From NCBI GenBank assembly GCA_019671135.1, contig JAHRHY010000019.1, forward strand, positions 868,001 to 932,000: a stretch of 64,000 bases of DNA, written 5' to 3'. Position numbers and translations under genes: made by a program. The DNA is from Linnemannia hyalina (Eukaryota > Mortierellomycota > Mortierellomycetes > Mortierellales > Mortierellaceae). The notes under the pieces are model-generated. The model saw only the letters and a list, made by a program, of their open reading frames with translations, had not been told where the DNA came from and ran no database searches. Shown one piece after another: positions 1-64,000 of this stretch (the stretch's first letter is position 1; the number at the start of each line of letters is the position of its first letter).

Positions 1-537
1 TATGGCTGCGTAGGCGTGTGTCCTGCTGTAAACTGAAAAAGGTGTTGACTGGTTTGTGGCTGTGTATGTTTGAAAGGTCTTCCTGAGTGCTCCTTTTTTT
101 TATTCAAATATCAGCCTCGTGTGTGAGCACGGAACATGGGGTTGCCGATACTTGCACCCTAACCCAGTGTTCTGGTCTTGAAATGACGGTCCTGGTCCTC
201 GTACCAGGGGTTGAATACATGTACCATCGGAATCGGTTATTATCGGATGATTTTCTTGGGAGAAGGACAAAGTCAAGAAGATGAATTCTCTTGTGCTTCC
301 ATATTAAGAAGATTCATCTTCTTTGAGAAACTGTGGCCATTCTCATTACGCTCGAGAGACATCCAACCAGGAGGAGGGGGGATTGCGGCAAGGATGTAGG
401 AAGAGCTTGGAAGGGGATGGCAGATCCCTACCGACTTCTTCTGTGGATTTGTAGCTCCGTGTTGGGTGAGCGCGAAGAGAATAGAAACGCATTTTGGGAC
501 TGAACTTTACCTTCCATTAACGGCCAGAGAAACACAC
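1..537. other. no gene seen
   Basis: No reading frame with recognisable protein content was found on either strand. The sequence is ordinary mixed-composition intergenic DNA, and the left part may belong to a neighbour outside the window. Confidence 0.5.
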
Positions 538-930
538 CTACTGGTGAAAACCCTCCACTATCTGCACTGCGGATAAATCCGAAATACTTCTCCAGGGTTG
601 AACCTGGGAATTCTTGATAAGTTGGCACTTTACAGCTACGCTAAGGGACCCCAGGCCCCTCCTGAGTGCCCTCCACTTTTGGTGCCAGCGTCTGGTGGTC
701 TGCATCTTGAGCACGTGTCTCATGTCCTGATCGAAGATCACGCCGGCCATTGTCGCAGAGCATTTGATGTCGTCCTGGGCTCTGTCCACCTTCTATGCCG
801 TTACGCCTAGCGATTGCGCCTCCTTTGCTGCCATATCCGCCTTTCCGTTCCATTCGTTTCCGCGTGGCCGTTGACCCATTCGACCGTTGTTGACCCCGCG
901 TGCTCGCCGCATCACCGCCCACTCCATGGC
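538..930 (-). mobile_element. decayed LINE (non-LTR retrotransposon) RNase H fragment
   Basis: Read on the minus strand, one frame gives TVEWVNGHA at about 888-861. After a one-base frame change it continues as NEWNGKADMAAKEAQSLGV up to a stop at 793-795. Together these resemble the C-terminal RNase H block of LINE polymerases, W-V-x-G-H-A-G-N-E-x-x-x-x-A-D-x-A-A-K. The same frame then continues, past the stop, into a basic stretch with RRWHQKWRALRR (about 792-540), as seen after RNase H in fungal LINEs. A frameshift, a stop and the absence of any reverse transcriptase upstream show a dead, 5'-less copy. The identification rests on motif resemblance only. Confidence 0.5.
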
Positions 931-1746
931 TCACTTCTCCTCCCATTGAAACATCGGAATAGATAGGTTTCAGTTCAGCCTAGTCTCTTTCCTACAGCTC
1001 TCAATGGACTCCTGTGCCTGGGTCCATGATAATGTGAATGTCCCCCACAAAAATGAATCGCACTAAGAAGTCTCAGATGGACTTTTCTTCCGGTGGGAGC
1101 TGGTAGGCCTCTTCTGCCATCTCCTTCCTGCGTGCCTTGACTTGCCGTTTGAATTTCTGCTTGCCTTCGCGCGCCTATCTGCCTCCGCCTTGCCTCCTCG
1201 AGCTTCTGCTCCAGCTTCTGTTGCCTCACCCTCGCGTGATTTTGTTTTGTTGTGTTTGTCCGGTTGTTTGTTTCCTGTCTGCGGAGGAGTGCCTGGTTGG
1301 TGTTGTTGAAGGGAAAGAAGGAAGATTAACAAAAAGGGAAAATGAGTGGGGGTGGGGCGTGTGGGGTGAGGCGTGTGGGGTTGCGCGTGGGAACTAAAAG
1401 AGTTGGTAAGGCAGAAGATGACTACAAAGGGAGATACCGAAAGGGAACATCAAAGTACATCTCTTGTAGGTCCGTATCTTCTGTTTGTTTTTTTTTCTCC
1501 TTATCTTTCTGTGCTTCTCACTTTTTCTTTTGTTTGGGCTGCGATGCTCTTATTGGTGCTGACACCTGAAATTCACGTGACAGGAGAAGAGTACGACGAA
1601 TTGTTGGCCTTTTATCTTTCTCACAACGGGGGAAACGGGGGGACAGACTTCTACTCTCGCAGCCCCTTTTTGCTCTCTTACTTCTTCTCTCCACTCTTCC
1701 CCACTCTTCCCCGCTCTTCCCCACACAAAACGCAAAAATAAAACAA
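931..1746. promoter_or_regulatory. upstream region of the glycerol kinase gene
   Basis: About 800 bases without a convincing gene. A basic, coiled-coil-like reading on the minus strand (about 1080-1230) is broken by stops and is probably debris. From about 1490 to 1746 the plus strand is strongly CT-rich, then CA-rich just before the ATG at 1747, like the leaders of the other genes here. No TATA box could be fixed with confidence. Confidence 0.4.
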
Positions 1747-4249
<2,503 letters not shown>

Positions 4250-4356
4250 TTGTTGGTCCCTATAGATATTTTTTTCTCATTTGATTTCTATCAGTGAGCT
4301 GTCCTGAAGTTCTGTGATCCCTTTGCAAAAATCAACAACAAAGAAATCACAAGAAC

Positions 4357-4362
4357 AATAAA
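4357..4362 (+). terminator. poly(A) signal of glycerol kinase
   Basis: Exact AATAAA about 110 bases after the stop codon, in an A-rich 3' region. Assigned by position and sequence only. Confidence 0.5.
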
Positions 4363-6833
4363 GAAAACTCGATCTCATCTTGACAGGAGAGGACCGCCTC
4401 TTTTTCTGTGTGTGTATTTTTTTTTTTCATAACTCGACTTGACAGACAGAAGCAATGACAAGGTTGAGGAATGAGATGGAGAGATGAACATCTTTTATCG
4501 TTCGACTTATGACAGATATGAACTTTCGTTCATCTCTCTCTCATTCGAACACTCTCACGTCCTCCACGATCACCCGTTCCTGAAATAATTGACAGCCAAG
4601 TGGTTGGACTTTGTTTGTCTCAGACTATGGTGATGACCATTGGCCAATGAAGGACGAGCCACTCGACGCGTCCTTTCCTTCTTTTTCTCTCTTTCTACTC
4701 TCCGAGGAGGAGGCGTGGGGGGAATGGAAAGTGTGATAAGAAACCATAGCGCAGAAATGACTCTGCAAGGAAGGGATCACCCTTTCGCATGAGATAAACA
4801 AAAAAAAGGCAGGCCCACAAAACAGACGTTCTTGGGGTTGTGGGTGATTGTGTTTGTGCGTGTCATGCCATGCATGTAAGCAGGGATAAAAATAAGCCTA
4901 GCAAACAAGCAGTTAGTTTGCTTTGCTTGTTTGCCACTTTCCTTCTTTCTCTGCATGAGCAAGATACAAAGAAAAGGCAAAACAAAACAAACAAACCGCC
5001 CCATGCGCCAACTTTTCTATTCCTGCATGTGTTTTTTTTTCTGTTTGTCTGTTGTTGACCTTTGGTGTACTGTACGACCACAGCTATCTTGTCATCACTT
5101 TCTTGTCTTCTTTCCCATCTACCCAAGGGGCACAGGAAGCACAAACAATAACATCAAAGCCGCATTTTTTTTCCTTGACACTATTTCTCTTTGTAAGGCG
5201 AGCCATCGATCGATCGATCTCTCAGGAGTCAGGACTGGTTGTCCTTCAAGAAAGGAGAGGTCGAAAAGCGCAGTCTAGAGCAGCCCACCAACAACAACAA
5301 TCCAACCAATTCGCTAATCATCTCTCTCTGGTGTTGTCTTTTTTGACTGGGTTCTCTTTTTGTTATTTTGCGATGTGACGATGGTGATGATGATGAAGAT
5401 GAGAGCCACAAAAAGTCATCCTCATACGAAGATTCAAAAGTGAGAAGAGAAAAGAGGAGAGGAGGAAAAGAGAGCATCGTTGAAACAAGGGTTCACTATC
5501 TACTTTCTTCTTTTTTCTTTTTTTCTCGACTCCGAAAATACAGAACTGGTAGTACCTTTTCTACAATATTTGATCCCTTGACAGGTCTTCCTTGCTTGTT
5601 ATTTGTTTGTTTGAAAGGAGGGGTTTATTAGTGATGTTGAAATGCGAACGAAACCATAAAGGAGTAGTCTACTTATTGCGTCTCTTCGCTTCTCATGATA
5701 CCTTTTTTGTTGAACGATGATAGAAAAAGGTGGATGGATGATGATGGTGGTGGTATGCCTCAAAAAACTGGATTGGCTTCTTTTCATGTCGCGGAGTAGA
5801 ATGTATTTTTTTTTTAGTTGCGAAATAGGGTAGAAAAGAGAAAGAGAAAGAGAGAGAGGAGTCCGACAAGTTTTGTGCTCTCAACATCTCACAGCCATGG
5901 GTTCTCTCTAGCTCAGTGTGCAGTAGCATACAGAGTCGGGAAGAAAACAAGGGGAAGAAAAAAAAAAGAGGGCATCGCATTGCTTGCTGGGAATGGGCAA
6001 TGGGTCCATGGGGTATTCCGAGCCCGTTGGCCAAAGAGTTTTGTGCTCAACCACCATCTGAGCTCTTTTTTGTAGTTCGCATGGAGATGGCTTTGGCCCT
6101 TTTGTTTTTTTGTTGATGGGCGATGCGTTTTTGTTCTTTTTTGGAGTTTGAGGATGGAGAGGGGAGGAGGAGTCAAAAGGGGTGAAAGACCCAGGGTATG
6201 TACAAACCATTGGATAAAAGAGAGAGGAGTCAGCCGGGATGGGTGAGGTGTGCACTTGCTGTTGACCGTTTTGTTTACGTTTTGGGTGCCATGCCAGGTG
6301 CATGAGTAACATCCATACGGATACACACCCATATACATCCACATCCACACACACATACACGGGGTGGAAGAGGAGGAAAAGGATTATGCTTGCCTGCGTT
6401 TGCTTTGCTTGGTTGCCCCAAGGAGGGTGTGTGTTCAAGGGCGAAGGGTTGACTGGTTGACTGGACAAGCGCAGAAAAAGAGAGAAAGAGTCATCATCAC
6501 CTTTCTCATCCTCTTTCTTTTCTTCTTTCCTTCACCTTCATCCCTTCTGCCACCCTCTTCTTTAACTCACCCCTTCTCCTTTTCTTGTTTTTGTGTTTGT
6601 GCGTTTTTCTTGAACCAAAGGTCATTATATAATCCCCATTGCTCACTTGCACCTCCCCTTCCTTCCCACTTCCTCCTTCCCATTCAGCACTTTTTTCTTC
6701 CCGTCCTCCCTTTCTACCTATTGCGACCTTATCCCAAGGAGACTTTTTTTTTTTTTTTTTACCTGTACCTGCACCTGTTCTATTGCCCGATTATCAGACA
6801 CCACACCAAACACCCTATCCAAACTAACCAGCC
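4363..6833. promoter_or_regulatory. 2.5 kb intergenic region upstream of the WRKY-like gene
   Basis: No conserved reading frame on either strand. It is rich in homopurine/homopyrimidine runs. From about 6490 to 6833 the plus strand is a nearly pure pyrimidine/CA leader running up to the ATG. A small ATCG-repeat patch lies near 5204-5220. Long upstream regions are common for fungal regulators. Confidence 0.45.
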
Positions 6834-9800
6834 ATGAACTCGGCCCAGTATGGATACCAACACTATCCTTCCCCGTCCCAAGCACAGGCCCAGGCACCCC
6901 AGCAGCTCTCGCCTCAACTACAGCAACAACAACAACAACAACAGCAGCAGCACACGCCAGACCTAACCTCACCTTCCCATCAACCACAACAACAACAACA
7001 ACTTTCTCCTCAACAATCACCTACTTCTCCCCACCAACAACAATCGCCTGAACAACAACACTCCTCCCATATCAGTCTCGACCATGCCCTCAGCCCCACC
7101 AACAGCAACAATAATAGTTCAAACAACAACAGCAACAACCACAACCACATAGAGCATCCTTCGCCCAGTCACTCAAACGACGCCCAGTCGCCCGCCCATG
7201 GCGACAATGACCCACATATCATGTCCAATGCCGGAGTGCCCTCATCCAACGGGTTGCAGAGTCCACAGGGTCATCCTACCTCACTCCTGCCAATGCCATC
7301 CCCCGCCCTGGCTGCCGCAACCGCCGCCAACACGTCCGCCAACTCGAACCCGACCGGTAATCGACAGATGATTATCCAGCAGTACCAAAACCAACAACAA
7401 CACCAGCAACAACACCAACAACACCAGCTTGGTATGGGTGGCATGTCAATGCCAATGCAATCCTCGGGCAATGGCGGTGGAAACCCTGGCGCGATCAATA
7501 CGGCTATGATGTCCTTGCAAGGGCCTTCAGCCTACCTCTTGCCCTCTCCCCAGTCGGCCGGAGCCTCAGGACAGCCGCCTCTGCCCATTCTCCCCCCGCA
7601 GAGCCCTGACCTCGATACGATTCTGGCAAAGTTTGCCAATCAGCCCGACCTCCTCAAACTCATCATTGCATCCAAGACAGAGGAAGATCGTCGCTGGGCA
7701 GAGGAGGCCCGCTACCGGATGATGGATCTGATCATGAGAGGCGAGAATCGAGGACTGGGATTCATGGTGGGCTACGAAGCCCTCGGTGGAATTCCTGGCA
7801 ACATGCCAGGGATGATGGGTATGACAGCGAAGCGGTTCATGGAAGAGGGCGGTGGCGGTGGCGGTGGTTATGGTCAACACGGTATGTTTAACGGCTTCTC
7901 CCCAACCTCTGGCGCCAACCCTGGCAACCCAGGCACCCAAGGAGCAGGAGGACAAGGACAAGGGACGTCAGCACAGGGATCAGCAGGCATCCTCGCCATG
8001 GGTGGGTCTTCGTCAGCGGCTGGAACGAGTTCCGCGGGACTTCCGTCCTTGTACGCCCAGACACAGATGCCGAATCCCTTTGGCATGGGTATGGGAGGGA
8101 TAACTCATGGCTCGCAGTCGATGATGGGACAGACCATGGGCGGCAACCCGTCCGGTTTTGGCCAGTACATGGACCCGAGCCTGGCACGTAAGCGGTCGGT
8201 TACCTTTGCGGGCGAGGTCCATCATATGCGGTCGCAATCACTCTCGTCTATCACGCCCAATTCGGTTGGACAGCTTGGAGGCATGACGTCCATGCTTGGG
8301 GGCATGAATAGCTCCGACGGCTTTGGACAACAACAACAGCAGCAACACCCACATCAGCAGACATCAGGACTGCAGAACCCTCAACAGTACCAATACCCGG
8401 GACAACAACAACACCAACAGGCGATGCATTACCACCAGTCATCCCCACCACCCCCACCACAGTTTGCCAGCAACAACCCTTATTCCCACCAGTCGTTTGG
8501 ATCTCAGAATACACTGCCTAGTCTCCACCACCATGGTGTCATCCGGAGGACCAATTCACTCTCGCACATCGGCCAAACTCAGACCACCGTAACAGAGCAG
8601 CGTCTTGTCGCAGGACGGCCCAGGAACGAAAGCTCTGCCTCTATGAGGACCATGGACGATAGTGGTAAGCAAAGTTCTCTTTTTATTGTTTGTCTTGTGT
8701 TTTTTTGTCTTTTGGAACCTTGCGTGTGACCTTTGGTTAGGTTTGTTGCTGCTCCTTTCCTTTCCTTTCCTCTCTTCATGTCGCCACATTACCATGGCCA
8801 TTTTCTTTTCCTTTGTCACACCATGACACACGCACCATGCTTCAATTGATCCTCTTATCAAAATCCCTTCTTTTTGTTGCCTCGACAACTTATGTGTGTT
8901 CTTTCACACGAGGCTGAACATCCGCTTACTATTGCTCTGTTTTTCATTTTCGCCGTTTGTATTTTTTTTTCTCATTGTTCATGACGATATTTTTTGGTTG
9001 CTCAATTGACATATGAAACGGACCAAACACTCACCCACACACGAAAACAACACTTATCTCAGAACAATATGGTCAACAAAAAAAAGGCAGCATAATCGAT
9101 CAACAGCTATCTGGAAAGAATGCTCTCGAAAGTGAACAAGCGACGCATTCCTTAACCACACAACAGTACTAAAGAGAAAAAAAAGGCGCAACTCATTTTT
9201 TTGGATGCTCAGATGTTCTTTTCCTACTTTTGGACTGGACTGCTCAACTGAGGTCAATTGGACAATTGGAACTGGTGTTCAACCAGCAGCGCAAATCCAT
9301 CGCCCGGCCGGCCCTTATTTATCTCACCTCACTTTCGTAATCCATGTCTTCATACCCAACTCGCTCACACCTCACATCTCGCTTTTTTCACGTTCATATC
9401 TGGAATAGATGCAGAGTCGGAGGACGATTATGAGAACCACCCCGTCACAGGTATGGGCATGTCGAGTCGACCTGGATCTGCACTAAGCATGCACAACAAC
9501 GTTGGAGGTAATGGCGAGACGTCACTCACCCTCGAGTTTTCGGATATGGCGTCCGTTTCTGGTAACAATGGTTCTCAACATGACCATTCCGGCAGCACAA
9601 CTACGACTACAACAACAAAAGGGCATCACCGGACTTCTTCTTCTATATCCTCCATGGGGGGCGTTCAGGACTCGGGCGCAGGATCAGAGTACAAGAGGAA
9701 ACGAAAGCGCCGTGAGATGCAGCCTGTGAACAAGATTGTCGACTCGCCCGAGCCGCATATCGATCCTTACCTGTGGAAGAATAACGGTAACACGACGCAG

Positions 9801-10187
9801 AAGAAGACTGGATGCAAGAGTATTTATTACAAGTGTTCTAACAGCACCGCCGGATGCACTGTAAGTTTCCTTGCTCTGGACACTTTGTCACCTGCTGGCT
9901 GTCATTGTTACTATCACAATCGCCTCGTGTCATCGAGCCAGCGTACGAAGTTATGGCAATTGACATTTGAGATTTTATCCCTTTTTTCATTGAAACAGGT
10001 GAACAAGACGGTGACGGAGAAGGAAGGCGGTGGATATTTGACAAAGTACAGAGGCGAACATTTGGAGGACTGCATCCGGCTCAAGAAGGCTCAGCAGGCC
10101 GCTCAGGCAGCCCAAGCAGCAGCAGCCCAGAACGGACACCACCACCATCACCATCCACACGGACACATGTCAATAAAGGAGCAATGA
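6834..10187 (+). CDS. poly-Gln transcription factor with a WRKY/GCM1-like zinc finger
   Basis: Probable nuclear DNA-binding regulator. Three exons (6834-8664, 9409-9860, 9999-10187) give 823 residues. The first ~250 residues are low complexity (Q, S, N, P, H) with several Gln runs. A charged helical block follows at about 258-303 (PDLDTILAKFANQPDLL to YRMMDLIMR), then Gly/Met/Gln-rich sequence. Exon 2 has a basic nuclear-localisation-like patch, YKRKRKRRE (~710). Next comes the finger at about 729-786: DPYLWKNNGN, YYKC, GCTV, and YRGEHLEDC. This matches the WRKY order W-x-x-x-G, YY-x-C, GC-x-V, Y-x-G-x-H, with zinc ligands C-x6-C and H-x3-C and the WRKYGQK heptad altered to WKNNGNT. The intron between exons 2 and 3 splits the finger after the second Cys. 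The protein ends in an Ala/Gln and poly-His tail. Intron 1 is long (744 nt). Confidence 0.8.
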
Positions 10188-10578
10188 TGGCGTTGAGAAG
10201 AGGAGAAGCAGTCAGGCACCCTGGATAAGTCGTCAAGCAGGACATCGGGATCACTCAACTCTTCGGGATTGAGTCCCGTAGCCTCATTAGGCAGTTTTGT
10301 GTTCTTCGTCGTCTCTCTCTCCCTTGCCTTCCGCCTTCACTGGTTGCCTTGACACCCTCCACGGCCAGTACTTTATCAAAACCATGCACGAAAAAAACAA
10401 TAATTGCCCGTCCGCGTCCAATCTGTACCATACCCACTTTACCACCTTCAAAAAACATCTTTTTCTTTTTAGTTTTTTTCTTGTTTCTTTCCAAGCACTT
10501 CTTTTTTCGTACATTTCTTTTCTTTCTGTCACTTTGAACCAGCAAACAAATACAAAGGAAACACCACAGCTGCAGCAA

Positions 10579-10584
10579 AATAAA
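10579..10584 (+). terminator. poly(A) signal of the WRKY-like gene
   Basis: AATAAA inside an A/T-rich stretch about 390 bases after the stop codon, the first good candidate downstream. Confidence 0.35.
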
Positions 10585-10639
10585 ATGATATTCTATTTTT
10601 TTTTATTTTACTTAACAACACAATCTCGTATGACATGAC

Positions 10640-11699
10640 ATACCTTTTCTTGTGCCTTGCCCGCCTTGCTGTTTGACGCATTCAGCCCGAGAAACACTTG
10701 GATCATTCAAAGAACAGACGGAACAGAATAAGTGGTGGTTAGAAAAGGAACCCCAGGTTAATATCTCTTCTTACCCTCCAAGACCCTACACGATTTCTCC
10801 ATACTGCTGTGGTTCAAAACCACAAAACAAAGACGGCTGACCCACCGTTGCCATTCTGAAAGCTAGTGCTGCCCACAATGCATTTCCCACAATGATAAAA
10901 CTCTAGCGCTCAAAATCTCCCGCATCGATCCCATATGCGTCCCAACCTTGCCTATGGAACAAGCACAAAGAGGGTAGATAGAAGTCCTTGTTTTGAACTC
11001 GACCCATCCACAAGGCGGACTTACTGGGCATATAGTTCCGTGGAAGCAGTCGTACACACCCCTGGTCAAGTTCGGAAGCACAAGCTAAAGGAAAGTAACC
11101 CTTTTACTTATAAGCATAGGAGATCTTTACCCCTAGATGACGCTTGCTTTCCTTTAACGGTTACGAAAACTATTGCTGCACTGTACTGAGGGTTTACCGC
11201 CGATACCATTAAACTTCCCTTTTGTTTGTCTATCAGGTATCATTTGTGTCTGTCCTATCCTTGATACTTTGCGCCGTCCTGATGCCATAGAGATCCACTT
11301 TTCGCCCTGTCGACGTTTCCGCCAGACCTCCGCTGTTGCAGCCCAACACCCGACCACAGGCCGATCTATCGTCTAACGGCGGACTGTGGTGCAACTGTCA
11401 ACATATATTATGGATTAGCCGTTGCCCAGGGGTCGACTTTCCTGTTAGCACTCCCCCTTCTTTTTATTTTAGTTTGTTTATTCTATCGATCTCACATATG
11501 CGAACTCCTTGGTCCTCTCCCAGTTCATCCTTACGGATATAGTCCTAGCTCCACTGCCCATTTGTTCAGACTAGATCCCCCACAGATAGTCTTTGTTTAC
11601 TTCATCGCACTACGTCTCTTTTAACAATGCTGGTGGTACTCTTTGTGATTGCAGTTTCCTGTAATTTTGTTTTTTTGTGAGGCCATTGTCGAAGTTCAT
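10640..11699. other. intergenic, no gene seen
   Basis: Mixed-composition DNA between the 3' end of the WRKY-like gene and the 3' end of the F-box pseudogene. Six-frame reading shows only short frames without family motifs. No 5S rRNA or intact tRNA was recognised. Confidence 0.5.
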
Positions 11700-13233
11700 T
11701 CAAACTACAACCCTTCTGTACATCGCCTCTGTCAGCACAATGGTGTGGAGCTTTGGACATAGTCGAAGGCCATCCAAGATGATACTGTGGCTGGCTGGTA
11801 TATAATTTTTTGCCAATGCCGCGGTAAAGTCCTGATCGTCCTCACACCCACCACAGCACAAGAACTCCGCTTGTCGACGATAATAGCCAGTCCAGGGGGG
11901 AGGCACGGGATGATAGACAGACTCTACATGCCCGAAGCCTGCACCGTGGATGTGGAGGATCCTAAGTTGGTTGTGGGTCCAATCAGTCTCAAATACCACA
12001 TTTTGCATGGCCTCTCTAGAACAGTGGTTGTGATAGCGAGGGTCTTGAAGGTGAGAGCACTGAACGACTATGGTCCGAAAGAATCGCAGCTTGCCGAACG
12101 CCCCGCGTGCCTGTCCCGAGTCAATGGTGAGGTGTGTGTCAATGGTGAGGTGTGTTAAATTGTTCGACCTGTTGAGGATGACTCCCTCAAAGACCCTCTT
12201 CCAATTAACAGGCGCAATGTGGAGGTTGGTGACGGTGTCGGGCATTCGATCCAAGAACGACATCATCCAGTTGGGCGCGTGGTCGAAGAGATCTTGACCG
12301 TCCTCAAGTTGTTGCTGTGCTCTGCTAACAGTTCCGCCACAAGTGGTCCACTGTTGCCTTGCATTCGGGAGATATTGATCGACTGCAGATTCGTCATGAC
12401 CGGAAGAAAAAGTTGAAAGAACCAGTCAGGGAGGTTCGAACCCACGGTAAGAACCTTGACCGGCCATGATCCGTCGAACGTATCTAGGATATGCTCCAAA
12501 AGCAATTCCGTAGTTCTTGGTGCGTCAACGGCCCCTGCTCGATTGTGCATCGAGCGCCAATGTTGACGGTCCACAAAAATCTCTTGTTCGCCAAAACATT
12601 GATCAGGTCCGTAACAGGCATCCGAATGAGCTGAAGTCCCAGTTCGACCAAGCTGGTGGACGCAATCAACAGTCCGCGTGTATGAGGGCCGATCCTCGAA
12701 CGTGCTCCAGATATCGTGAGAGACCGTAAGCTGTCAGGGCAGTTTTGGAGAAGGACCTCCAGGGGATGTGAGCAGCAAGATATAGAAAGAGATCGGATTC
12801 TTGAGTTGGTGAAGGCGAGATTCAGAACTGAAAGGAGTTGGTTGTTATCGTCATTGTTGTAGGGGTTGTGGAGAAATGAAAGACATCTGATGCTCGGCAC
12901 CATTCTCTCCAATGTCGATAAGGGCACAATCCAGCAAGTGTTGTCCATGGAGGTAAAGTCAATATTTGACCATAGAATCGGGCTCAACACGGATCTCCAC
13001 AGCCGTGCTACGGAAGCAGCCCGCAGCAAGTTGGAAGAAACCCAGACTGGTTCCATGCAGCGCTTGTCGGGATTCCACCGCAGTCTGTAGGTCTCAATAG
13101 CCAATCCAATGATGTATAGTATTTCGGGGATGGCAAGCACCCTTGAAGCGAAAAGAGGTGGGTGGGTAGAGACTGGGTGGACAGAGGCAGGATTGACAGA
13201 GGCAATCACAAGAGGGGTTGGTGGCAAAGACAT
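11700..13233 (-). pseudogene. F-box/leucine-rich-repeat protein, broken by two frameshifts
   Basis: The ATG at 13233 starts MSLPPTPLVIASVNPAS, then an F-box-like stretch: VLAIPEILYIIGLAI about residues 40-55, followed by VARLWRSVLSPILWSNIDF. Leucine-rich repeat-like sequence follows, for example LRSLTISGARS and TNLQSINISRMQG. This N-terminal plan (box, then W-R-x-V-L-x-P-x-L-W) is typical of the large F-box families of Mortierella-type fungi. Coding sense passes through three frames. The first ends at 12484 but similarity moves to the next frame near 12500-12540, and that frame ends at 12263. A third frame, in which DLFDHAPNWMMSFLDRMP reads smoothly, takes over near 12280 and runs to 11700. 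Two single-base shifts are simpler than two introns, since no clear donor/acceptor pairs sit there. Sequencing error is the alternative. Confidence 0.6.
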
Positions 13234-13370
13234 GACGAGTAGGGATGTGAGAATAATAAAATGAAAGCGATTGGTACAAGAAAATGAATATGGATGTGCG
13301 TGTGAGACTGTGAATTCTGATGAGCTCCAGGAGATCAAGATCACGTGAGCAGAATATTTTGAAAAAAACA

Positions 13371-13436
13371 AGGTCACAACCAGGAGTCGAACCGGAAAAG
13401 AGGGCTGCTAACCACACCAACGGACTAACTGGCAAC
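13371..13436 (-). other. tRNA-like sequence with a perfect B box (probable tRNA relic)
   Basis: On the minus strand the 66-base stretch contains GGTTCGACTCC, an exact Pol III B-box/T-loop. A D-arm-like TTAGTCCGTTGGTGTGG lies upstream. Its ends, GGTTGCC and TGTGACC, can pair over 7 positions with two G-T pairs and one mismatch. The anticodon arm cannot be drawn; the segment is about six bases too short. It sits just upstream of the F-box pseudogene on the same strand. It is most likely a degenerate tRNA or tRNA-derived SINE head. Confidence 0.35.
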
Positions 13437-13539
13437 CGGGTTTTGTTCATCCCCATATTTGCCTATCTATTTCAACAAAATACATACCGCATGTTCACAG
13501 TCTTCAAATTGCTCCAGTACAACCAATATAGGTATGATT

Positions 13540-14078
13540 AGCACCGTTCTGGCGCCCCTGCATTCTCCCCTCTATACAGCACAACTTTATTTAAGAAATG
13601 AAGGCAGCATTGCTAGTACGGGTCCTCGCATACCGCCGGAAAAGAAACCCATACCATGCCCATCATGTCGATGGTGTCGCACGTGATCTGTCTTTCTTTT
13701 CTCGTGCACTTTAACCACCGCATTCCATTGCTCCATAGCAAAGAGGTATACCTACTCGCGTTTTGAAGCTTTGCAGGAGCAATGTAGTTACTTATCATTG
13801 TGCCTGAGGCACAGACAACGGTGAGGAGAAAGTAGCCAAAAGAGTTTCTTCACAGTGAAACGGTATGGTACCAGTAGTTGTAGTGATTGTTCTAGTAAGA
13901 AACGACATCCACTTTTATTGTTTTTTTAAGTTGCATGGAGGAAAAAACATTAAGGGAAAAAACATGAAAGGAAAAACATCAAGGAAAAAAAAGAAAGGGA
14001 ATTTAATGGGTGCGACGCGTGCGGAGCTGATTGGGTGGTGTAAGCGAAAGAACAAGAGCGGGCGAGTCGGTGTCCCGC
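13540..14078. other. intergenic, no gene seen
   Basis: Mixed DNA with short direct A-rich repeats around 13950-13990 (repeats of GGAAAAAACAT type). No protein family could be recognised. Confidence 0.4.
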
Positions 14079-14245
14079 GAACTGCTTTACAAGATTATGT
14101 AGGAACGCTTATTCGTGAGACACCTTGCGAAGAGCTTCGCAAGATTATGTAGTAAGACTGCCTCATTTCGCAAAACGTCTCGCGAAGCGCTTCACAAGAT
14201 TATGTAGGAACGCTTATTGCGCGAAACGTCTCGCGAAACGTCTTG
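14079..14245. repeat. three imperfect tandem repeats of ~50-55 bp
   Basis: The 13-mer CAAGATTATGTAG recurs at 14090, 14140 and 14195 (spacings of 50 and 55 bases). Copies 1 and 3 also share the following AACGCTTATT. Between the copies lie related palindromic elements such as CGTCTCGCGAA, GCGAAGCGCTTC and GCGAAGAGCTTCGC (arms GCGAAG/CTTCGC). The block sits at the left edge of the decayed island. Confidence 0.75.
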
Positions 14246-14965
14246 CGAACTGCTGAGAAAGGGAGGACTTTTTTTTTTTTTAAAAACGTTCGTTCTCGAC
14301 CGAATTTTTTTTACATTTGATGAGGGTTCAGCAGCAGCATCGTTCGATCGATACGCACGGACTCATCCATCAACTGCTTCCCACTTTTTACCACTGTCTC
14401 ATCACTACTCTTCGACACTGTTTTCGTTTCGCTCGTCCCGTCTCTCAGCAACACCTTCATCCACCTCCTGTCTCGATGCCTCACGAATCAGCGCTCACTT
14501 TGACTTCCATCAACCCCTTCCATGTCTGCCGCTGTGTCTTCCTCAGACATTCTCCATTCTTTTCTAGTCATCTCTTGGCATCTCTTAAAGGAAATTCACC
14601 AAGTACAAGCATAGGCCACGATGGAAGTCTTGCCATATCAGCTCAGGCCACCCTTAGATGGGGCGTGGTCAACGGATTCACATCTCTGCCACGCTGATCG
14701 GGGAGGAGACCGCATGGTGGATAGGCTTCGGTCTGCGGCCACGTACCCTTTGCGGCCGTGTCGGTAGATTGTTGCATCCTAGGGAAGACTTGAAACGAGG
14801 GGGAAACAATGAACACGCGAGGTCGTGACAGACCGGTTGCTCGTGCTTTTGAAGCAAGACAGCTATGGTGCGTCGTGATCTCCCTCGTCCCCTATAATTA
14901 TAGCTTTGGTTATCACCGTAGTAAGAATGGCCCTAACGTCTATCTTTTTTTCTTCGCCTTTGTAA
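14246..14965. other. intergenic, promoter-like then unassigned
   Basis: A T-run (14270-14280) is followed by a CT/CA-rich stretch (14330-14580) resembling leaders elsewhere in this window. A 48-codon frame from 14621 (MEVLPYQLRPPLDG) is too short to name. It may be the leader and first exon of the broken gene downstream. Confidence 0.3.
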
Positions 14966-17276
14966 TTGTTGGTCTCGTTCAATGCGAGCGAGCTATGTCG
15001 TAGGCCGACTACCATAGAGGATTTTCACGGGAGCAACGTCGTGTCAGCATCAAAGTCGACAATATCGAGCCCACCGGGAACTGAAAGAATGGATGGCTAC
15101 GAGCAGGAGTTTGGTGGCCTGTCAGAATTGGTGTGTGTCAAAGAGTACATGATGTGGCTCGTAGAATAGGCGAAGTCGTCGGGGAGTATTTCTTTGGCAT
15201 CGTTTGTGCAAGAGTTTGGGTTTGTGAACTTGGAGGGTGCCGAAGCAGCGTATGAAACGCTGATCAATTCCTCTCGGCTCCGAGAGGAGCGTCGATGAGT
15301 GTTGTTGGTGACATACGAGATGTTTATACGGAGCAAGTTGCAGTCATATTGGTCGAGTCATTTGCTCAAGATGGAGAAGCGGGAGGCCAAAACCAACCTG
15401 GAGATAGCTGTGACCAAGTCGGCAAGGGTGGTGCAGACAGCAAGCGCGAGGGAGATTGCCAATGCTACCAAGTTGTTGGGGATGGCGGTGGCGACCGAGG
15501 TGAGTCGGCATGTGCTCTCAGGTCAAAACGCACATTAGAAGGTAACATCATTCACTGATGCATATGCATGCTCCTCGCCATTGTTTTTATCCATTAGTTG
15601 TTGCAGGACCTGATCTAGTGCTACGTTTATCATATTTTTTAACTGGTATTGTATTGAGTAGATGCTCCATTGAGGGATAACAAGATGCAGGAAATGATAC
15701 CGAGGAGCAAGGGGAGCAAAGGGAACGAAGGCAGCACTAGGGTATCAAGGATGACGAGAGACGTTGATAGCGATGCTGACGACGCAACCGTGGTGAGCGC
15801 TCAGGAGCAGGAGGGCCTTCCGTACAGAAAATGAAACGCCAGCAGCACAGTCAGCAGCAGCAGCAGCAGCAGCAGGGATTGGGGAGCCTGGTGCACCGCC
15901 AAGTTTACTTTGATCCGACTACCATCACCGCCTCTCAGTTCGTGATCGAGGGTATCAATACTGGAACATCTTTCAGGCTGCTACAGGAAGGAGCTGACCC
16001 GTCGATGATGATGTCAAGAAGACGCTGACGCTGGATCAGCTTCCCCGCTTTCTGTAAGCTTTGTCTACGATTGCGGACATTGTGATTTCCATATCTATGA
16101 TGTGGACACTAATGTGCGCCCTACACTTTTTTTTGTCTTGCAATTCTTGTAAATAGGGCTGCCAACCATATTTGAAACGCGACGTACCAATTGCTAGGAA
16201 TGTTGGATGATGACCATGATGCCGTACAGGCTGCGCTTCGTGTTCCCGTCGCTCGTCAGCCGGATCAGCTCGTGTTGTTCCGTCGATCTTCTGGTGCATG
16301 ATTTGACGTCTAAGGGGTATATCTGCTCACGCGACACCAAGTTTCGGGATCAGGATGCATTGCCCATGTTGTTCCAACAAGCTTAAGCGATGTACCATGT
16401 TTTTCATGGATAAATTTGAACAGGATTATTGTCGGCGTGTGATATTCTCCTCCAACCGCATACCGCATATATTAGTTTCCCCTTTCAATCGTTGCGGATC
16501 GTAGGAGTCAAAGGCTTCCCATAAGGTTCTTGCCGTTCAAGCACCTTCGGAATGAGGACACGCATGCACACTCCGTTCGTGACAGCTTGCTCACGTTTGC
16601 GTTCCCTGCCTACCATCGACGATACGAGCTTCATTGGGGTAATCAAAAATCGGATGGATCGCGTGCACGCAGGGGCGGAGACGCGTATAAGGTAAACTTC
16701 TGTGGTTTTATTTAGTGCAAGGGGAGGTTGAAGGAGGTTCCGATGAGGAACGCTAATCACAGAGGCCAAGATCCTCTCTTTTATACTACCTTTTCTGATC
16801 TATGTTCTTGTTCTTGGTATACTTGGCATCTTGTATATGTCAATTGGACCCAATAGGGGGTATCAAAACTTGACATTTGAGTGTAGCCAAATGCGCCGTC
16901 AAGGAAATCCGCTATAGAAATACGTTTCCTCGATGGCTGATGTATTTCAAATACGCCATTGAATACGCCTCGATTTGAATGGGGGCATGTCAAGGCTTGA
17001 AACACCTTAATGGATCCTTTGCATGTAGCCTGATGCAGCCGTGGTTAAGGATGGCTTCGAGCTGGGATCTGGTGGAAGTGAAGCCGCCAAGGTAGGAGCG
17101 CCATCAGCGGCTTTATCTGGAGGACGTGTGGGCGCTATCTAGATTCGCCAAGGACTACATTGATCTACATTCGAGATACTCCAGGATCCTTACAACTGCT
17201 CCTTGCGTGCTCGTGTTCGGTAAGCAAAGGGCACTCCAACTAGGTCTCTGAAGTTTGATAGAATAAGGTATTAACA

Positions 17277-17312
<36 letters not shown>

Positions 17313-17472
17313 TGGCTATTAACGGGCAATAGGCTTTCAAATGACACTGTACCAGCTCTCATTCCAAGCGAGCATTTATGATTGGCAGGATGTGCACACC
17401 TCCTACTTGCCAAAGAACCGATACGATATCGGCAACGTGACGGAGTGCGTAGAGCTTGCTCAAGACGTTTAA
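14966..17472 (+). pseudogene. broken multi-exon gene, possible PD-(D/E)XK nuclease-like family
   Basis: Successive plus-strand fragments read like one decayed protein. They include TTIEDFHGSNVVSAS (15005-15160), FVQEFGFVNLEGAEAAYETL (15200-15290), a helical block with SYWSSHLLKMEKREAKTNL (15300-15540), HRQVYFDPTTITASQFVIEG (15890-15960) and FVYDCGHCDFHIYDVDTN (16060-16120). Further on come SRARRGGDAYK (about 16660-16695), DLVEVKPPR (17070-17095), YLEDVWALSRFAKDYIDLH and, after a probable intron with a long T-run (17220-17330), TLYQLSFQASIYDWQDVHTS to 17472. GDA followed by VEVK resembles the D...ExK core of PD-(D/E)XK nucleases; this is inference. In-frame stops after REERR (15297) and PPR (17096) and frame changes make it a pseudogene. 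I could not name the family from memory. Confidence 0.4.
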
Positions 17473-18604
17473 GGTAAAATTGACCCCTCCACTCCATAGT
17501 GAATGTGATTATTACAACTAGTTTTTAAGGCTCATCTGCGAATGACAACCATTAAATTATTTGATTGTACATCCTAGATTATCAGGGATGAAGTTGAGAT
17601 AGAGTGTTACATTCAAACGCCAACCAAGTATGTGGAGGACGATGAGGAACTTCCGGACCTGTTTCGTCACGAATATCACTCCTGCCAAGTGGCCGTTCTT
17701 TGATTATGCGGCGTCTTGACGGTAGTGCGGAAGGTTGATCTGCTTCGTCTCTTGGGAATAAAGGCTTACCGGTTAGTCTAGCGTGTCCATGTTTTTTTTT
17801 CTCTAGCATAGGCCGAAAGAAGGTGTGGAAAGAAGCTTGGCTGGGAAGTAGCATTGTGGTGATGAGATTATGGATGAAAAGTAGATAAATGGGGGGGGAG
17901 GGGGGACAAGGAGGGGGAAAGAAAGTGGGAAACGTTGGGTGCCTATCCGTTACAGTGACTCACTTAAGCTACCATGCAGAAAATCAATGTGACACTGTAA
18001 CCAGAGTGAGATGGTAGAAGAGGCTAATTACCTTGGACACCCGATGGCTATGGGAGAACCGCGCCTACTACTCCATGTGGACCCTAGAAGGCAGCATGTT
18101 CTGTACCCGCACCTGGATCGAAAGGCCTTTGGGCAATAAGATTGGAAGAGGTTTCAATTCCCTGGACTTTGTGCCAAAAAAAAAGTGGGCTGTATACTTT
18201 TGTGGGGATCAGAGAGCCGGCCACGCTACGTTCGAGCGTCTTTTTCGAAACGTGAAAATGCTTATCGCGCGACCCAGGTTTATTTGGTCTCAGGATCAGT
18301 CAAATAATTAATAGAACAGGTGCATTCACCACTCACAACGAGTTCAGAACATGGAAAAGAGAGAGAGCGAGAACAAACGAACGAAGAAACGAGTAGACAG
18401 GCACTAACAAGGGACACACGAGGAACGAAATACTAAAGAACACCGTCTTTTTAATAAAGAACGCCGAATAATGAACGAGGAAAACTGACTATGGCCCATG
18501 GTATATGTAATGTGATGATGAATGTAATGAATGCAAAAATATCGTCTATATTCCTTTACCCCTCCCCTTGCCTGCACAAAAAAAAAAAAGAAAGACTCCG
18601 TTAT
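17473..18604. other. right part of the decayed island
   Basis: No recognisable domain. A plus-strand frame at 18033-18311 (92 codons, starting MDTRWLWENRAYY) is the longest and may be debris. A G-run lies at 17891-17904. The last ~150 bases contain the 3' end region of the cotransporter, which is transcribed leftward. Confidence 0.35.
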
Positions 18605-19577
18605 CTAAAGGGTCATAGTGACGGTCAAACTCTTGGCATGGATCAACAAGACAGGGATATCAATCCCCTCCATCAACAGATCCAACTGCTCCAAGTACGC
18701 TAACGAGCTCTCCTCTCTCAGACACGTCCCCTCTCCGGGCGCCGGGACCGTCGTGAACACGATAGAAGTCGTCTCGGCCGAGGAATGGATCCGCATCAAC
18801 TCGTTCAGGATCATCAGTTGCGCTTCTGGGTTGAGATGGTCAAACTGTAGTGGCGCCGAGAGCTCTTGGTGAGTTGTTGTGGTGTCGATGGGGAGAAGAC
18901 CTTCTGCAAACATGGGGACTGCAGGCTGGATCGGCGATATCGACGTGGTCGAAGCGTTGGAGTATGAGGATGAAGAGTGCTGATCTCCGATGGCGGTGGT
19001 GGTCGCACCAGAAGGAGCCGCACGGTGCGAAGCCTCATTAGACGGCAATGAGGCAGGCAAGCCAGAAGAGTTCCATGCATTGCTGCTGCTCGATCCAGAA
19101 TGTCCCAACACAACCGGAGTCGACGACAAGTACTGCTGACGATCGACCAAGGACGATGATGTACTCGCCCAAAGGTTGACGGCCGCCTCGGGCGTATCTC
19201 CCATCGTGGGCGATGGCTCCTGGAACCGTTGCTGTGAATCAAAGAGCTGTGGGTCCTGCGAAGGCGAAGTAGCATATTGTTGGTTATTGTTGTTGTATAT
19301 TGATTGGCCAAGGACATGTTGCTCGTTGTCAGTCGAATGACCTCCGAAAGCAATGCCAAGGCCTGGTTCAGAACCTAAAGAGGTATGTGCAAACGCCGAC
19401 GAAGTGGGTGGTAGTGGCGACTGCTGTGTATGATGCTGGGGTGGTGATGCGAGGGATTTGTACAAGTTGTTGATGTTGGTGTTTTGCTGTTGTTGAATGT
19501 GTTGAGTAGGGTGTGCAGAAGGGAACTGCCTCCGACCATGCGGCGAGAGATGTTGTAAACGAGGAGATAGTAGCGCC

Positions 19578-19632
<55 letters not shown>

Positions 19633-22600
19633 GCTGTTGTTGCTGCTGTTGGTGCCACCCGCCTCCATAGATCAAATCATCGTCGTTGTGGTCATAGTCC
19701 TCATCGTCCTCGCTGCTAATCGAGTCCGACTCGCTCTCAGAGTTTGATCCATTGGGGTCAAAGTAGTGGCGTGGAGGAGGCAAGCCAATACGGAAGCTCA
19801 TTGAGGTGCCCAAAGGAACAGATGTTCCCAGTCGAGCCTCCATAGGCGAAGTGGGACCGACTCCCATCGTACTCCGGCGACGGAGACCACCACCACTTCC
19901 TGAGCTGCTAGACGCGAAATGCTGGGATCCTGGGTGTGCAGGAGTCATGGCCAGTGGAGATCCCTGTCGTAACCTTGGAGAAGCTCCAGTTTGAACACGA
20001 AGAGCGTGCGGGCTCTGCTGGCGAAATGGAGGTCGATCTGGGTGCGAGATAGTCCTTCTCCTCTGCGGCACCTGTGCTAGCGGGGCTGAAGCCTGGAAGA
20101 CGGGAACATTCTGACCGCGGGACCCAAAGTTCCTCTGTGCAATGGTCGGATCCTTGACGCGGATGGGGTCGCGCTGCCCAGCAACGTTGGAGTAAGGACC
20201 AGTCTCGTGAGAAGAGTCGCGTCCATCGTCGTGGATTTGTGGCATTTCTTCTTGACTGGTGACACCTTCCACGTCCTCGTCCTCCTCGTGCAATGCAGCC
20301 TCCTGTTGCCAGAGTGGGTTGATGTTCCTGGGTGTGACTCTCTGAGCCACAGGCGCGGCAGGCGATTCCGGCTCTTCTGAGTCGCTACCTTCCTCAGAGT
20401 TGTACTCCATGGCCATATCCTCAATAGGGTACTCGTCTAGGCCTTCTCCCTTGATGAGTCGGTCGTATGTCTCGCTGTCACCCCCGTCCAGACACATCAC
20501 CTTCACCTCGGCCGGGATACGCAAGTTCTCCAAGAGTGCCTTGAGTCGCTTCTTTTCCTCCTCGACATCCTCATTGTACTCGACAAAGACCATGACACGG
20601 AGGGTAAAGTTTTCCTTCCAGTGCGGAACCATGTGAAGGATGCAACCCATCTGCAAGACCATGGTGTAGGTGTCAAAGTTGGTTAAATTAGCCTCGGCCA
20701 TCCGGCTTGGTCCAGCTGCTCCTGATCCTGTAGGGTCAGTGAATGTGGCTCCTGCACCCGGGGTCATGGGAGAACTGGCGCTTAAGTCCCGGGAGAAGCG
20801 CTTGTTGCCAGGGAAGGAAGGTGTTGCTTGGAGACCTGCGTCATAGCACTCTAAGGGGGCAATTGACATCTGCATTGGCCACAGGTCAATGTACTTCTTC
20901 TTCCCGCTCTCTCCGTGCTTGTAGACCGACGACGGACGAGATGAGGACGAAAAGAAGGGAGAGGAGAGTCCACTTGATCCAAAGCTAAACATCTTCCACA
21001 TACTCTTGTGCTCCTCTGGAAGGTCTAGTCGCTCAAAGCCATAACCAATCGCCACAGCCTTATTCAAGGAGAGCACATCCTCGATGATAGAGACATAGTC
21101 CGTGATCTTGATGGGCGCCTCCACGCGGATGTTGTCGATGGGCAGACTGACAGGGATGTTGAGCAATGTGTGGTCGGTGTTGGAGTTGTTCATGGTGCTA
21201 AGAGTCGGAGCACCCTTTTGGGGAATCAGAGGTGACTGAGGCAAACGCGGCGACAGCAACTGTTGTGACTGCTGCTGTAGTTGTCGAAGCTCCTGCTCCT
21301 GTTTGTCTCTTTGATACCGCTCGAGGTTGAAGGACCCCATGACGACAATGTTTGGCCGCATGCCACCGAGTCCTGTCCCGATCAACAAGTTCCTGGCTCC
21401 GATCCTGACACTGTCTGCGACGCTCAGATTTACAAACGCCTTGATCTGGAGGACGTCGACAAACTTGAGCCAGCTCCCCTGCTGCCGCCGGTACTCTGCT
21501 AGAACATCCCGGAAGTCGCCCAGAATGACGTGCCCAAGTACGTAGAGCGCACCCTTTTTCAAATGATTGCAAAACTGGATCAAGTGATATTCAGACCGAG
21601 GGTGGTGCACCAGAAGCAGGATCTGAGGTCTCCAAAACTTGACGTGCTCCTTGCGGGAATCCAGTCGCAACAAGTACTTGCGGACCTGATGGTAGATCAA
21701 ACTCTGGGTCACATCGCCCCAGCGCTTGGGAGGCGACCAATAATGGATCCAAATGAACAGCACTGCAGTCATCAATCCACTCAGAAGACTCTTGCCCAGA
21801 TCCACCGATCCCATGACAAGGGCGCAGAGGACCATGCCTCCAAAGGCCGTCCACCAGTGGAAGAATCGGAAGCTGGGTCGAAAGTTGGGTGCAGATCCAA
21901 TTTTGAGGAGAAAACAAGCCAGGTTAAGGATCAAAAAGGTCAAGAGGGTGATCATCGACACGAAGGTGGCGATCGCGTTCATGTCGGTCAAAAAAAGGCA
22001 GAACTGGCAGAGAATGTATGTCAACAAGACAGCAAGAGTGGGTTCGTCTGTTCTGGGTGTTCCCTGGCCAAAGACCGAGAGAAGAGGGAGCAAATTGTCT
22101 CGAGCAATTGCCTGCAGAATTTTGGCCGCGCCGATAACACTGCCCAACGTTGCAAAAACGGACGCTGCGAGTGATCCTGAAGCAATGAACAATGGAGAGA
22201 CAGATACCTACATGGTTTCGGATCACAAAAATAATACGCGTCAGCATTTTGAGCGTGGAATGTCAAACATTCTGAAACAAAAAGTGGGTCGGGGTTGGCA
22301 AAGCTGCTTCGAACATACATCCTGGAGGACGCTGAGATCCGTGTACATGGTGCTGCGGGAAATGGATCCTCCCATCAAAATGACGATGCAGGTGTAGACG
22401 CAAAATGAAGATCCGACAGCCCAAAGAGTTCCCTTAGGGATTGACTTGCTGGGGTCCTCCAAATCTCCCGACATGGATGCGCCTGGTGTTTATGTGGCAT
22501 AAAGCAAGTCAGTCATTGAGCTCATAAACGGGCTTTTCACACAGTGCTATACAAAAGCGCAAACAGACAGACACATACCTGCAAGAATACCGATACAGGC

Positions 22601-22931
22601 TGGGAAGAGAACTCCAAAAACGGTCTCGAAACTCTCTTTGGGTCCATCAGGTCCATTAGTTGCTGTGAACTTTGGCCACATGTTCTCCTGCAGTGTCTCC
22701 CAAGAAAATCCTGTGTAGTCGATGTTGCGCTCCAGATGTGTGAATGGCGGCATGACAGCAAACGAGACAAAGATGGATAGGGTTGACAACAGGATAATGA
22801 CGGCCAAGACCAACGAAGCACGAGAAAACAGCTAAGAATAAAATGAAACGAGCGAATATAGTCATCAAAGGGGTGTGAGTCTGAGACACATTCAATTGAT
22901 CCCTTGCATCGTATCTTTAGAAGACTCCTTG

Positions 22932-22962
<31 letters not shown>

Positions 22963-24774
22963 GGCTTGTTCTAGTTTACCTTGGATCCAACAAGACAGAT
23001 GAGAGTACAGGAGACTAGCAAGATGGTCCCATATATGAATCCCCAGACCTACATGACAAAATCATTTGGAAATATGGTTATAATTTTCTGTGAGTATTAA
23101 TCCTGCAAGTGTAGGAGGACCCCTTCAAAACATGACACAGGGCGAGACGCGCAGTTGCGGTGGTACAATACCGGACCCTCGGGTAAGACACGGTAGACGG
23201 TTCCTGAGGACTCGCCAAAGTTGGAGATCAAGGGTTCCACAAAACCAAGCACGTTCATGCCGCAACCAATGACTGTGCCCAAGAAATAGATCAGTCCAAT
23301 GCTCCCTCCGAACTCTGGTCCCAGACTTCTACTCAGCAGGTAGTACACGCCTCCGCCTAAAAAAATTGAATGGGGGAAAATAGTGAGCACCATGTCATGC
23401 ATCATAGCATGGATCAAAACGTGATGACAACAGGTGGTACGAAATTAGCCACAAAACTGGTTACCTCGAACGGTGCCATTGGTACTAATGGCGCTGAGTG
23501 AGAGCGTCGTGAAGATGTTGATCGCGTATCCTACAATGAACATGGCCATCGTGCCCATGACGCCGGCTTGTGCAATGATGAAACCGAAACGCAGGAACAG
23601 AATGATGCCCCAGATACTGAGGATGCATGGCACAAAGACACCCGAAAAGACACCGAGCTTTGACGATTTTGTTGTGGCAAGGGCTGGGTTAAGCAGGGTT
23701 GGGAAGGCAGGCTCGGCTAGATCCTGCAACTTGTCCAGGCTTTGTTGACTGCTCCTGGCATCAGGGATTGGCGTGGCTCCGTATGTTCCGACACCTCCTT
23801 GACCATTCAAGAACTTTGATTGAGTATTGTTGTTCTTTGCGAGAAGATGTGCCTGTTCGTCGAGGCCTGTCGTGCTATTATTGTCTGATGGAAAAGATTG
23901 GGAAGAGAAAAAATGATGAGCCAAACAAAAGCAAGGGTTATACGTGACAGACAGAGACAGGGGCAGATGGATGGACGGGTAGAAGGGGCGCGAGAAAAAG
24001 ACAACCAATACGAGAGACAGAGAGACAGAGCGAGAGAGAGAGAGAGATGCGAGCGAGGAATAATAAAAGCCATCAAAGATCTGCATTGGATGTGTAATGT
24101 GTAGGGATATGAAAATAGCTAAAAAGATGAGATCGGGGACTATATGGATGTGATGTTTAGATGATACTCACCCTCTAGCAAAGAGAAGATGACCATTCAA
24201 CCCAGAGGATTGAACTTTTTGGACGGCTCTTTTTTTTGTTGTTATTGTTGCTGGTGTTTGCTATTTGTTTACCTTGGGAGTCCTGATCGGCCTGTTGTCG
24301 CTGCTGCTGGAGCTGTTGAGCCCTGGCTTGGGCCAATGCTTGACTCGCAAGCTCTTCTTCTTGTGCAGCTGCATCCAGACTGAGACTTCCGCGTCGGAGC
24401 CGACGGTTGAACGCATCGAGGTTCTCCTTCCAAGTCACAGCCTGGTAGGCCGTCTTTGGACGCGAGATACCGGGAAGAACAGCATTGGCCGGTCTCGCGG
24501 TCCTGCCAGAACTTGAGGTTGCAGTCGAGGACGTGACCGAGGAGGCAGAGGAAAGCAGAGGTTGAGAAGATATGGACGATCTATGCGCATATGTGTTGTT
24601 GTTGTTGTTATTGCCGGTATTGCTGTTACTGTGGTTGTGGCGGGCAGTGATTGTGGAGGGAGAGGAGTAGGGTCTGTCGAGGCGTGGGCGAAGTGGGGGT
24701 TTGGGAGCTGCAACAGAAGGAGTGATGTCTATGGATGAAGGGGTGCCATGGCTGTTCTGTCGCTGTTGTGACAT
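18605..24774 (-). CDS. VHC1: cation-chloride cotransporter, Vhc1/SLC12 family
   Basis: Electroneutral K+(Na+)-Cl- symporter; the yeast relative Vhc1 acts at the vacuole membrane. Seven exons are inferred (24774-24273, 23884-23465, 23356-23172, 23048-22980, 22831-22579, 22482-22319, 22207-18605), giving 1731 residues against about 1100 in yeast. Residues 1-210 are disordered (S/N/Q rich). The permease core runs from about 215: VPCILSIWGIILFLRFG (TM1), [21 protein letters not shown] (TM2-3 region), the hallmark AGASMSGDLEDPSKSIPKGT, then FIASGSLAASVFATLGSV. The SLC12 C-terminal domain has LLVHHPRSEYHLIQFCNHLK and GMRPNIVVMGSFNLERY. A long disordered insert follows, with about 25 consecutive Gln (19577-19651), before an ordered end with LDLLMEGIDIPVLLIHA. 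Exon 7 alone encodes about 1200 residues. Regulation by phosphorylation of the tails is known for the family. Confidence 0.93.
19577..19651 (-). repeat. CAA/CAG repeat coding poly-Gln in the cotransporter
   Basis: Twenty-five consecutive Gln codons, mostly CAA with a few CAG, inside the C-terminal insert (about residues 1384-1408). On the plus strand it reads as TTG repeats. It is probably length-variable between strains. Confidence 0.9.
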
Positions 24775-25970
24775 TTGTCAGAAGCGCTTGTTTTTACAAA
24801 GTTGTCGTCGTGTATGCTGGACAAGAGTGTGATTCCAGGGCGGAGTGTGAGGACGGAAGAATGACAAAAGGCAGGAGGGTGAATGAGAGGAAGGAGGTGG
24901 GAGGAATGGAGAATGGTGTGAAGAAAGAAGGAGAAGAAAAAGAAAAAGAAAAAGAAAAAGAAAAAGAATGAGAAGAGAGAGAGAGAGAGAGGGAGGAAAA
25001 GAAAAAAGAGAAAAAAAGGCAAAAAGGGAAGAGGGGCAGGAGAATAACTCTTGTTCGTCGTCAGTCTGGTAAAGAGAAAGAAAAAAGCATAAAGAACCAA
25101 AAAAGGACGGCACGAACAAGCTTTATCTGCTCATTCTCTCTGTGCTTGCAAACAAAGGAGAGGAAAGGAAAGGCCCATGACTGGTCCCTGCCAGTCAACG
25201 AGATAGATCCTGGTCCTGCGAGGACATATTGTTATTCCTTTTCTCTCTCAGTCAGTGTCCTCTTGTGGTAGGTGGTGGATGGGAGGCAAGCTCAGGTTGG
25301 GATTGAACCTTCTTTTTTGTTTTTTTTTTTTTTTTTGCTTGCCAGTGCTGTCTTACCTCACTATTCAAGTCTTCTGTCAAGGTCAAGCAAGAAACATGTA
25401 TCGATGGGGACAAGAGGAGAAGGGGAGTATGGATGGTTGCTTCATGCCTGTGCAAACACGGGAGCGAGCGAGAGAGTGAAAACAACTCGTAAGGAAGAAC
25501 AACGGCTGAGCAGGGGAGAATGAGGGAGAGTGAGGAGAGTGAGTGAGAGAGGATCCTTTTTTTTTATGCCTCAAAAGGGGTCATGCAGGCAGAGCAAGAG
25601 CCGAGCAGTCACGCAGGGACGATTCGAGCAGCCAATCAGCACACATCCTTGGACCCTGTCGTCTGTGTCCTTGCAGCTGAAGTTCAGCTAAAAAAGAGAG
25701 AAAGAGGTCGTCGCTCCTTTACCCTTCAACACTCCCACGCTACTACCTCTTAAGTTCCACTGTTCATTATTTTCGTTGCTTCTCCTTGTTGTTTTTTTCC
25801 TTCTCCTTCCTCTCCCCCCAACTTCACTCCCTCCACTTCTCTCCACTCCATTCTCCTCTTAAACTTCACTGTTATCACTCATTCCCCTCCACCCACCTCA
25901 ACAACAACAACAACCCCCCTTTCTCTCACCTTTCCTTCCTTCGCCACAAAACCTAAAACTTACTCATAAA
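24775..25970. promoter_or_regulatory. 1.2 kb divergent promoter of the cotransporter and ACMSD genes
   Basis: The two genes face away from each other. Homopurine sequence just left of centre (AAAAG repeats at 24930-24967, then GA repeats to ~24990) forms the CT-rich leader of the cotransporter on the minus strand. A CT/CA-rich stretch at 25740-25970 is the ACMSD leader on the plus strand. No other gene is visible. Confidence 0.6.
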
Positions 25971-27682
25971 ATGACTGATGATAAAAAGCCCGCTGGTCCT
26001 GCCCCTGGCATGAACCATGCCGATGTTGCCATCGCTATCCAGGCCGACAAGGACGCCCGCAGTGTCGAACGCAACACCCAATTCCTCAAGATCGACATGC
26101 ACACGTACGACGAACGTCCTCTCTTCTTCCTCCACCTCACCCCCTTGGCGTTTTTATCCTTTCTCTTCCTTTCCGCCTCTCCACCTTCCCTTTCCTCTGA
26201 TCCAAAACCCCCCCCAGTCATCACTATACTCTATGCTAATTGCTCCTCCTGTGATCATTCCTCCTATCCTGATAGGCATATCCTCCCCAAGCACTGGCCT
26301 GACCTGAAGAAAAAGTACGGATACGGCTCATGGATCCAACTCGACCACATCGAACCGGTAAGCTCTCTTCCTCAACAACTGCAACAACACTCGGAAAAAA
26401 AACCCTTTCCCTCCTTCCGACAGAATGACAACACGACTTACTCAACTCGATCAAAACACCTGAATGCTTCTTCTCTAGGGCAAAGCCAACATGATGATGG
26501 ACGGCAAGAACTTTAGAACCATCGAATGCAACTGCTGGTCGTCCGAGCAGCGCATTAAAGAGTGCAATGCCACTGATGTCGACGTCCAGGTAAATGACTT
26601 GAACATCGATGACGGGACGGAAACAGAGATGAGCTCATTATTTTCTGTTGTTCCTTACTCACTGCATAAACGACTGTTTGACCAACCGTTTTTATATGCA
26701 TGGTCGCTCATATGAATTAGGTCTTGTCGACAGTCCCAGTGATGTTCAACTATGCGGCCCGCCCTGAGCACACCCTCGATCTCGCCAGATACTTGAACGA
26801 TCACATTGCTCAGGTCGTCGCCGAGGACCCCAAGCGCTTCGTCGGTCTCGGAACACTCCCCATGCAGGCTCCCAAGCTGGCCGTTCAGGAATTGAAGCGT
26901 TGTCGTGAAGAGCTTGGCCTGACCGGTATCCAGATCGGAAGCCATATCAACGACTGGAACCTCGACGCCCCCGAACTCGACCCCATCTGGGCTGCCTGCG
27001 AGGAGACCAACGCCGTCGTTTTTGTGCACCCTTGGGACATGGACAACAAGGGTAGGATGGAGAAATACTGGTTCCCCTGGTTGGTCGGCATGCCCTGTGA
27101 GACTACCATCTCGATCTGCGCCATGGTGATGGGTGGTGTTCTTGAGCGCTTCCCCAAGCTCAAGGTCTCGTTTGCCCACGGAGGAGGCTCCTTCCCCGCA
27201 ACCGTCGGTCGCATTCAGCATGGATTCGAGGTCCGCCCAGACCTGTGCGCCACCAGGACCAAGAACGGTCCTATGTAAGTCAGAAACCCCGCCTCTTTGT
27301 CCTTTTTGCTTTCAAAGAAAATGTATTGCCTTTGGCTATGATATGACTCGTCTAGTCCACTTTGTAATGACACCCACTCTTTACTCACCTTATCCATGCC
27401 TTCTCTCAATGCCAATCACGAAATAGGACATACTTGAACCGCATCATGGTCGACTCGCTTGTGCACGACGAGGAGACACTCGAATTTTTGATCAAGAAGA
27501 TGGGTATCGATAACATTATGCTCGGATCCGACTATCCCTTCCCCTTGGGTGAGCTGCATCCTGGAAAGATGATTGAGGAGGCTCGCTGGTTGACCAACGA
27601 GGAGAAGACCAAGCTCCTCAGTGGAAACGCCATCCGGTTCTTGGGACTTGACCACTTGTTGGACACCAAGATGTCCGAATAG
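25971..27682 (+). CDS. ACMSD: 2-amino-3-carboxymuconate-6-semialdehyde decarboxylase (ACMSD)
   Basis: Zinc decarboxylase of the amidohydrolase superfamily. It converts ACMS to aminomuconate semialdehyde, steering tryptophan catabolism away from quinolinate and NAD synthesis. Five exons (25971-26104, 26276-26357, 26479-26589, 26721-27274, 27427-27682) give 378 residues. Against human ACMSD as I remember it, all key residues are present at a constant offset of 38. The zinc ligands are H44 and H46 (DMHTHILP), H212 (FVHPWDM), H262 (FAHGGGSFP) and D329 (GSDYPFPLG). The substrate residues are R85, W229 and R273. Intron 1 interrupts the HTH metal-binding triplet. The ~37 extra N-terminal residues lack an obvious targeting signal. 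A related fungal decarboxylase is the alternative, but the match pattern favours true ACMSD. AATAAA is at 27711-27716. Confidence 0.95.
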
Positions 27683-27710
27683 AAAAAAAAAATAGAAAGA
27701 AACCTCATGA

Positions 27711-27716
27711 AATAAA
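27711..27716 (+). terminator. poly(A) signal of ACMSD
   Basis: Exact AATAAA 29 bases after the stop codon in A-rich sequence. Confidence 0.5.
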
Positions 27717-28706
27717 TAATTCGCGCTTTGTACTTTTCATCATCATCGCCATTGATGTGTGGAAGTAAGTTTTCGAGGCTAACCCAACAAAACAAACGCG
27801 AGATGTAGCATGGTATTATTCTTTGAAGTAGCGATGTATGAAAAGTAATTGGCATATGCTAAAATTTGCCACTAAAATACCGATGGAAGCAACCGCGTGC
27901 CTTTTTCCTTCACGAAGAGTCATTTGTCGATACCACATGGTTGTCAAGTGCGCGGGCATTGTGCAACTGCTGTTCTAAATATGAAAAAGGTTACTTCGGG
28001 CAGCATTGGGACTCGTTCGAAAAAAGAAAAAAAAAAACAACCTGGACCAATCGTCACTGTTGCCACCATTGTCTGGAAACCGCGGCTGTTTGTCCAAGGT
28101 TTGAGGGTTGGTGGCGTCATTCTACTGTTTTTTTCTGGAGGTCGTGAAAAAGGACCGAGCTTCTCAAGCACCAATATGAACAGAAGTATGATAGTAGTAA
28201 GGCAGAATGGGTATGGCCCACGCTAGAGCTGTGCGGTGATCTTGCACGTCACTAGACGATTGGAGCCATCATCCATTTCACCCCAAGGCACGCGGAGGGG
28301 CAGTGACAGACAGTCCTGAAGGTTTTCTTTTTGCCTCTTGGTCAGAAAATCAACTTCATTTATGTTTACTCTATTAAGGCCCTTCTCAAGCCTCTCTGCC
28401 TGGGTTTGGGCAGACGTATTTTTAAAAATTAGACTCCTTTCCTTGTCGTGCCTTTTTTTTCTTTTCCCTTTTCCCTTTCCCAGCAAAACCACTCTTCTCT
28501 TCCTGTCCCATCGTCCCTTTTTTTCTCGGATCGTCTTTCTTTCTTCATACATCACTCTTCAGGACAACTTGCACATAAAAACTTCACACACACATACACT
28601 TCAGGGATCACAGGACACAGGACATCTTTATTCACATACCTACCATTCCTCAACATATCTCATACCAAACATACCAAACACCCTAACCTCACCCACCCCG
28701 ACTGGA
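27717..28706. promoter_or_regulatory. intergenic and leader of the dynein light intermediate chain gene
   Basis: About 1 kb with no conserved frame. From 28440 to 28706 the plus strand is CT-rich and then CA-rich, running directly into the ATG at 28707. The open frame is not interrupted upstream (to 28338), but that extension translates the leader and lacks family similarity. Confidence 0.5.
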
Positions 28707-31700
28707 ATGGCCGCAACCAACTCGACTGGCTCAGGCCAAGACAAGCCGACTTCACAAGGCGCCAACGGGACCAACAACGCCACTACCAACGGCACCGTCG
28801 CCACAGGAACAGCAGCACTAGTCGCAGGACCTAACAGCGCCAACACCGAGGTCTGGTCCAGTCTGCTAAAGTCCGTCGCATCCTCCCGTATGGTCCCCGC
28901 AAAAGATGTCATCATCCTTGGTGACCCTCATTCAGGCAAATCAACCCTCATTGACCTCCTCAAGACCGCCCTCCCAGAGCCCTCCTCTGACGCGCTTGCT
29001 AACGGCGAAGACGGGTCCAATGCTGGAGGTGTAAACGGGCACCATCAAGGAGGAGCGAATGGGGTTGCTAACAGTGGCAATGGCTCTGCACCAGTCATGG
29101 TCGAGATGGGGACTGGCACGAGTGACGATAATATGTTTGCGGGAGCGCTGAAGAAGAATGACTTGGCGCTGAGTTATTCTTTCTGGAACGTCGAGGACGA
29201 TGAGAACGAAGGTATGCTTTTTTATGTTTGTTTGCTTGTAGAAGCATTACCTCACATGACTCTCTTGACTTTTTGACTTTGGCTTCGCTGATGAATTGGG
29301 TGGGCTGGGTATTGGTAAACAGGACTCTCAACAAGGCGACGATGAAGACAAGCTCGAGGGTGGAAGGTGACGACGAGCATTCATTCAAAGGAATACATAT
29401 CGCAAATGACTTGATTTTTTTCTGTGCTGTTGTTGCGAGGGGTCAGATTGAAGCCGGGTTGGTAGCAGGGCTTTTAACATGACGACGACGAAGACAAGTT
29501 CGAGGACGACAACACCAAAAGAAGTATAAACGACGAGAGATACTTTCACAAAGAAGCGAGGGAGTGAGAATTACAGGGACAACGATATTCAAAGGAACAT
29601 GAAGAACGAGACATTCTTAAAGAAGAAGAAAATGGTCGAGAGAGGCAAAGAGATAACCAGGGATGCTAGTTGTCAACTTTCTTTTGCAACTCACTCTTCT
29701 AAACCAAATCTACTTCTTGAAACGACAATGACTTTAACAATAGAAACGGTGGCGAGATTGGGCATTTATCAGGTCGCAGGATCGCACAAGAGCTACCATG
29801 CGTTGCTCAAGTACTGCCTCAACACAAAGACGATTGCCGACTCTGTCATTATGATTGTCCTGGATTGGGCAAAGCCCTGGACATTCATGGAGACTTTACA
29901 ACGCTGGATCAAAGTCTTGGAGGGCGCACTTCAGCAGATCTGTCAGGAAGGTGCCGTCGCAACAGCTACATGGACCAAGGGCAAGGCATTGATGGACGAA
30001 CTTCAGGAAAAATGTACGTATCTCGTCACAATTCGTCTGTTCCATATGTTGGGGATGGAAACAAGTCCTCAGGGACCAAAATGAAATGGCAGACTCTACA
30101 ACAAATGGGACGAGGGGAAGTCATCCTTCTTTTTCATTCTCCCACTTTTTTCATTGCTTGAGCGTCTGTGCCTCCTTACTCTTTGGACATATATTTCGAG
30201 GGTCCCTTGACTGGTCACATTTTTACTTTTTGTTATCGCTCTCTTTGGCCTAGTGAGTGGGGGATGAAAAAAAAGAGTAGAGACAAGCGAGCAAAAAAGA
30301 GCAGGATAATATGGTTGCTTTATTGAGGAGACGAGACTTTCACATGCGACTTTTGCATGGGTTGACCAAGCAAATAAGGATGCAAACAAAAACTTCCATG
30401 TGCTTAATAGTCCTAACATTGGCGTGTCATTTGTACTCCTCGTTACTCGACATTAGTGGCACGTTTCCTTCAGGAGTACACCGAGCCACAGCCTCACCCA
30501 TCTATCGGATCAGCCGTCTTCAGCGAGAGTCAGACGTTCAGCCTCGGCTCGACTGATGCTCAGTCAGTTCTTCTTCCCTTGACAGAAGGATGCCTGACCA
30601 ACAACACAGGAGTGCCAATTGTCATTGTCTGCACAAAGGTATAGAACAACGAAATGCCTTTGGCTGATAGAAACTTTTGGTCGACTTGACTGGAGAGGCT
30701 CTGTTCCTGAGTATTAATGCATTTCTTCCTTTTTTTCCTTGTAAACACGCAAGTCTGACCACATCAACAGTTTGGAGCGCGAGCAGGATTATCAGGAAGA
30801 GACGTTCGATTACATTCAGCAGTCGCTCAGAACCATCTGCTTAAAATGTAAGGAGCACTTACGACGAACGAAATCATCAACGGGAGCAGCAATTGACAAA
30901 CGTGCAAGATGAAAGTATGCCAGGCGGCTATTTCATTGATTGCAATTCCAATTACTGACTGAGCCAACACTCTATCTTCCATCTCGTTTCATTATGGGTT
31001 CTACTCATCAGATGGCGCAAGTTTGTTTTATACCTCGATTCACCACCCTCATACATTCGCCAGCCTTCGCCAGTACCTCTTGCACCGACTCTTGACACCC
31101 TCGACCCTCAACAACACACAGATTCAGCAGCCCTCGAACTTTCACTTCAAGAAGCGAGCTCAGGTGGTAGAGCGTGATCAGGTCATGGTTCCTGCTGGAT
31201 GGGATTCGATTGGAAAGATCAAGGTGCTGAGGAATGGATTTGACTGTGAGGGCGTTGCAAATGACTGGGATTTGGACGCAAAGGGGACTGGTGAGGGCGA
31301 GGCCGCTGATGGCCCTTTGCCCGAGGGAGCCCGCAAGGTGTATGAGGAGACGATCGTCAACCCAAAACGCAGCCATGCCGTAAGTCGGTTCACCAAGAAT
31401 AAGAAAAACAGGTTTTGCTGCGAATTTCATTATTTCGCAGTCAGAGGACGACCACTAATCATACATCGTTGGTATATATAATAGCCAATCACGATACAAC
31501 CCATCATTACAGCAGAGGACGACCAAGTGTTCTTGGACAGATTCTTCGAGACGTTACAGCGTTCGAACGAGCGCTCGAGCGTGGCACCAGGATCGTCGAT
31601 GGGAGGAGCAGCATCTGCAGGATTGCATGGCGCTCACGGAGCTGCCAGTGGACCTCCAGTGGTCGGACCTCTTGGATCAGGATACACCCCCATGCTCAAC

Positions 31701-32270
31701 AGCCACCATGCGTCGAGCCCACCCCCTACAGTCCCTGTGTCCTCGGTCGGCAGTGCAGGTGCAGGCGGTCGCCCTGGCGCGAACGGATATGATTCGTACG
31801 ATGTTGAGGCTCGTCTGAAGGGGTTCACATCTAACAAGACGAAGGTCAATGGTGGCGCCTCGGGAATGATTGGACCTGCCCTCACCGGCGAGGGTGGATC
31901 TGCGGCGGCCAAGTTTATGATGATGATGGAGCAAGGACGGACCAACTCGGGTTCTCCACCAGCGTCGGCAGCCTCTGCGACCTCGTTGGGCGGTATGGCC
32001 TCTACGGGAGCTATGGCTGGACGTCCTGGCGCTGCGGGGGCTGTCGGTGCAGGTGGTGTGCCCGGAAGTGCACCCGGTGTTCCTCAGACCGAGGCCCTTT
32101 CGAATTTCTTCCAGTCGTTGATGACCAGAAAGGGCGCCATGCCCCCCCTTGGCGCTGGTGTTGGTGCTACTGGCGCTCCCGGCGCTGGTGCTTCTGCGGC
32201 ATCGTCGGCCTCTGCCTCCGCTTCGGCTTCTTCAGGACCCGCTGGCAGCCCCGCCAACAACGATTCATAA
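28707..32270 (+). CDS. cytoplasmic dynein 1 light intermediate chain
   Basis: Subunit that links the dynein heavy chain to cargo adaptors for minus-end transport along microtubules. Six exons (28707-29211, 29744-30013, 30457-30638, 30754-30847, 31012-31379, 31485-32270) give 734 residues. The GTPase-like core has P-loop LGDPHSGKST (72-80), then TVARLGIYQVAGSHKSY, MIVLDWAKPW, FLQEYTEPQ, PIVIVCTKSDHI and LKYGASLFYTS, in the order seen in animal LICs. The C-terminal tail is Gly/Ala/Ser rich but keeps EALSNFFQSLMTRKG (about 32092-32136). This corresponds to the adaptor-binding helix-1 of human LIC1, including its Phe-Phe pair. A Ser/Gly insert (~95-130) interrupts the core. Intron 1 is unusually long (532 nt). 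The ATG at 28707 was chosen because it follows the CA-rich leader. Confidence 0.93.
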
Positions 32271-32742
32271 TGATGATTTACAGAAACAAAAAACACCATA
32301 CATCGACATCAACAACTACCAGCACGAAAACATGACAAAAAACGAATCAGCAACCCAGTCGTGTAGAACATGGACAGAGTGCTGCTTTGGATCGCTCTTG
32401 CTTCCTCAGTAGCAATAGCTTCATTGTTCTTCACGAAATGTCATATGAAATACAGACATGATTTTTTTTAACGATCCCCTTGCGTGCTTTCTCTTTTCAA
32501 TGTGTGGCCTTTGAGGGTTATAGGGAGTGAAGAAGCTCATTGACTCACGAACTCACGAACACCTCGTTCCCCCAGTGATATTTTTCGTCCGCACATCCCA
32601 TTTCCCCATTAAGTGTTAGTTATTTCGTCATTTTATATCGACGATCTGTACACTACTGAAAACGCACACCTCCAATCCTACTCTCTCTCTCTCTCTCTCG
32701 GAAACCATAAAAAGGCTCCGAACAGAAAAAAAACCAAAAGAT
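32271..32742. other. convergent 3' region between the dynein and UBX genes
   Basis: The two genes end facing each other across about 470 bases. Only 3' untranslated sequence and a short CT microsatellite (32680-32699) are seen. Confidence 0.6.
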
Positions 32743-34543
32743 CTAGTTGAGGGTAACGGCCAAGGCGCCAGAGGGGACGAGCTGGAGGTCGTTCAATGTC
32801 TTTTCCAGATCGCTGCCTTCAAGCACTTTCCTGGGGAAGGACGTCATCAGCTTGAAAGCGCCCTGCCGGTGACCCCTGACGAACTCGTACACTGCGCTCA
32901 ACTTGTCCGACGCTTGGAATGCTATTATCATTGATGAAGGAATAGAACAACAAACAATGTGTATTAGACACAGAGGTATGCAAACACGATAGTCGCACTC
33001 ACGACGCGTATACACTCAACCAAACAGACAAAACGAAAAAAACATCCTTACTGTGAACGATGGGAGCTTGGCCCTCAGGCTGACGGATCTGCAGCCTAGT
33101 CTCCGTATAAACCTTCGCAGGTCCAGCCTTGGCGGCTGCCTCAGCTACAGCAACCGCAGTAGCAGCAGCCGCCGCCTGCTGGATCCCCGTCGTAGCCTCC
33201 AGCTTCTTCCGTGCACGTTCCGCCTTGTCCGCATCAATCCTAGCCTTGATCGCCAGTTTGGCCAACCGATCCTGCTCCTTCTCACGCTTCTTGGCCTCGA
33301 TTTGCTTCTTCATTTCCTTTTCCTCAAGACGGAGCTTGACTTCGGTCAGGTCCTGACCAGCTTTACGACGGATCTTTTCAGAGGTCTTTAGGTCTTCCTT
33401 GTCCTGTGCTGCTTTGGCGGCGCGCTTGTCTGCGAGGCGTTGCTTCAGTTCTGCCAGCTTGGCCTGTTTCTCTTCCTCGCTACATGTGGCAGTAGAAAAG
33501 CAACGGTGTTAAAGGGGTTAGTGACGTCTTAATGCAACCAGGAACGGTAACAAACACAAATGCATAGAGATGAAAATGAACCTTTGTTGAAGAAAAAAAA
33601 TATATCAAAAGACGTCACTTACGTCAATGGCTTGATGGCGGTGGTGGACTCTGCAAAGTTAACGTGCTCCGTTCGCATAGCATGTCGTTGAGCGGCTTCG
33701 GCTACAGAAAAAAAAAAGAGGTTGCAATCGTGTGAGCCGAAGGATATTCATTATTATTATTTTTTTCACGCTAATAGCAAAACAATATCCTGTCCCAAGT
33801 CAATGCAATCCCTGAATGTTTACCATCTCTGAGAATCATCTGGCAGTCCTGGCAGATAAGCGACTGTGCAGTCTGTTCACCATCTTGGATCACATCACCC
33901 TCTAAAGAAATTACCACACAAAGAACAAAGGAACGTCAGCAATTAACAAAGAACAAAGGAACGTCAGCTGTTAATCGAGAATGTCCTGGTCATCGCCGTT
34001 TGATACCAAGTCCGCCACAACAATTGATCCTGGCCTTGGATGATTTAAGGCGTACCTTTCTCTGTGGAGTCTTCGTCACCACCAGTTGCAGGGGTCGAAG
34101 ATGCAGTACCGAGCGCGCCTCCGGCGTGTTCGAGGATAGGGTCGTCGATATCGGGGTCTTCTGAGTGCTCCACTAGCCTAACAAAAGCGCATAACAGGGA
34201 AAGAACAAGAACAACGTTTAATCTCAATGCAATGAAAAGCGCATGATGATGCCGCAGTCGTCACGAAAGCGACACCCGAAAAAAAACCCCCCTGCGTTTG
34301 CTCGGTCATATCTAGTGTCCTTTACCAGTCCATGGCGGGTTGGAGTCCTGCGCTCTTGGTAGCTCTTAGTGCCTTGAGACTATAATGTGACACCAGAGAG
34401 AAGGCGACGTTAGTTTCCAGTGCATTTCATTGTCGTGATAGTAGAGAGTTGAGACATCCATGGCAAAAGTGCCAATGAAGGAGTCATTACACTCGGTTCT
34501 TAGGGAAGCCCATTTCAAGGAGTTGGTCAGCGTCGGATGCCAT
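32743..34543 (-). CDS. UBA/C2H2/UBX-domain p97 (Cdc48) adaptor, UBXN1/SAKS1-like
   Basis: Probable adaptor bringing ubiquitylated clients to the Cdc48/p97 ATPase. Seven exons (34543-34491, 34379-34326, 34177-34056, 33901-33824, 33701-33623, 33479-33052, 32921-32743) give 330 residues. The N-terminal UBA domain begins MASDADQLLEMGFPKNRV and ends ..MDWLVEHSEDPD (1-45). A C2H2 finger follows at about 90-120: C-x2-C in LICQDCQ, then H-x5-H in QRHAMRTEH. Next is IKPLTEEEKQAK and a long charged coiled coil (130-240, including IRRKAGQDLTEVKLRLEE). The UBX domain (about 253-330) carries the p97-binding loop TSFPRKVL. The start was chosen because it opens a canonical UBA helix 1. Domain order and length agree with the fungal/plant members that carry an extra finger. 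Confidence 0.93.
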
Positions 34544-35404
34544 GTCTTGTATATGTTTCTAGTAAGAGTTGTAAAAGTGTTGGTCCTGAGTGATGGAGGC
34601 GGGTTGATGAGAAGGAAAGAAAGGTGAAAGAAGGTGTGTCCCAAAGAACAAAAGTTGCGTAACTGGGGAACAAGGGCTATTGCGCGCGTCATGTCCCGTG
34701 ATGACGCGTGACTGCGAATCATCCGAATCCATGGTTGTGGTTGGCCAAATGGACGAGAAACGAACGAACAAGTTGGTGGCAACTGATCAAACATCACTCA
34801 AGCATTTCTGTACGCGACAAAGCTTCTCTTCCTTCCCTTGGTAAACCATCGCCGCCTCAAAAGACTATGTTGTCTATCAAGTGTGGAATATGCATCCACT
34901 CTCTTCCCCTCCTTCTCCTATTGTCATCCACGAACTTTCGAACGAACAAAAAAACCAGCACGCTCACAAAGAATTACCTACCTCCTGTGTGTTCTATCCG
35001 AGACAGCTTACCATGGCACAGAACGAAGAAGGATCTCAGGCCTGACACTACCTATCAACAAGCATTGCAAGCATGGTGAGAGAAAAAGAAAAAAAAAACG
35101 ATGTCTGTGCGGGACAGATCTGAGAGAATGCGATGATCTCAACAGCCCACAACGACTATGGTGTGCAAGCGATGAACCAAAAGTGTAGACGGTTTTGCGT
35201 TTGCGTTTGTGTGTACTTTAATTTTGGTTTTTGTTTTTTTTTTGTGGGTAAGGTTAGGAGAGATCAACAATGCATCCCCTTATGTGCTAATTCAGAGTCG
35301 AACAAAGGGAGTGAAGGGGCTTGCAATAACGTTTGCGCAGTTGCAGAGGTGAAATAAGGTAAGGAAGGAAACATAAAGACAGAACCGATGTTGGAAAGAA
35401 ATGT

Positions 35405-35789
35405 TTAGGTTGATGCACGTATCATTGCGTGTATGAGGAAGAGGAGCAAGAACAATGAGCTAGATGACACTGTGAAAGCAACCCAATAGGACATAGAGTC
35501 GCGCTGTCCTTGGTACCGCTTGTGACTCTACAAAGTGAAGAGAAGAGACAGAATAGCAAAGATATTTATGAATGTCAACTCATGACCTACTTGTTTCTCA
35601 TCAATAATTAGAGGTAGTGCAGTACCCATGGACAGCGCTAATAGAAGAGAGATAATATAGCCACACAATCGAACGAATAAGGATATGAATTAGTTCAAGC
35701 CGCCTCTGGTTCGGAAAATGTACCATTTGGCAGGGATAAGATACTTCTATGGGAACCCCTTCTCGACGCATGCATGGAAATATAGTTCC
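35405..35789 (-). CDS. possible C-terminal exons of a small membrane protein
   Basis: Three minus-strand exons with good splice signals and compatible phases can be drawn: 35789-35724, 35637-35591 and 35527-35405. They join to read ..ILSLPNALSMGTALPLII, DEKQSHKRYQGQRDSMSYW and a hydrophobic end (VAFTVSSSSLFLLLFLIHAM). Intron 35590-35528 (63 nt; GTAGGT..TTTGTAG) is typical of this genome. I could not find a confident start exon. Upstream minus-strand fragments near 36000-36090 (IHESDRKSFMSQIVLGPRG) may belong to it. No family is recognised. Confidence 0.3.
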
Positions 35790-36034
35790 CTGCAGCAGCA
35801 CACCCACCTCAGCATGTACCCTTACTCCAATACTATTGTCTCACTTTCTACTCCTCTTTTTTTTATCTCCTTTCGAAATGCTAAGCACACTGAGCTTAGA
35901 AAAGCAAACCTTGAAGGAGTGAGAGGAATGAAAGAGGCGGATGCAACACGAATAAACTTTCACTTAAAGAATTTCCAGGATGGACCTCTCGGGCCAAGTA
36001 CAATCTGTGACATAAAAGATTTTCGGTCGGACTC

Positions 36035-36280
36035 ATGGATGAAAGGATCTTCCTCGTACCCCTCCTTATCGATACCATTTCAAGTTCCATTGCTGTTATG
36101 CTCGTTGAAGGTTATAGTATCGATGAGAAGCGAAAACTCTATTGCCAGGGAAACCCGCAGTCTGCCAACCAACAAATAGTCCTATCCCAAGACCCATCTA
36201 ATCCTTTGGGTTTTGGTTTCGGGATAGAGAAAAAGAGGGGAGAAAGTGTACCGACCATGTACTATCTTACATTGACCTAG
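36035..36280 (+). other. small open frame, uncertain
   Basis: An ATG-started 81-codon frame with balanced composition and one hydrophobic segment (IFLVPLLIDTISSSIAVMLV) followed by a charged part (EGYSIDEKRKLYCQGN). It overlaps on the opposite strand the fragments discussed for the minus-strand candidate, so at most one is real. Confidence 0.15.
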
Positions 36281-39200
36281 AAAAAGCTAGCCTTCTGCTT
36301 AGTATCTAGGATGAAGGGAAGGGGAATGATTTCTTTGTTTTCTCGATCGAAAGACACGCAGGCTATTTTGTGTTAGTGTCCGAACACAACCGCACCATGT
36401 TCTCTTTTGAGTTGATAGGGACACAAGGGGCTGGATAAGCCAAAAAGGATTGCGTCACGAAGAAGGAAGTGGAGGAACAGACGGGAGAAAAAAGGTGATT
36501 GGTATTGAGGTCCAAGAGAAGAGAGAGAAGGAAAGGATGGAGTAGATCGCCCAATTGAATAGCCCATAAAGTTACAGTTTTTTTTTATTTCGAAACCGAC
36601 TCAACTCCAACCATCCGAACAACTGATGCTCAAATCTTTTTTTTTTGTTGAAGAGCGTTGACTCCTATTCTTCTTTTGTTTTTCTCCATCCATGAAGAGA
36701 GGGTGAGAGAGGATGAGTAGGTTAAGGCACCGCCCCGGATGCCCTTTGGCCTGTCAATTCTTCTTTTTCTTCTTGTGGGTTACTCTATGTGTCGTCCCTC
36801 AACCCCCCCGCTTCGTTCAATAGGATGTCTTCCTTCTCACCCACTTTACTCTACTCTTTTGTTTTCCCTCTCTTGCTCCCTGGCAGGCAGTCAATCACAC
36901 CCTTGAACGAGACACAGCATTTTTCTTTATGTTTGTGCCTCTAATCTGATCGGGAATAAGGCAAACTATGAATTCTCATAGCAACAAAGACAAACCAGCT
37001 TCCCCGCTTTTTTGTTGCCTTTCATTCACTCACACTCACTATCCCTTTCACCAATAGGGTCTCTCAAAGGGACGTACAAGGGAGTATGTACAAAAATCCC
37101 ATCCGTCTCTCCCTTTCTCCTTTCTCTTTCTCTTTCTTACTCTTTCTCTCGCGTCCTGGCGCTCGTCATCTCCGACCAGCCCCTTTCAGGAAATAAAAAG
37201 AGCTACTTCGGGTCTGGTACCTTCCATTTGATAGTTGACCGTCCTATCACCGAATGCCGACCATGTTTTATTTGTTCTCTCGGTTCTCCCCTTCCTCGCC
37301 CTTTTCATCAATTCTAACTACTCGTTGAGCTTTTGTTTGTTTGTTTGTTTTGATCGTGTCAACCGGACAATTACACTTTTGCACTTTTGTGATCTTCTCT
37401 TCTCCATGAATCTTCTTTTTATGTTTATGTGCTAGATACTCAAAACGGTTTCTCGGAAATATCGCATGGTAGGCTATAGTTTGTACACAACACTGATCTT
37501 ATGCCTGACTGGTTCCCTGAAGGTTCCTGATTAATATTTTTGCCGTACGCGAATGGAATTTCTCCTCATTCGCCCATTGTTTTGATTGTTCTTGGTTCTA
37601 TTGTCATACTCATACACGCACGTCTGTCTTCCTTTTCGTTCGCCGACTGGTACGTTCGTTTCTACGACAACGATTAGATAGGTGGAAGAGGAAGGGAGAG
37701 GTCTGATGGATGTTGAGAGGAGGGATTAAGGATCGGATGCGATTCAAAGAAATCAGAAAACAAATGGTTGGTTCGGTTGGTTGGTTCATGGTTGTGGTGC
37801 CTTTCTCATACACTTTAACAAAAGAACACTAGATAATGCTGCATATACATTGGACTGTTACCCTTTTAGATTACAAAGACAGTGTGCTCTCGCAAGCTTC
37901 ACATCCCACCCAGCCCTTACTTCCATCAAAAACAACCAAACTCTCATACGCCACCTTGTCAACCGTGTGGGGAAAAAGTGCGCCAAAAGGGCAGAAAGAA
38001 ATCTGTGTAGGTTAGCGGTGGTCCGAATGACTGGTCACTCGCAAAATGAGAAAACAGCAGAAATATCCAGAAAGAGGTGGGGCACTCTGTCGGAGGTGCA
38101 GTAGGAAGGTGGAGAATGATTGTCCACTCTAGCCTGCTTTTGCTGTGTTTTTCTTGTATTCACTTGTGTGCAGCGTAGCGCTTCCTCCTTTCTCCCTCCC
38201 CTGTCCTCCCTCACGACTCGACCCCACTCATATCTTGGCTTTACGCCCAAAGACTAGCCCTTTTCATGAAATACTCTAGAACAGAATATCCGACCGTAGT
38301 TTCCAAGGGGAAAAAGAGGTAGGCTGCGAGAGCATTCTTCTCTCTCTCCCTCTCACTCTTTTGTGTGGGCTCATGTCCAAAAGCAACATTAAGAGTCTCT
38401 TGTCGCCCTTCCCTCAAGCCACCTCACCCAGCGCCTCTTCCATCCCCTCGCCCTCTGTTGTTCATATCCACCAATCGCGATAACCCTTGAGTAGAAAAAC
38501 AACAATGGTTTGTCATCTTGCAGAAAAAAAGAGAAAGCCAAGAAAAATAAAAGCACAAGGACACCTCCAGACAGGGGGATAGAGAGAGAAAAAAAGGGAG
38601 AAGGAGAGAGCCCTATATTTTGGGTCCGTCTCAATGCAGTAAAAAAATTAATGCAAATGTGCTCTCTCACAGCCGATCGCCTCTGCTTGGTGCCCGGCTG
38701 TATTTTATGCGTTGTCTTTGTCCTCCTTCTATTCATCCAATCACTTCATGCTCTTTTTTCGGTTCTGGATGCAGTCCATTTTTTTTTCCATTCATTTCAT
38801 TTCGCTTCGCATGTTCATGCCGTCTCGGATTCACCCATAATTTGTTTTTGCTTTGCGCCAACACATGGCGTTGAGTTGGAACAGAGGTCATCCGTTCATG
38901 GTACTAGTTCATAGCATTATTTCTCTCGAGGCGTTGTTCAACGTGAGGGTAAACAATGTTTCTTTCTCTTCATCTTCTTTCACCTCTCGTTCTTATCTCC
39001 TTCCCTCCTTACTCCAACCATCTCTTGAGCATGAGCCTTACTCGTCTAACACCTTGTCCCCAGGAGCATGCAGACTCGTTGTTTGCGTTTTCTTTTTGCT
39101 GATCAACCTACAGCTCCAAAGGTACAATCAGTAACTGATAAAACAATTAAAGTTTTCCTTAATTTTTGATTCAGGACGTTTTTTTTAATCACTTAACTTC

Positions 39201-40733
39201 TTTTCTGTCCATCTGCTCACATAAAAACAAAGTGATCGAAGACAGGCAAGTTAAGAGAGACAAACAGGCTTAACGCCTTTTTTTATTTTCCTTGCTTGCA
39301 GGGAGGGGTACATGCAAGGATGTACGCCCTGTTGTGTGTTTTTTCTTTCTTTTTTGTTGATGTTCCTGCTTCTGCTGCGTGCATATGAGCTGAGCAAGTT
39401 GGAGAATACTACTGTATGAGACAGGACAGGCCCGAGGTGTGACAAGGCCATTTTCTTCCTACCCCCATTCTCTTTCTCTCTCTCTCTACCCTTTCCGAGA
39501 GCCACAGAGGAGCCAGGGCTGCATTGCTTAGCGCAAAATGCATCAGGCGCTCTCTGCGCACCTTTTCTTTTCCTACAATCCAAGAGGTGAAAATAAAAAG
39601 TCTAGAGCGTTAAAGATCGGATGCTATTTATTTTCTCCACTCTTCCAGGCAGACACATGCTACCTTTTTTATTAACTTCTGGAGCGTTGCGTAGTCCAGT
39701 CCACATTTATTTTCACGATCAAGGATGCCATGTGCTCAGGGAGAGCCATGAAAGCATGTGTGGGTTGCCAGCATGGAGGATCAAAGGTATAATAAAACAC
39801 ACAACGTCCAAACAAAAAACAAATGCATGCTCGGACGTTCTGGATGATTCCTGACACATAGACAATCCTTCTCCCTTACGAACCATAACCATAGAGATTT
39901 ACCTTTTTCTTCATCCTTCATTTTTCAATGCTCCCTTCGTCTCGCACGCTCTTTTTTTTTCGAGTGAATGAAATATACTTTTGCTTGGGTAGATTAACAA
40001 GCTCTTGCAAAATGAAAAGGGTCAGATGTATCCTCAAAGAGGAAACCATCCACTTCCCACCTCATCCGCCCACTCAGAAAAACAAAAGGGCCAAAGCAAA
40101 GCAAGCAGGTCAGGAAAAAATGGCTCTGCCCATTATTTTTTCCCAAACCTTTTCATTTTTTTTTCCATTGGAATGTACTTCTATCCCTATCTCTCTTGCA
40201 GTTAGTTTGGGCAAGCGCTCTCTTTTTCTTTTTCGTGACAGAAAATCTCCGGGTGGAGGACCTAGACGGGTCCCAATTGTCTTTTTCGAAATTTTCCCAC
40301 AAGCTTCATCCACACCCTACCTTTCCCGACCCCGTCTCGAACCCCCTCTCTCTTTTTCTTTCTCTGCCTTGCCTTGCCAGTCTCTCTGTGGGCTCTTTTA
40401 ATTACTGTACACAAACTAGCCCGGATAGCTGGCGATGGTAATGATGATGATGCAGATAATGCCGGTCCTCTGCCATCTCACAAAAAAAAAAATTACCACA
40501 GGTCCATTGGGTGTGGGAAGTCTTGTTCCCGAACTAATCAATTCTGTCGCTAGCAAGGATTGTAAAAGTGGAGGGGGGTGATGGTCCTAGAACCATGGCA
40601 AAAGGTTGACAAAGCATTTAGCTCACACTAGGCGAACCATCCAGAGGAAGAGGAATAGGAAAAAAAAATTGTGTCGTCATGAAAAACTCTCTTTTTCAGC
40701 CTTTTGCATTCTTCTTTCGACACATCATAGCTT

Positions 40734-40766
<33 letters not shown>

Positions 40767-42597
40767 AGACTGTACAACAAAGGATATGTAACAACAACGG
40801 ATGGTTACATGGATGCATGTCTGTTGTGATCAGTCGGTAGGCTACATTCTGCAACGCAAACATCGAATAAGGGAATTTGCTCCCGAAAGGGGAACAAGGA
40901 TAACCAACAACAACAGCAGAAAACAAACAAAGAAAAAGGGTCCAGAACAGCTCCATTTCTCACTCTTTTTCGCGAAAAACAAAACAGAGCTACAAAAAAA
41001 TAGAAGGGAGAAGGGCTCTCCAAGGCAGAACAAGGGGCAGGCATGCGCTCGAGAAAAAAAAAAGGAAGAAAATCGGTACTCTTTCTTCGGTACCCTCCCT
41101 CTCTAGTGTTTCTCACTCATCCCATCCCTCTTTCATTCGCTTTTTTTTTTTTTTCTCTTTGCCTGCTTGTTTTTCTTACTTGCACTCCCTATCGCTGTTT
41201 ACCTTTTCTTTTTCCTTCATCCATTTTTTTCTCTGACTCCGCTCAAGCATCTTCTCCTCTGGCCCTGCTTCTCCATTGCAGAAGAGAGCAAAAAAAAAAA
41301 CATCCAAGAAAAACGGAGAATTATTTCAAAAGATCCCCAGTCCCAGTCTTTGTCCCAGTTCCAGGCAAAAGGTCAAGAGTCATGCTAATCTTTACGGGGG
41401 CGGGCAAACAAATAATAAAATAAAATAAAATAAAATAAAAAAAAACCAACAAAGTAGTTAACGGTTAACGCTCTCCACTCCTCTTCTTGGCTCTCTCTCT
41501 CTTTCTCTCTCTCTCTCGCTCGTTCTCATTGTCTCTTCGCTGCCTCTCAATTGACCCCGCCCCACCGACTGACACAAAAGAGCTAGCGCGGTTCGTAGCG
41601 TGGAGAGAACAATCATTATTTTCAATAAACGCAATTTACGACAATCCAACCTATCATGGCTGCTTATCTCTTTAACTCCTCCAACTCTCACCCCAACAAC
41701 AATAGCAACGCGATGTTATGGTCTTGGATGAGCACAATTCCTGAAAGGAGTACCTTCATGTTGCTGAAGGGCAAAGGAGAAGGAGGACATTACAATGAGG
41801 ATCCAGCCGGCCCCTGGTGATCTGTGATTGGATCCGCGGAGGTATGAATTATGGCCAAAAAAAAATGAGACCGGGGTTGTCTGTCTCTGAGTTGTTGTTG
41901 TCCTCCTGTTTGTTATCTAACCCTTCCTCCTGGCCCTGGAATGGATCCCCGTCAGGCAACCACCTTCACTTGAAAGAAGTACAAAATTAGAAGGGGGACA
42001 CCCCCTTGGCAATTAGGAGGAAGTGACTGTGGAAAAAAGAGGGCGAATAGCGGACAGGTGGGATCACACCATTTTTCCTTATTGAACAAATCAAGTCGAA
42101 TGGAAGGGTGTGAACAAAATGTGGGTGAAGGGTGGCTATTACGAGAACAATTCACGCCATGTCAATGGTGGACTGAGAAATAGAGGAGGAATAATGTAAC
42201 AGAGCAGTGAGACAAAGGGATGGGTCCATGTGGGGATGAGTACAAGGGAGGAAAGATATGTCTGATTATGCATTTGTTTCTTGCTTGGGCACCTGGTTCT
42301 ATTAAGTGAAAGGGGAGAAAGAGTGCAAAAGGTAAACCGTCGCAGTGTGGGTTGGGTATGTACACTGCTGCAGGTATATTTTCCTGCTGATTGCAGACTG
42401 TTGTCAACAAGTCTACAGAATCACACTTTTTATTCCCCTACCGTAACTAGACTTCACTGAACAACCTTTTCGGCTCATTGCTTTCCCGAGTAATCAAACT
42501 CATAAACTCATACATCCGGCTCCTCCTTGACATCCTCCTACTCCTCCTCCTTTTAACTCTCGATCCACGTCACTCCACTCTTGATCTGTCTGCTCTT

Positions 42598-43301
42598 ATG
42601 TCTCAAAGCCAAAGCAAGAATAAACAAGATGCCGAAGACGAACACACTGCAACCTTGCTTCAACCAAAAGTTTAAAGTAAAAAAATTCCGACAAAGGAAA
42701 CCCTAATTGTGAAGAAGCGTTAACGCAAACAAATCGCTTACGCTGGAAGGTTTGAGTGCATATAAGGATTTTGGCTTCTTCAACGTCCATTCCTTTTACC
42801 ACTCTGTTTCTACCAATCTAGAGTCCACTGACCATTGACGTTTGATGTTCTTGTTTCGCATACATTGGCTTAAACTCCTAGATAACTTCCTATTACTCCA
42901 ATTATCACTCCAAAGGAATGATCACATCCTCATTGTTGTTGATCCTGCTGTTGGCTAGGAACGTCTAGTACCAATTGCCATCAAAAGAGCGCGAGTGAAA
43001 GCGAGTGAGTTGTATGGTTTTTGTTTTCTTCTAGACACCCTATGAGCGTTGATATCCCATCTCATCCCTCCCTTCATTCTGTAGGCAAGAAAAATATCAA
43101 TTGCTTACCGAAGGAAGAAACAATGGGCCAATTGGCGAAATGGTCAACAAGACAGGAGCAGGTAGTGTTGGTAAAGAAAGAAGCGGCACCAATGGACGGT
43201 TGTATCAGAAACATCCTGGGTTCATGAATATTTTTTTCGTCGATCCAATCATGGCAACATTTACCCTTACTCTAACCTTCCCAGTCTTTTACTTATGGTA
43301 A
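42598..43301 (+). CDS. candidate small gene inside the 20 kb region
   Basis: A CT/CA-rich leader (42480-42597) runs into ATG 42598. This opens MSQSQSKNKQDAEDEHTATL, which meets a stop at 42673 unless spliced. A convincing exon lies at 43085-43301 after acceptor TTCTGTAG. It reads QEKYQLLTEGRNNGPIGEMV, then KTGAGSVGKERSG, and ends in a hydrophobic tail FFVDPIMATFTLTLTFPVFY. Composition is protein-like, unlike the surrounding low-complexity frames. The linking intron or middle exons could not be fixed; the donor after the first exon would be the weak GTTTAA. No family is recognised. Confidence 0.3.
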
Positions 43302-46300
43302 GCCAAATCTGCCCTCATGTGCCAACGTTTGCTATCCTGTGAAAAATGACAGAGAGAGGGTAACGAGAGAGGATAACCAATCAAGTATTCGGCCAAACGG
43401 AGAGTTTTGCCCTTCTTTTGCCATTGTAGACAATGTGAATGTGAGGCCGAGGGAGTAATGAGTTATGGCCCTTTGGAGTGAATAGGAGGTTTTTTCCCCT
43501 ATTTGTTGTTTGTTAAGGGGGAGAAAAAAAATGACGTCGATAAAAAATTCTTGTACCTTTGGTGGAGATGCACGGTGAGCAAGCCAGCCCCACTCCCCGC
43601 CCTATTATTTTTCGTCCCGAAATCCTCCTCGCCTCTTCTTTTTCATCTCAGGCCGTATGCCAGAAACCCCACTTCCATCAGACACTTTCGTGAGATTGCG
43701 GGAATAACGCGGTATGACAGCGCTCTTTACTTTTCCTCCCTTGTTTACATTGACATGGTATGTATATTCACCTCCTTCCTTTGCTCTGTTTACAGTCCTA
43801 ACGTTCCCTCTCCAAAGCGCCATGCGACCCATCGTCACTAAATTTTTTTTTCGCCTTCTTGCCCAATGAGTGGTCCTTTGATTTGATTGGCTCGATGTAC
43901 AAATCCAAACTCAGCGGCAGAACGTTGGTCCACGCCAAGAATAAAACAACTTCGACCCTCTGTCTCTTCGGATCTCATTTGGATTTGTTCCCCAGATTGA
44001 TGCCAACACCGCACAAACCCACATAAACAAACAAACAAACAAACAAACAAATAACATACCCCTGGGCTTTGCAAGTTTTGAATAAGGAGAGACACAGTGC
44101 AGACAGACGGATCAATAATGGAAAGAGAGACAACAAGAGGCGGAGAGAGAGAGGGAGGGACAGTTGGGGAAGAAGGATGCAGGCAAGTAATAAACAGCGC
44201 ATACGCATACACAGACAAAGACGACATCAACACCTCGTTGCTGTAATGCACGTCAATTAGTTCATAATAATTAGCAAAGCAAACAACATACATCCTTCTC
44301 TCATTTGCCCACTCTCTCTCTCTCTAACGTACCCACTATTCATATCGAACGGTTATTACAGCAATTTTTATCACATCTTGTATCCATTCGTCCATCCATC
44401 TTGATCTGATGCACTCCCGGTACCATGTCGATAGTACTCGACCTTGTCTGCTTGTCTGCATCGTATGTCGGTCATCTATCCTTTTCTGCTCTTCTATCTA
44501 TTCTCGATGTGCGTCCATCATGCAGTCAACCCCCTTTTCTCGCTCTCTGCTCTCCCTCGTTTTTATTTCTCCACTTCACCTCCCCATGCCGTCGACATCA
44601 ACAATACTACCTGTATTACGCAGTTCCATCTATTACTAGATCTCTCTAGTTTGTTCCTTCTTCCTCTCCGTTCTCTGACAAACCAGTCGGTTAGTCAGTC
44701 CAGATTTGCCACGTTGTGTTTTATTTTCTTTGCATGAGGTTGAAGAAATTTAAGCCGAATTGTCGAGCACACTCATCCAAAAGGACAGAGCTTCTCTCCA
44801 TGTGGCAAAATAAACCCCGATGGGAAACATTTAATTTAAAGGGGGAGGATCGGGATAAACAATCTTGCTTTGGAGGTCTGGAGAGACAGAGGGGAGATGT
44901 GTGCACCTTATTTTATTTTTTTGTTGGCCTGTGTGTTATCGAGACATCGAGGTTCTGGGTAGTGAAGTAAGCATTAGGGGAGGGAAGGGAGGGAAGAGAG
45001 GAGGCTAAAAGTCAAAAAGGCACTTTGAGAAGTGAAAAGGCAATGGGTGAAAAGAAGAATGAACAAGGACGGGAAACTTTCACTGACGTAAGGTTTGAAA
45101 GTCAGTTCCAGGAATGAATGATTTGAAAAACGTTTCTTCTTTCAATGGTACAATGATGACATGGATAAATGGATGAATGGATGAGTGGAGTCGCGCCCTT
45201 TTATGGACTGGATCATTATGCAACTTCGCGTTCTTTGATGGAACGGAGAGGAAAGGTATTGGGCATTGTGAAAGAAACAAGAGAAAACAGGGAGCATTTG
45301 TTGTTGCTGGTGATGGTCGAGGGATATCGAGAATGGGGAGGGGGGAGAACGAACCTTGGAGGAACGGAGCGACAATGCTAATCGCTTTCAACTGTCCCAG
45401 CACTATCGTTCTCCTTTTTGTTCATGCACTTCCCCTTCAACCTAGAGAATAACACATCATCCAAACTCCTCTTCTTTGCTCATCCCCTACTCACTTCTTC
45501 ACCTAGAGGTGTGCTAAGCAAACACACAAACACGCTCACCTCACTCTTCACTCCTCACCCATCCGCATCCCAACTCGAACACCTAACCCTAACCATGTAC
45601 TTCTCATCTATCCATAAATATCTAGAATCCTTTCAAAATCTAGATCTGGGACCTCACTCTTTCCATACCATCGTTTCGTGTTTTTCCAAGGGGTGGAGGG
45701 GTGAAAGGCCAATATGTTACTCTCAGAAAACTTTATTGAAATTGGCAATGAGCAGACACATCCGGGAAAGTGGAAAGGTCCAGCCCATCAAACCAATCAG
45801 CATCCTAGGATACTGTTAAGTTAAAGCGTCCGCACCAAAGAAAAAAAACAAGAAGCGATCAGGGGTGGGGAGGCAAAAAAGGTAAATGGGATGGGATGGG
45901 AAGGATGGATAAAGAGCGTGAGATATGTATGTGGAGAAGAGAGTTTGCATGAACGAAACGATAGAGTCCATGGAAACACAAGGACGCAAGGATGTTTTTG
46001 TCTCTTGGTCAATGTAGTACGAAGGCCCAAGGGCGCAATGTAACAAGCGAGCACAACTAGTGAGAGAAAGGCAGGATCGACAGTCAGGGTTCGTGTTCGT
46101 GTTGTTCGGAGTTTGACGTTGTTGGTTGGTTGTGTATTTCTCCGTTAATGCATTGGAAAAACGTAGGACAATAGGACTAGGGAGTGGATCCAAAGAAAAT
46201 GGCGATGGTTACCCTGACCGAGGTAAGGACATAAACTAGGGAGTCAAAGGGATGCGGGAGTTGTGAACAGAGGATGATGGATCGACCTAGCAAAACAACA

Positions 46301-47358
46301 ATGAGTAATAGCTAGTCTTTTTGGCATCGGCATTGGAACACGCAAGCAAAAAACGTGTACTTGTTCCAGGACGGATGACAGGGCCAAAAAGAAAATCAAC
46401 ACTTTGAAGGACTTCTCTTAGAACGCGTGGTACAACCTACAAACAAACAAAAACAAACAACAACGACATCATTGTTTCTTCGTTTTTCCTTTTACTCCGA
46501 AGAAACAAAAGGGCCAGTTCCCGGGCCAGTGAACAAGAATGGAGTCATCATGAATAAGTAAACGACCGGTCTACTTGTCATTCAAAAAGAGGAGTTCAGA
46601 TTTTTTGGAAAGCAACAGATCGTTAATCCAAAAGGAGTCGTAGCCGAAACGGACAAATGCCTACATGTAACAAAACAAACAAAACAACCAAAACAATAAA
46701 CAGGGGTGAAGAGGCGAAAGCAAAGGGTACTCAATAGGCCATATAAACACGTTTTGTATCTCTTATGTTGTTTGTGAGCAAAATAAAAAGGTAAACAAAG
46801 AGAAAAATCTTTTCTCCAAAGGATGGATGGCTGGAGGGCGAGAAGAATGGATGGAGACGATGGAAAAGGGCAAAGCGACAGAGTGGAGCGGAGAAGGGAA
46901 TTGCGCACGCACAAACAAACAAACAAACAAAAAATACCTCTGCAAGGGCCATGTACAGTGGAGTACAGCCATCCCATTTTTGTCCAACCCAGACCCGAGG
47001 CTCAACCTTCCTTTGCTTGCTTCCCATGCTCGAAGGAAGGAAGGGGAGCGGTCTTTGGAATTCTGCTGGAAATAGATTATTTTCTTTGTTTATGCTCGGG
47101 CCTCTTTTATCACTTCATTACTCAGGTCAAGAGAAAAATGATGGTGAAATCATATGTTAACAACTGACTGCGGGAATGAAGACGCAGATCTCAAAGAGAG
47201 ATGGAGAGATGGAGGAAGCACCAATAAAAAAATTTCATTCTGCTATTAACGCGTCGTGGTTTCGACGATTCATAATGTGGCTGCGTATCGTTCATCGCAT
47301 ATGCACATGATGTTCAAAGACAAACATTTACCGGTGCAACTGACTCTTATTTACAGAT

Positions 47359-48214
47359 ATGAGTGCGAACAATAAGAAGGGATCTAAATGGTTGATCAGA
47401 ACAAGGGAACGCAACAATAAACCAACCCATCTCTATAAAAAAAACGATGGTCCACCTCCCACCTCCCTGATTGATAGACTTGGTCGCGTCACTTTCGCGT
47501 GCAAGAATGTACCTGAATTCCCATCAGGGAGGTTTCATCACTCACTCCCTCTTTTCCTTGTGCAGTTCCTCGTCTCATTCAATGATTACTACGGTATGCA
47601 AGTGTGCCTCCCTATGGAACCTTATTTTTTACGTATCCCTCATTCCCTCCCACCGGCTCCCTCTTTTTTACGTTTTCGAATAATTTGTTCCATCCAGGAC
47701 AAACATAACTGAAGCACAGGTTCCATTGACATCCTCAGTTACTCATTCTAGGAAAGCCCTTCCAAGAAAGAACATCCTCTTTCGAGTTATCCCTTCTTTT
47801 TCTTCTTACAGACGTTCGTTTGTAGAAGATAGAGGTCATTACTTACCCATTCAGAAAGCAGGGAGTGAGTGAGAGCCTGAATGACAGCAATCAATACAGG
47901 ACCCAGACCGGGAGGTGTGACCGATTAACTTGTAGGATGATGATGAACAATATATTAGTCGACAAAGTCGCATTCCATATTTTTGTTGATCAAAAGAATA
48001 ACGTGTACCAGACTTGGTTAGCAAAACAGAGTCAAAACCGACAACAGGCGAATCTATATACCAGAACGACATGGCGAAAAGCGGGGTCGCTCCACGACGT
48101 CGTTTTCGAGAAATGGATGAACGAGAAAATTTAGGAGAATACAAATGCGCGTTCAATTCAAAGAAAGCAACGGGCCTCGGTGTAGTAGCACTCATCATCG
48201 ATTCCTCTCCTTGA
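47359..48214 (+). other. two protein-like small frames, uncertain
   Basis: ATG 47359 begins MSANNKKGSKWLIRTRERNN and stays open for 117 codons. ATG 48071 begins MAKSGVAPRRRFREMDEREN and ends ..SKKATGLGVVALIIDSSP at 48214. Both have non-repetitive composition, but no family, no shared splice path and no transcript evidence are available from sequence. Confidence 0.15.
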
Positions 48215-51200
48215 GCCCCCTTAAAAATATTCCCGGCCAAGAATATCATGATCTCTCTACTCCTTTCGATTCATTCCCTTTTCTTTATGTTCTGATCAGC
48301 AAAAGTATAAAAAATCTCAATGTCCAAAGTTTGTTCCGTACCCTACCCTTGCCTTATCTTGTGAAACGTTCTTGGTAATTGACTTTTTCGATGTGGAGAT
48401 GGAGGAGTTTAACTCTCTGGAAGCTTGGACTATGCACGGATCAAGGAAAGGAGATGGAGATGAGAGGATGTGCAGGTTTTGATAGTATTCGACAGTGTTA
48501 CCGGATCTGTGGGCTATAGGGAGTGAATAGGAAATTGAAACCTGATCAGCAGTCCCTAGCCTCGTCCTCTTTAAGTCTGCGCCACTCCTTCTATCCTCTC
48601 GCTGTACGGCCGGCAAAATATGGAAGGTTTGCATCCGGAATGAAATGAGTGGGTGTCAGAGAAAGGGGGTCATGCGGTAATAAGAATAGTGGGAGGGAGA
48701 AGGAGGGAACAGAGACCGGGGGATTCATGGCCAGTCATGCGTTTAGATGGGAAATGATATGCCCTCTCTTTGTCACAATTTATTATCGCATCGACACATA
48801 TGGGCAGAGAGAAATATCAACAGTGAGGATAGGATGCTTCTCACTCTCCCTCTCTCTTCTATACCCTTTTGGACATTAGATCTATCCCTCTCTATTGTTG
48901 TTGTTTGCCCGGTCGTGAGAAATCGAGATAGGAACTCTCTTTCTTTCTTTTTCCTTCTTTCATTAATTAAAATTGCATGTCCTCCCACAAAACAATGACA
49001 AACTCAGATAGCCATTCTGCCTACCTACATCCCTTTTTGGTTCACATCTTGAAAAGAAAGTACAAAAAATAAAATTCTCCGGAGAAAAAAAAAATGATAA
49101 TCTCTAATTAACGAACCAAGAAAAGGGCCATCTGGACAGGGAAACGACGAGAGGTAAGGAAAGCGAAAAAAGAAAACGAAAAGTGGAAGGGAAGGAAAAA
49201 GAAACAGCGAAACATCCACTGCTAGAAAAAAAAGGGGGGGGGGGGGGAGGAAGAGGCAGAGGGGCGGAATAGGGTGCAGAAATTGATCTTGTTGTTATTG
49301 ATGACCCCTTTGGCCGTGTTGCGTTGGAGGTGTTGTTGACACCAACCCTTGTTTTTTGATGTTTTCATCTTGTTTGCATCCCCGCACAATTAACATGGAA
49401 AGAAGGTCCTTTGGCCAAGGAGCATGTCAATCAGTCTATCCATCGCAGACCGTGAGGCAGCGTGAGAGGGGAGAGAATCAGGTCAAGTGGCCGGTGTTGT
49501 ACTTTCTCTTCATATCGCCCTCCTGCTCTCAGTCTTTTCCTTTTCTCCGGGTTGGGAGTCTGGAGGAATTAATTCAGGATGGTCATCATAAATTAATCTT
49601 ACTTTCGTACGTTCATTGGCGGCAGTCGACATAGTTTCAGCTAACTTTCTCTTTATTTCTTACTCTTTTTACCCTATTCAATAATTGAATAGGGTGGCAA
49701 GTTACAGGTCCATGGGGATCTGTGTTAACGAAGTGTATGAGAGAGGAGCTGCTATTCGTGTTTGTTCAGTTCTCTCCTGAACAGATATGGTGCACGATGA
49801 TGATGAAAGAAAGGAGGAGGAAGGAGCTAGAAGGAGCAGGAAGGAGAGAATAACGAGTGTGTATGTAAGTGTATGGTGTTGAGGTTCCTGGAAATAACAA
49901 AAGAAAGAAAAAACAGGATGATGCACATTATGCACACACAACCAAACAAACAACAACAAAACGGGGAGGGATCCGTCAAGCTGAATATCAAACTGACAAT
50001 CCATTCACAAATGAGCTGCGAATGAATGAGTGACAAAAAAAGGGGGCAGAGATTATCGGCGATGACACTGACTGAATAGAGAATTAGTACGGAGGAAGAA
50101 AGGGACGAAGGTCAGTGGGAAGGAGATCATCATCCTATGACGGGCTAAAAGAAATATTTGTTGTTTTCACAAATAACACAGCGAGTGGAGGACTGACAAA
50201 AGGGATACAAAGGGATGTGCAAACACATACACATAGAGGGAGAGAGAGTGAGAGGGCAAGAAAAAAAAAGGGATGTCAGGGAGGGAGAGGAGATGTTGTT
50301 AACACTTTCTTGGTCCACATCATCGAATCTTTTGGACCTCGAATGCTGCCACTCTTTCTTCTCCTACAACTTACCATACCTTCTCTCCTTCTCTCCTTCT
50401 CTCCACTCTCTCCCATTTTCGTCGTCGCCGTCGTCTCCTGGGCTGTATCCCGTTTCGCCCATCCTATCCGTCATTTATCCTAACATTGTCAGTCCCTTGC
50501 GTTCTTTTTTATCTCACATCGTTGATTCGCACTTTGGTCTCCATGTCGAATGCTGTTGCTTTCTCCTTTGATGCGTCCCTTCCCCTCTTGTTATGAATAG
50601 AACGACGTCGTCATTCTTGCCCGGGAAAATCGAAGTAAGGGTCGTTGGCAATGAGAGAGAGCGAGAGTGAGAGAGGAGAAATAGGGTCCGACCAAAGCGA
50701 TAGGTCAGTCGGTCAGTTAGGTCAAGGACAGACAACTGTGGGTTGAGTGTTGATGTTTTGCTGCTGCTTCTGCTGCTGCTGTTTTGTTGATTGTTGGAAC
50801 GAGAGAGAGAGAGAGAGTGATAGGGAACCAATAGGGATATGGTTCGACCAGGTGGGTATTCAATTCCGAAAAGTTATTGTTTCTTTGAAGGGAAAAAGGG
50901 CACATAGGAATTATTCAGGGACAATTGAATGGGTTAAGAGCTGGTTTGTTGTATATCTGCGATTTAAATACTTAAAGGAAGAGAAGGGCTCGATTCAATT
51001 GAGTCCGAAGGATTTAAGAGTAAAAAAAACCTTTCCAACCGTCCATTCGTCTCTCCGTCCGTCCGATCGGGTGTGTTGTTGCCAATTCTTTCACTCTATT
51101 CTTTCTTTTCTAACATTATATTCATCAATGTTCTTCTCTTTTGGCTCGCTCACACCACATACACACTCCACGCACACACACGCTCTCTCTCTCACACGAA

Positions 51201-52236
51201 CGCTTTCAGTGGTCGGTTTGCATATCTATCAATAACAATGCTTCACTGTGGGTATCTTGTGCGTGGTCTCGTGTGAGTTCATTAATGATGAATTGAAGTG
51301 TGAAAACAAAAGGAAAGAAGGAAGGGGGTCACAGGGAAGGGGTCAGAGTGAGAGCGAGAGAGAGGAACAAGGAAGTAGAGAGAAGGAAGGAGGGATAGAG
51401 AAGGGAGGTAAGGGATTGAAGGAGACAGCAAGAAAATGAAGAAAAACAACAAGAAGAAAGGTAGCGATAGATGAGAGGCATGTGTGTGTATGTAAAAGAA
51501 AGTAAGGGAAGAAGATAAAGAAGTGCCATGCTGTGGACTGTCATTTCATCCGCCTTCTGCTACAAGGCCATGAGTACAGCGTGTCTCCTCTTTCTTTCTT
51601 TTCTGAATAAAAAGGTCGCTGTTCCCCCCCAAAACCTTCTTCTTTTTTACTTTTTTTTTTCTGTTCTCTGTGCCTCAAATACCCAATCCTTCCTCTTCCC
51701 TCCTTCTACTCTTCTCTCCTTTTCTTCTTTTCTTCTTTGTCGATCTACCTTCTTCCCTTTCCTTATCCTTCCTTCTCCTCATCATCAACCTTCATCGCAT
51801 TCTTCATTCCGTCTTTCCCTCTTCTTTACTTCTTCTCTTCTTTTCAATATCTGTTCAGCTACATCAAGAAAAAAAGAGTCGAATCTCGTTCCCTCCTCTT
51901 TCGCATATATAGTTTGTCTCCACCCTTCAACGTTCAAACCATCTTTACTCTTTTGGGTCAACCCTTCAAACACAAACTCCAATTCAGTTTCCCTATTCCT
52001 CCCTTCCCTTTCTCTTTCACTCACTCACTCACTCACTCACTCACTCATCTACTCAACTCCACATCACCAACACTCATTCACTTCCTACGGCACATACCAA
52101 CCAACCAAGCCAACCAGCAAGCAAGTACTCGCTCTTCACTTGTTAATATACCATTCGATTTTCCTCTTCCAGAAAGGCATTTCGATCCCCCTCCTCACTC
52201 CCCCACTCCATCCTTTCACTTGATCCTAGTTTAAAG

Positions 52237-54219
52237 GTAAGGACTACAAACGTTTTGTGATTACAGTTACGTCTTACTTTCAATTGTGACATATGACTTG
52301 GGGGGGAGGGCCTTTTCTCATTTTTTCTTACGTTTACTTTCTTCGATATCAATTGCGATTGATCGGATTCCGAGTGGCATGGGGTGTATGTGAGCAAGAA
52401 AAGAAAAAGGAAAAAAAGGGGATGAACAACACCTGTTTTTGCTATGTGTAAGGAGAAGTGTACAGTACAAAGTGGATGTATGGGTACGAGAGTGTGTTGT
52501 TGCTGTAGGGTTATGTCATGTTGCAAAAAGGAAAAAAAGCGGTGGCCTGGAAGGAGCCTCCCTATTGGTTCCTTTCCCTCGGAATCGTAGAGGGAAGTTC
52601 AAAAAAAAAGAGAGGAAACACAACAACTCAACTGAGTAACAGAGTAAGAATGAAAGCACAAAGAGACACAGGGGTGGAGTATGGCCCTTTCTGTTCACTT
52701 TCTTCTACGATGTAATACAGTCGAGTGGGCAATGGCTTACCCAGAAAGGAAGGTCCACCCTTTCTTCCCTTCCTTGTTTGCTCTCTCTTCTCCTCTTATC
52801 CACTCGTTGCCCTGGGTGATCTCCCATTGGCTGATGATCGTTGCTGCTGCTGCTGCTCCACCCTCTCCTCTTCTCTTTCTCTTTCTCTTTCTCTTTCTCT
52901 CTTCCCTTCTTTGTGTTCGCTGCAATCCTCCGACAGCTTTCCATCCTAGTCTAGACTCCATTTCTTCTTTTTCTATTGCTTCGCGCCCTTTACTCACTCT
53001 ATCTATTCATTCCTTCACTCTAACCCACCATTCATACTACACCCGCTACTCCTTCGTTTTCACCTCGTCTAGTCTTTCCTCCTCCTTCCCGTTTTTTTTT
53101 TTTTTGTTTTGTTTTGTTCACCCCTTGTCCATCCCGCATTCGTCCCTTTCGATCTGATCTTGTTCGCCTTTCTTTCTTTTTTACACTTCTTACCCGCACC
53201 CCCTATCCATGTGCGAAATGCCCGATCGATTTGCGTTGCGAAAGGGGGGTCAAATGAGAGGGGAGGGTGCTGTAAGTGAACTAGGGCCCAAGTGGGAAAA
53301 AGAAAGGGCGGAGGGGAACCTGTTACACGCATGCCATTGCTGGCAAAACAAAATAGGTAAAAAAAATGAATAAGAGGAACGACCAATTGGGGGTTGAGCT
53401 TTGAGGTGGAGAAAAGGAAAGGGAGATAGTGTGCGTGCGTGTGAAGAAGAACAAAAAGGAAAGCAAAAAAAGAAGAAAAGAATACAGTACAGCCCACACG
53501 AAATTCCAGTTGGTCTTCCAGGTGTTGGTGATTTATTTGTTTTGGATGGATTGGAGGGGGTGGGGGGGGGGGGGGGAACGGATGCATGGCATTGGGCATT
53601 GGGAGTTGAGAGCACCGGTGTGTGATGTTTGCTTGCATGTCTGTCAAAAGAGGATAGGGATGAGGCCGATTAAGAAAGAGTACAAAAAAGCTGAAATACT
53701 TCAGACAACAAGGAAAGGAAGGAAGGAAGGGATAAAAAGGCGAAAAGGGAAAAGTACACCAAAACAACACAAAAGGGGTTTGAAAGAGTGCAAGAGAACA
53801 TCGAAGACACATCCAACCAGCCAGCGTCCGATTCTCCCGAGAAGAGGAAGCAAAGTGTAATGGGCGAGGGAGGTGGAAGACCAAGAAGGGGATAAAATAA
53901 CGGAAGAAACGACAAAGAAAGAAAAAGCAATCGTCATCGTCGGATGGTCGGGTCTTTCTTTGTGTACAAGAGGAGCGAAGCAGCAGACAGGCAGATATAA
54001 GTCATCCATTGCACTCGCTTGTACAAATACAACAAGCCATCCGCCCCTTCCTCCCTTCTTCCATCATCAACACAAACAAACAAAAGGACAATCAGCAATC
54101 AGCTCAAGTTGATTTCAAATACCTCTTCTTTTTATTCTTTGTTCATTACCACCCTCGTTCTCTTTTTTTTTCTTCTTTCTTCATCACTTTTCGTTTTCTT
54201 CATCACTTCCCCCCTTCAG
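52237..54219 (+). other. possible leader intron of the WOPR gene
   Basis: A CA-rich, leader-like stretch (51950-52236) ends with a good donor, AAAG|GTAAGG, at 52236/52237. A strong acceptor, CCCCCCTTCAG, ends at 54219, and CT/CA-rich leader sequence continues from there to the ATG at 54579. A spliced untranslated exon is therefore plausible. This is inference from splice-site shape only. Confidence 0.25.
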
Positions 54220-54578
54220 TTATATCTTCCTTGGATATTTACTCCGTTTTTCCGTCCCCATCGGTTCCCCTTTTCCTTACCTTCTCATGGGCCAAAAGTA
54301 GAGCCTCCGTCCCTAACCGCTCTCTCACTTCTCTCTCTTCCCTCTTCAACAGCTTGCTGACGCATATAAACCGGATCCTCCGACCCTGTTTGCAACAGCA
54401 ACAACATCCTACTCAAACACACACCCCACTCTAAAACCAAACTCAACCTAAAAGCAAAAACTCTCCTTCCCTCCCAAACCTTCGACCCTCTTTTTTCTTA
54501 TACATACTTTACCTTACACCATTCCAGCCACACGCAGCAACCTTACTCCCTCCCTATAACAACAACAACACCTCCACA

Positions 54579-56665
54579 ATGAGCATCGTCGAAACGTTCC
54601 ACGGCTACATCGAAACAACCCAGGACACCCTCCTCATCTTCGAGGCCTGTCGCCGCGGTCTCCTCCCCCGCATCTGCCGCCGTCTGCAGGAAAAGGAGCG
54701 TCGTATCGTCCAGTCAGGCACTGTCTTTGTCTTTGATGAGCGCGAGTCCGGTATTAAGCGGTGGACGGACGGTCTCGTCTGGTCCCCCTCCCGCATTCTC
54801 GGCAACTTCCTGGTCTACCGCGAGCTCGACAAGCGCAACGCCTCCGGCAAGAAGGATACCTCCCCCATCGACCGTGCCTCTCGCTCCAGCTCAGGGAGTG
54901 ATGTCGAGTCGGCCCTCGAGAAGAACAAGGAGCGCGCCCTGGTCGGTTCCCTCACCAACTCTTACCGCTTCAAGAAAAACGGCTTGATCAAGAAGACGAT
55001 GTCGATCGTCGTCAACGGCGTTTCCCAGCATTTGATCTCGTATTACACCAAGGAAGATGTCCTCGCTGGCAGACTTCACACTCCTTCCTCCGTCCCAGAA
55101 TTGGCCAGCCTCGAGATTAGCCCAGAGTTCCTTATGAAGCAAAACTTCAGGATCCCTCCCACCGTCGAGCAGTCTTATGATCGTAAGTGACAACAGCGAA
55201 CAGTGCATGCTAGGGGGTGAAGGAGGAAGAAGGGCAAGGGGGGTGGTTGAATTGCGTGTTTGTGTATGAGAGACTGTCTGTGTGTGCATTGACATTGACG
55301 TAGTAGGGAAGGGGCGGTTTTCTTGTTTCTTTTGGCGAGATGTATGGAGTAAGTGGCGACTGGAATTGGCTGAACGGCACCCCCTATCCCCTCATTGCCT
55401 TCAGCTTGGATGTAAAGAGAAGTGAAGGGGGGTAGTGGGAGGTACTCGAGGAAGAGTAAGCGATGGCGTTGGGTTTTTTATATTTTATGTCAGACCTTGT
55501 TCCCATTTTTGTCTCCTATGACTCTTTCTTCGATTATTATTTTACGCCAACCTAACTTTCGATACTGGGTTGGGGGTTTAAAAAGTAAAGGGGAGGAGGA
55601 TCCTTTATTCCGGCAGAGTAGCTGAACAGATGACATGCAAGTAGTCGCACAAAAAAAACGACAGACAGAAAAAAATAATAGAGAGCATGAGGCGAAAAGA
55701 GAGAAAGGAGAGCGACGCGGACGTATAGGCAGACGGTCAATGGTGGCAGTGAGAATGACAATGGCTCTCTTCTAATTTTTTACAATATGTTAATATGTTT
55801 GTCTAACGATCGGTTATTTGCTTGTGATTATTATTCTTGAGTAGTTGGTGACCATATCCAGTCGCCCGTCTCCAACAACCACAGCCCTCGTACCCCCAGC
55901 GGACCTTTCCACACGATGAACGCCAATGGAGCCGACTTTACTTCGACGGGCTTTGGAAACCATATCCGACCCAAGACAGAGCCCGACCTGGTCGGTTCAT
56001 CACCCATCGACGTCTTTGCAAAGTCATATCACCACCAGCAGACCCATCACTCGATGCACCCACAACAAGGATACCACGGCATGGCCCACATCAGCAACGG
56101 AGGAGGATCCCAGCATCACCACAACTCTCACCCTTACAGCCCCCAGCACGCGACCTTCCCCCAGAACTTTGCCTATGGCCCCGTCTCGAATGGCAGTGGT
56201 AGCAGCAGCCAGGGCAGCCAGGATCAAACCTCAACGACGCCACCACCCATGCGGTATTTGCCTCGCAGCCACCCCAGCCACGCCTTCACACCATACCCAC
56301 CCACAACACAATCGCCCCAGTCGAGCTCATCCCAGCAGCAGCGTCACAGCCTGTCCCCAGGAGGCCAATACGGAGCATCGCCCGCCATGATGATGCCCAA
56401 CCCCAACACCAACGGACACTTTGCGGCACACGACTTTAACCTGTCCATGGGCTACCACTCACCTGCGACCACCAGTCCTGGAACATTTGGAGGCCTCTCG
56501 TCCAACTCGCCACAGTCCAGTCACTCGCACATTCCCCAACAACATCACCACCATATCAACTTGCCACCTGTGACACAAGGCTGGGGCGACTTTGGATACT
56601 CTTCCTACGCAACCGGACCAGTTGACCACCACGATCAGCATGACCACGACAGCTCATCTCCTTAA
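54579..56665 (+). CDS. WOPR-domain transcriptional regulator (Wor1/Ryp1/Sge1-like, Gti1/Pac2 family)
   Basis: Fungal-specific DNA-binding regulator; relatives control white-opaque switching, dimorphism and effector genes. Two exons (54579-55182, 55845-56665) give 474 residues. The first WOPR half fills residues 1-85: ETFHGYIETTQDTLLIFEAC, RRGLLPRICRRL, GTVFVFDERESGIKRWTDG and WSPSRILGNFLVYREL. The second half follows a Ser/Lys linker: ALVGSLTNSYRFKKNGLIKK, TMSIVVNGVSQHLISYY and the following helix (about 128-175). The C-terminal 270 residues are disordered and rich in His, Gln, Ser and Pro, with HNS, HHQQ and poly-Ser patches, as usual for Wor1-type proteins. The 662-nt intron lies just after the domain. 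The gene is preceded by 20 kb lacking conserved genes, which suggests complex control and possibly autoregulation. Confidence 0.95.
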
Positions 56666-57917
56666 CGCAGCCTTTTGTTTCTTGCTGCCTTCCGACCGAT
56701 TCATCCATACACCATTATTATCCCAGATAGAATTCTTTTCTTGCTCCCCAAGGCAGAAAAGCAAGTGCTGTTTTCTTTGCTTATTTGTTTCTTTTGCTTT
56801 TCTTTTTTTTTTCATTCTGCACATTTTTTTCTTTTTTAATTTCATTGCTTCTTGCTGCTTGTTTATCATTTTCTTTTATAGTCGTCAGTGTCTATTCTTT
56901 CTTTCTTTTTTTCTTTTACTTTTACTTGCAGACCCATGGGAGATAACCTGGGGAGAGCCTGTTAGAGTCAAATCAACAGCTTCCCCTCTCACCCCTTGTA
57001 AAAAGACACAACCCTCCTCTCTCTCTCTCTTCCTTTTTTCGCGCTTCTTGCTCGTCTAGTCACAACAATAATATCAAACATTGTACCATTACTTCCTGTT
57101 TACATGCGTGTCGATTGAATATTGAATGAATGAATAGTGGGCGCAGAGGTGTGGTTATGATGGAACGTTGGTAATTGATGGAAGATTGTTGAAGTGATGG
57201 TTCCTGAATTTGTTTCTGATAAGGTTGTTTATGTTATGATCGGGAGAACTCAAATGATAAGACAGGAGAAGGTTTGCTCTATCCCCACATGCACACTTCA
57301 TCACGCTGGGAGGAGTGACGAGACAGTCCCCTTGTATGAGCATGAATCAAGGTAAGGCGGATGAACCTTGTGCAGCCCTGGGATCATGCTCTTTTTCATA
57401 CAGATGATGGGAGAGGGAGAGGGTAGATAGCCAAGCCACTGTAAGTATAAAAAGGTGCATTTGTGTCGTTTTTTCCAATATAGCCTTGAACTTGCCAGGC
57501 TCCGAACGCTGAGGCGGGGACCCGGGTATGGAAGTGCTTGATCAATGACAAGGACTGTATTCGTGAGGGACCTTGTTGGTACTCAACCATTCTGATGGAG
57601 AAACAAGGCCCGGTCTTCCGTTTATATCCCGCATTCGCGCAGTGCAGAAGGTCAACGTGGAAAGACTCCATATGAGGATGCATGCGATTTTTTCTTCCAA
57701 CAATTTAAAAAATGTGAAGAGTTACATGAGAGAGTACGTGGCCAATGACTATACTTTGTTCAATTGCTCGCTTTGCGTCCCTCCTTGTTCCGTCCCCTCC
57801 TCCATGAAAACTACGGTTCCCACCACACGACTCTCCGAACTCAGACTTCCCCCTCTTCTCCACTGCTTGAAAGTGAACCCAAAAATGAATCAATGACGAC
57901 AAAAAGATAATTACCGG
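56666..57917. other. 3' region of the WOPR gene and unassigned intergenic
   Basis: T-rich 3' untranslated-like sequence to about 57060, then mixed DNA with no conserved frame on either strand. Confidence 0.5.
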
Positions 57918-58035
57918 CCTGCCGCAGAAACTTTATGAAAAAAACCCATCCTGGCAGAGTCGACTGCGGGCTAAGCCACCCGTCGCAGCACGACGGGATC
58001 GGCGAACTACTTAACCCAGGCACCGACCACTTTTT
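57918..58035. ncRNA. GC-rich structured element upstream of eIF6, possible Pol III RNA or control element
   Basis: A compact GC-rich segment in AT-richer surroundings. It has a perfect 7-bp hairpin (CCCGTCG at 57979-57985, loop CAGCA, CGACGGG at 57991-57997). A longer-range CCGCAG/CTGCGG pairing is also possible. Read on the plus strand it ends in a TTTTTT run (58031-58036). Read on the minus strand it ends in a run of seven T, opposite the A-run at 57938-57944, and contains a T-loop-like AGTCGACTCTG. Either orientation could be a Pol III transcript. No known RNA family was recognised, and the element may instead be a promoter or SINE fragment. Confidence 0.25.
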
Positions 58036-58152
58036 TCGGGTTCTTTACACATCCATTCCTTTTCACTTGTACAAACACACTCTCTCCTTCTCGCCTGTAT
58101 TATACCTCTTCCCTTTTTTTCCCTTTCATACACAAAGAATACGACTATAACA

Positions 58153-58304
58153 ATGGCTGTCCGTACGTATCCCACATCTCATCGAAGCGTTCTTCAATTT
58201 CTTGGTCTTTCGAAAATGTTTGAATCAAGAGAAATGTTGATGGTGGCGATCGACCTACCTCTGCCAGGCGACAAAAAGATAACAAGTCATTCTAACGATC
58301 GCAT

Positions 58305-58346
<42 letters not shown>

Positions 58347-59406
58347 GTAGGCGCTCAATTCGAAAACAACAATGAGGTTGGCGTCTTTTCCATGCTCACA
58401 AACAGTTACTGCCTCGTCGCCATCGGTGGATCCGAGAACTTTTACAGGTACCCCGTCCACCTTTATGCCTCACCGCAGCACGACTAGGACCGTTACACCT
58501 CCAGAAACCCTCGATCCCCCTTTACTAATTCCACATCCTCCTCCTTCCTTCGTTCACCATCAAACAGCGTATTCGAGACAGAACTGAAGGACGTGATCCC
58601 AATAATCCACACCTCCATCGCAGGCACCCGAATCATCGGCCGCCTCTGCGTCGGGAACCGTCACGGGCTCCTCGTCCCCTCCACAACCACCGACCAAGAA
58701 CTCCAGCACCTTCGAAACTCACTCCCAGACTCTGTTGCGATCCAGCGCGTTGAAGAGAGATTGTCAGCCCTCGGAAACGTGATCGCCTGTAACGACTATG
58801 TGGCATTAGTGCATCCGGATCTGGATAGGGAGACGGAAGAGATTGTGGCGGATGTGTTGAAGGTTGAGGTTTTCCGGCAGACGATTGCTGATAATGTCCT
58901 CGTGGGGTCTTATTGCGCGTTGAGTAATCAGGGTGGGTTGGTTCATCCTAGAACTTCTATCCAGGATCAGGATGAGCTTTCTTCTCTCCTCCAAGTACCA
59001 CGTAAGTCTTCTTTTTTCATTCTCTCCCTCATCCCCATAACACGTGTGTGTCTGTGTCTGTGTCTGTGTCTGTGTCTGTGTGTTGGGGGATTGCAAAGTT
59101 CTCCCTATCATTCATCCTCCGTGCACACTTTACCTAACCCTTCCACCTTTTTCTTGCTCCCCCTCCCCTTCCCCCCCCCAAAAAAAAAAAAATAATAATA
59201 ATAATATAGTCGTCGCAGGAACGGTGAACCGCGGTTCAGATGTAATTGGAGCAGGTCTCCTGGTCAACGACTGGTGCGCCTTTGCAGGTCTCGACACCAC
59301 GTCTACAGAACTCTCCGTCATCGAGAGCATCTTCAAGCTTCAGGACAACGGTCCCACCGCCATTGTCGAAGACATGCGCGATTCCCTCGTCGACTCTATG
59401 GTGTAA
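58153..59406 (+). CDS. TIF6: eukaryotic translation initiation factor 6
   Basis: Pentein-fold factor needed for 60S ribosomal subunit biogenesis in the nucleolus. It also keeps free 60S from joining 40S until it is released. Four exons (58153-58162, 58351-58447, 58568-59001, 59210-59406) give 245 residues, exactly the usual length. The 10-nt first exon codes only MAV plus one base, and the frame then runs [20 protein letters not shown]. Other conserved blocks are [71 protein letters not shown] and [20 protein letters not shown]. Introns 1 and 3 carry microsatellites (CT at 58311-58342; TGTGTC-type at 59044-59083). AATAAA is at 59437-59442. Confidence 0.97.
58311..58342 (+). repeat. CT microsatellite in eIF6 intron 1
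   Basis: About 16 CT units immediately before the acceptor, serving as its polypyrimidine tract. Probably length-variable. Confidence 0.9.
59044..59083 (+). repeat. TGTGTC-type microsatellite in eIF6 intron 3
   Basis: Repeated TGTGTC units flanked by GT repeats inside the intron between exons 3 and 4. Confidence 0.85.
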
Positions 59407-59436
59407 AAGTTTCACACCAGACAGACCAAAACAAAC

Positions 59437-59442
59437 AATAAA
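59437..59442 (+). terminator. poly(A) signal of eIF6
   Basis: Exact AATAAA 31 bases after the stop, in the 193-base gap before the convergent NAMPT gene. Confidence 0.5.
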
Positions 59443-59599
59443 CACACTGCATTAGAAAGACAAATAACCAACGTGTTCATGAATGCGTTTGTATAATTTT
59501 CTTTATCTTCAAAGTCTTCATACAATTAGTATCGCTTCAATGAGAAGGGACATTTTGCGGGAATCCTCTCGCTGACCACTACAAAAAAGCAGATCCAGA

Positions 59600-62203
59600 T
59601 TAGAAGGGTCCGGTGGTGACATATTGAATCTTGCTCCTAAGCTCCTGGCTGACAGGATCAAACACCTTGGGCAAAGCCTCCCATTCAGTCTGGACACGCT
59701 TCTTGAGCTCGTCAAACTTGGGCCACGCATGCAACGACCCAGGAGACGACAGGATCTTTGACTCATTGACAGTACTGCCGTTAGTATGGTTGGGTGTCGA
59801 AAAGACGGGCAATGTGGATCCTGTGGCCGATAGAGGCACCTTTCCATGATCGTAGACCACCTGCAGGATGTTGTCCTTGTGAGGGACGTAGTTGTCAGCA
59901 CGAGGGTACACCATCGGGATCTGGAGATTGCCATGGCGCAAACAAATGGGTATAGTGGTCAGTTTCAGGGCGGGTGTTCATCTCAGCTCGTCTCAGATAG
60001 TTCAAGGGTGTCACTTACGCCCTGTTCGTTCCTGATGACATCCAGGATACCGGGCAAGCTGATCTTGTCCGAATCTGTCTTAGGGTGTTTCATGACATCC
60101 CTACATTGTACGAAAACAACACGCCGGTTAGCTACTGCAGTGACTTTGAGCTAACAACCTCACAAGTAAGGCAAACAGCATCAACAACTGGTATACCTCT
60201 TGGTGCCATCGAGATAGACGATGTGACTGAGCTTTGTCGCAAAGGACATGGTATCTCTGTTCAGCTTCTGCAAAAGACCACCGCCCATGCCAAATGCGCA
60301 ATTCTGGGCAGAGTAACCGGCAGCAATGACAGCATTAAGGATCTGACCCAACGACTTGTAGCTGACTCCATCTCCTTGAATAACGCCGCATCCGCGAATG
60401 ATCTTGAATCCTTTCTTGTTCACATCAGCCCCGAAGACCTTCTCGGCAGCACTAATGAACACAATAGGACAGGTTAACTTGACGTCTCGATGACCTTGCA
60501 GCCTAATCACATTACACTCCGTAGATTCAAGCAGACTTACCGGAGACCCGCAAGGACGGACTCGACAATATCACCGCTGTCGGGGCGGAGGACAAGGAAC
60601 CCTCCCTTCTCGAGCTTGAAGCTGGCGACCTCAGGAAGAACAGTGTCAAGGGCCTTTTGATAGTCGTATGAGTCCATGACGCAGGCAAAGACGCCCTGGC
60701 CAAATTCGGCAATCATGGCCTCCATAGCTTCTTTCTCAGTACGGAAGGCGGTCATGACAGAATGCTCGCTGGCAGGGATAGAGTTTCCAACAGCCTCGCC
60801 GCCATTGAGATGGAACTGCGCATAGAAGGAAGCGCTCATGGTGTCTGATCCTGTAAAGTTGAGCTGCATGCAACAGGAGATTGAAAAAAAGAAGGTTCAT
60901 GTCAATATGGAAATCTTCCATTTTGCCACCAACAACACCGCATGATGCATGGATGTGATTCTTACCAAGTGAGCAGTGCCTCCGATGACAGACTGCTCGA
61001 CACTGGTGCATCCACGGAAACCGAAGTCGTGGAGACGGCTCTCGAGGGACCAGAAACCGTCAGCATCAACACTCTTGTTGTAGGCTTCCTGAATCAAGTC
61101 GCGAGCGCGTCTCGACAGCGTAGCGACGGTCATTGGGTACTGTTCACATGAGAGTAGGGAAAGGGCAGGACGATTTAGGAAAGGAGATAGCGTTGTTATG
61201 CAATTGATGCGCTCGAGCAGCAAAAATGTTAAAATACGTTTGGCGTGTGGACAGATGTCGACGTGTTGTGTTCGTGCGCTCAGAGTCACCAGGGAAGGCG
61301 GGAAAAGGACGGGTTATCGACCTCAAACAACGGTTGAATCATCCTCTAGACTGTTATAGTTTGAACAAAAGAACTTACCCAGATCATGGTCAGGAGTGTC
61401 TCCAGGTAGGTGACCAGACGACTCATCTCGCCATCGGCGGTGATCTGATAGACGGGGACATGTGCATGGATGGCGGTTCCCTCAGGAAGGGCCTCGATCT
61501 TCAAGGGAAAGTACCCATCGTGTTCATTGACGATCTAAAAAGTCGACAGCAAGAGACAGCATCAGTAAAAGATCCCATCAATCATGTCAGTCTCTCAACG
61601 TGTGCATTCCTTGTGCGTACCCTTCGGCTCAAAAAGAGAGAGAAAGGAGAGGGGGAGAGAGCAAGGGACAGATTATGCAAGGATGGAATGACGGAAGCAC
61701 GAGAAACAATCAATCGTCAACTGCCGCTTTCTCTTCACTCATTGCTTTCTCACGCTTACCTTCATGAAGAGGTCCTCAGGGAAGGGGAAGGGTGTGAAGC
61801 CAGCATTGTGAGTCTTGAAGAACACCTTGGCTTGCTCAACATCTTCCAGGGTCCACTTCTTGACCACATAGTTCTCAATTCTATTTCCGCAGTATCATGT
61901 CATGTCATAATATGAATAAGGGAACACGAAATAACACAAAAGAATACAAGTAATAACGCGCACATACGACAAAAGTCGAAGAAAACAAAAGTCCTTGTGG
62001 ATGATAGGGATATCATAGTAGCCCAGACTAACGTACATGTATCGGATACCATAGGCGACCATACGGTTGTCGTTAGGGTCCTTGTCATAGGCCTGACGCA
62101 TCTCTCCGTAGGCGACCATGCGTTGAGCCGCTGGGTAAATGGAAGGATGAGTGATCTTGTACGAGTCTGTCATGACCGCGAGGGGAATGTGGCTGAAGTG
62201 CAT
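59600..62203 (-). CDS. NAMPT: nicotinamide phosphoribosyltransferase
   Basis: Joins nicotinamide and PRPP to give NMN, the one-step NAD salvage route of animals and some bacteria; most studied fungi use nicotinamidase instead. Eight exons (62203-62037, 61880-61760, 61534-61379, 61139-60966, 60863-60541, 60451-60197, 60100-60019, 59920-59600) give 532 residues against 491 in human. Family landmarks occur in order. TDSYKITHPSIYP is the N-terminal dimer-site Asp/Tyr region. After it come YPMTVATLSRRAR, LHDFGFRGCTSVEQ (nicotinamide-stacking Phe and Arg), LNFTGSDTM (Asp selecting the amide) and PASEHSVMTA (the His that is autophosphorylated in animals). The later landmarks are VMDSYDYQKAL, LRPDSGDIV (PRPP Arg/Asp), VIQGDGVSY and FGMGGGLLQKLNRDTM. 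The conserved Asp argues against a nicotinate-specific enzyme. All catalytic positions look intact. Convergent with eIF6. Confidence 0.96.
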
Positions 62204-62692
62204 TGCAATGAGCTTTGGAGAGTTGAAGACGAGTTTTGTGTGAGTATGTTAATGGAAGTGGAAGGGCGATGCAGGAAGAGTGACGAAGGTGGTGGTAGCG
62301 ATGAAAGGAACAAAGAAACAAAAAATTCACAGGAATGGCCTATTTATACCTTATCAGCGTGTATTCAGGCACTTTTTGAACTGCATGGTTCCTCCACTCC
62401 ACCTGGACTCCCCTAAATCGCCAGTATCCTCCAGGACACGCGTTTCGACAGTGTCAAAAGGGAGCGACGCACCCCTCCCCCTTCCAAGCGCAGTCATCAT
62501 CGCGATAAGCACCCGGTTATATCGACGCCATCTACACCTTGACTAATTTTATTCGACGATATACGCATCTCCTTCCTCCACCCACCCACCACGCCACTCC
62601 AAACAAAGAACCAAAGCTTGCTTTTGTGTATTGATTTCGTGTTTATTTCAATTGAGGGTGCAACAAATCCTCATGAGGCATCCTGGTGTTCT
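62204..62692. promoter_or_regulatory. NAMPT promoter and UBA1 3' region
   Basis: About 490 bases between two genes on the minus strand. It holds the 3' end of UBA1 and the upstream region of NAMPT. No frame of interest and no clear motif. Confidence 0.5.
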
Positions 62693-64000
62693 TTAGCGAA
62701 AGTTGACAACAACATAGGGGACCTCGACATCCTCGCCGTCGCGGTCATAGCACACAACCTCGACAGTGAACGACTTGACGTGGGCAGGGATAGGCTTCCT
62801 CGACACAGTCTCGACCAACTTCGAGAACTTCATAGGCAGACGCTCCTTCTTCTTGTCCTTCTGCATAAACGACGTGTACAACATGCTCACTCCCGCAGAG
62901 ACCATCGCAATGTCGAGCTCATGCTTCTCCTTGAAGTAGTCCAAGAACTCCTGAAGCGTCACGTCTTCGTTGATCTCAAAGCGGTCCCACAGCGTAAACT
63001 CAGTCTCGTGATACTTGAACTTGGGTGCGGCAATGGGCTCCGAGAATCCAAAGAAGGGCAGCGCAAGGTTGACGAATCCGTTCTTGAAATCGTCAATCTT
63101 GCTGCGTCCGTCGATGATCTTGTACAACTCCAGGCAGACCAATCCAGTGACCATGGCGGTAGTAGTAGCAATGGCGGGAATAATACGACCGGCAATGAAC
63201 TTGGTGCGGTGCTTATCGGCAGGGGTGATGCCATAGTTGGATGCACGCAAGTTCGACGTGGCTGTGATAAAGTCGATGTGGAAGTTGGTATCGTCATCCT
63301 TCTCGAACTCAACAGGGTGGAGGCGGTATCCAGCCAAGGTTGAGGGTGCGGGCAAGGTGTCGATCAACTTTTGAAGGTCAGCCTGGTCGCTCTCCTCAGT
63401 GGGCATGCTCTCGCTCTCGGTCACCTGGATCCTGACACCAGACTTGGGCTTGAACTCGGGGACAATGGTGTGAGCAAGAGTCTGGCGGAAGATCTCAGGG
63501 TTGGTCTCGCCCTTCAAGCCATAGTTGAAGGCGTGGAGGTTGGCACCAGCAATGATGAACTCCAAGTGCGAGGGGTCGTCAATGTTGAACTCGAGAGGGG
63601 TTGGGGGACGCTTAGGGGCGCTCCAGAAGAGGGTTCCTGTGGAGGTGACAGAGTCCTTGGGGAAGTTGAACAGGAGCTGCTGGATGTTGTTGTTGAACTG
63701 CTCCTCGAATTGAAGACGGGCCCAGGTGATGCACTCCTCAAAGGTCAACGGCTTGTTCGAGACCAAGAACTTCTCAATGTTCTTCAAGGTCTCGGTGCTG
63801 TTGCCACGGTCCTTCAACAAGCCCTCGATGTAGTTGGGCTGGCTCAAGTACAAGTTGGCGTTCTCGGCAGGCTGCTTGAAGAATCCCTCAAAGGCATCAC
63901 GGGCCCATTGGATGGTGTGCTCGATAGCGTTGGGGAAGTTCTTGAGGGTGCAGAGAGGGATCGAGGTCTCTGGGGGATCCTGGGAAGAAGAGTAAGACTC
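62693..64000 (-). CDS. UBA1: ubiquitin-activating enzyme E1, C-terminal part (5' end outside the window)
   Basis: Activates ubiquitin with ATP and passes it as a thioester to E2 enzymes, in cytosol and nucleus. The frame is open from the window edge: 435 residues, with no intron needed. It starts with ESYSSSQDPPETS and then PLCTLKNFPNAIEHT, which holds the catalytic Cys (codon 63950-63952). Next are the rest of the second catalytic Cys half-domain, then the adenylation domain part (FEKDDDTNFHIDFITATSN, RASNYGI, KFIAGRIIPAIATTTAMVTG, NLALPFFGFSEP). Last comes the ubiquitin-fold domain (TLWDRFEIN to the end, VEVPYVVVNFR). A sequence resembling a splice acceptor (CTTCTTCCCAG, about 63989-63979) precedes DPPE, but ESYSSSQDPPE is itself conserved with human UBA1, so it reads as coding. 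About 600 N-terminal residues are missing beyond position 64000. Confidence 0.97.
   Translation of the reverse strand, partial: ESYSSSQDPPETSIPLCTLKNFPNAIEHTIQWARDAFEGFFKQPAENANLYLSQPNYIEGLLKDRGNSTETLKNIEKFLVSNKPLTFEECITWARLQFEEQFNNNIQQLLFNFPKDSVTSTGTLFWSAPKRPPTPLEFNIDDPSHLEFIIAGANLHAFNYGLKGETNPEIFRQTLAHTIVPEFKPKSGVRIQVTESESMPTEESDQADLQKLIDTLPAPSTLAGYRLHPVEFEKDDDTNFHIDFITATSNLRASNYGITPADKHRTKFIAGRIIPAIATTTAMVTGLVCLELYKIIDGRSKIDDFKNGFVNLALPFFGFSEPIAAPKFKYHETEFTLWDRFEINEDVTLQEFLDYFKEKHELDIAMVSAGVSMLYTSFMQKDKKKERLPMKFSKLVETVSRKPIPAHVKSFTVEVVCYDRDGEDVEVPYVVVNFR

What the first reader, a model, noticed from the sequence alone, without database searches (positions are those of the whole stretch)
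34544..54578. A 20 kb region with no conserved gene lies directly upstream of a WOPR master-regulator gene
Seen: no conserved gene from 34544 to 54578, while other gaps here are 0.2-2.5 kb; composition is low-complexity with several promoter-like CT/CA stretches and no transposon coding sequence. Known: WOR1 of Candida albicans has one of the longest intergenic regions of its genome (about 10 kb), a long 5' leader, and is bound by its own product in a switch circuit. Inference: an early-diverging fungus may use the same architecture, implying an ancient bistable control locus. A centromere or a cluster of non-coding RNA genes is the main alternative.
Basis: partly seen in the sequence, partly recalled or inferred. 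Interest (0 to 1): 0.75.

Follow-up and report, generated by a model that had tools for sequence, protein, structure and literature searches.

The report
Giant control region before WOPR gene
In a Mortierella-type fungus, about 20,000 bases in which no protein gene could be detected lie in front of a WOPR regulator gene, and they are likely an oversized control region of a kind that this fungus also keeps in front of several other regulator genes.

Summary
About 20.4 kb (window 34172-54578) carries no detectable protein, tRNA or known RNA gene and no repeat matching elsewhere over more than about 70 bases. It ends at a WOPR gene (474 aa, two exons) and has ordinary intergenic composition.

It is not unique. 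Of five WOPR loci in the genome, four have long coding-free upstream regions (20.4, 10.2, 8.3, 5.7 kb); the fifth has 1.4 kb. The four form two duplicated pairs that kept the length but no alignable sequence. Among 51 gaps examined, all 6 over 5 kb lie upstream of a WOPR gene (4) or at a GATA-factor locus (2). Three of five homeobox genes have over 6 kb; three metabolic controls have other coding sequence within 3.5 kb.

Pyrimidine tracts pointing towards the regulator crowd its side of the long gaps. Here a second, distal island lies 13-19 kb upstream.

Best reading: an oversized upstream regulatory region of a developmental regulator, as known at WOR1 and ros1. A WOR1-style self-binding switch has no motif support (1 site, 0.7 expected) and stays untested. 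A centromere and spliced RNA genes are not supported. No unbiased genome-wide background could be fetched.

The parts
34172..54578 (.). coding-free upstream region of the WOPR gene, about 20.4 kb, shared with a divergent left neighbour
54579..55182 (+). WOPR gene, exon 1 (whole Gti1/Pac2 domain)
   Evidence: Pfam E 5.6e-61; Wor1 structure 4qtj E 4.7e-30; splice donor read
55183..55844 (+). predicted intron of 662 bp (GTAAGT ... CTAAC ... AG)
   Evidence: sequence; the joined frame stays open and matches Podila protein P0003 across the junction
55845..56665 (+). WOPR gene, exon 2: tail of 274 residues, 74% Q, N, S, G, P, H, Y, T
51635..54192 (+). proximal pyrimidine island, 9 tracts on the WOPR sense strand (4 on the other strand); predicted promoter and 5' leader
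35844..41527 (+). distal pyrimidine island, 11 tracts on + (one of them a plain T run), 2 on -; predicted distal promoter or non-coding transcription unit pointing towards WOPR
   Evidence: the 7.4-kb + tract-free stretch between the islands has p 0.0005 under uniform placement
39147..39155 (+). the only TTAAAGTTT (Wor1 motif, recalled) in the gap
33002..34170 (-). divergent left neighbour, exons only partly resolved; looks UBX-like to the eye (recalled; no Pfam match)
   Evidence: coding segments; no Pfam family for its ORF 33002-33508

Best explanation
The 20.4 kb in which no gene was detected is likely an oversized upstream regulatory region of the WOPR gene, predicted to gather many transcription-factor inputs and to feed a pyrimidine-rich promoter and 5' leader in its last 3 kb. 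Shown: no detectable gene and no repeat over about 70 bases; a long upstream gap at 4 of 5 WOPR loci and at several other regulator genes; length kept in both members of two duplicated WOPR pairs; the pyrimidine-tract signature leans to the regulator's side. Inferred: that the DNA is bound and active, that its length serves regulation, that the leader is long, and that the distal + strand island at 35.8-41.5 kb starts a transcript or acts as a distal promoter. The S/P/H/G/Q-rich tail of the protein would fit condensate-type action as described for Candida regulators, untested here.
For: Gap confirmed. Upstream coding-free lengths at the five WOPR loci: C11 (window) 20.4 kb, C33 10.2 kb, C50 8.3 kb, C44 5.7 kb, C48 1.4 kb. 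C11/C50 and C33/C44 are duplicated segments with shared neighbours. Of 51 gaps in 264 kb, 6 exceed 5 kb: 4 upstream of WOPR, 1 upstream of a GATA factor, 1 between a Q-rich exon next to the paired GATA gene and a thioesterase-like gene. WOPR 4 of 5 against 2 of 46 others, p 0.0003; without the window's own gene 3 of 4 against 2 of 46, p 0.002. Homeobox: 3 of 5 over 6 kb. Aldehyde dehydrogenase controls: 3 of 3 have coding sequence within 1.8 kb, though in one it may be the gene's own first exon, the next being at 3.4 kb. Sense pyrimidine tracts in the first kb: mean 2.9 at 9 long-gap regulator loci, 1.07 at 28 other genes with 1-5 kb upstream, one-sided p 0.0007; the divergent partner's side of 6 of the same gaps averages 0.67. 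Printed parallels: WOR1 and ros1 with six self-bound regions.
Against: No sequence conservation between the paired gaps; fourfold-degenerate sites of the C11/C50 pair are near saturation (41 of 87 same, 34% expected at random), so this is uninformative rather than negative. No k-mer sets regulator gaps apart from ordinary intergenic DNA after allowing for the number of tests. Wor1 motif not enriched. Exceptions: WOPR on C48 (1.4 kb), homeobox on C8 (under 1 kb) and on C2 (weak coding at 1.9 kb, clear at 5.8 kb), velvet (3.7 kb) and a WRKY-like pair (2.9 and 4.0 kb). The nine loci of the tract comparison were those with long gaps; short-gap regulators were not among them, and C48 WOPR and the WRKY-like genes sat in the comparison group. 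No expression or chromatin data.
Confidence: 0.66

Rival explanations
1. Passive spacer: intergenic DNA that grew by drift in a gene-poor spot, with only the first 1-3 kb functional.
For: Composition and k-mers are ordinary; no conserved element between duplicated gaps; length differs about 1.8- to 2.5-fold within WOPR pairs.
Against: Long gaps are not scattered: all 6 of 51 over 5 kb sit at regulator loci and all 6 are divergent; homeobox genes chosen without knowing their gap length repeat it in 3 of 5.
Confidence: 0.17
2. WOR1-type autoregulated bistable switch region: WOPR protein binds throughout the 20 kb and locks its own expression.
For: Same protein family as Wor1; ros1 and WOR1 regions are self-bound.
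Against: One Wor1 motif in 20 kb with 0.7 expected. Long gaps occur at non-WOPR regulators too. Specificity could have drifted, so this is weak negative evidence.
Confidence: 0.1
3. One or more long non-coding RNA genes, including one from the distal + island at 35.8-41.5 kb.
For: Two separate pyrimidine islands on + with a 7.4-kb tract-free stretch between them.
Against: Intron-like signals are at the level of the null: 14 on + and 10 on - against 11.4 and 14.7 (the pattern finds 19 of 39 junctions inferred from the coding model). No Rfam family. Unspliced RNAs are not excluded.
Confidence: 0.12
4. Centromere.
For: Long gene-free stretch.
Against: Single-copy, no transposon or satellite; G+C 0.44, like the other gaps at 0.43-0.45; several similar gaps in one genome, one of them on the same contig.
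Confidence: 0.02
5. Missed protein genes (small, fast-evolving or many-exon).
For: The coding model is home-made and short exons score low; no RNA data.
Against: Nothing above null in 20 kb, no convincing Pfam family, no intron excess.
Confidence: 0.05

Closest known systems
WOR1 upstream region, Candida albicans (Ascomycota; PMC2924316, passages seen)
   Same: Master WOPR gene behind a very long upstream region; the paper gives a 2-kb 5' UTR and about 6 kb of Wor1-bound intergenic DNA.
   Different: Here about 20 kb; Wor1 motif not enriched; binding and switching untested; homeobox genes and a GATA locus also have long gaps.
ros1-UMAG_05850 intergenic region, Ustilago maydis (Basidiomycota; PMC4917244, passages seen)
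   Same: Long intergenic region at a WOPR gene, with six Ros1-bound regions and suggested autoregulation.
   Different: 6 kb between UMAG_05850 and a putative gene before ros1; binding shown by ChIP there, not here.
Long upstream regions of developmentally regulated genes in yeasts (PMC5559454, passages seen)
   Same: The paper cites long upstream intergenic regions for hypha-specific genes of C. albicans and developmental genes of S. cerevisiae.
   Different: Those are yeasts; here a Mortierella-type fungus, with the length kept after segment duplication.

Membership tests
WOPR (Gti1/Pac2) transcription factors | Complete two-lobed WOPR domain | tested here: met
   Pfam PF09729 positions 1-168 of 168, E 5.6e-61; Wor1 4qtj and YHR177W 4m8b chains matched
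WOPR (Gti1/Pac2) transcription factors | DNA binding in vitro | not testable with these tools
   no experiment
WOR1-type autoregulated switch locus | Unusually long upstream intergenic region | tested here: met
   20.4 kb, the longest of 51 gaps
WOR1-type autoregulated switch locus | Multiple WOPR binding sites in that region | tested here: not met
   1 TTAAAGTTT against 0.7 expected; WTAAAGTTW 3 against 1.3 (motif recalled from the Candida literature, and this protein's own motif is unknown)
WOR1-type autoregulated switch locus | Long 5' leader | not testable with these tools
   only indirect: pyrimidine tracts out to 3 kb
WOR1-type autoregulated switch locus | Bistable, heritable expression | not testable with these tools
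   needs single-cell expression
Regional centromere with repeats | Repeats or transposons in or around the core | tested here: not met
   single-copy, only short tandem arrays
Regional centromere with repeats | CENP-A chromatin | not testable with these tools
   no ChIP data
Long upstream regions of developmental regulators | Excess upstream length at regulator genes over other genes of the same genome | tested here: met
   small sample, not genome-wide, with exceptions named in the Against line

The most novel reading that the evidence does not exclude
WOPR genes have carried giant, super-enhancer-like control domains since before the Mortierella lineage split from Ascomycota and Basidiomycota: the length is held by selection through segment duplication while the sequence turns over completely, and in this fungus a distal start site 13-19 kb away drives a non-coding transcript or an enormous leader into the WOPR gene.
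Probability: 0.22. Interest if true: 0.72.

Novelty: new member of a known kind. Interest (0 to 1): 0.43.

Why it matters
Long control regions at master regulators are described for yeasts and a smut. Finding such gaps at WOPR, homeobox and GATA loci of a Mortierella-type fungus, with the length kept after duplication, suggests that fungi outside the Dikarya also use large, input-rich promoters for development. It gives four sister WOPR loci of graded upstream length (20, 10, 8, 6 kb) plus a short one (1.4 kb) in one genome, which makes 'does length matter?' directly testable.

Tried and rejected
Motif enrichment: TTAAAGTTT and variants, forkhead-, E-box-, GATA- and AP1-like words (motif names recalled); none specific to WOPR gaps. 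k-mer enrichment of 9 regulator gaps against ordinary intergenic DNA: best p values about 1e-4 to 1e-3 among 1883 to 6619 tests per word length, i.e. nothing. Phylogenetic footprinting between duplicated gaps: nothing beyond short chance-level matches, except a conserved block upstream of C33/C44 that is WOPR exon 1. Intron scan: a first pattern was too strict (4 of 40 inferred junctions); the relaxed one gave no excess. Dating of the C11/C50 duplication by a 28-row WOPR tree (26 of the 120 listed homologues plus C11 and C50): unresolved; C50 groups weakly with Dissophora ornata and Lobosporangium. Comparison of the orthologous locus in other Mortierellomycotina: not possible, no fungal contigs were on hand; the homologue list shows related proteins but no context (best 120 of 884 listed). 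KilA-N search: 4 weak hits, not followed. The first homologue search timed out and was repeated with the exact exon frame.

Counting caveats: the C33 gap reads 12.1 kb and the window gap 21.1 kb because weak first exons fell under its threshold or were not modelled; 10.2 and 20.4 kb are the corrected figures. The C11 GATA gap is 19.7 kb in that table but 15.6 kb if a weak segment is counted, and the Q-rich exon beside it may or may not belong to the GATA gene. If a WRKY-like pair (below Pfam cut-off) is counted as regulators, 6 of 9 regulator gaps exceed 5 kb against 0 of 42 others. The homeobox gap on C1 ignores one 39-base segment scoring 17.
Full report
What was checked. The WOPR protein's nearest named relatives are from Podila, Linnemannia, Dissophora and Mortierella, 92-94% identical (best 120 of 884 listed), so a Mortierella-type fungus is confirmed at protein level.

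The gap. A fourth-order codon-periodic model, trained on 74 kb of long open frames from blocks of C11, C33, C44, C48 and C50, finds no coding segment above its null between about 34170 and 54558. 149 open frames in or overlapping the gap give one Pfam match, DUF1218 at E 0.0025, while the WOPR frame scanned with them gives 5.6e-61. There is no tRNA and no Rfam family. DNA searches of the whole genome return the region itself and fragments of 31-70 bases only. G+C is 0.44, like other gaps.

The gene. Exon 1 (54579-55182) holds the whole WOPR domain. A 662-bp intron with GTAAGT, CTAAC and AG leads to exon 2 (55845-56665); the joined frame stays open and matches a Podila protein across the junction. 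The product has 474 residues, and 74% of its 274-residue tail is Q, N, S, G, P, H, Y or T. Among solved structures it matches Candida Wor1 best (E 4.7e-30).

Sister loci. The genome has five WOPR loci. Coding-free upstream lengths are 20.4 kb (C11, window), 10.2 kb (C33), 8.3 kb (C50), 5.7 kb (C44) and 1.4 kb (C48). C11 and C50 are duplicated segments: they share a GATA factor, a thioesterase-like gene, a WRKY-like gene and the WOPR gene (91.7% over 204 aa). C33 and C44 share GPP34 and WOPR among others (family names; the thioesterase and WRKY matches are below their Pfam cut-offs). In C50 the other shared genes are inverted relative to WOPR, and the left neighbours of the C11 and C50 WOPR genes do not match each other, yet a long gap stayed with the WOPR gene. 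The paired gaps cannot be aligned. Fourfold sites of the C11/C50 pair agree at 41 of 87 against 34% expected at random, so loss of alignable sequence is expected even for functional DNA with turnover.

Is it special? In 264 kb with 56 gene models and 51 gaps, six gaps exceed 5 kb. All six are divergent: four upstream of WOPR genes, one upstream of a GATA factor, one beside the paired GATA gene. No gap on the downstream side of any gene exceeds 5 kb (0 of 51). WOPR 4 of 5 against 2 of 46 gives p 0.0003; leaving the window's gene out, 3 of 4 against 2 of 46 gives p 0.002; duplicated loci are not independent, and the blocks were chosen around WOPR genes. Six more regulator genes were then taken from family searches: 5 of the 11 homeobox matches, all from the top six by score (the one on C33 was left out), and the best of 15 velvet matches; 10 kb was fetched for each. 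Homeobox genes on C1, C23 and C3 have at least 9.3, 7.9 and 6.2 kb without coding sequence (C1 apart from one 39-base segment); the one on C2 has weak coding at 1.9 kb and clear coding at 5.8 kb, the one on C8 under 1 kb, velvet 3.7 kb. Three aldehyde dehydrogenase controls, picked from the 17 matches (several per gene), have coding sequence within 1.8 kb; in one of them that may be its own first exon, with the next at 3.4 kb. Long upstream regions thus look like a leaning of regulator genes in this genome, not a private feature of this WOPR gene.

Internal anatomy. Pyrimidine tracts (at least 28 of 30) are about nine times commoner than in simulated sequence in this gap, 22 on + and 13 on -. 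At nine long-gap regulator loci the first kilobase carries 2.9 sense tracts on average, against 1.07 at 28 other genes (one-sided p 0.0007) and 0.67 on the partner side of six of the same gaps. The signature therefore points at the regulator; I infer promoter and leader. In this gap the + tracts form two groups, 35.8-41.5 kb and 48.9-54.2 kb, the second densest from 51.6 kb on, with a 7.4-kb + tract-free stretch between 41.5 and 48.9 kb (p 0.0005 under uniform placement). The distal group is on the strand that reads towards WOPR, not towards the left neighbour (11 against 2). Intron-like signals are not above null on either strand.

Mechanism. The best-supported reading is an oversized regulatory region that collects many inputs for a developmental regulator and ends in a long pyrimidine-rich promoter and leader. 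Binding, activity and leader length are inferred.

Known parallels. WOR1: a 2-kb leader, about 6 kb of Wor1-bound DNA, and Wor1-bound gaps five times longer than typical (PMC2924316, passages). ros1: six self-bound regions in a long gap (PMC4917244, passages). Promoter regions P2, P3 and P4 of WOR1 are each needed for commitment to the opaque state (PMC8546583, passages). Unusually large regulatory regions and prion-like domains are described for Candida white-opaque factors (PMC12333994, passages). Long upstream regions of developmental genes in yeasts are cited in PMC5559454 (passages). Searches of the held library for WOPR with Mortierella found 0 papers, and WOPR with Mucoromycota 3, none on this subject judging by titles and abstract starts; most subscription papers are not held.

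Verdict. A real and well-placed observation, an interpretation that is half right, and a known kind of architecture in a new lineage, with an unusually good natural series for testing it.

Noticed in passing
window 38420-38454: A 35-base stretch inside the gap matches 17 other places in the genome at 97%, at least 10 of them 18-50 kb from a contig end: perhaps a fragment of a subtelomeric or dispersed family.
   Followed up: no
contigs C11/C50 and C33/C44: Several gene pairs are shared between these contig pairs (GATA, WRKY-like, thioesterase-like, WOPR; GPP34, WOPR), and further GATA matches lie on the same contigs, suggesting large-scale duplication in this genome.
   Followed up: partly
C11:844088-863822 (L025-L027, left of the window): A second coding-free stretch of 15.6-19.7 kb on the same contig, between a Q-rich exon near a GATA gene and a thioesterase-like gene.
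   Followed up: partly
window 9252-10184: WRKY-like domain in a fungal gene, below the Pfam cut-off (17.9 bits against 21), with a well-conserved paralogue on C50.
   Followed up: no
window 14072-14237: Array of 3.2 copies of a 55-base unit.
   Followed up: no
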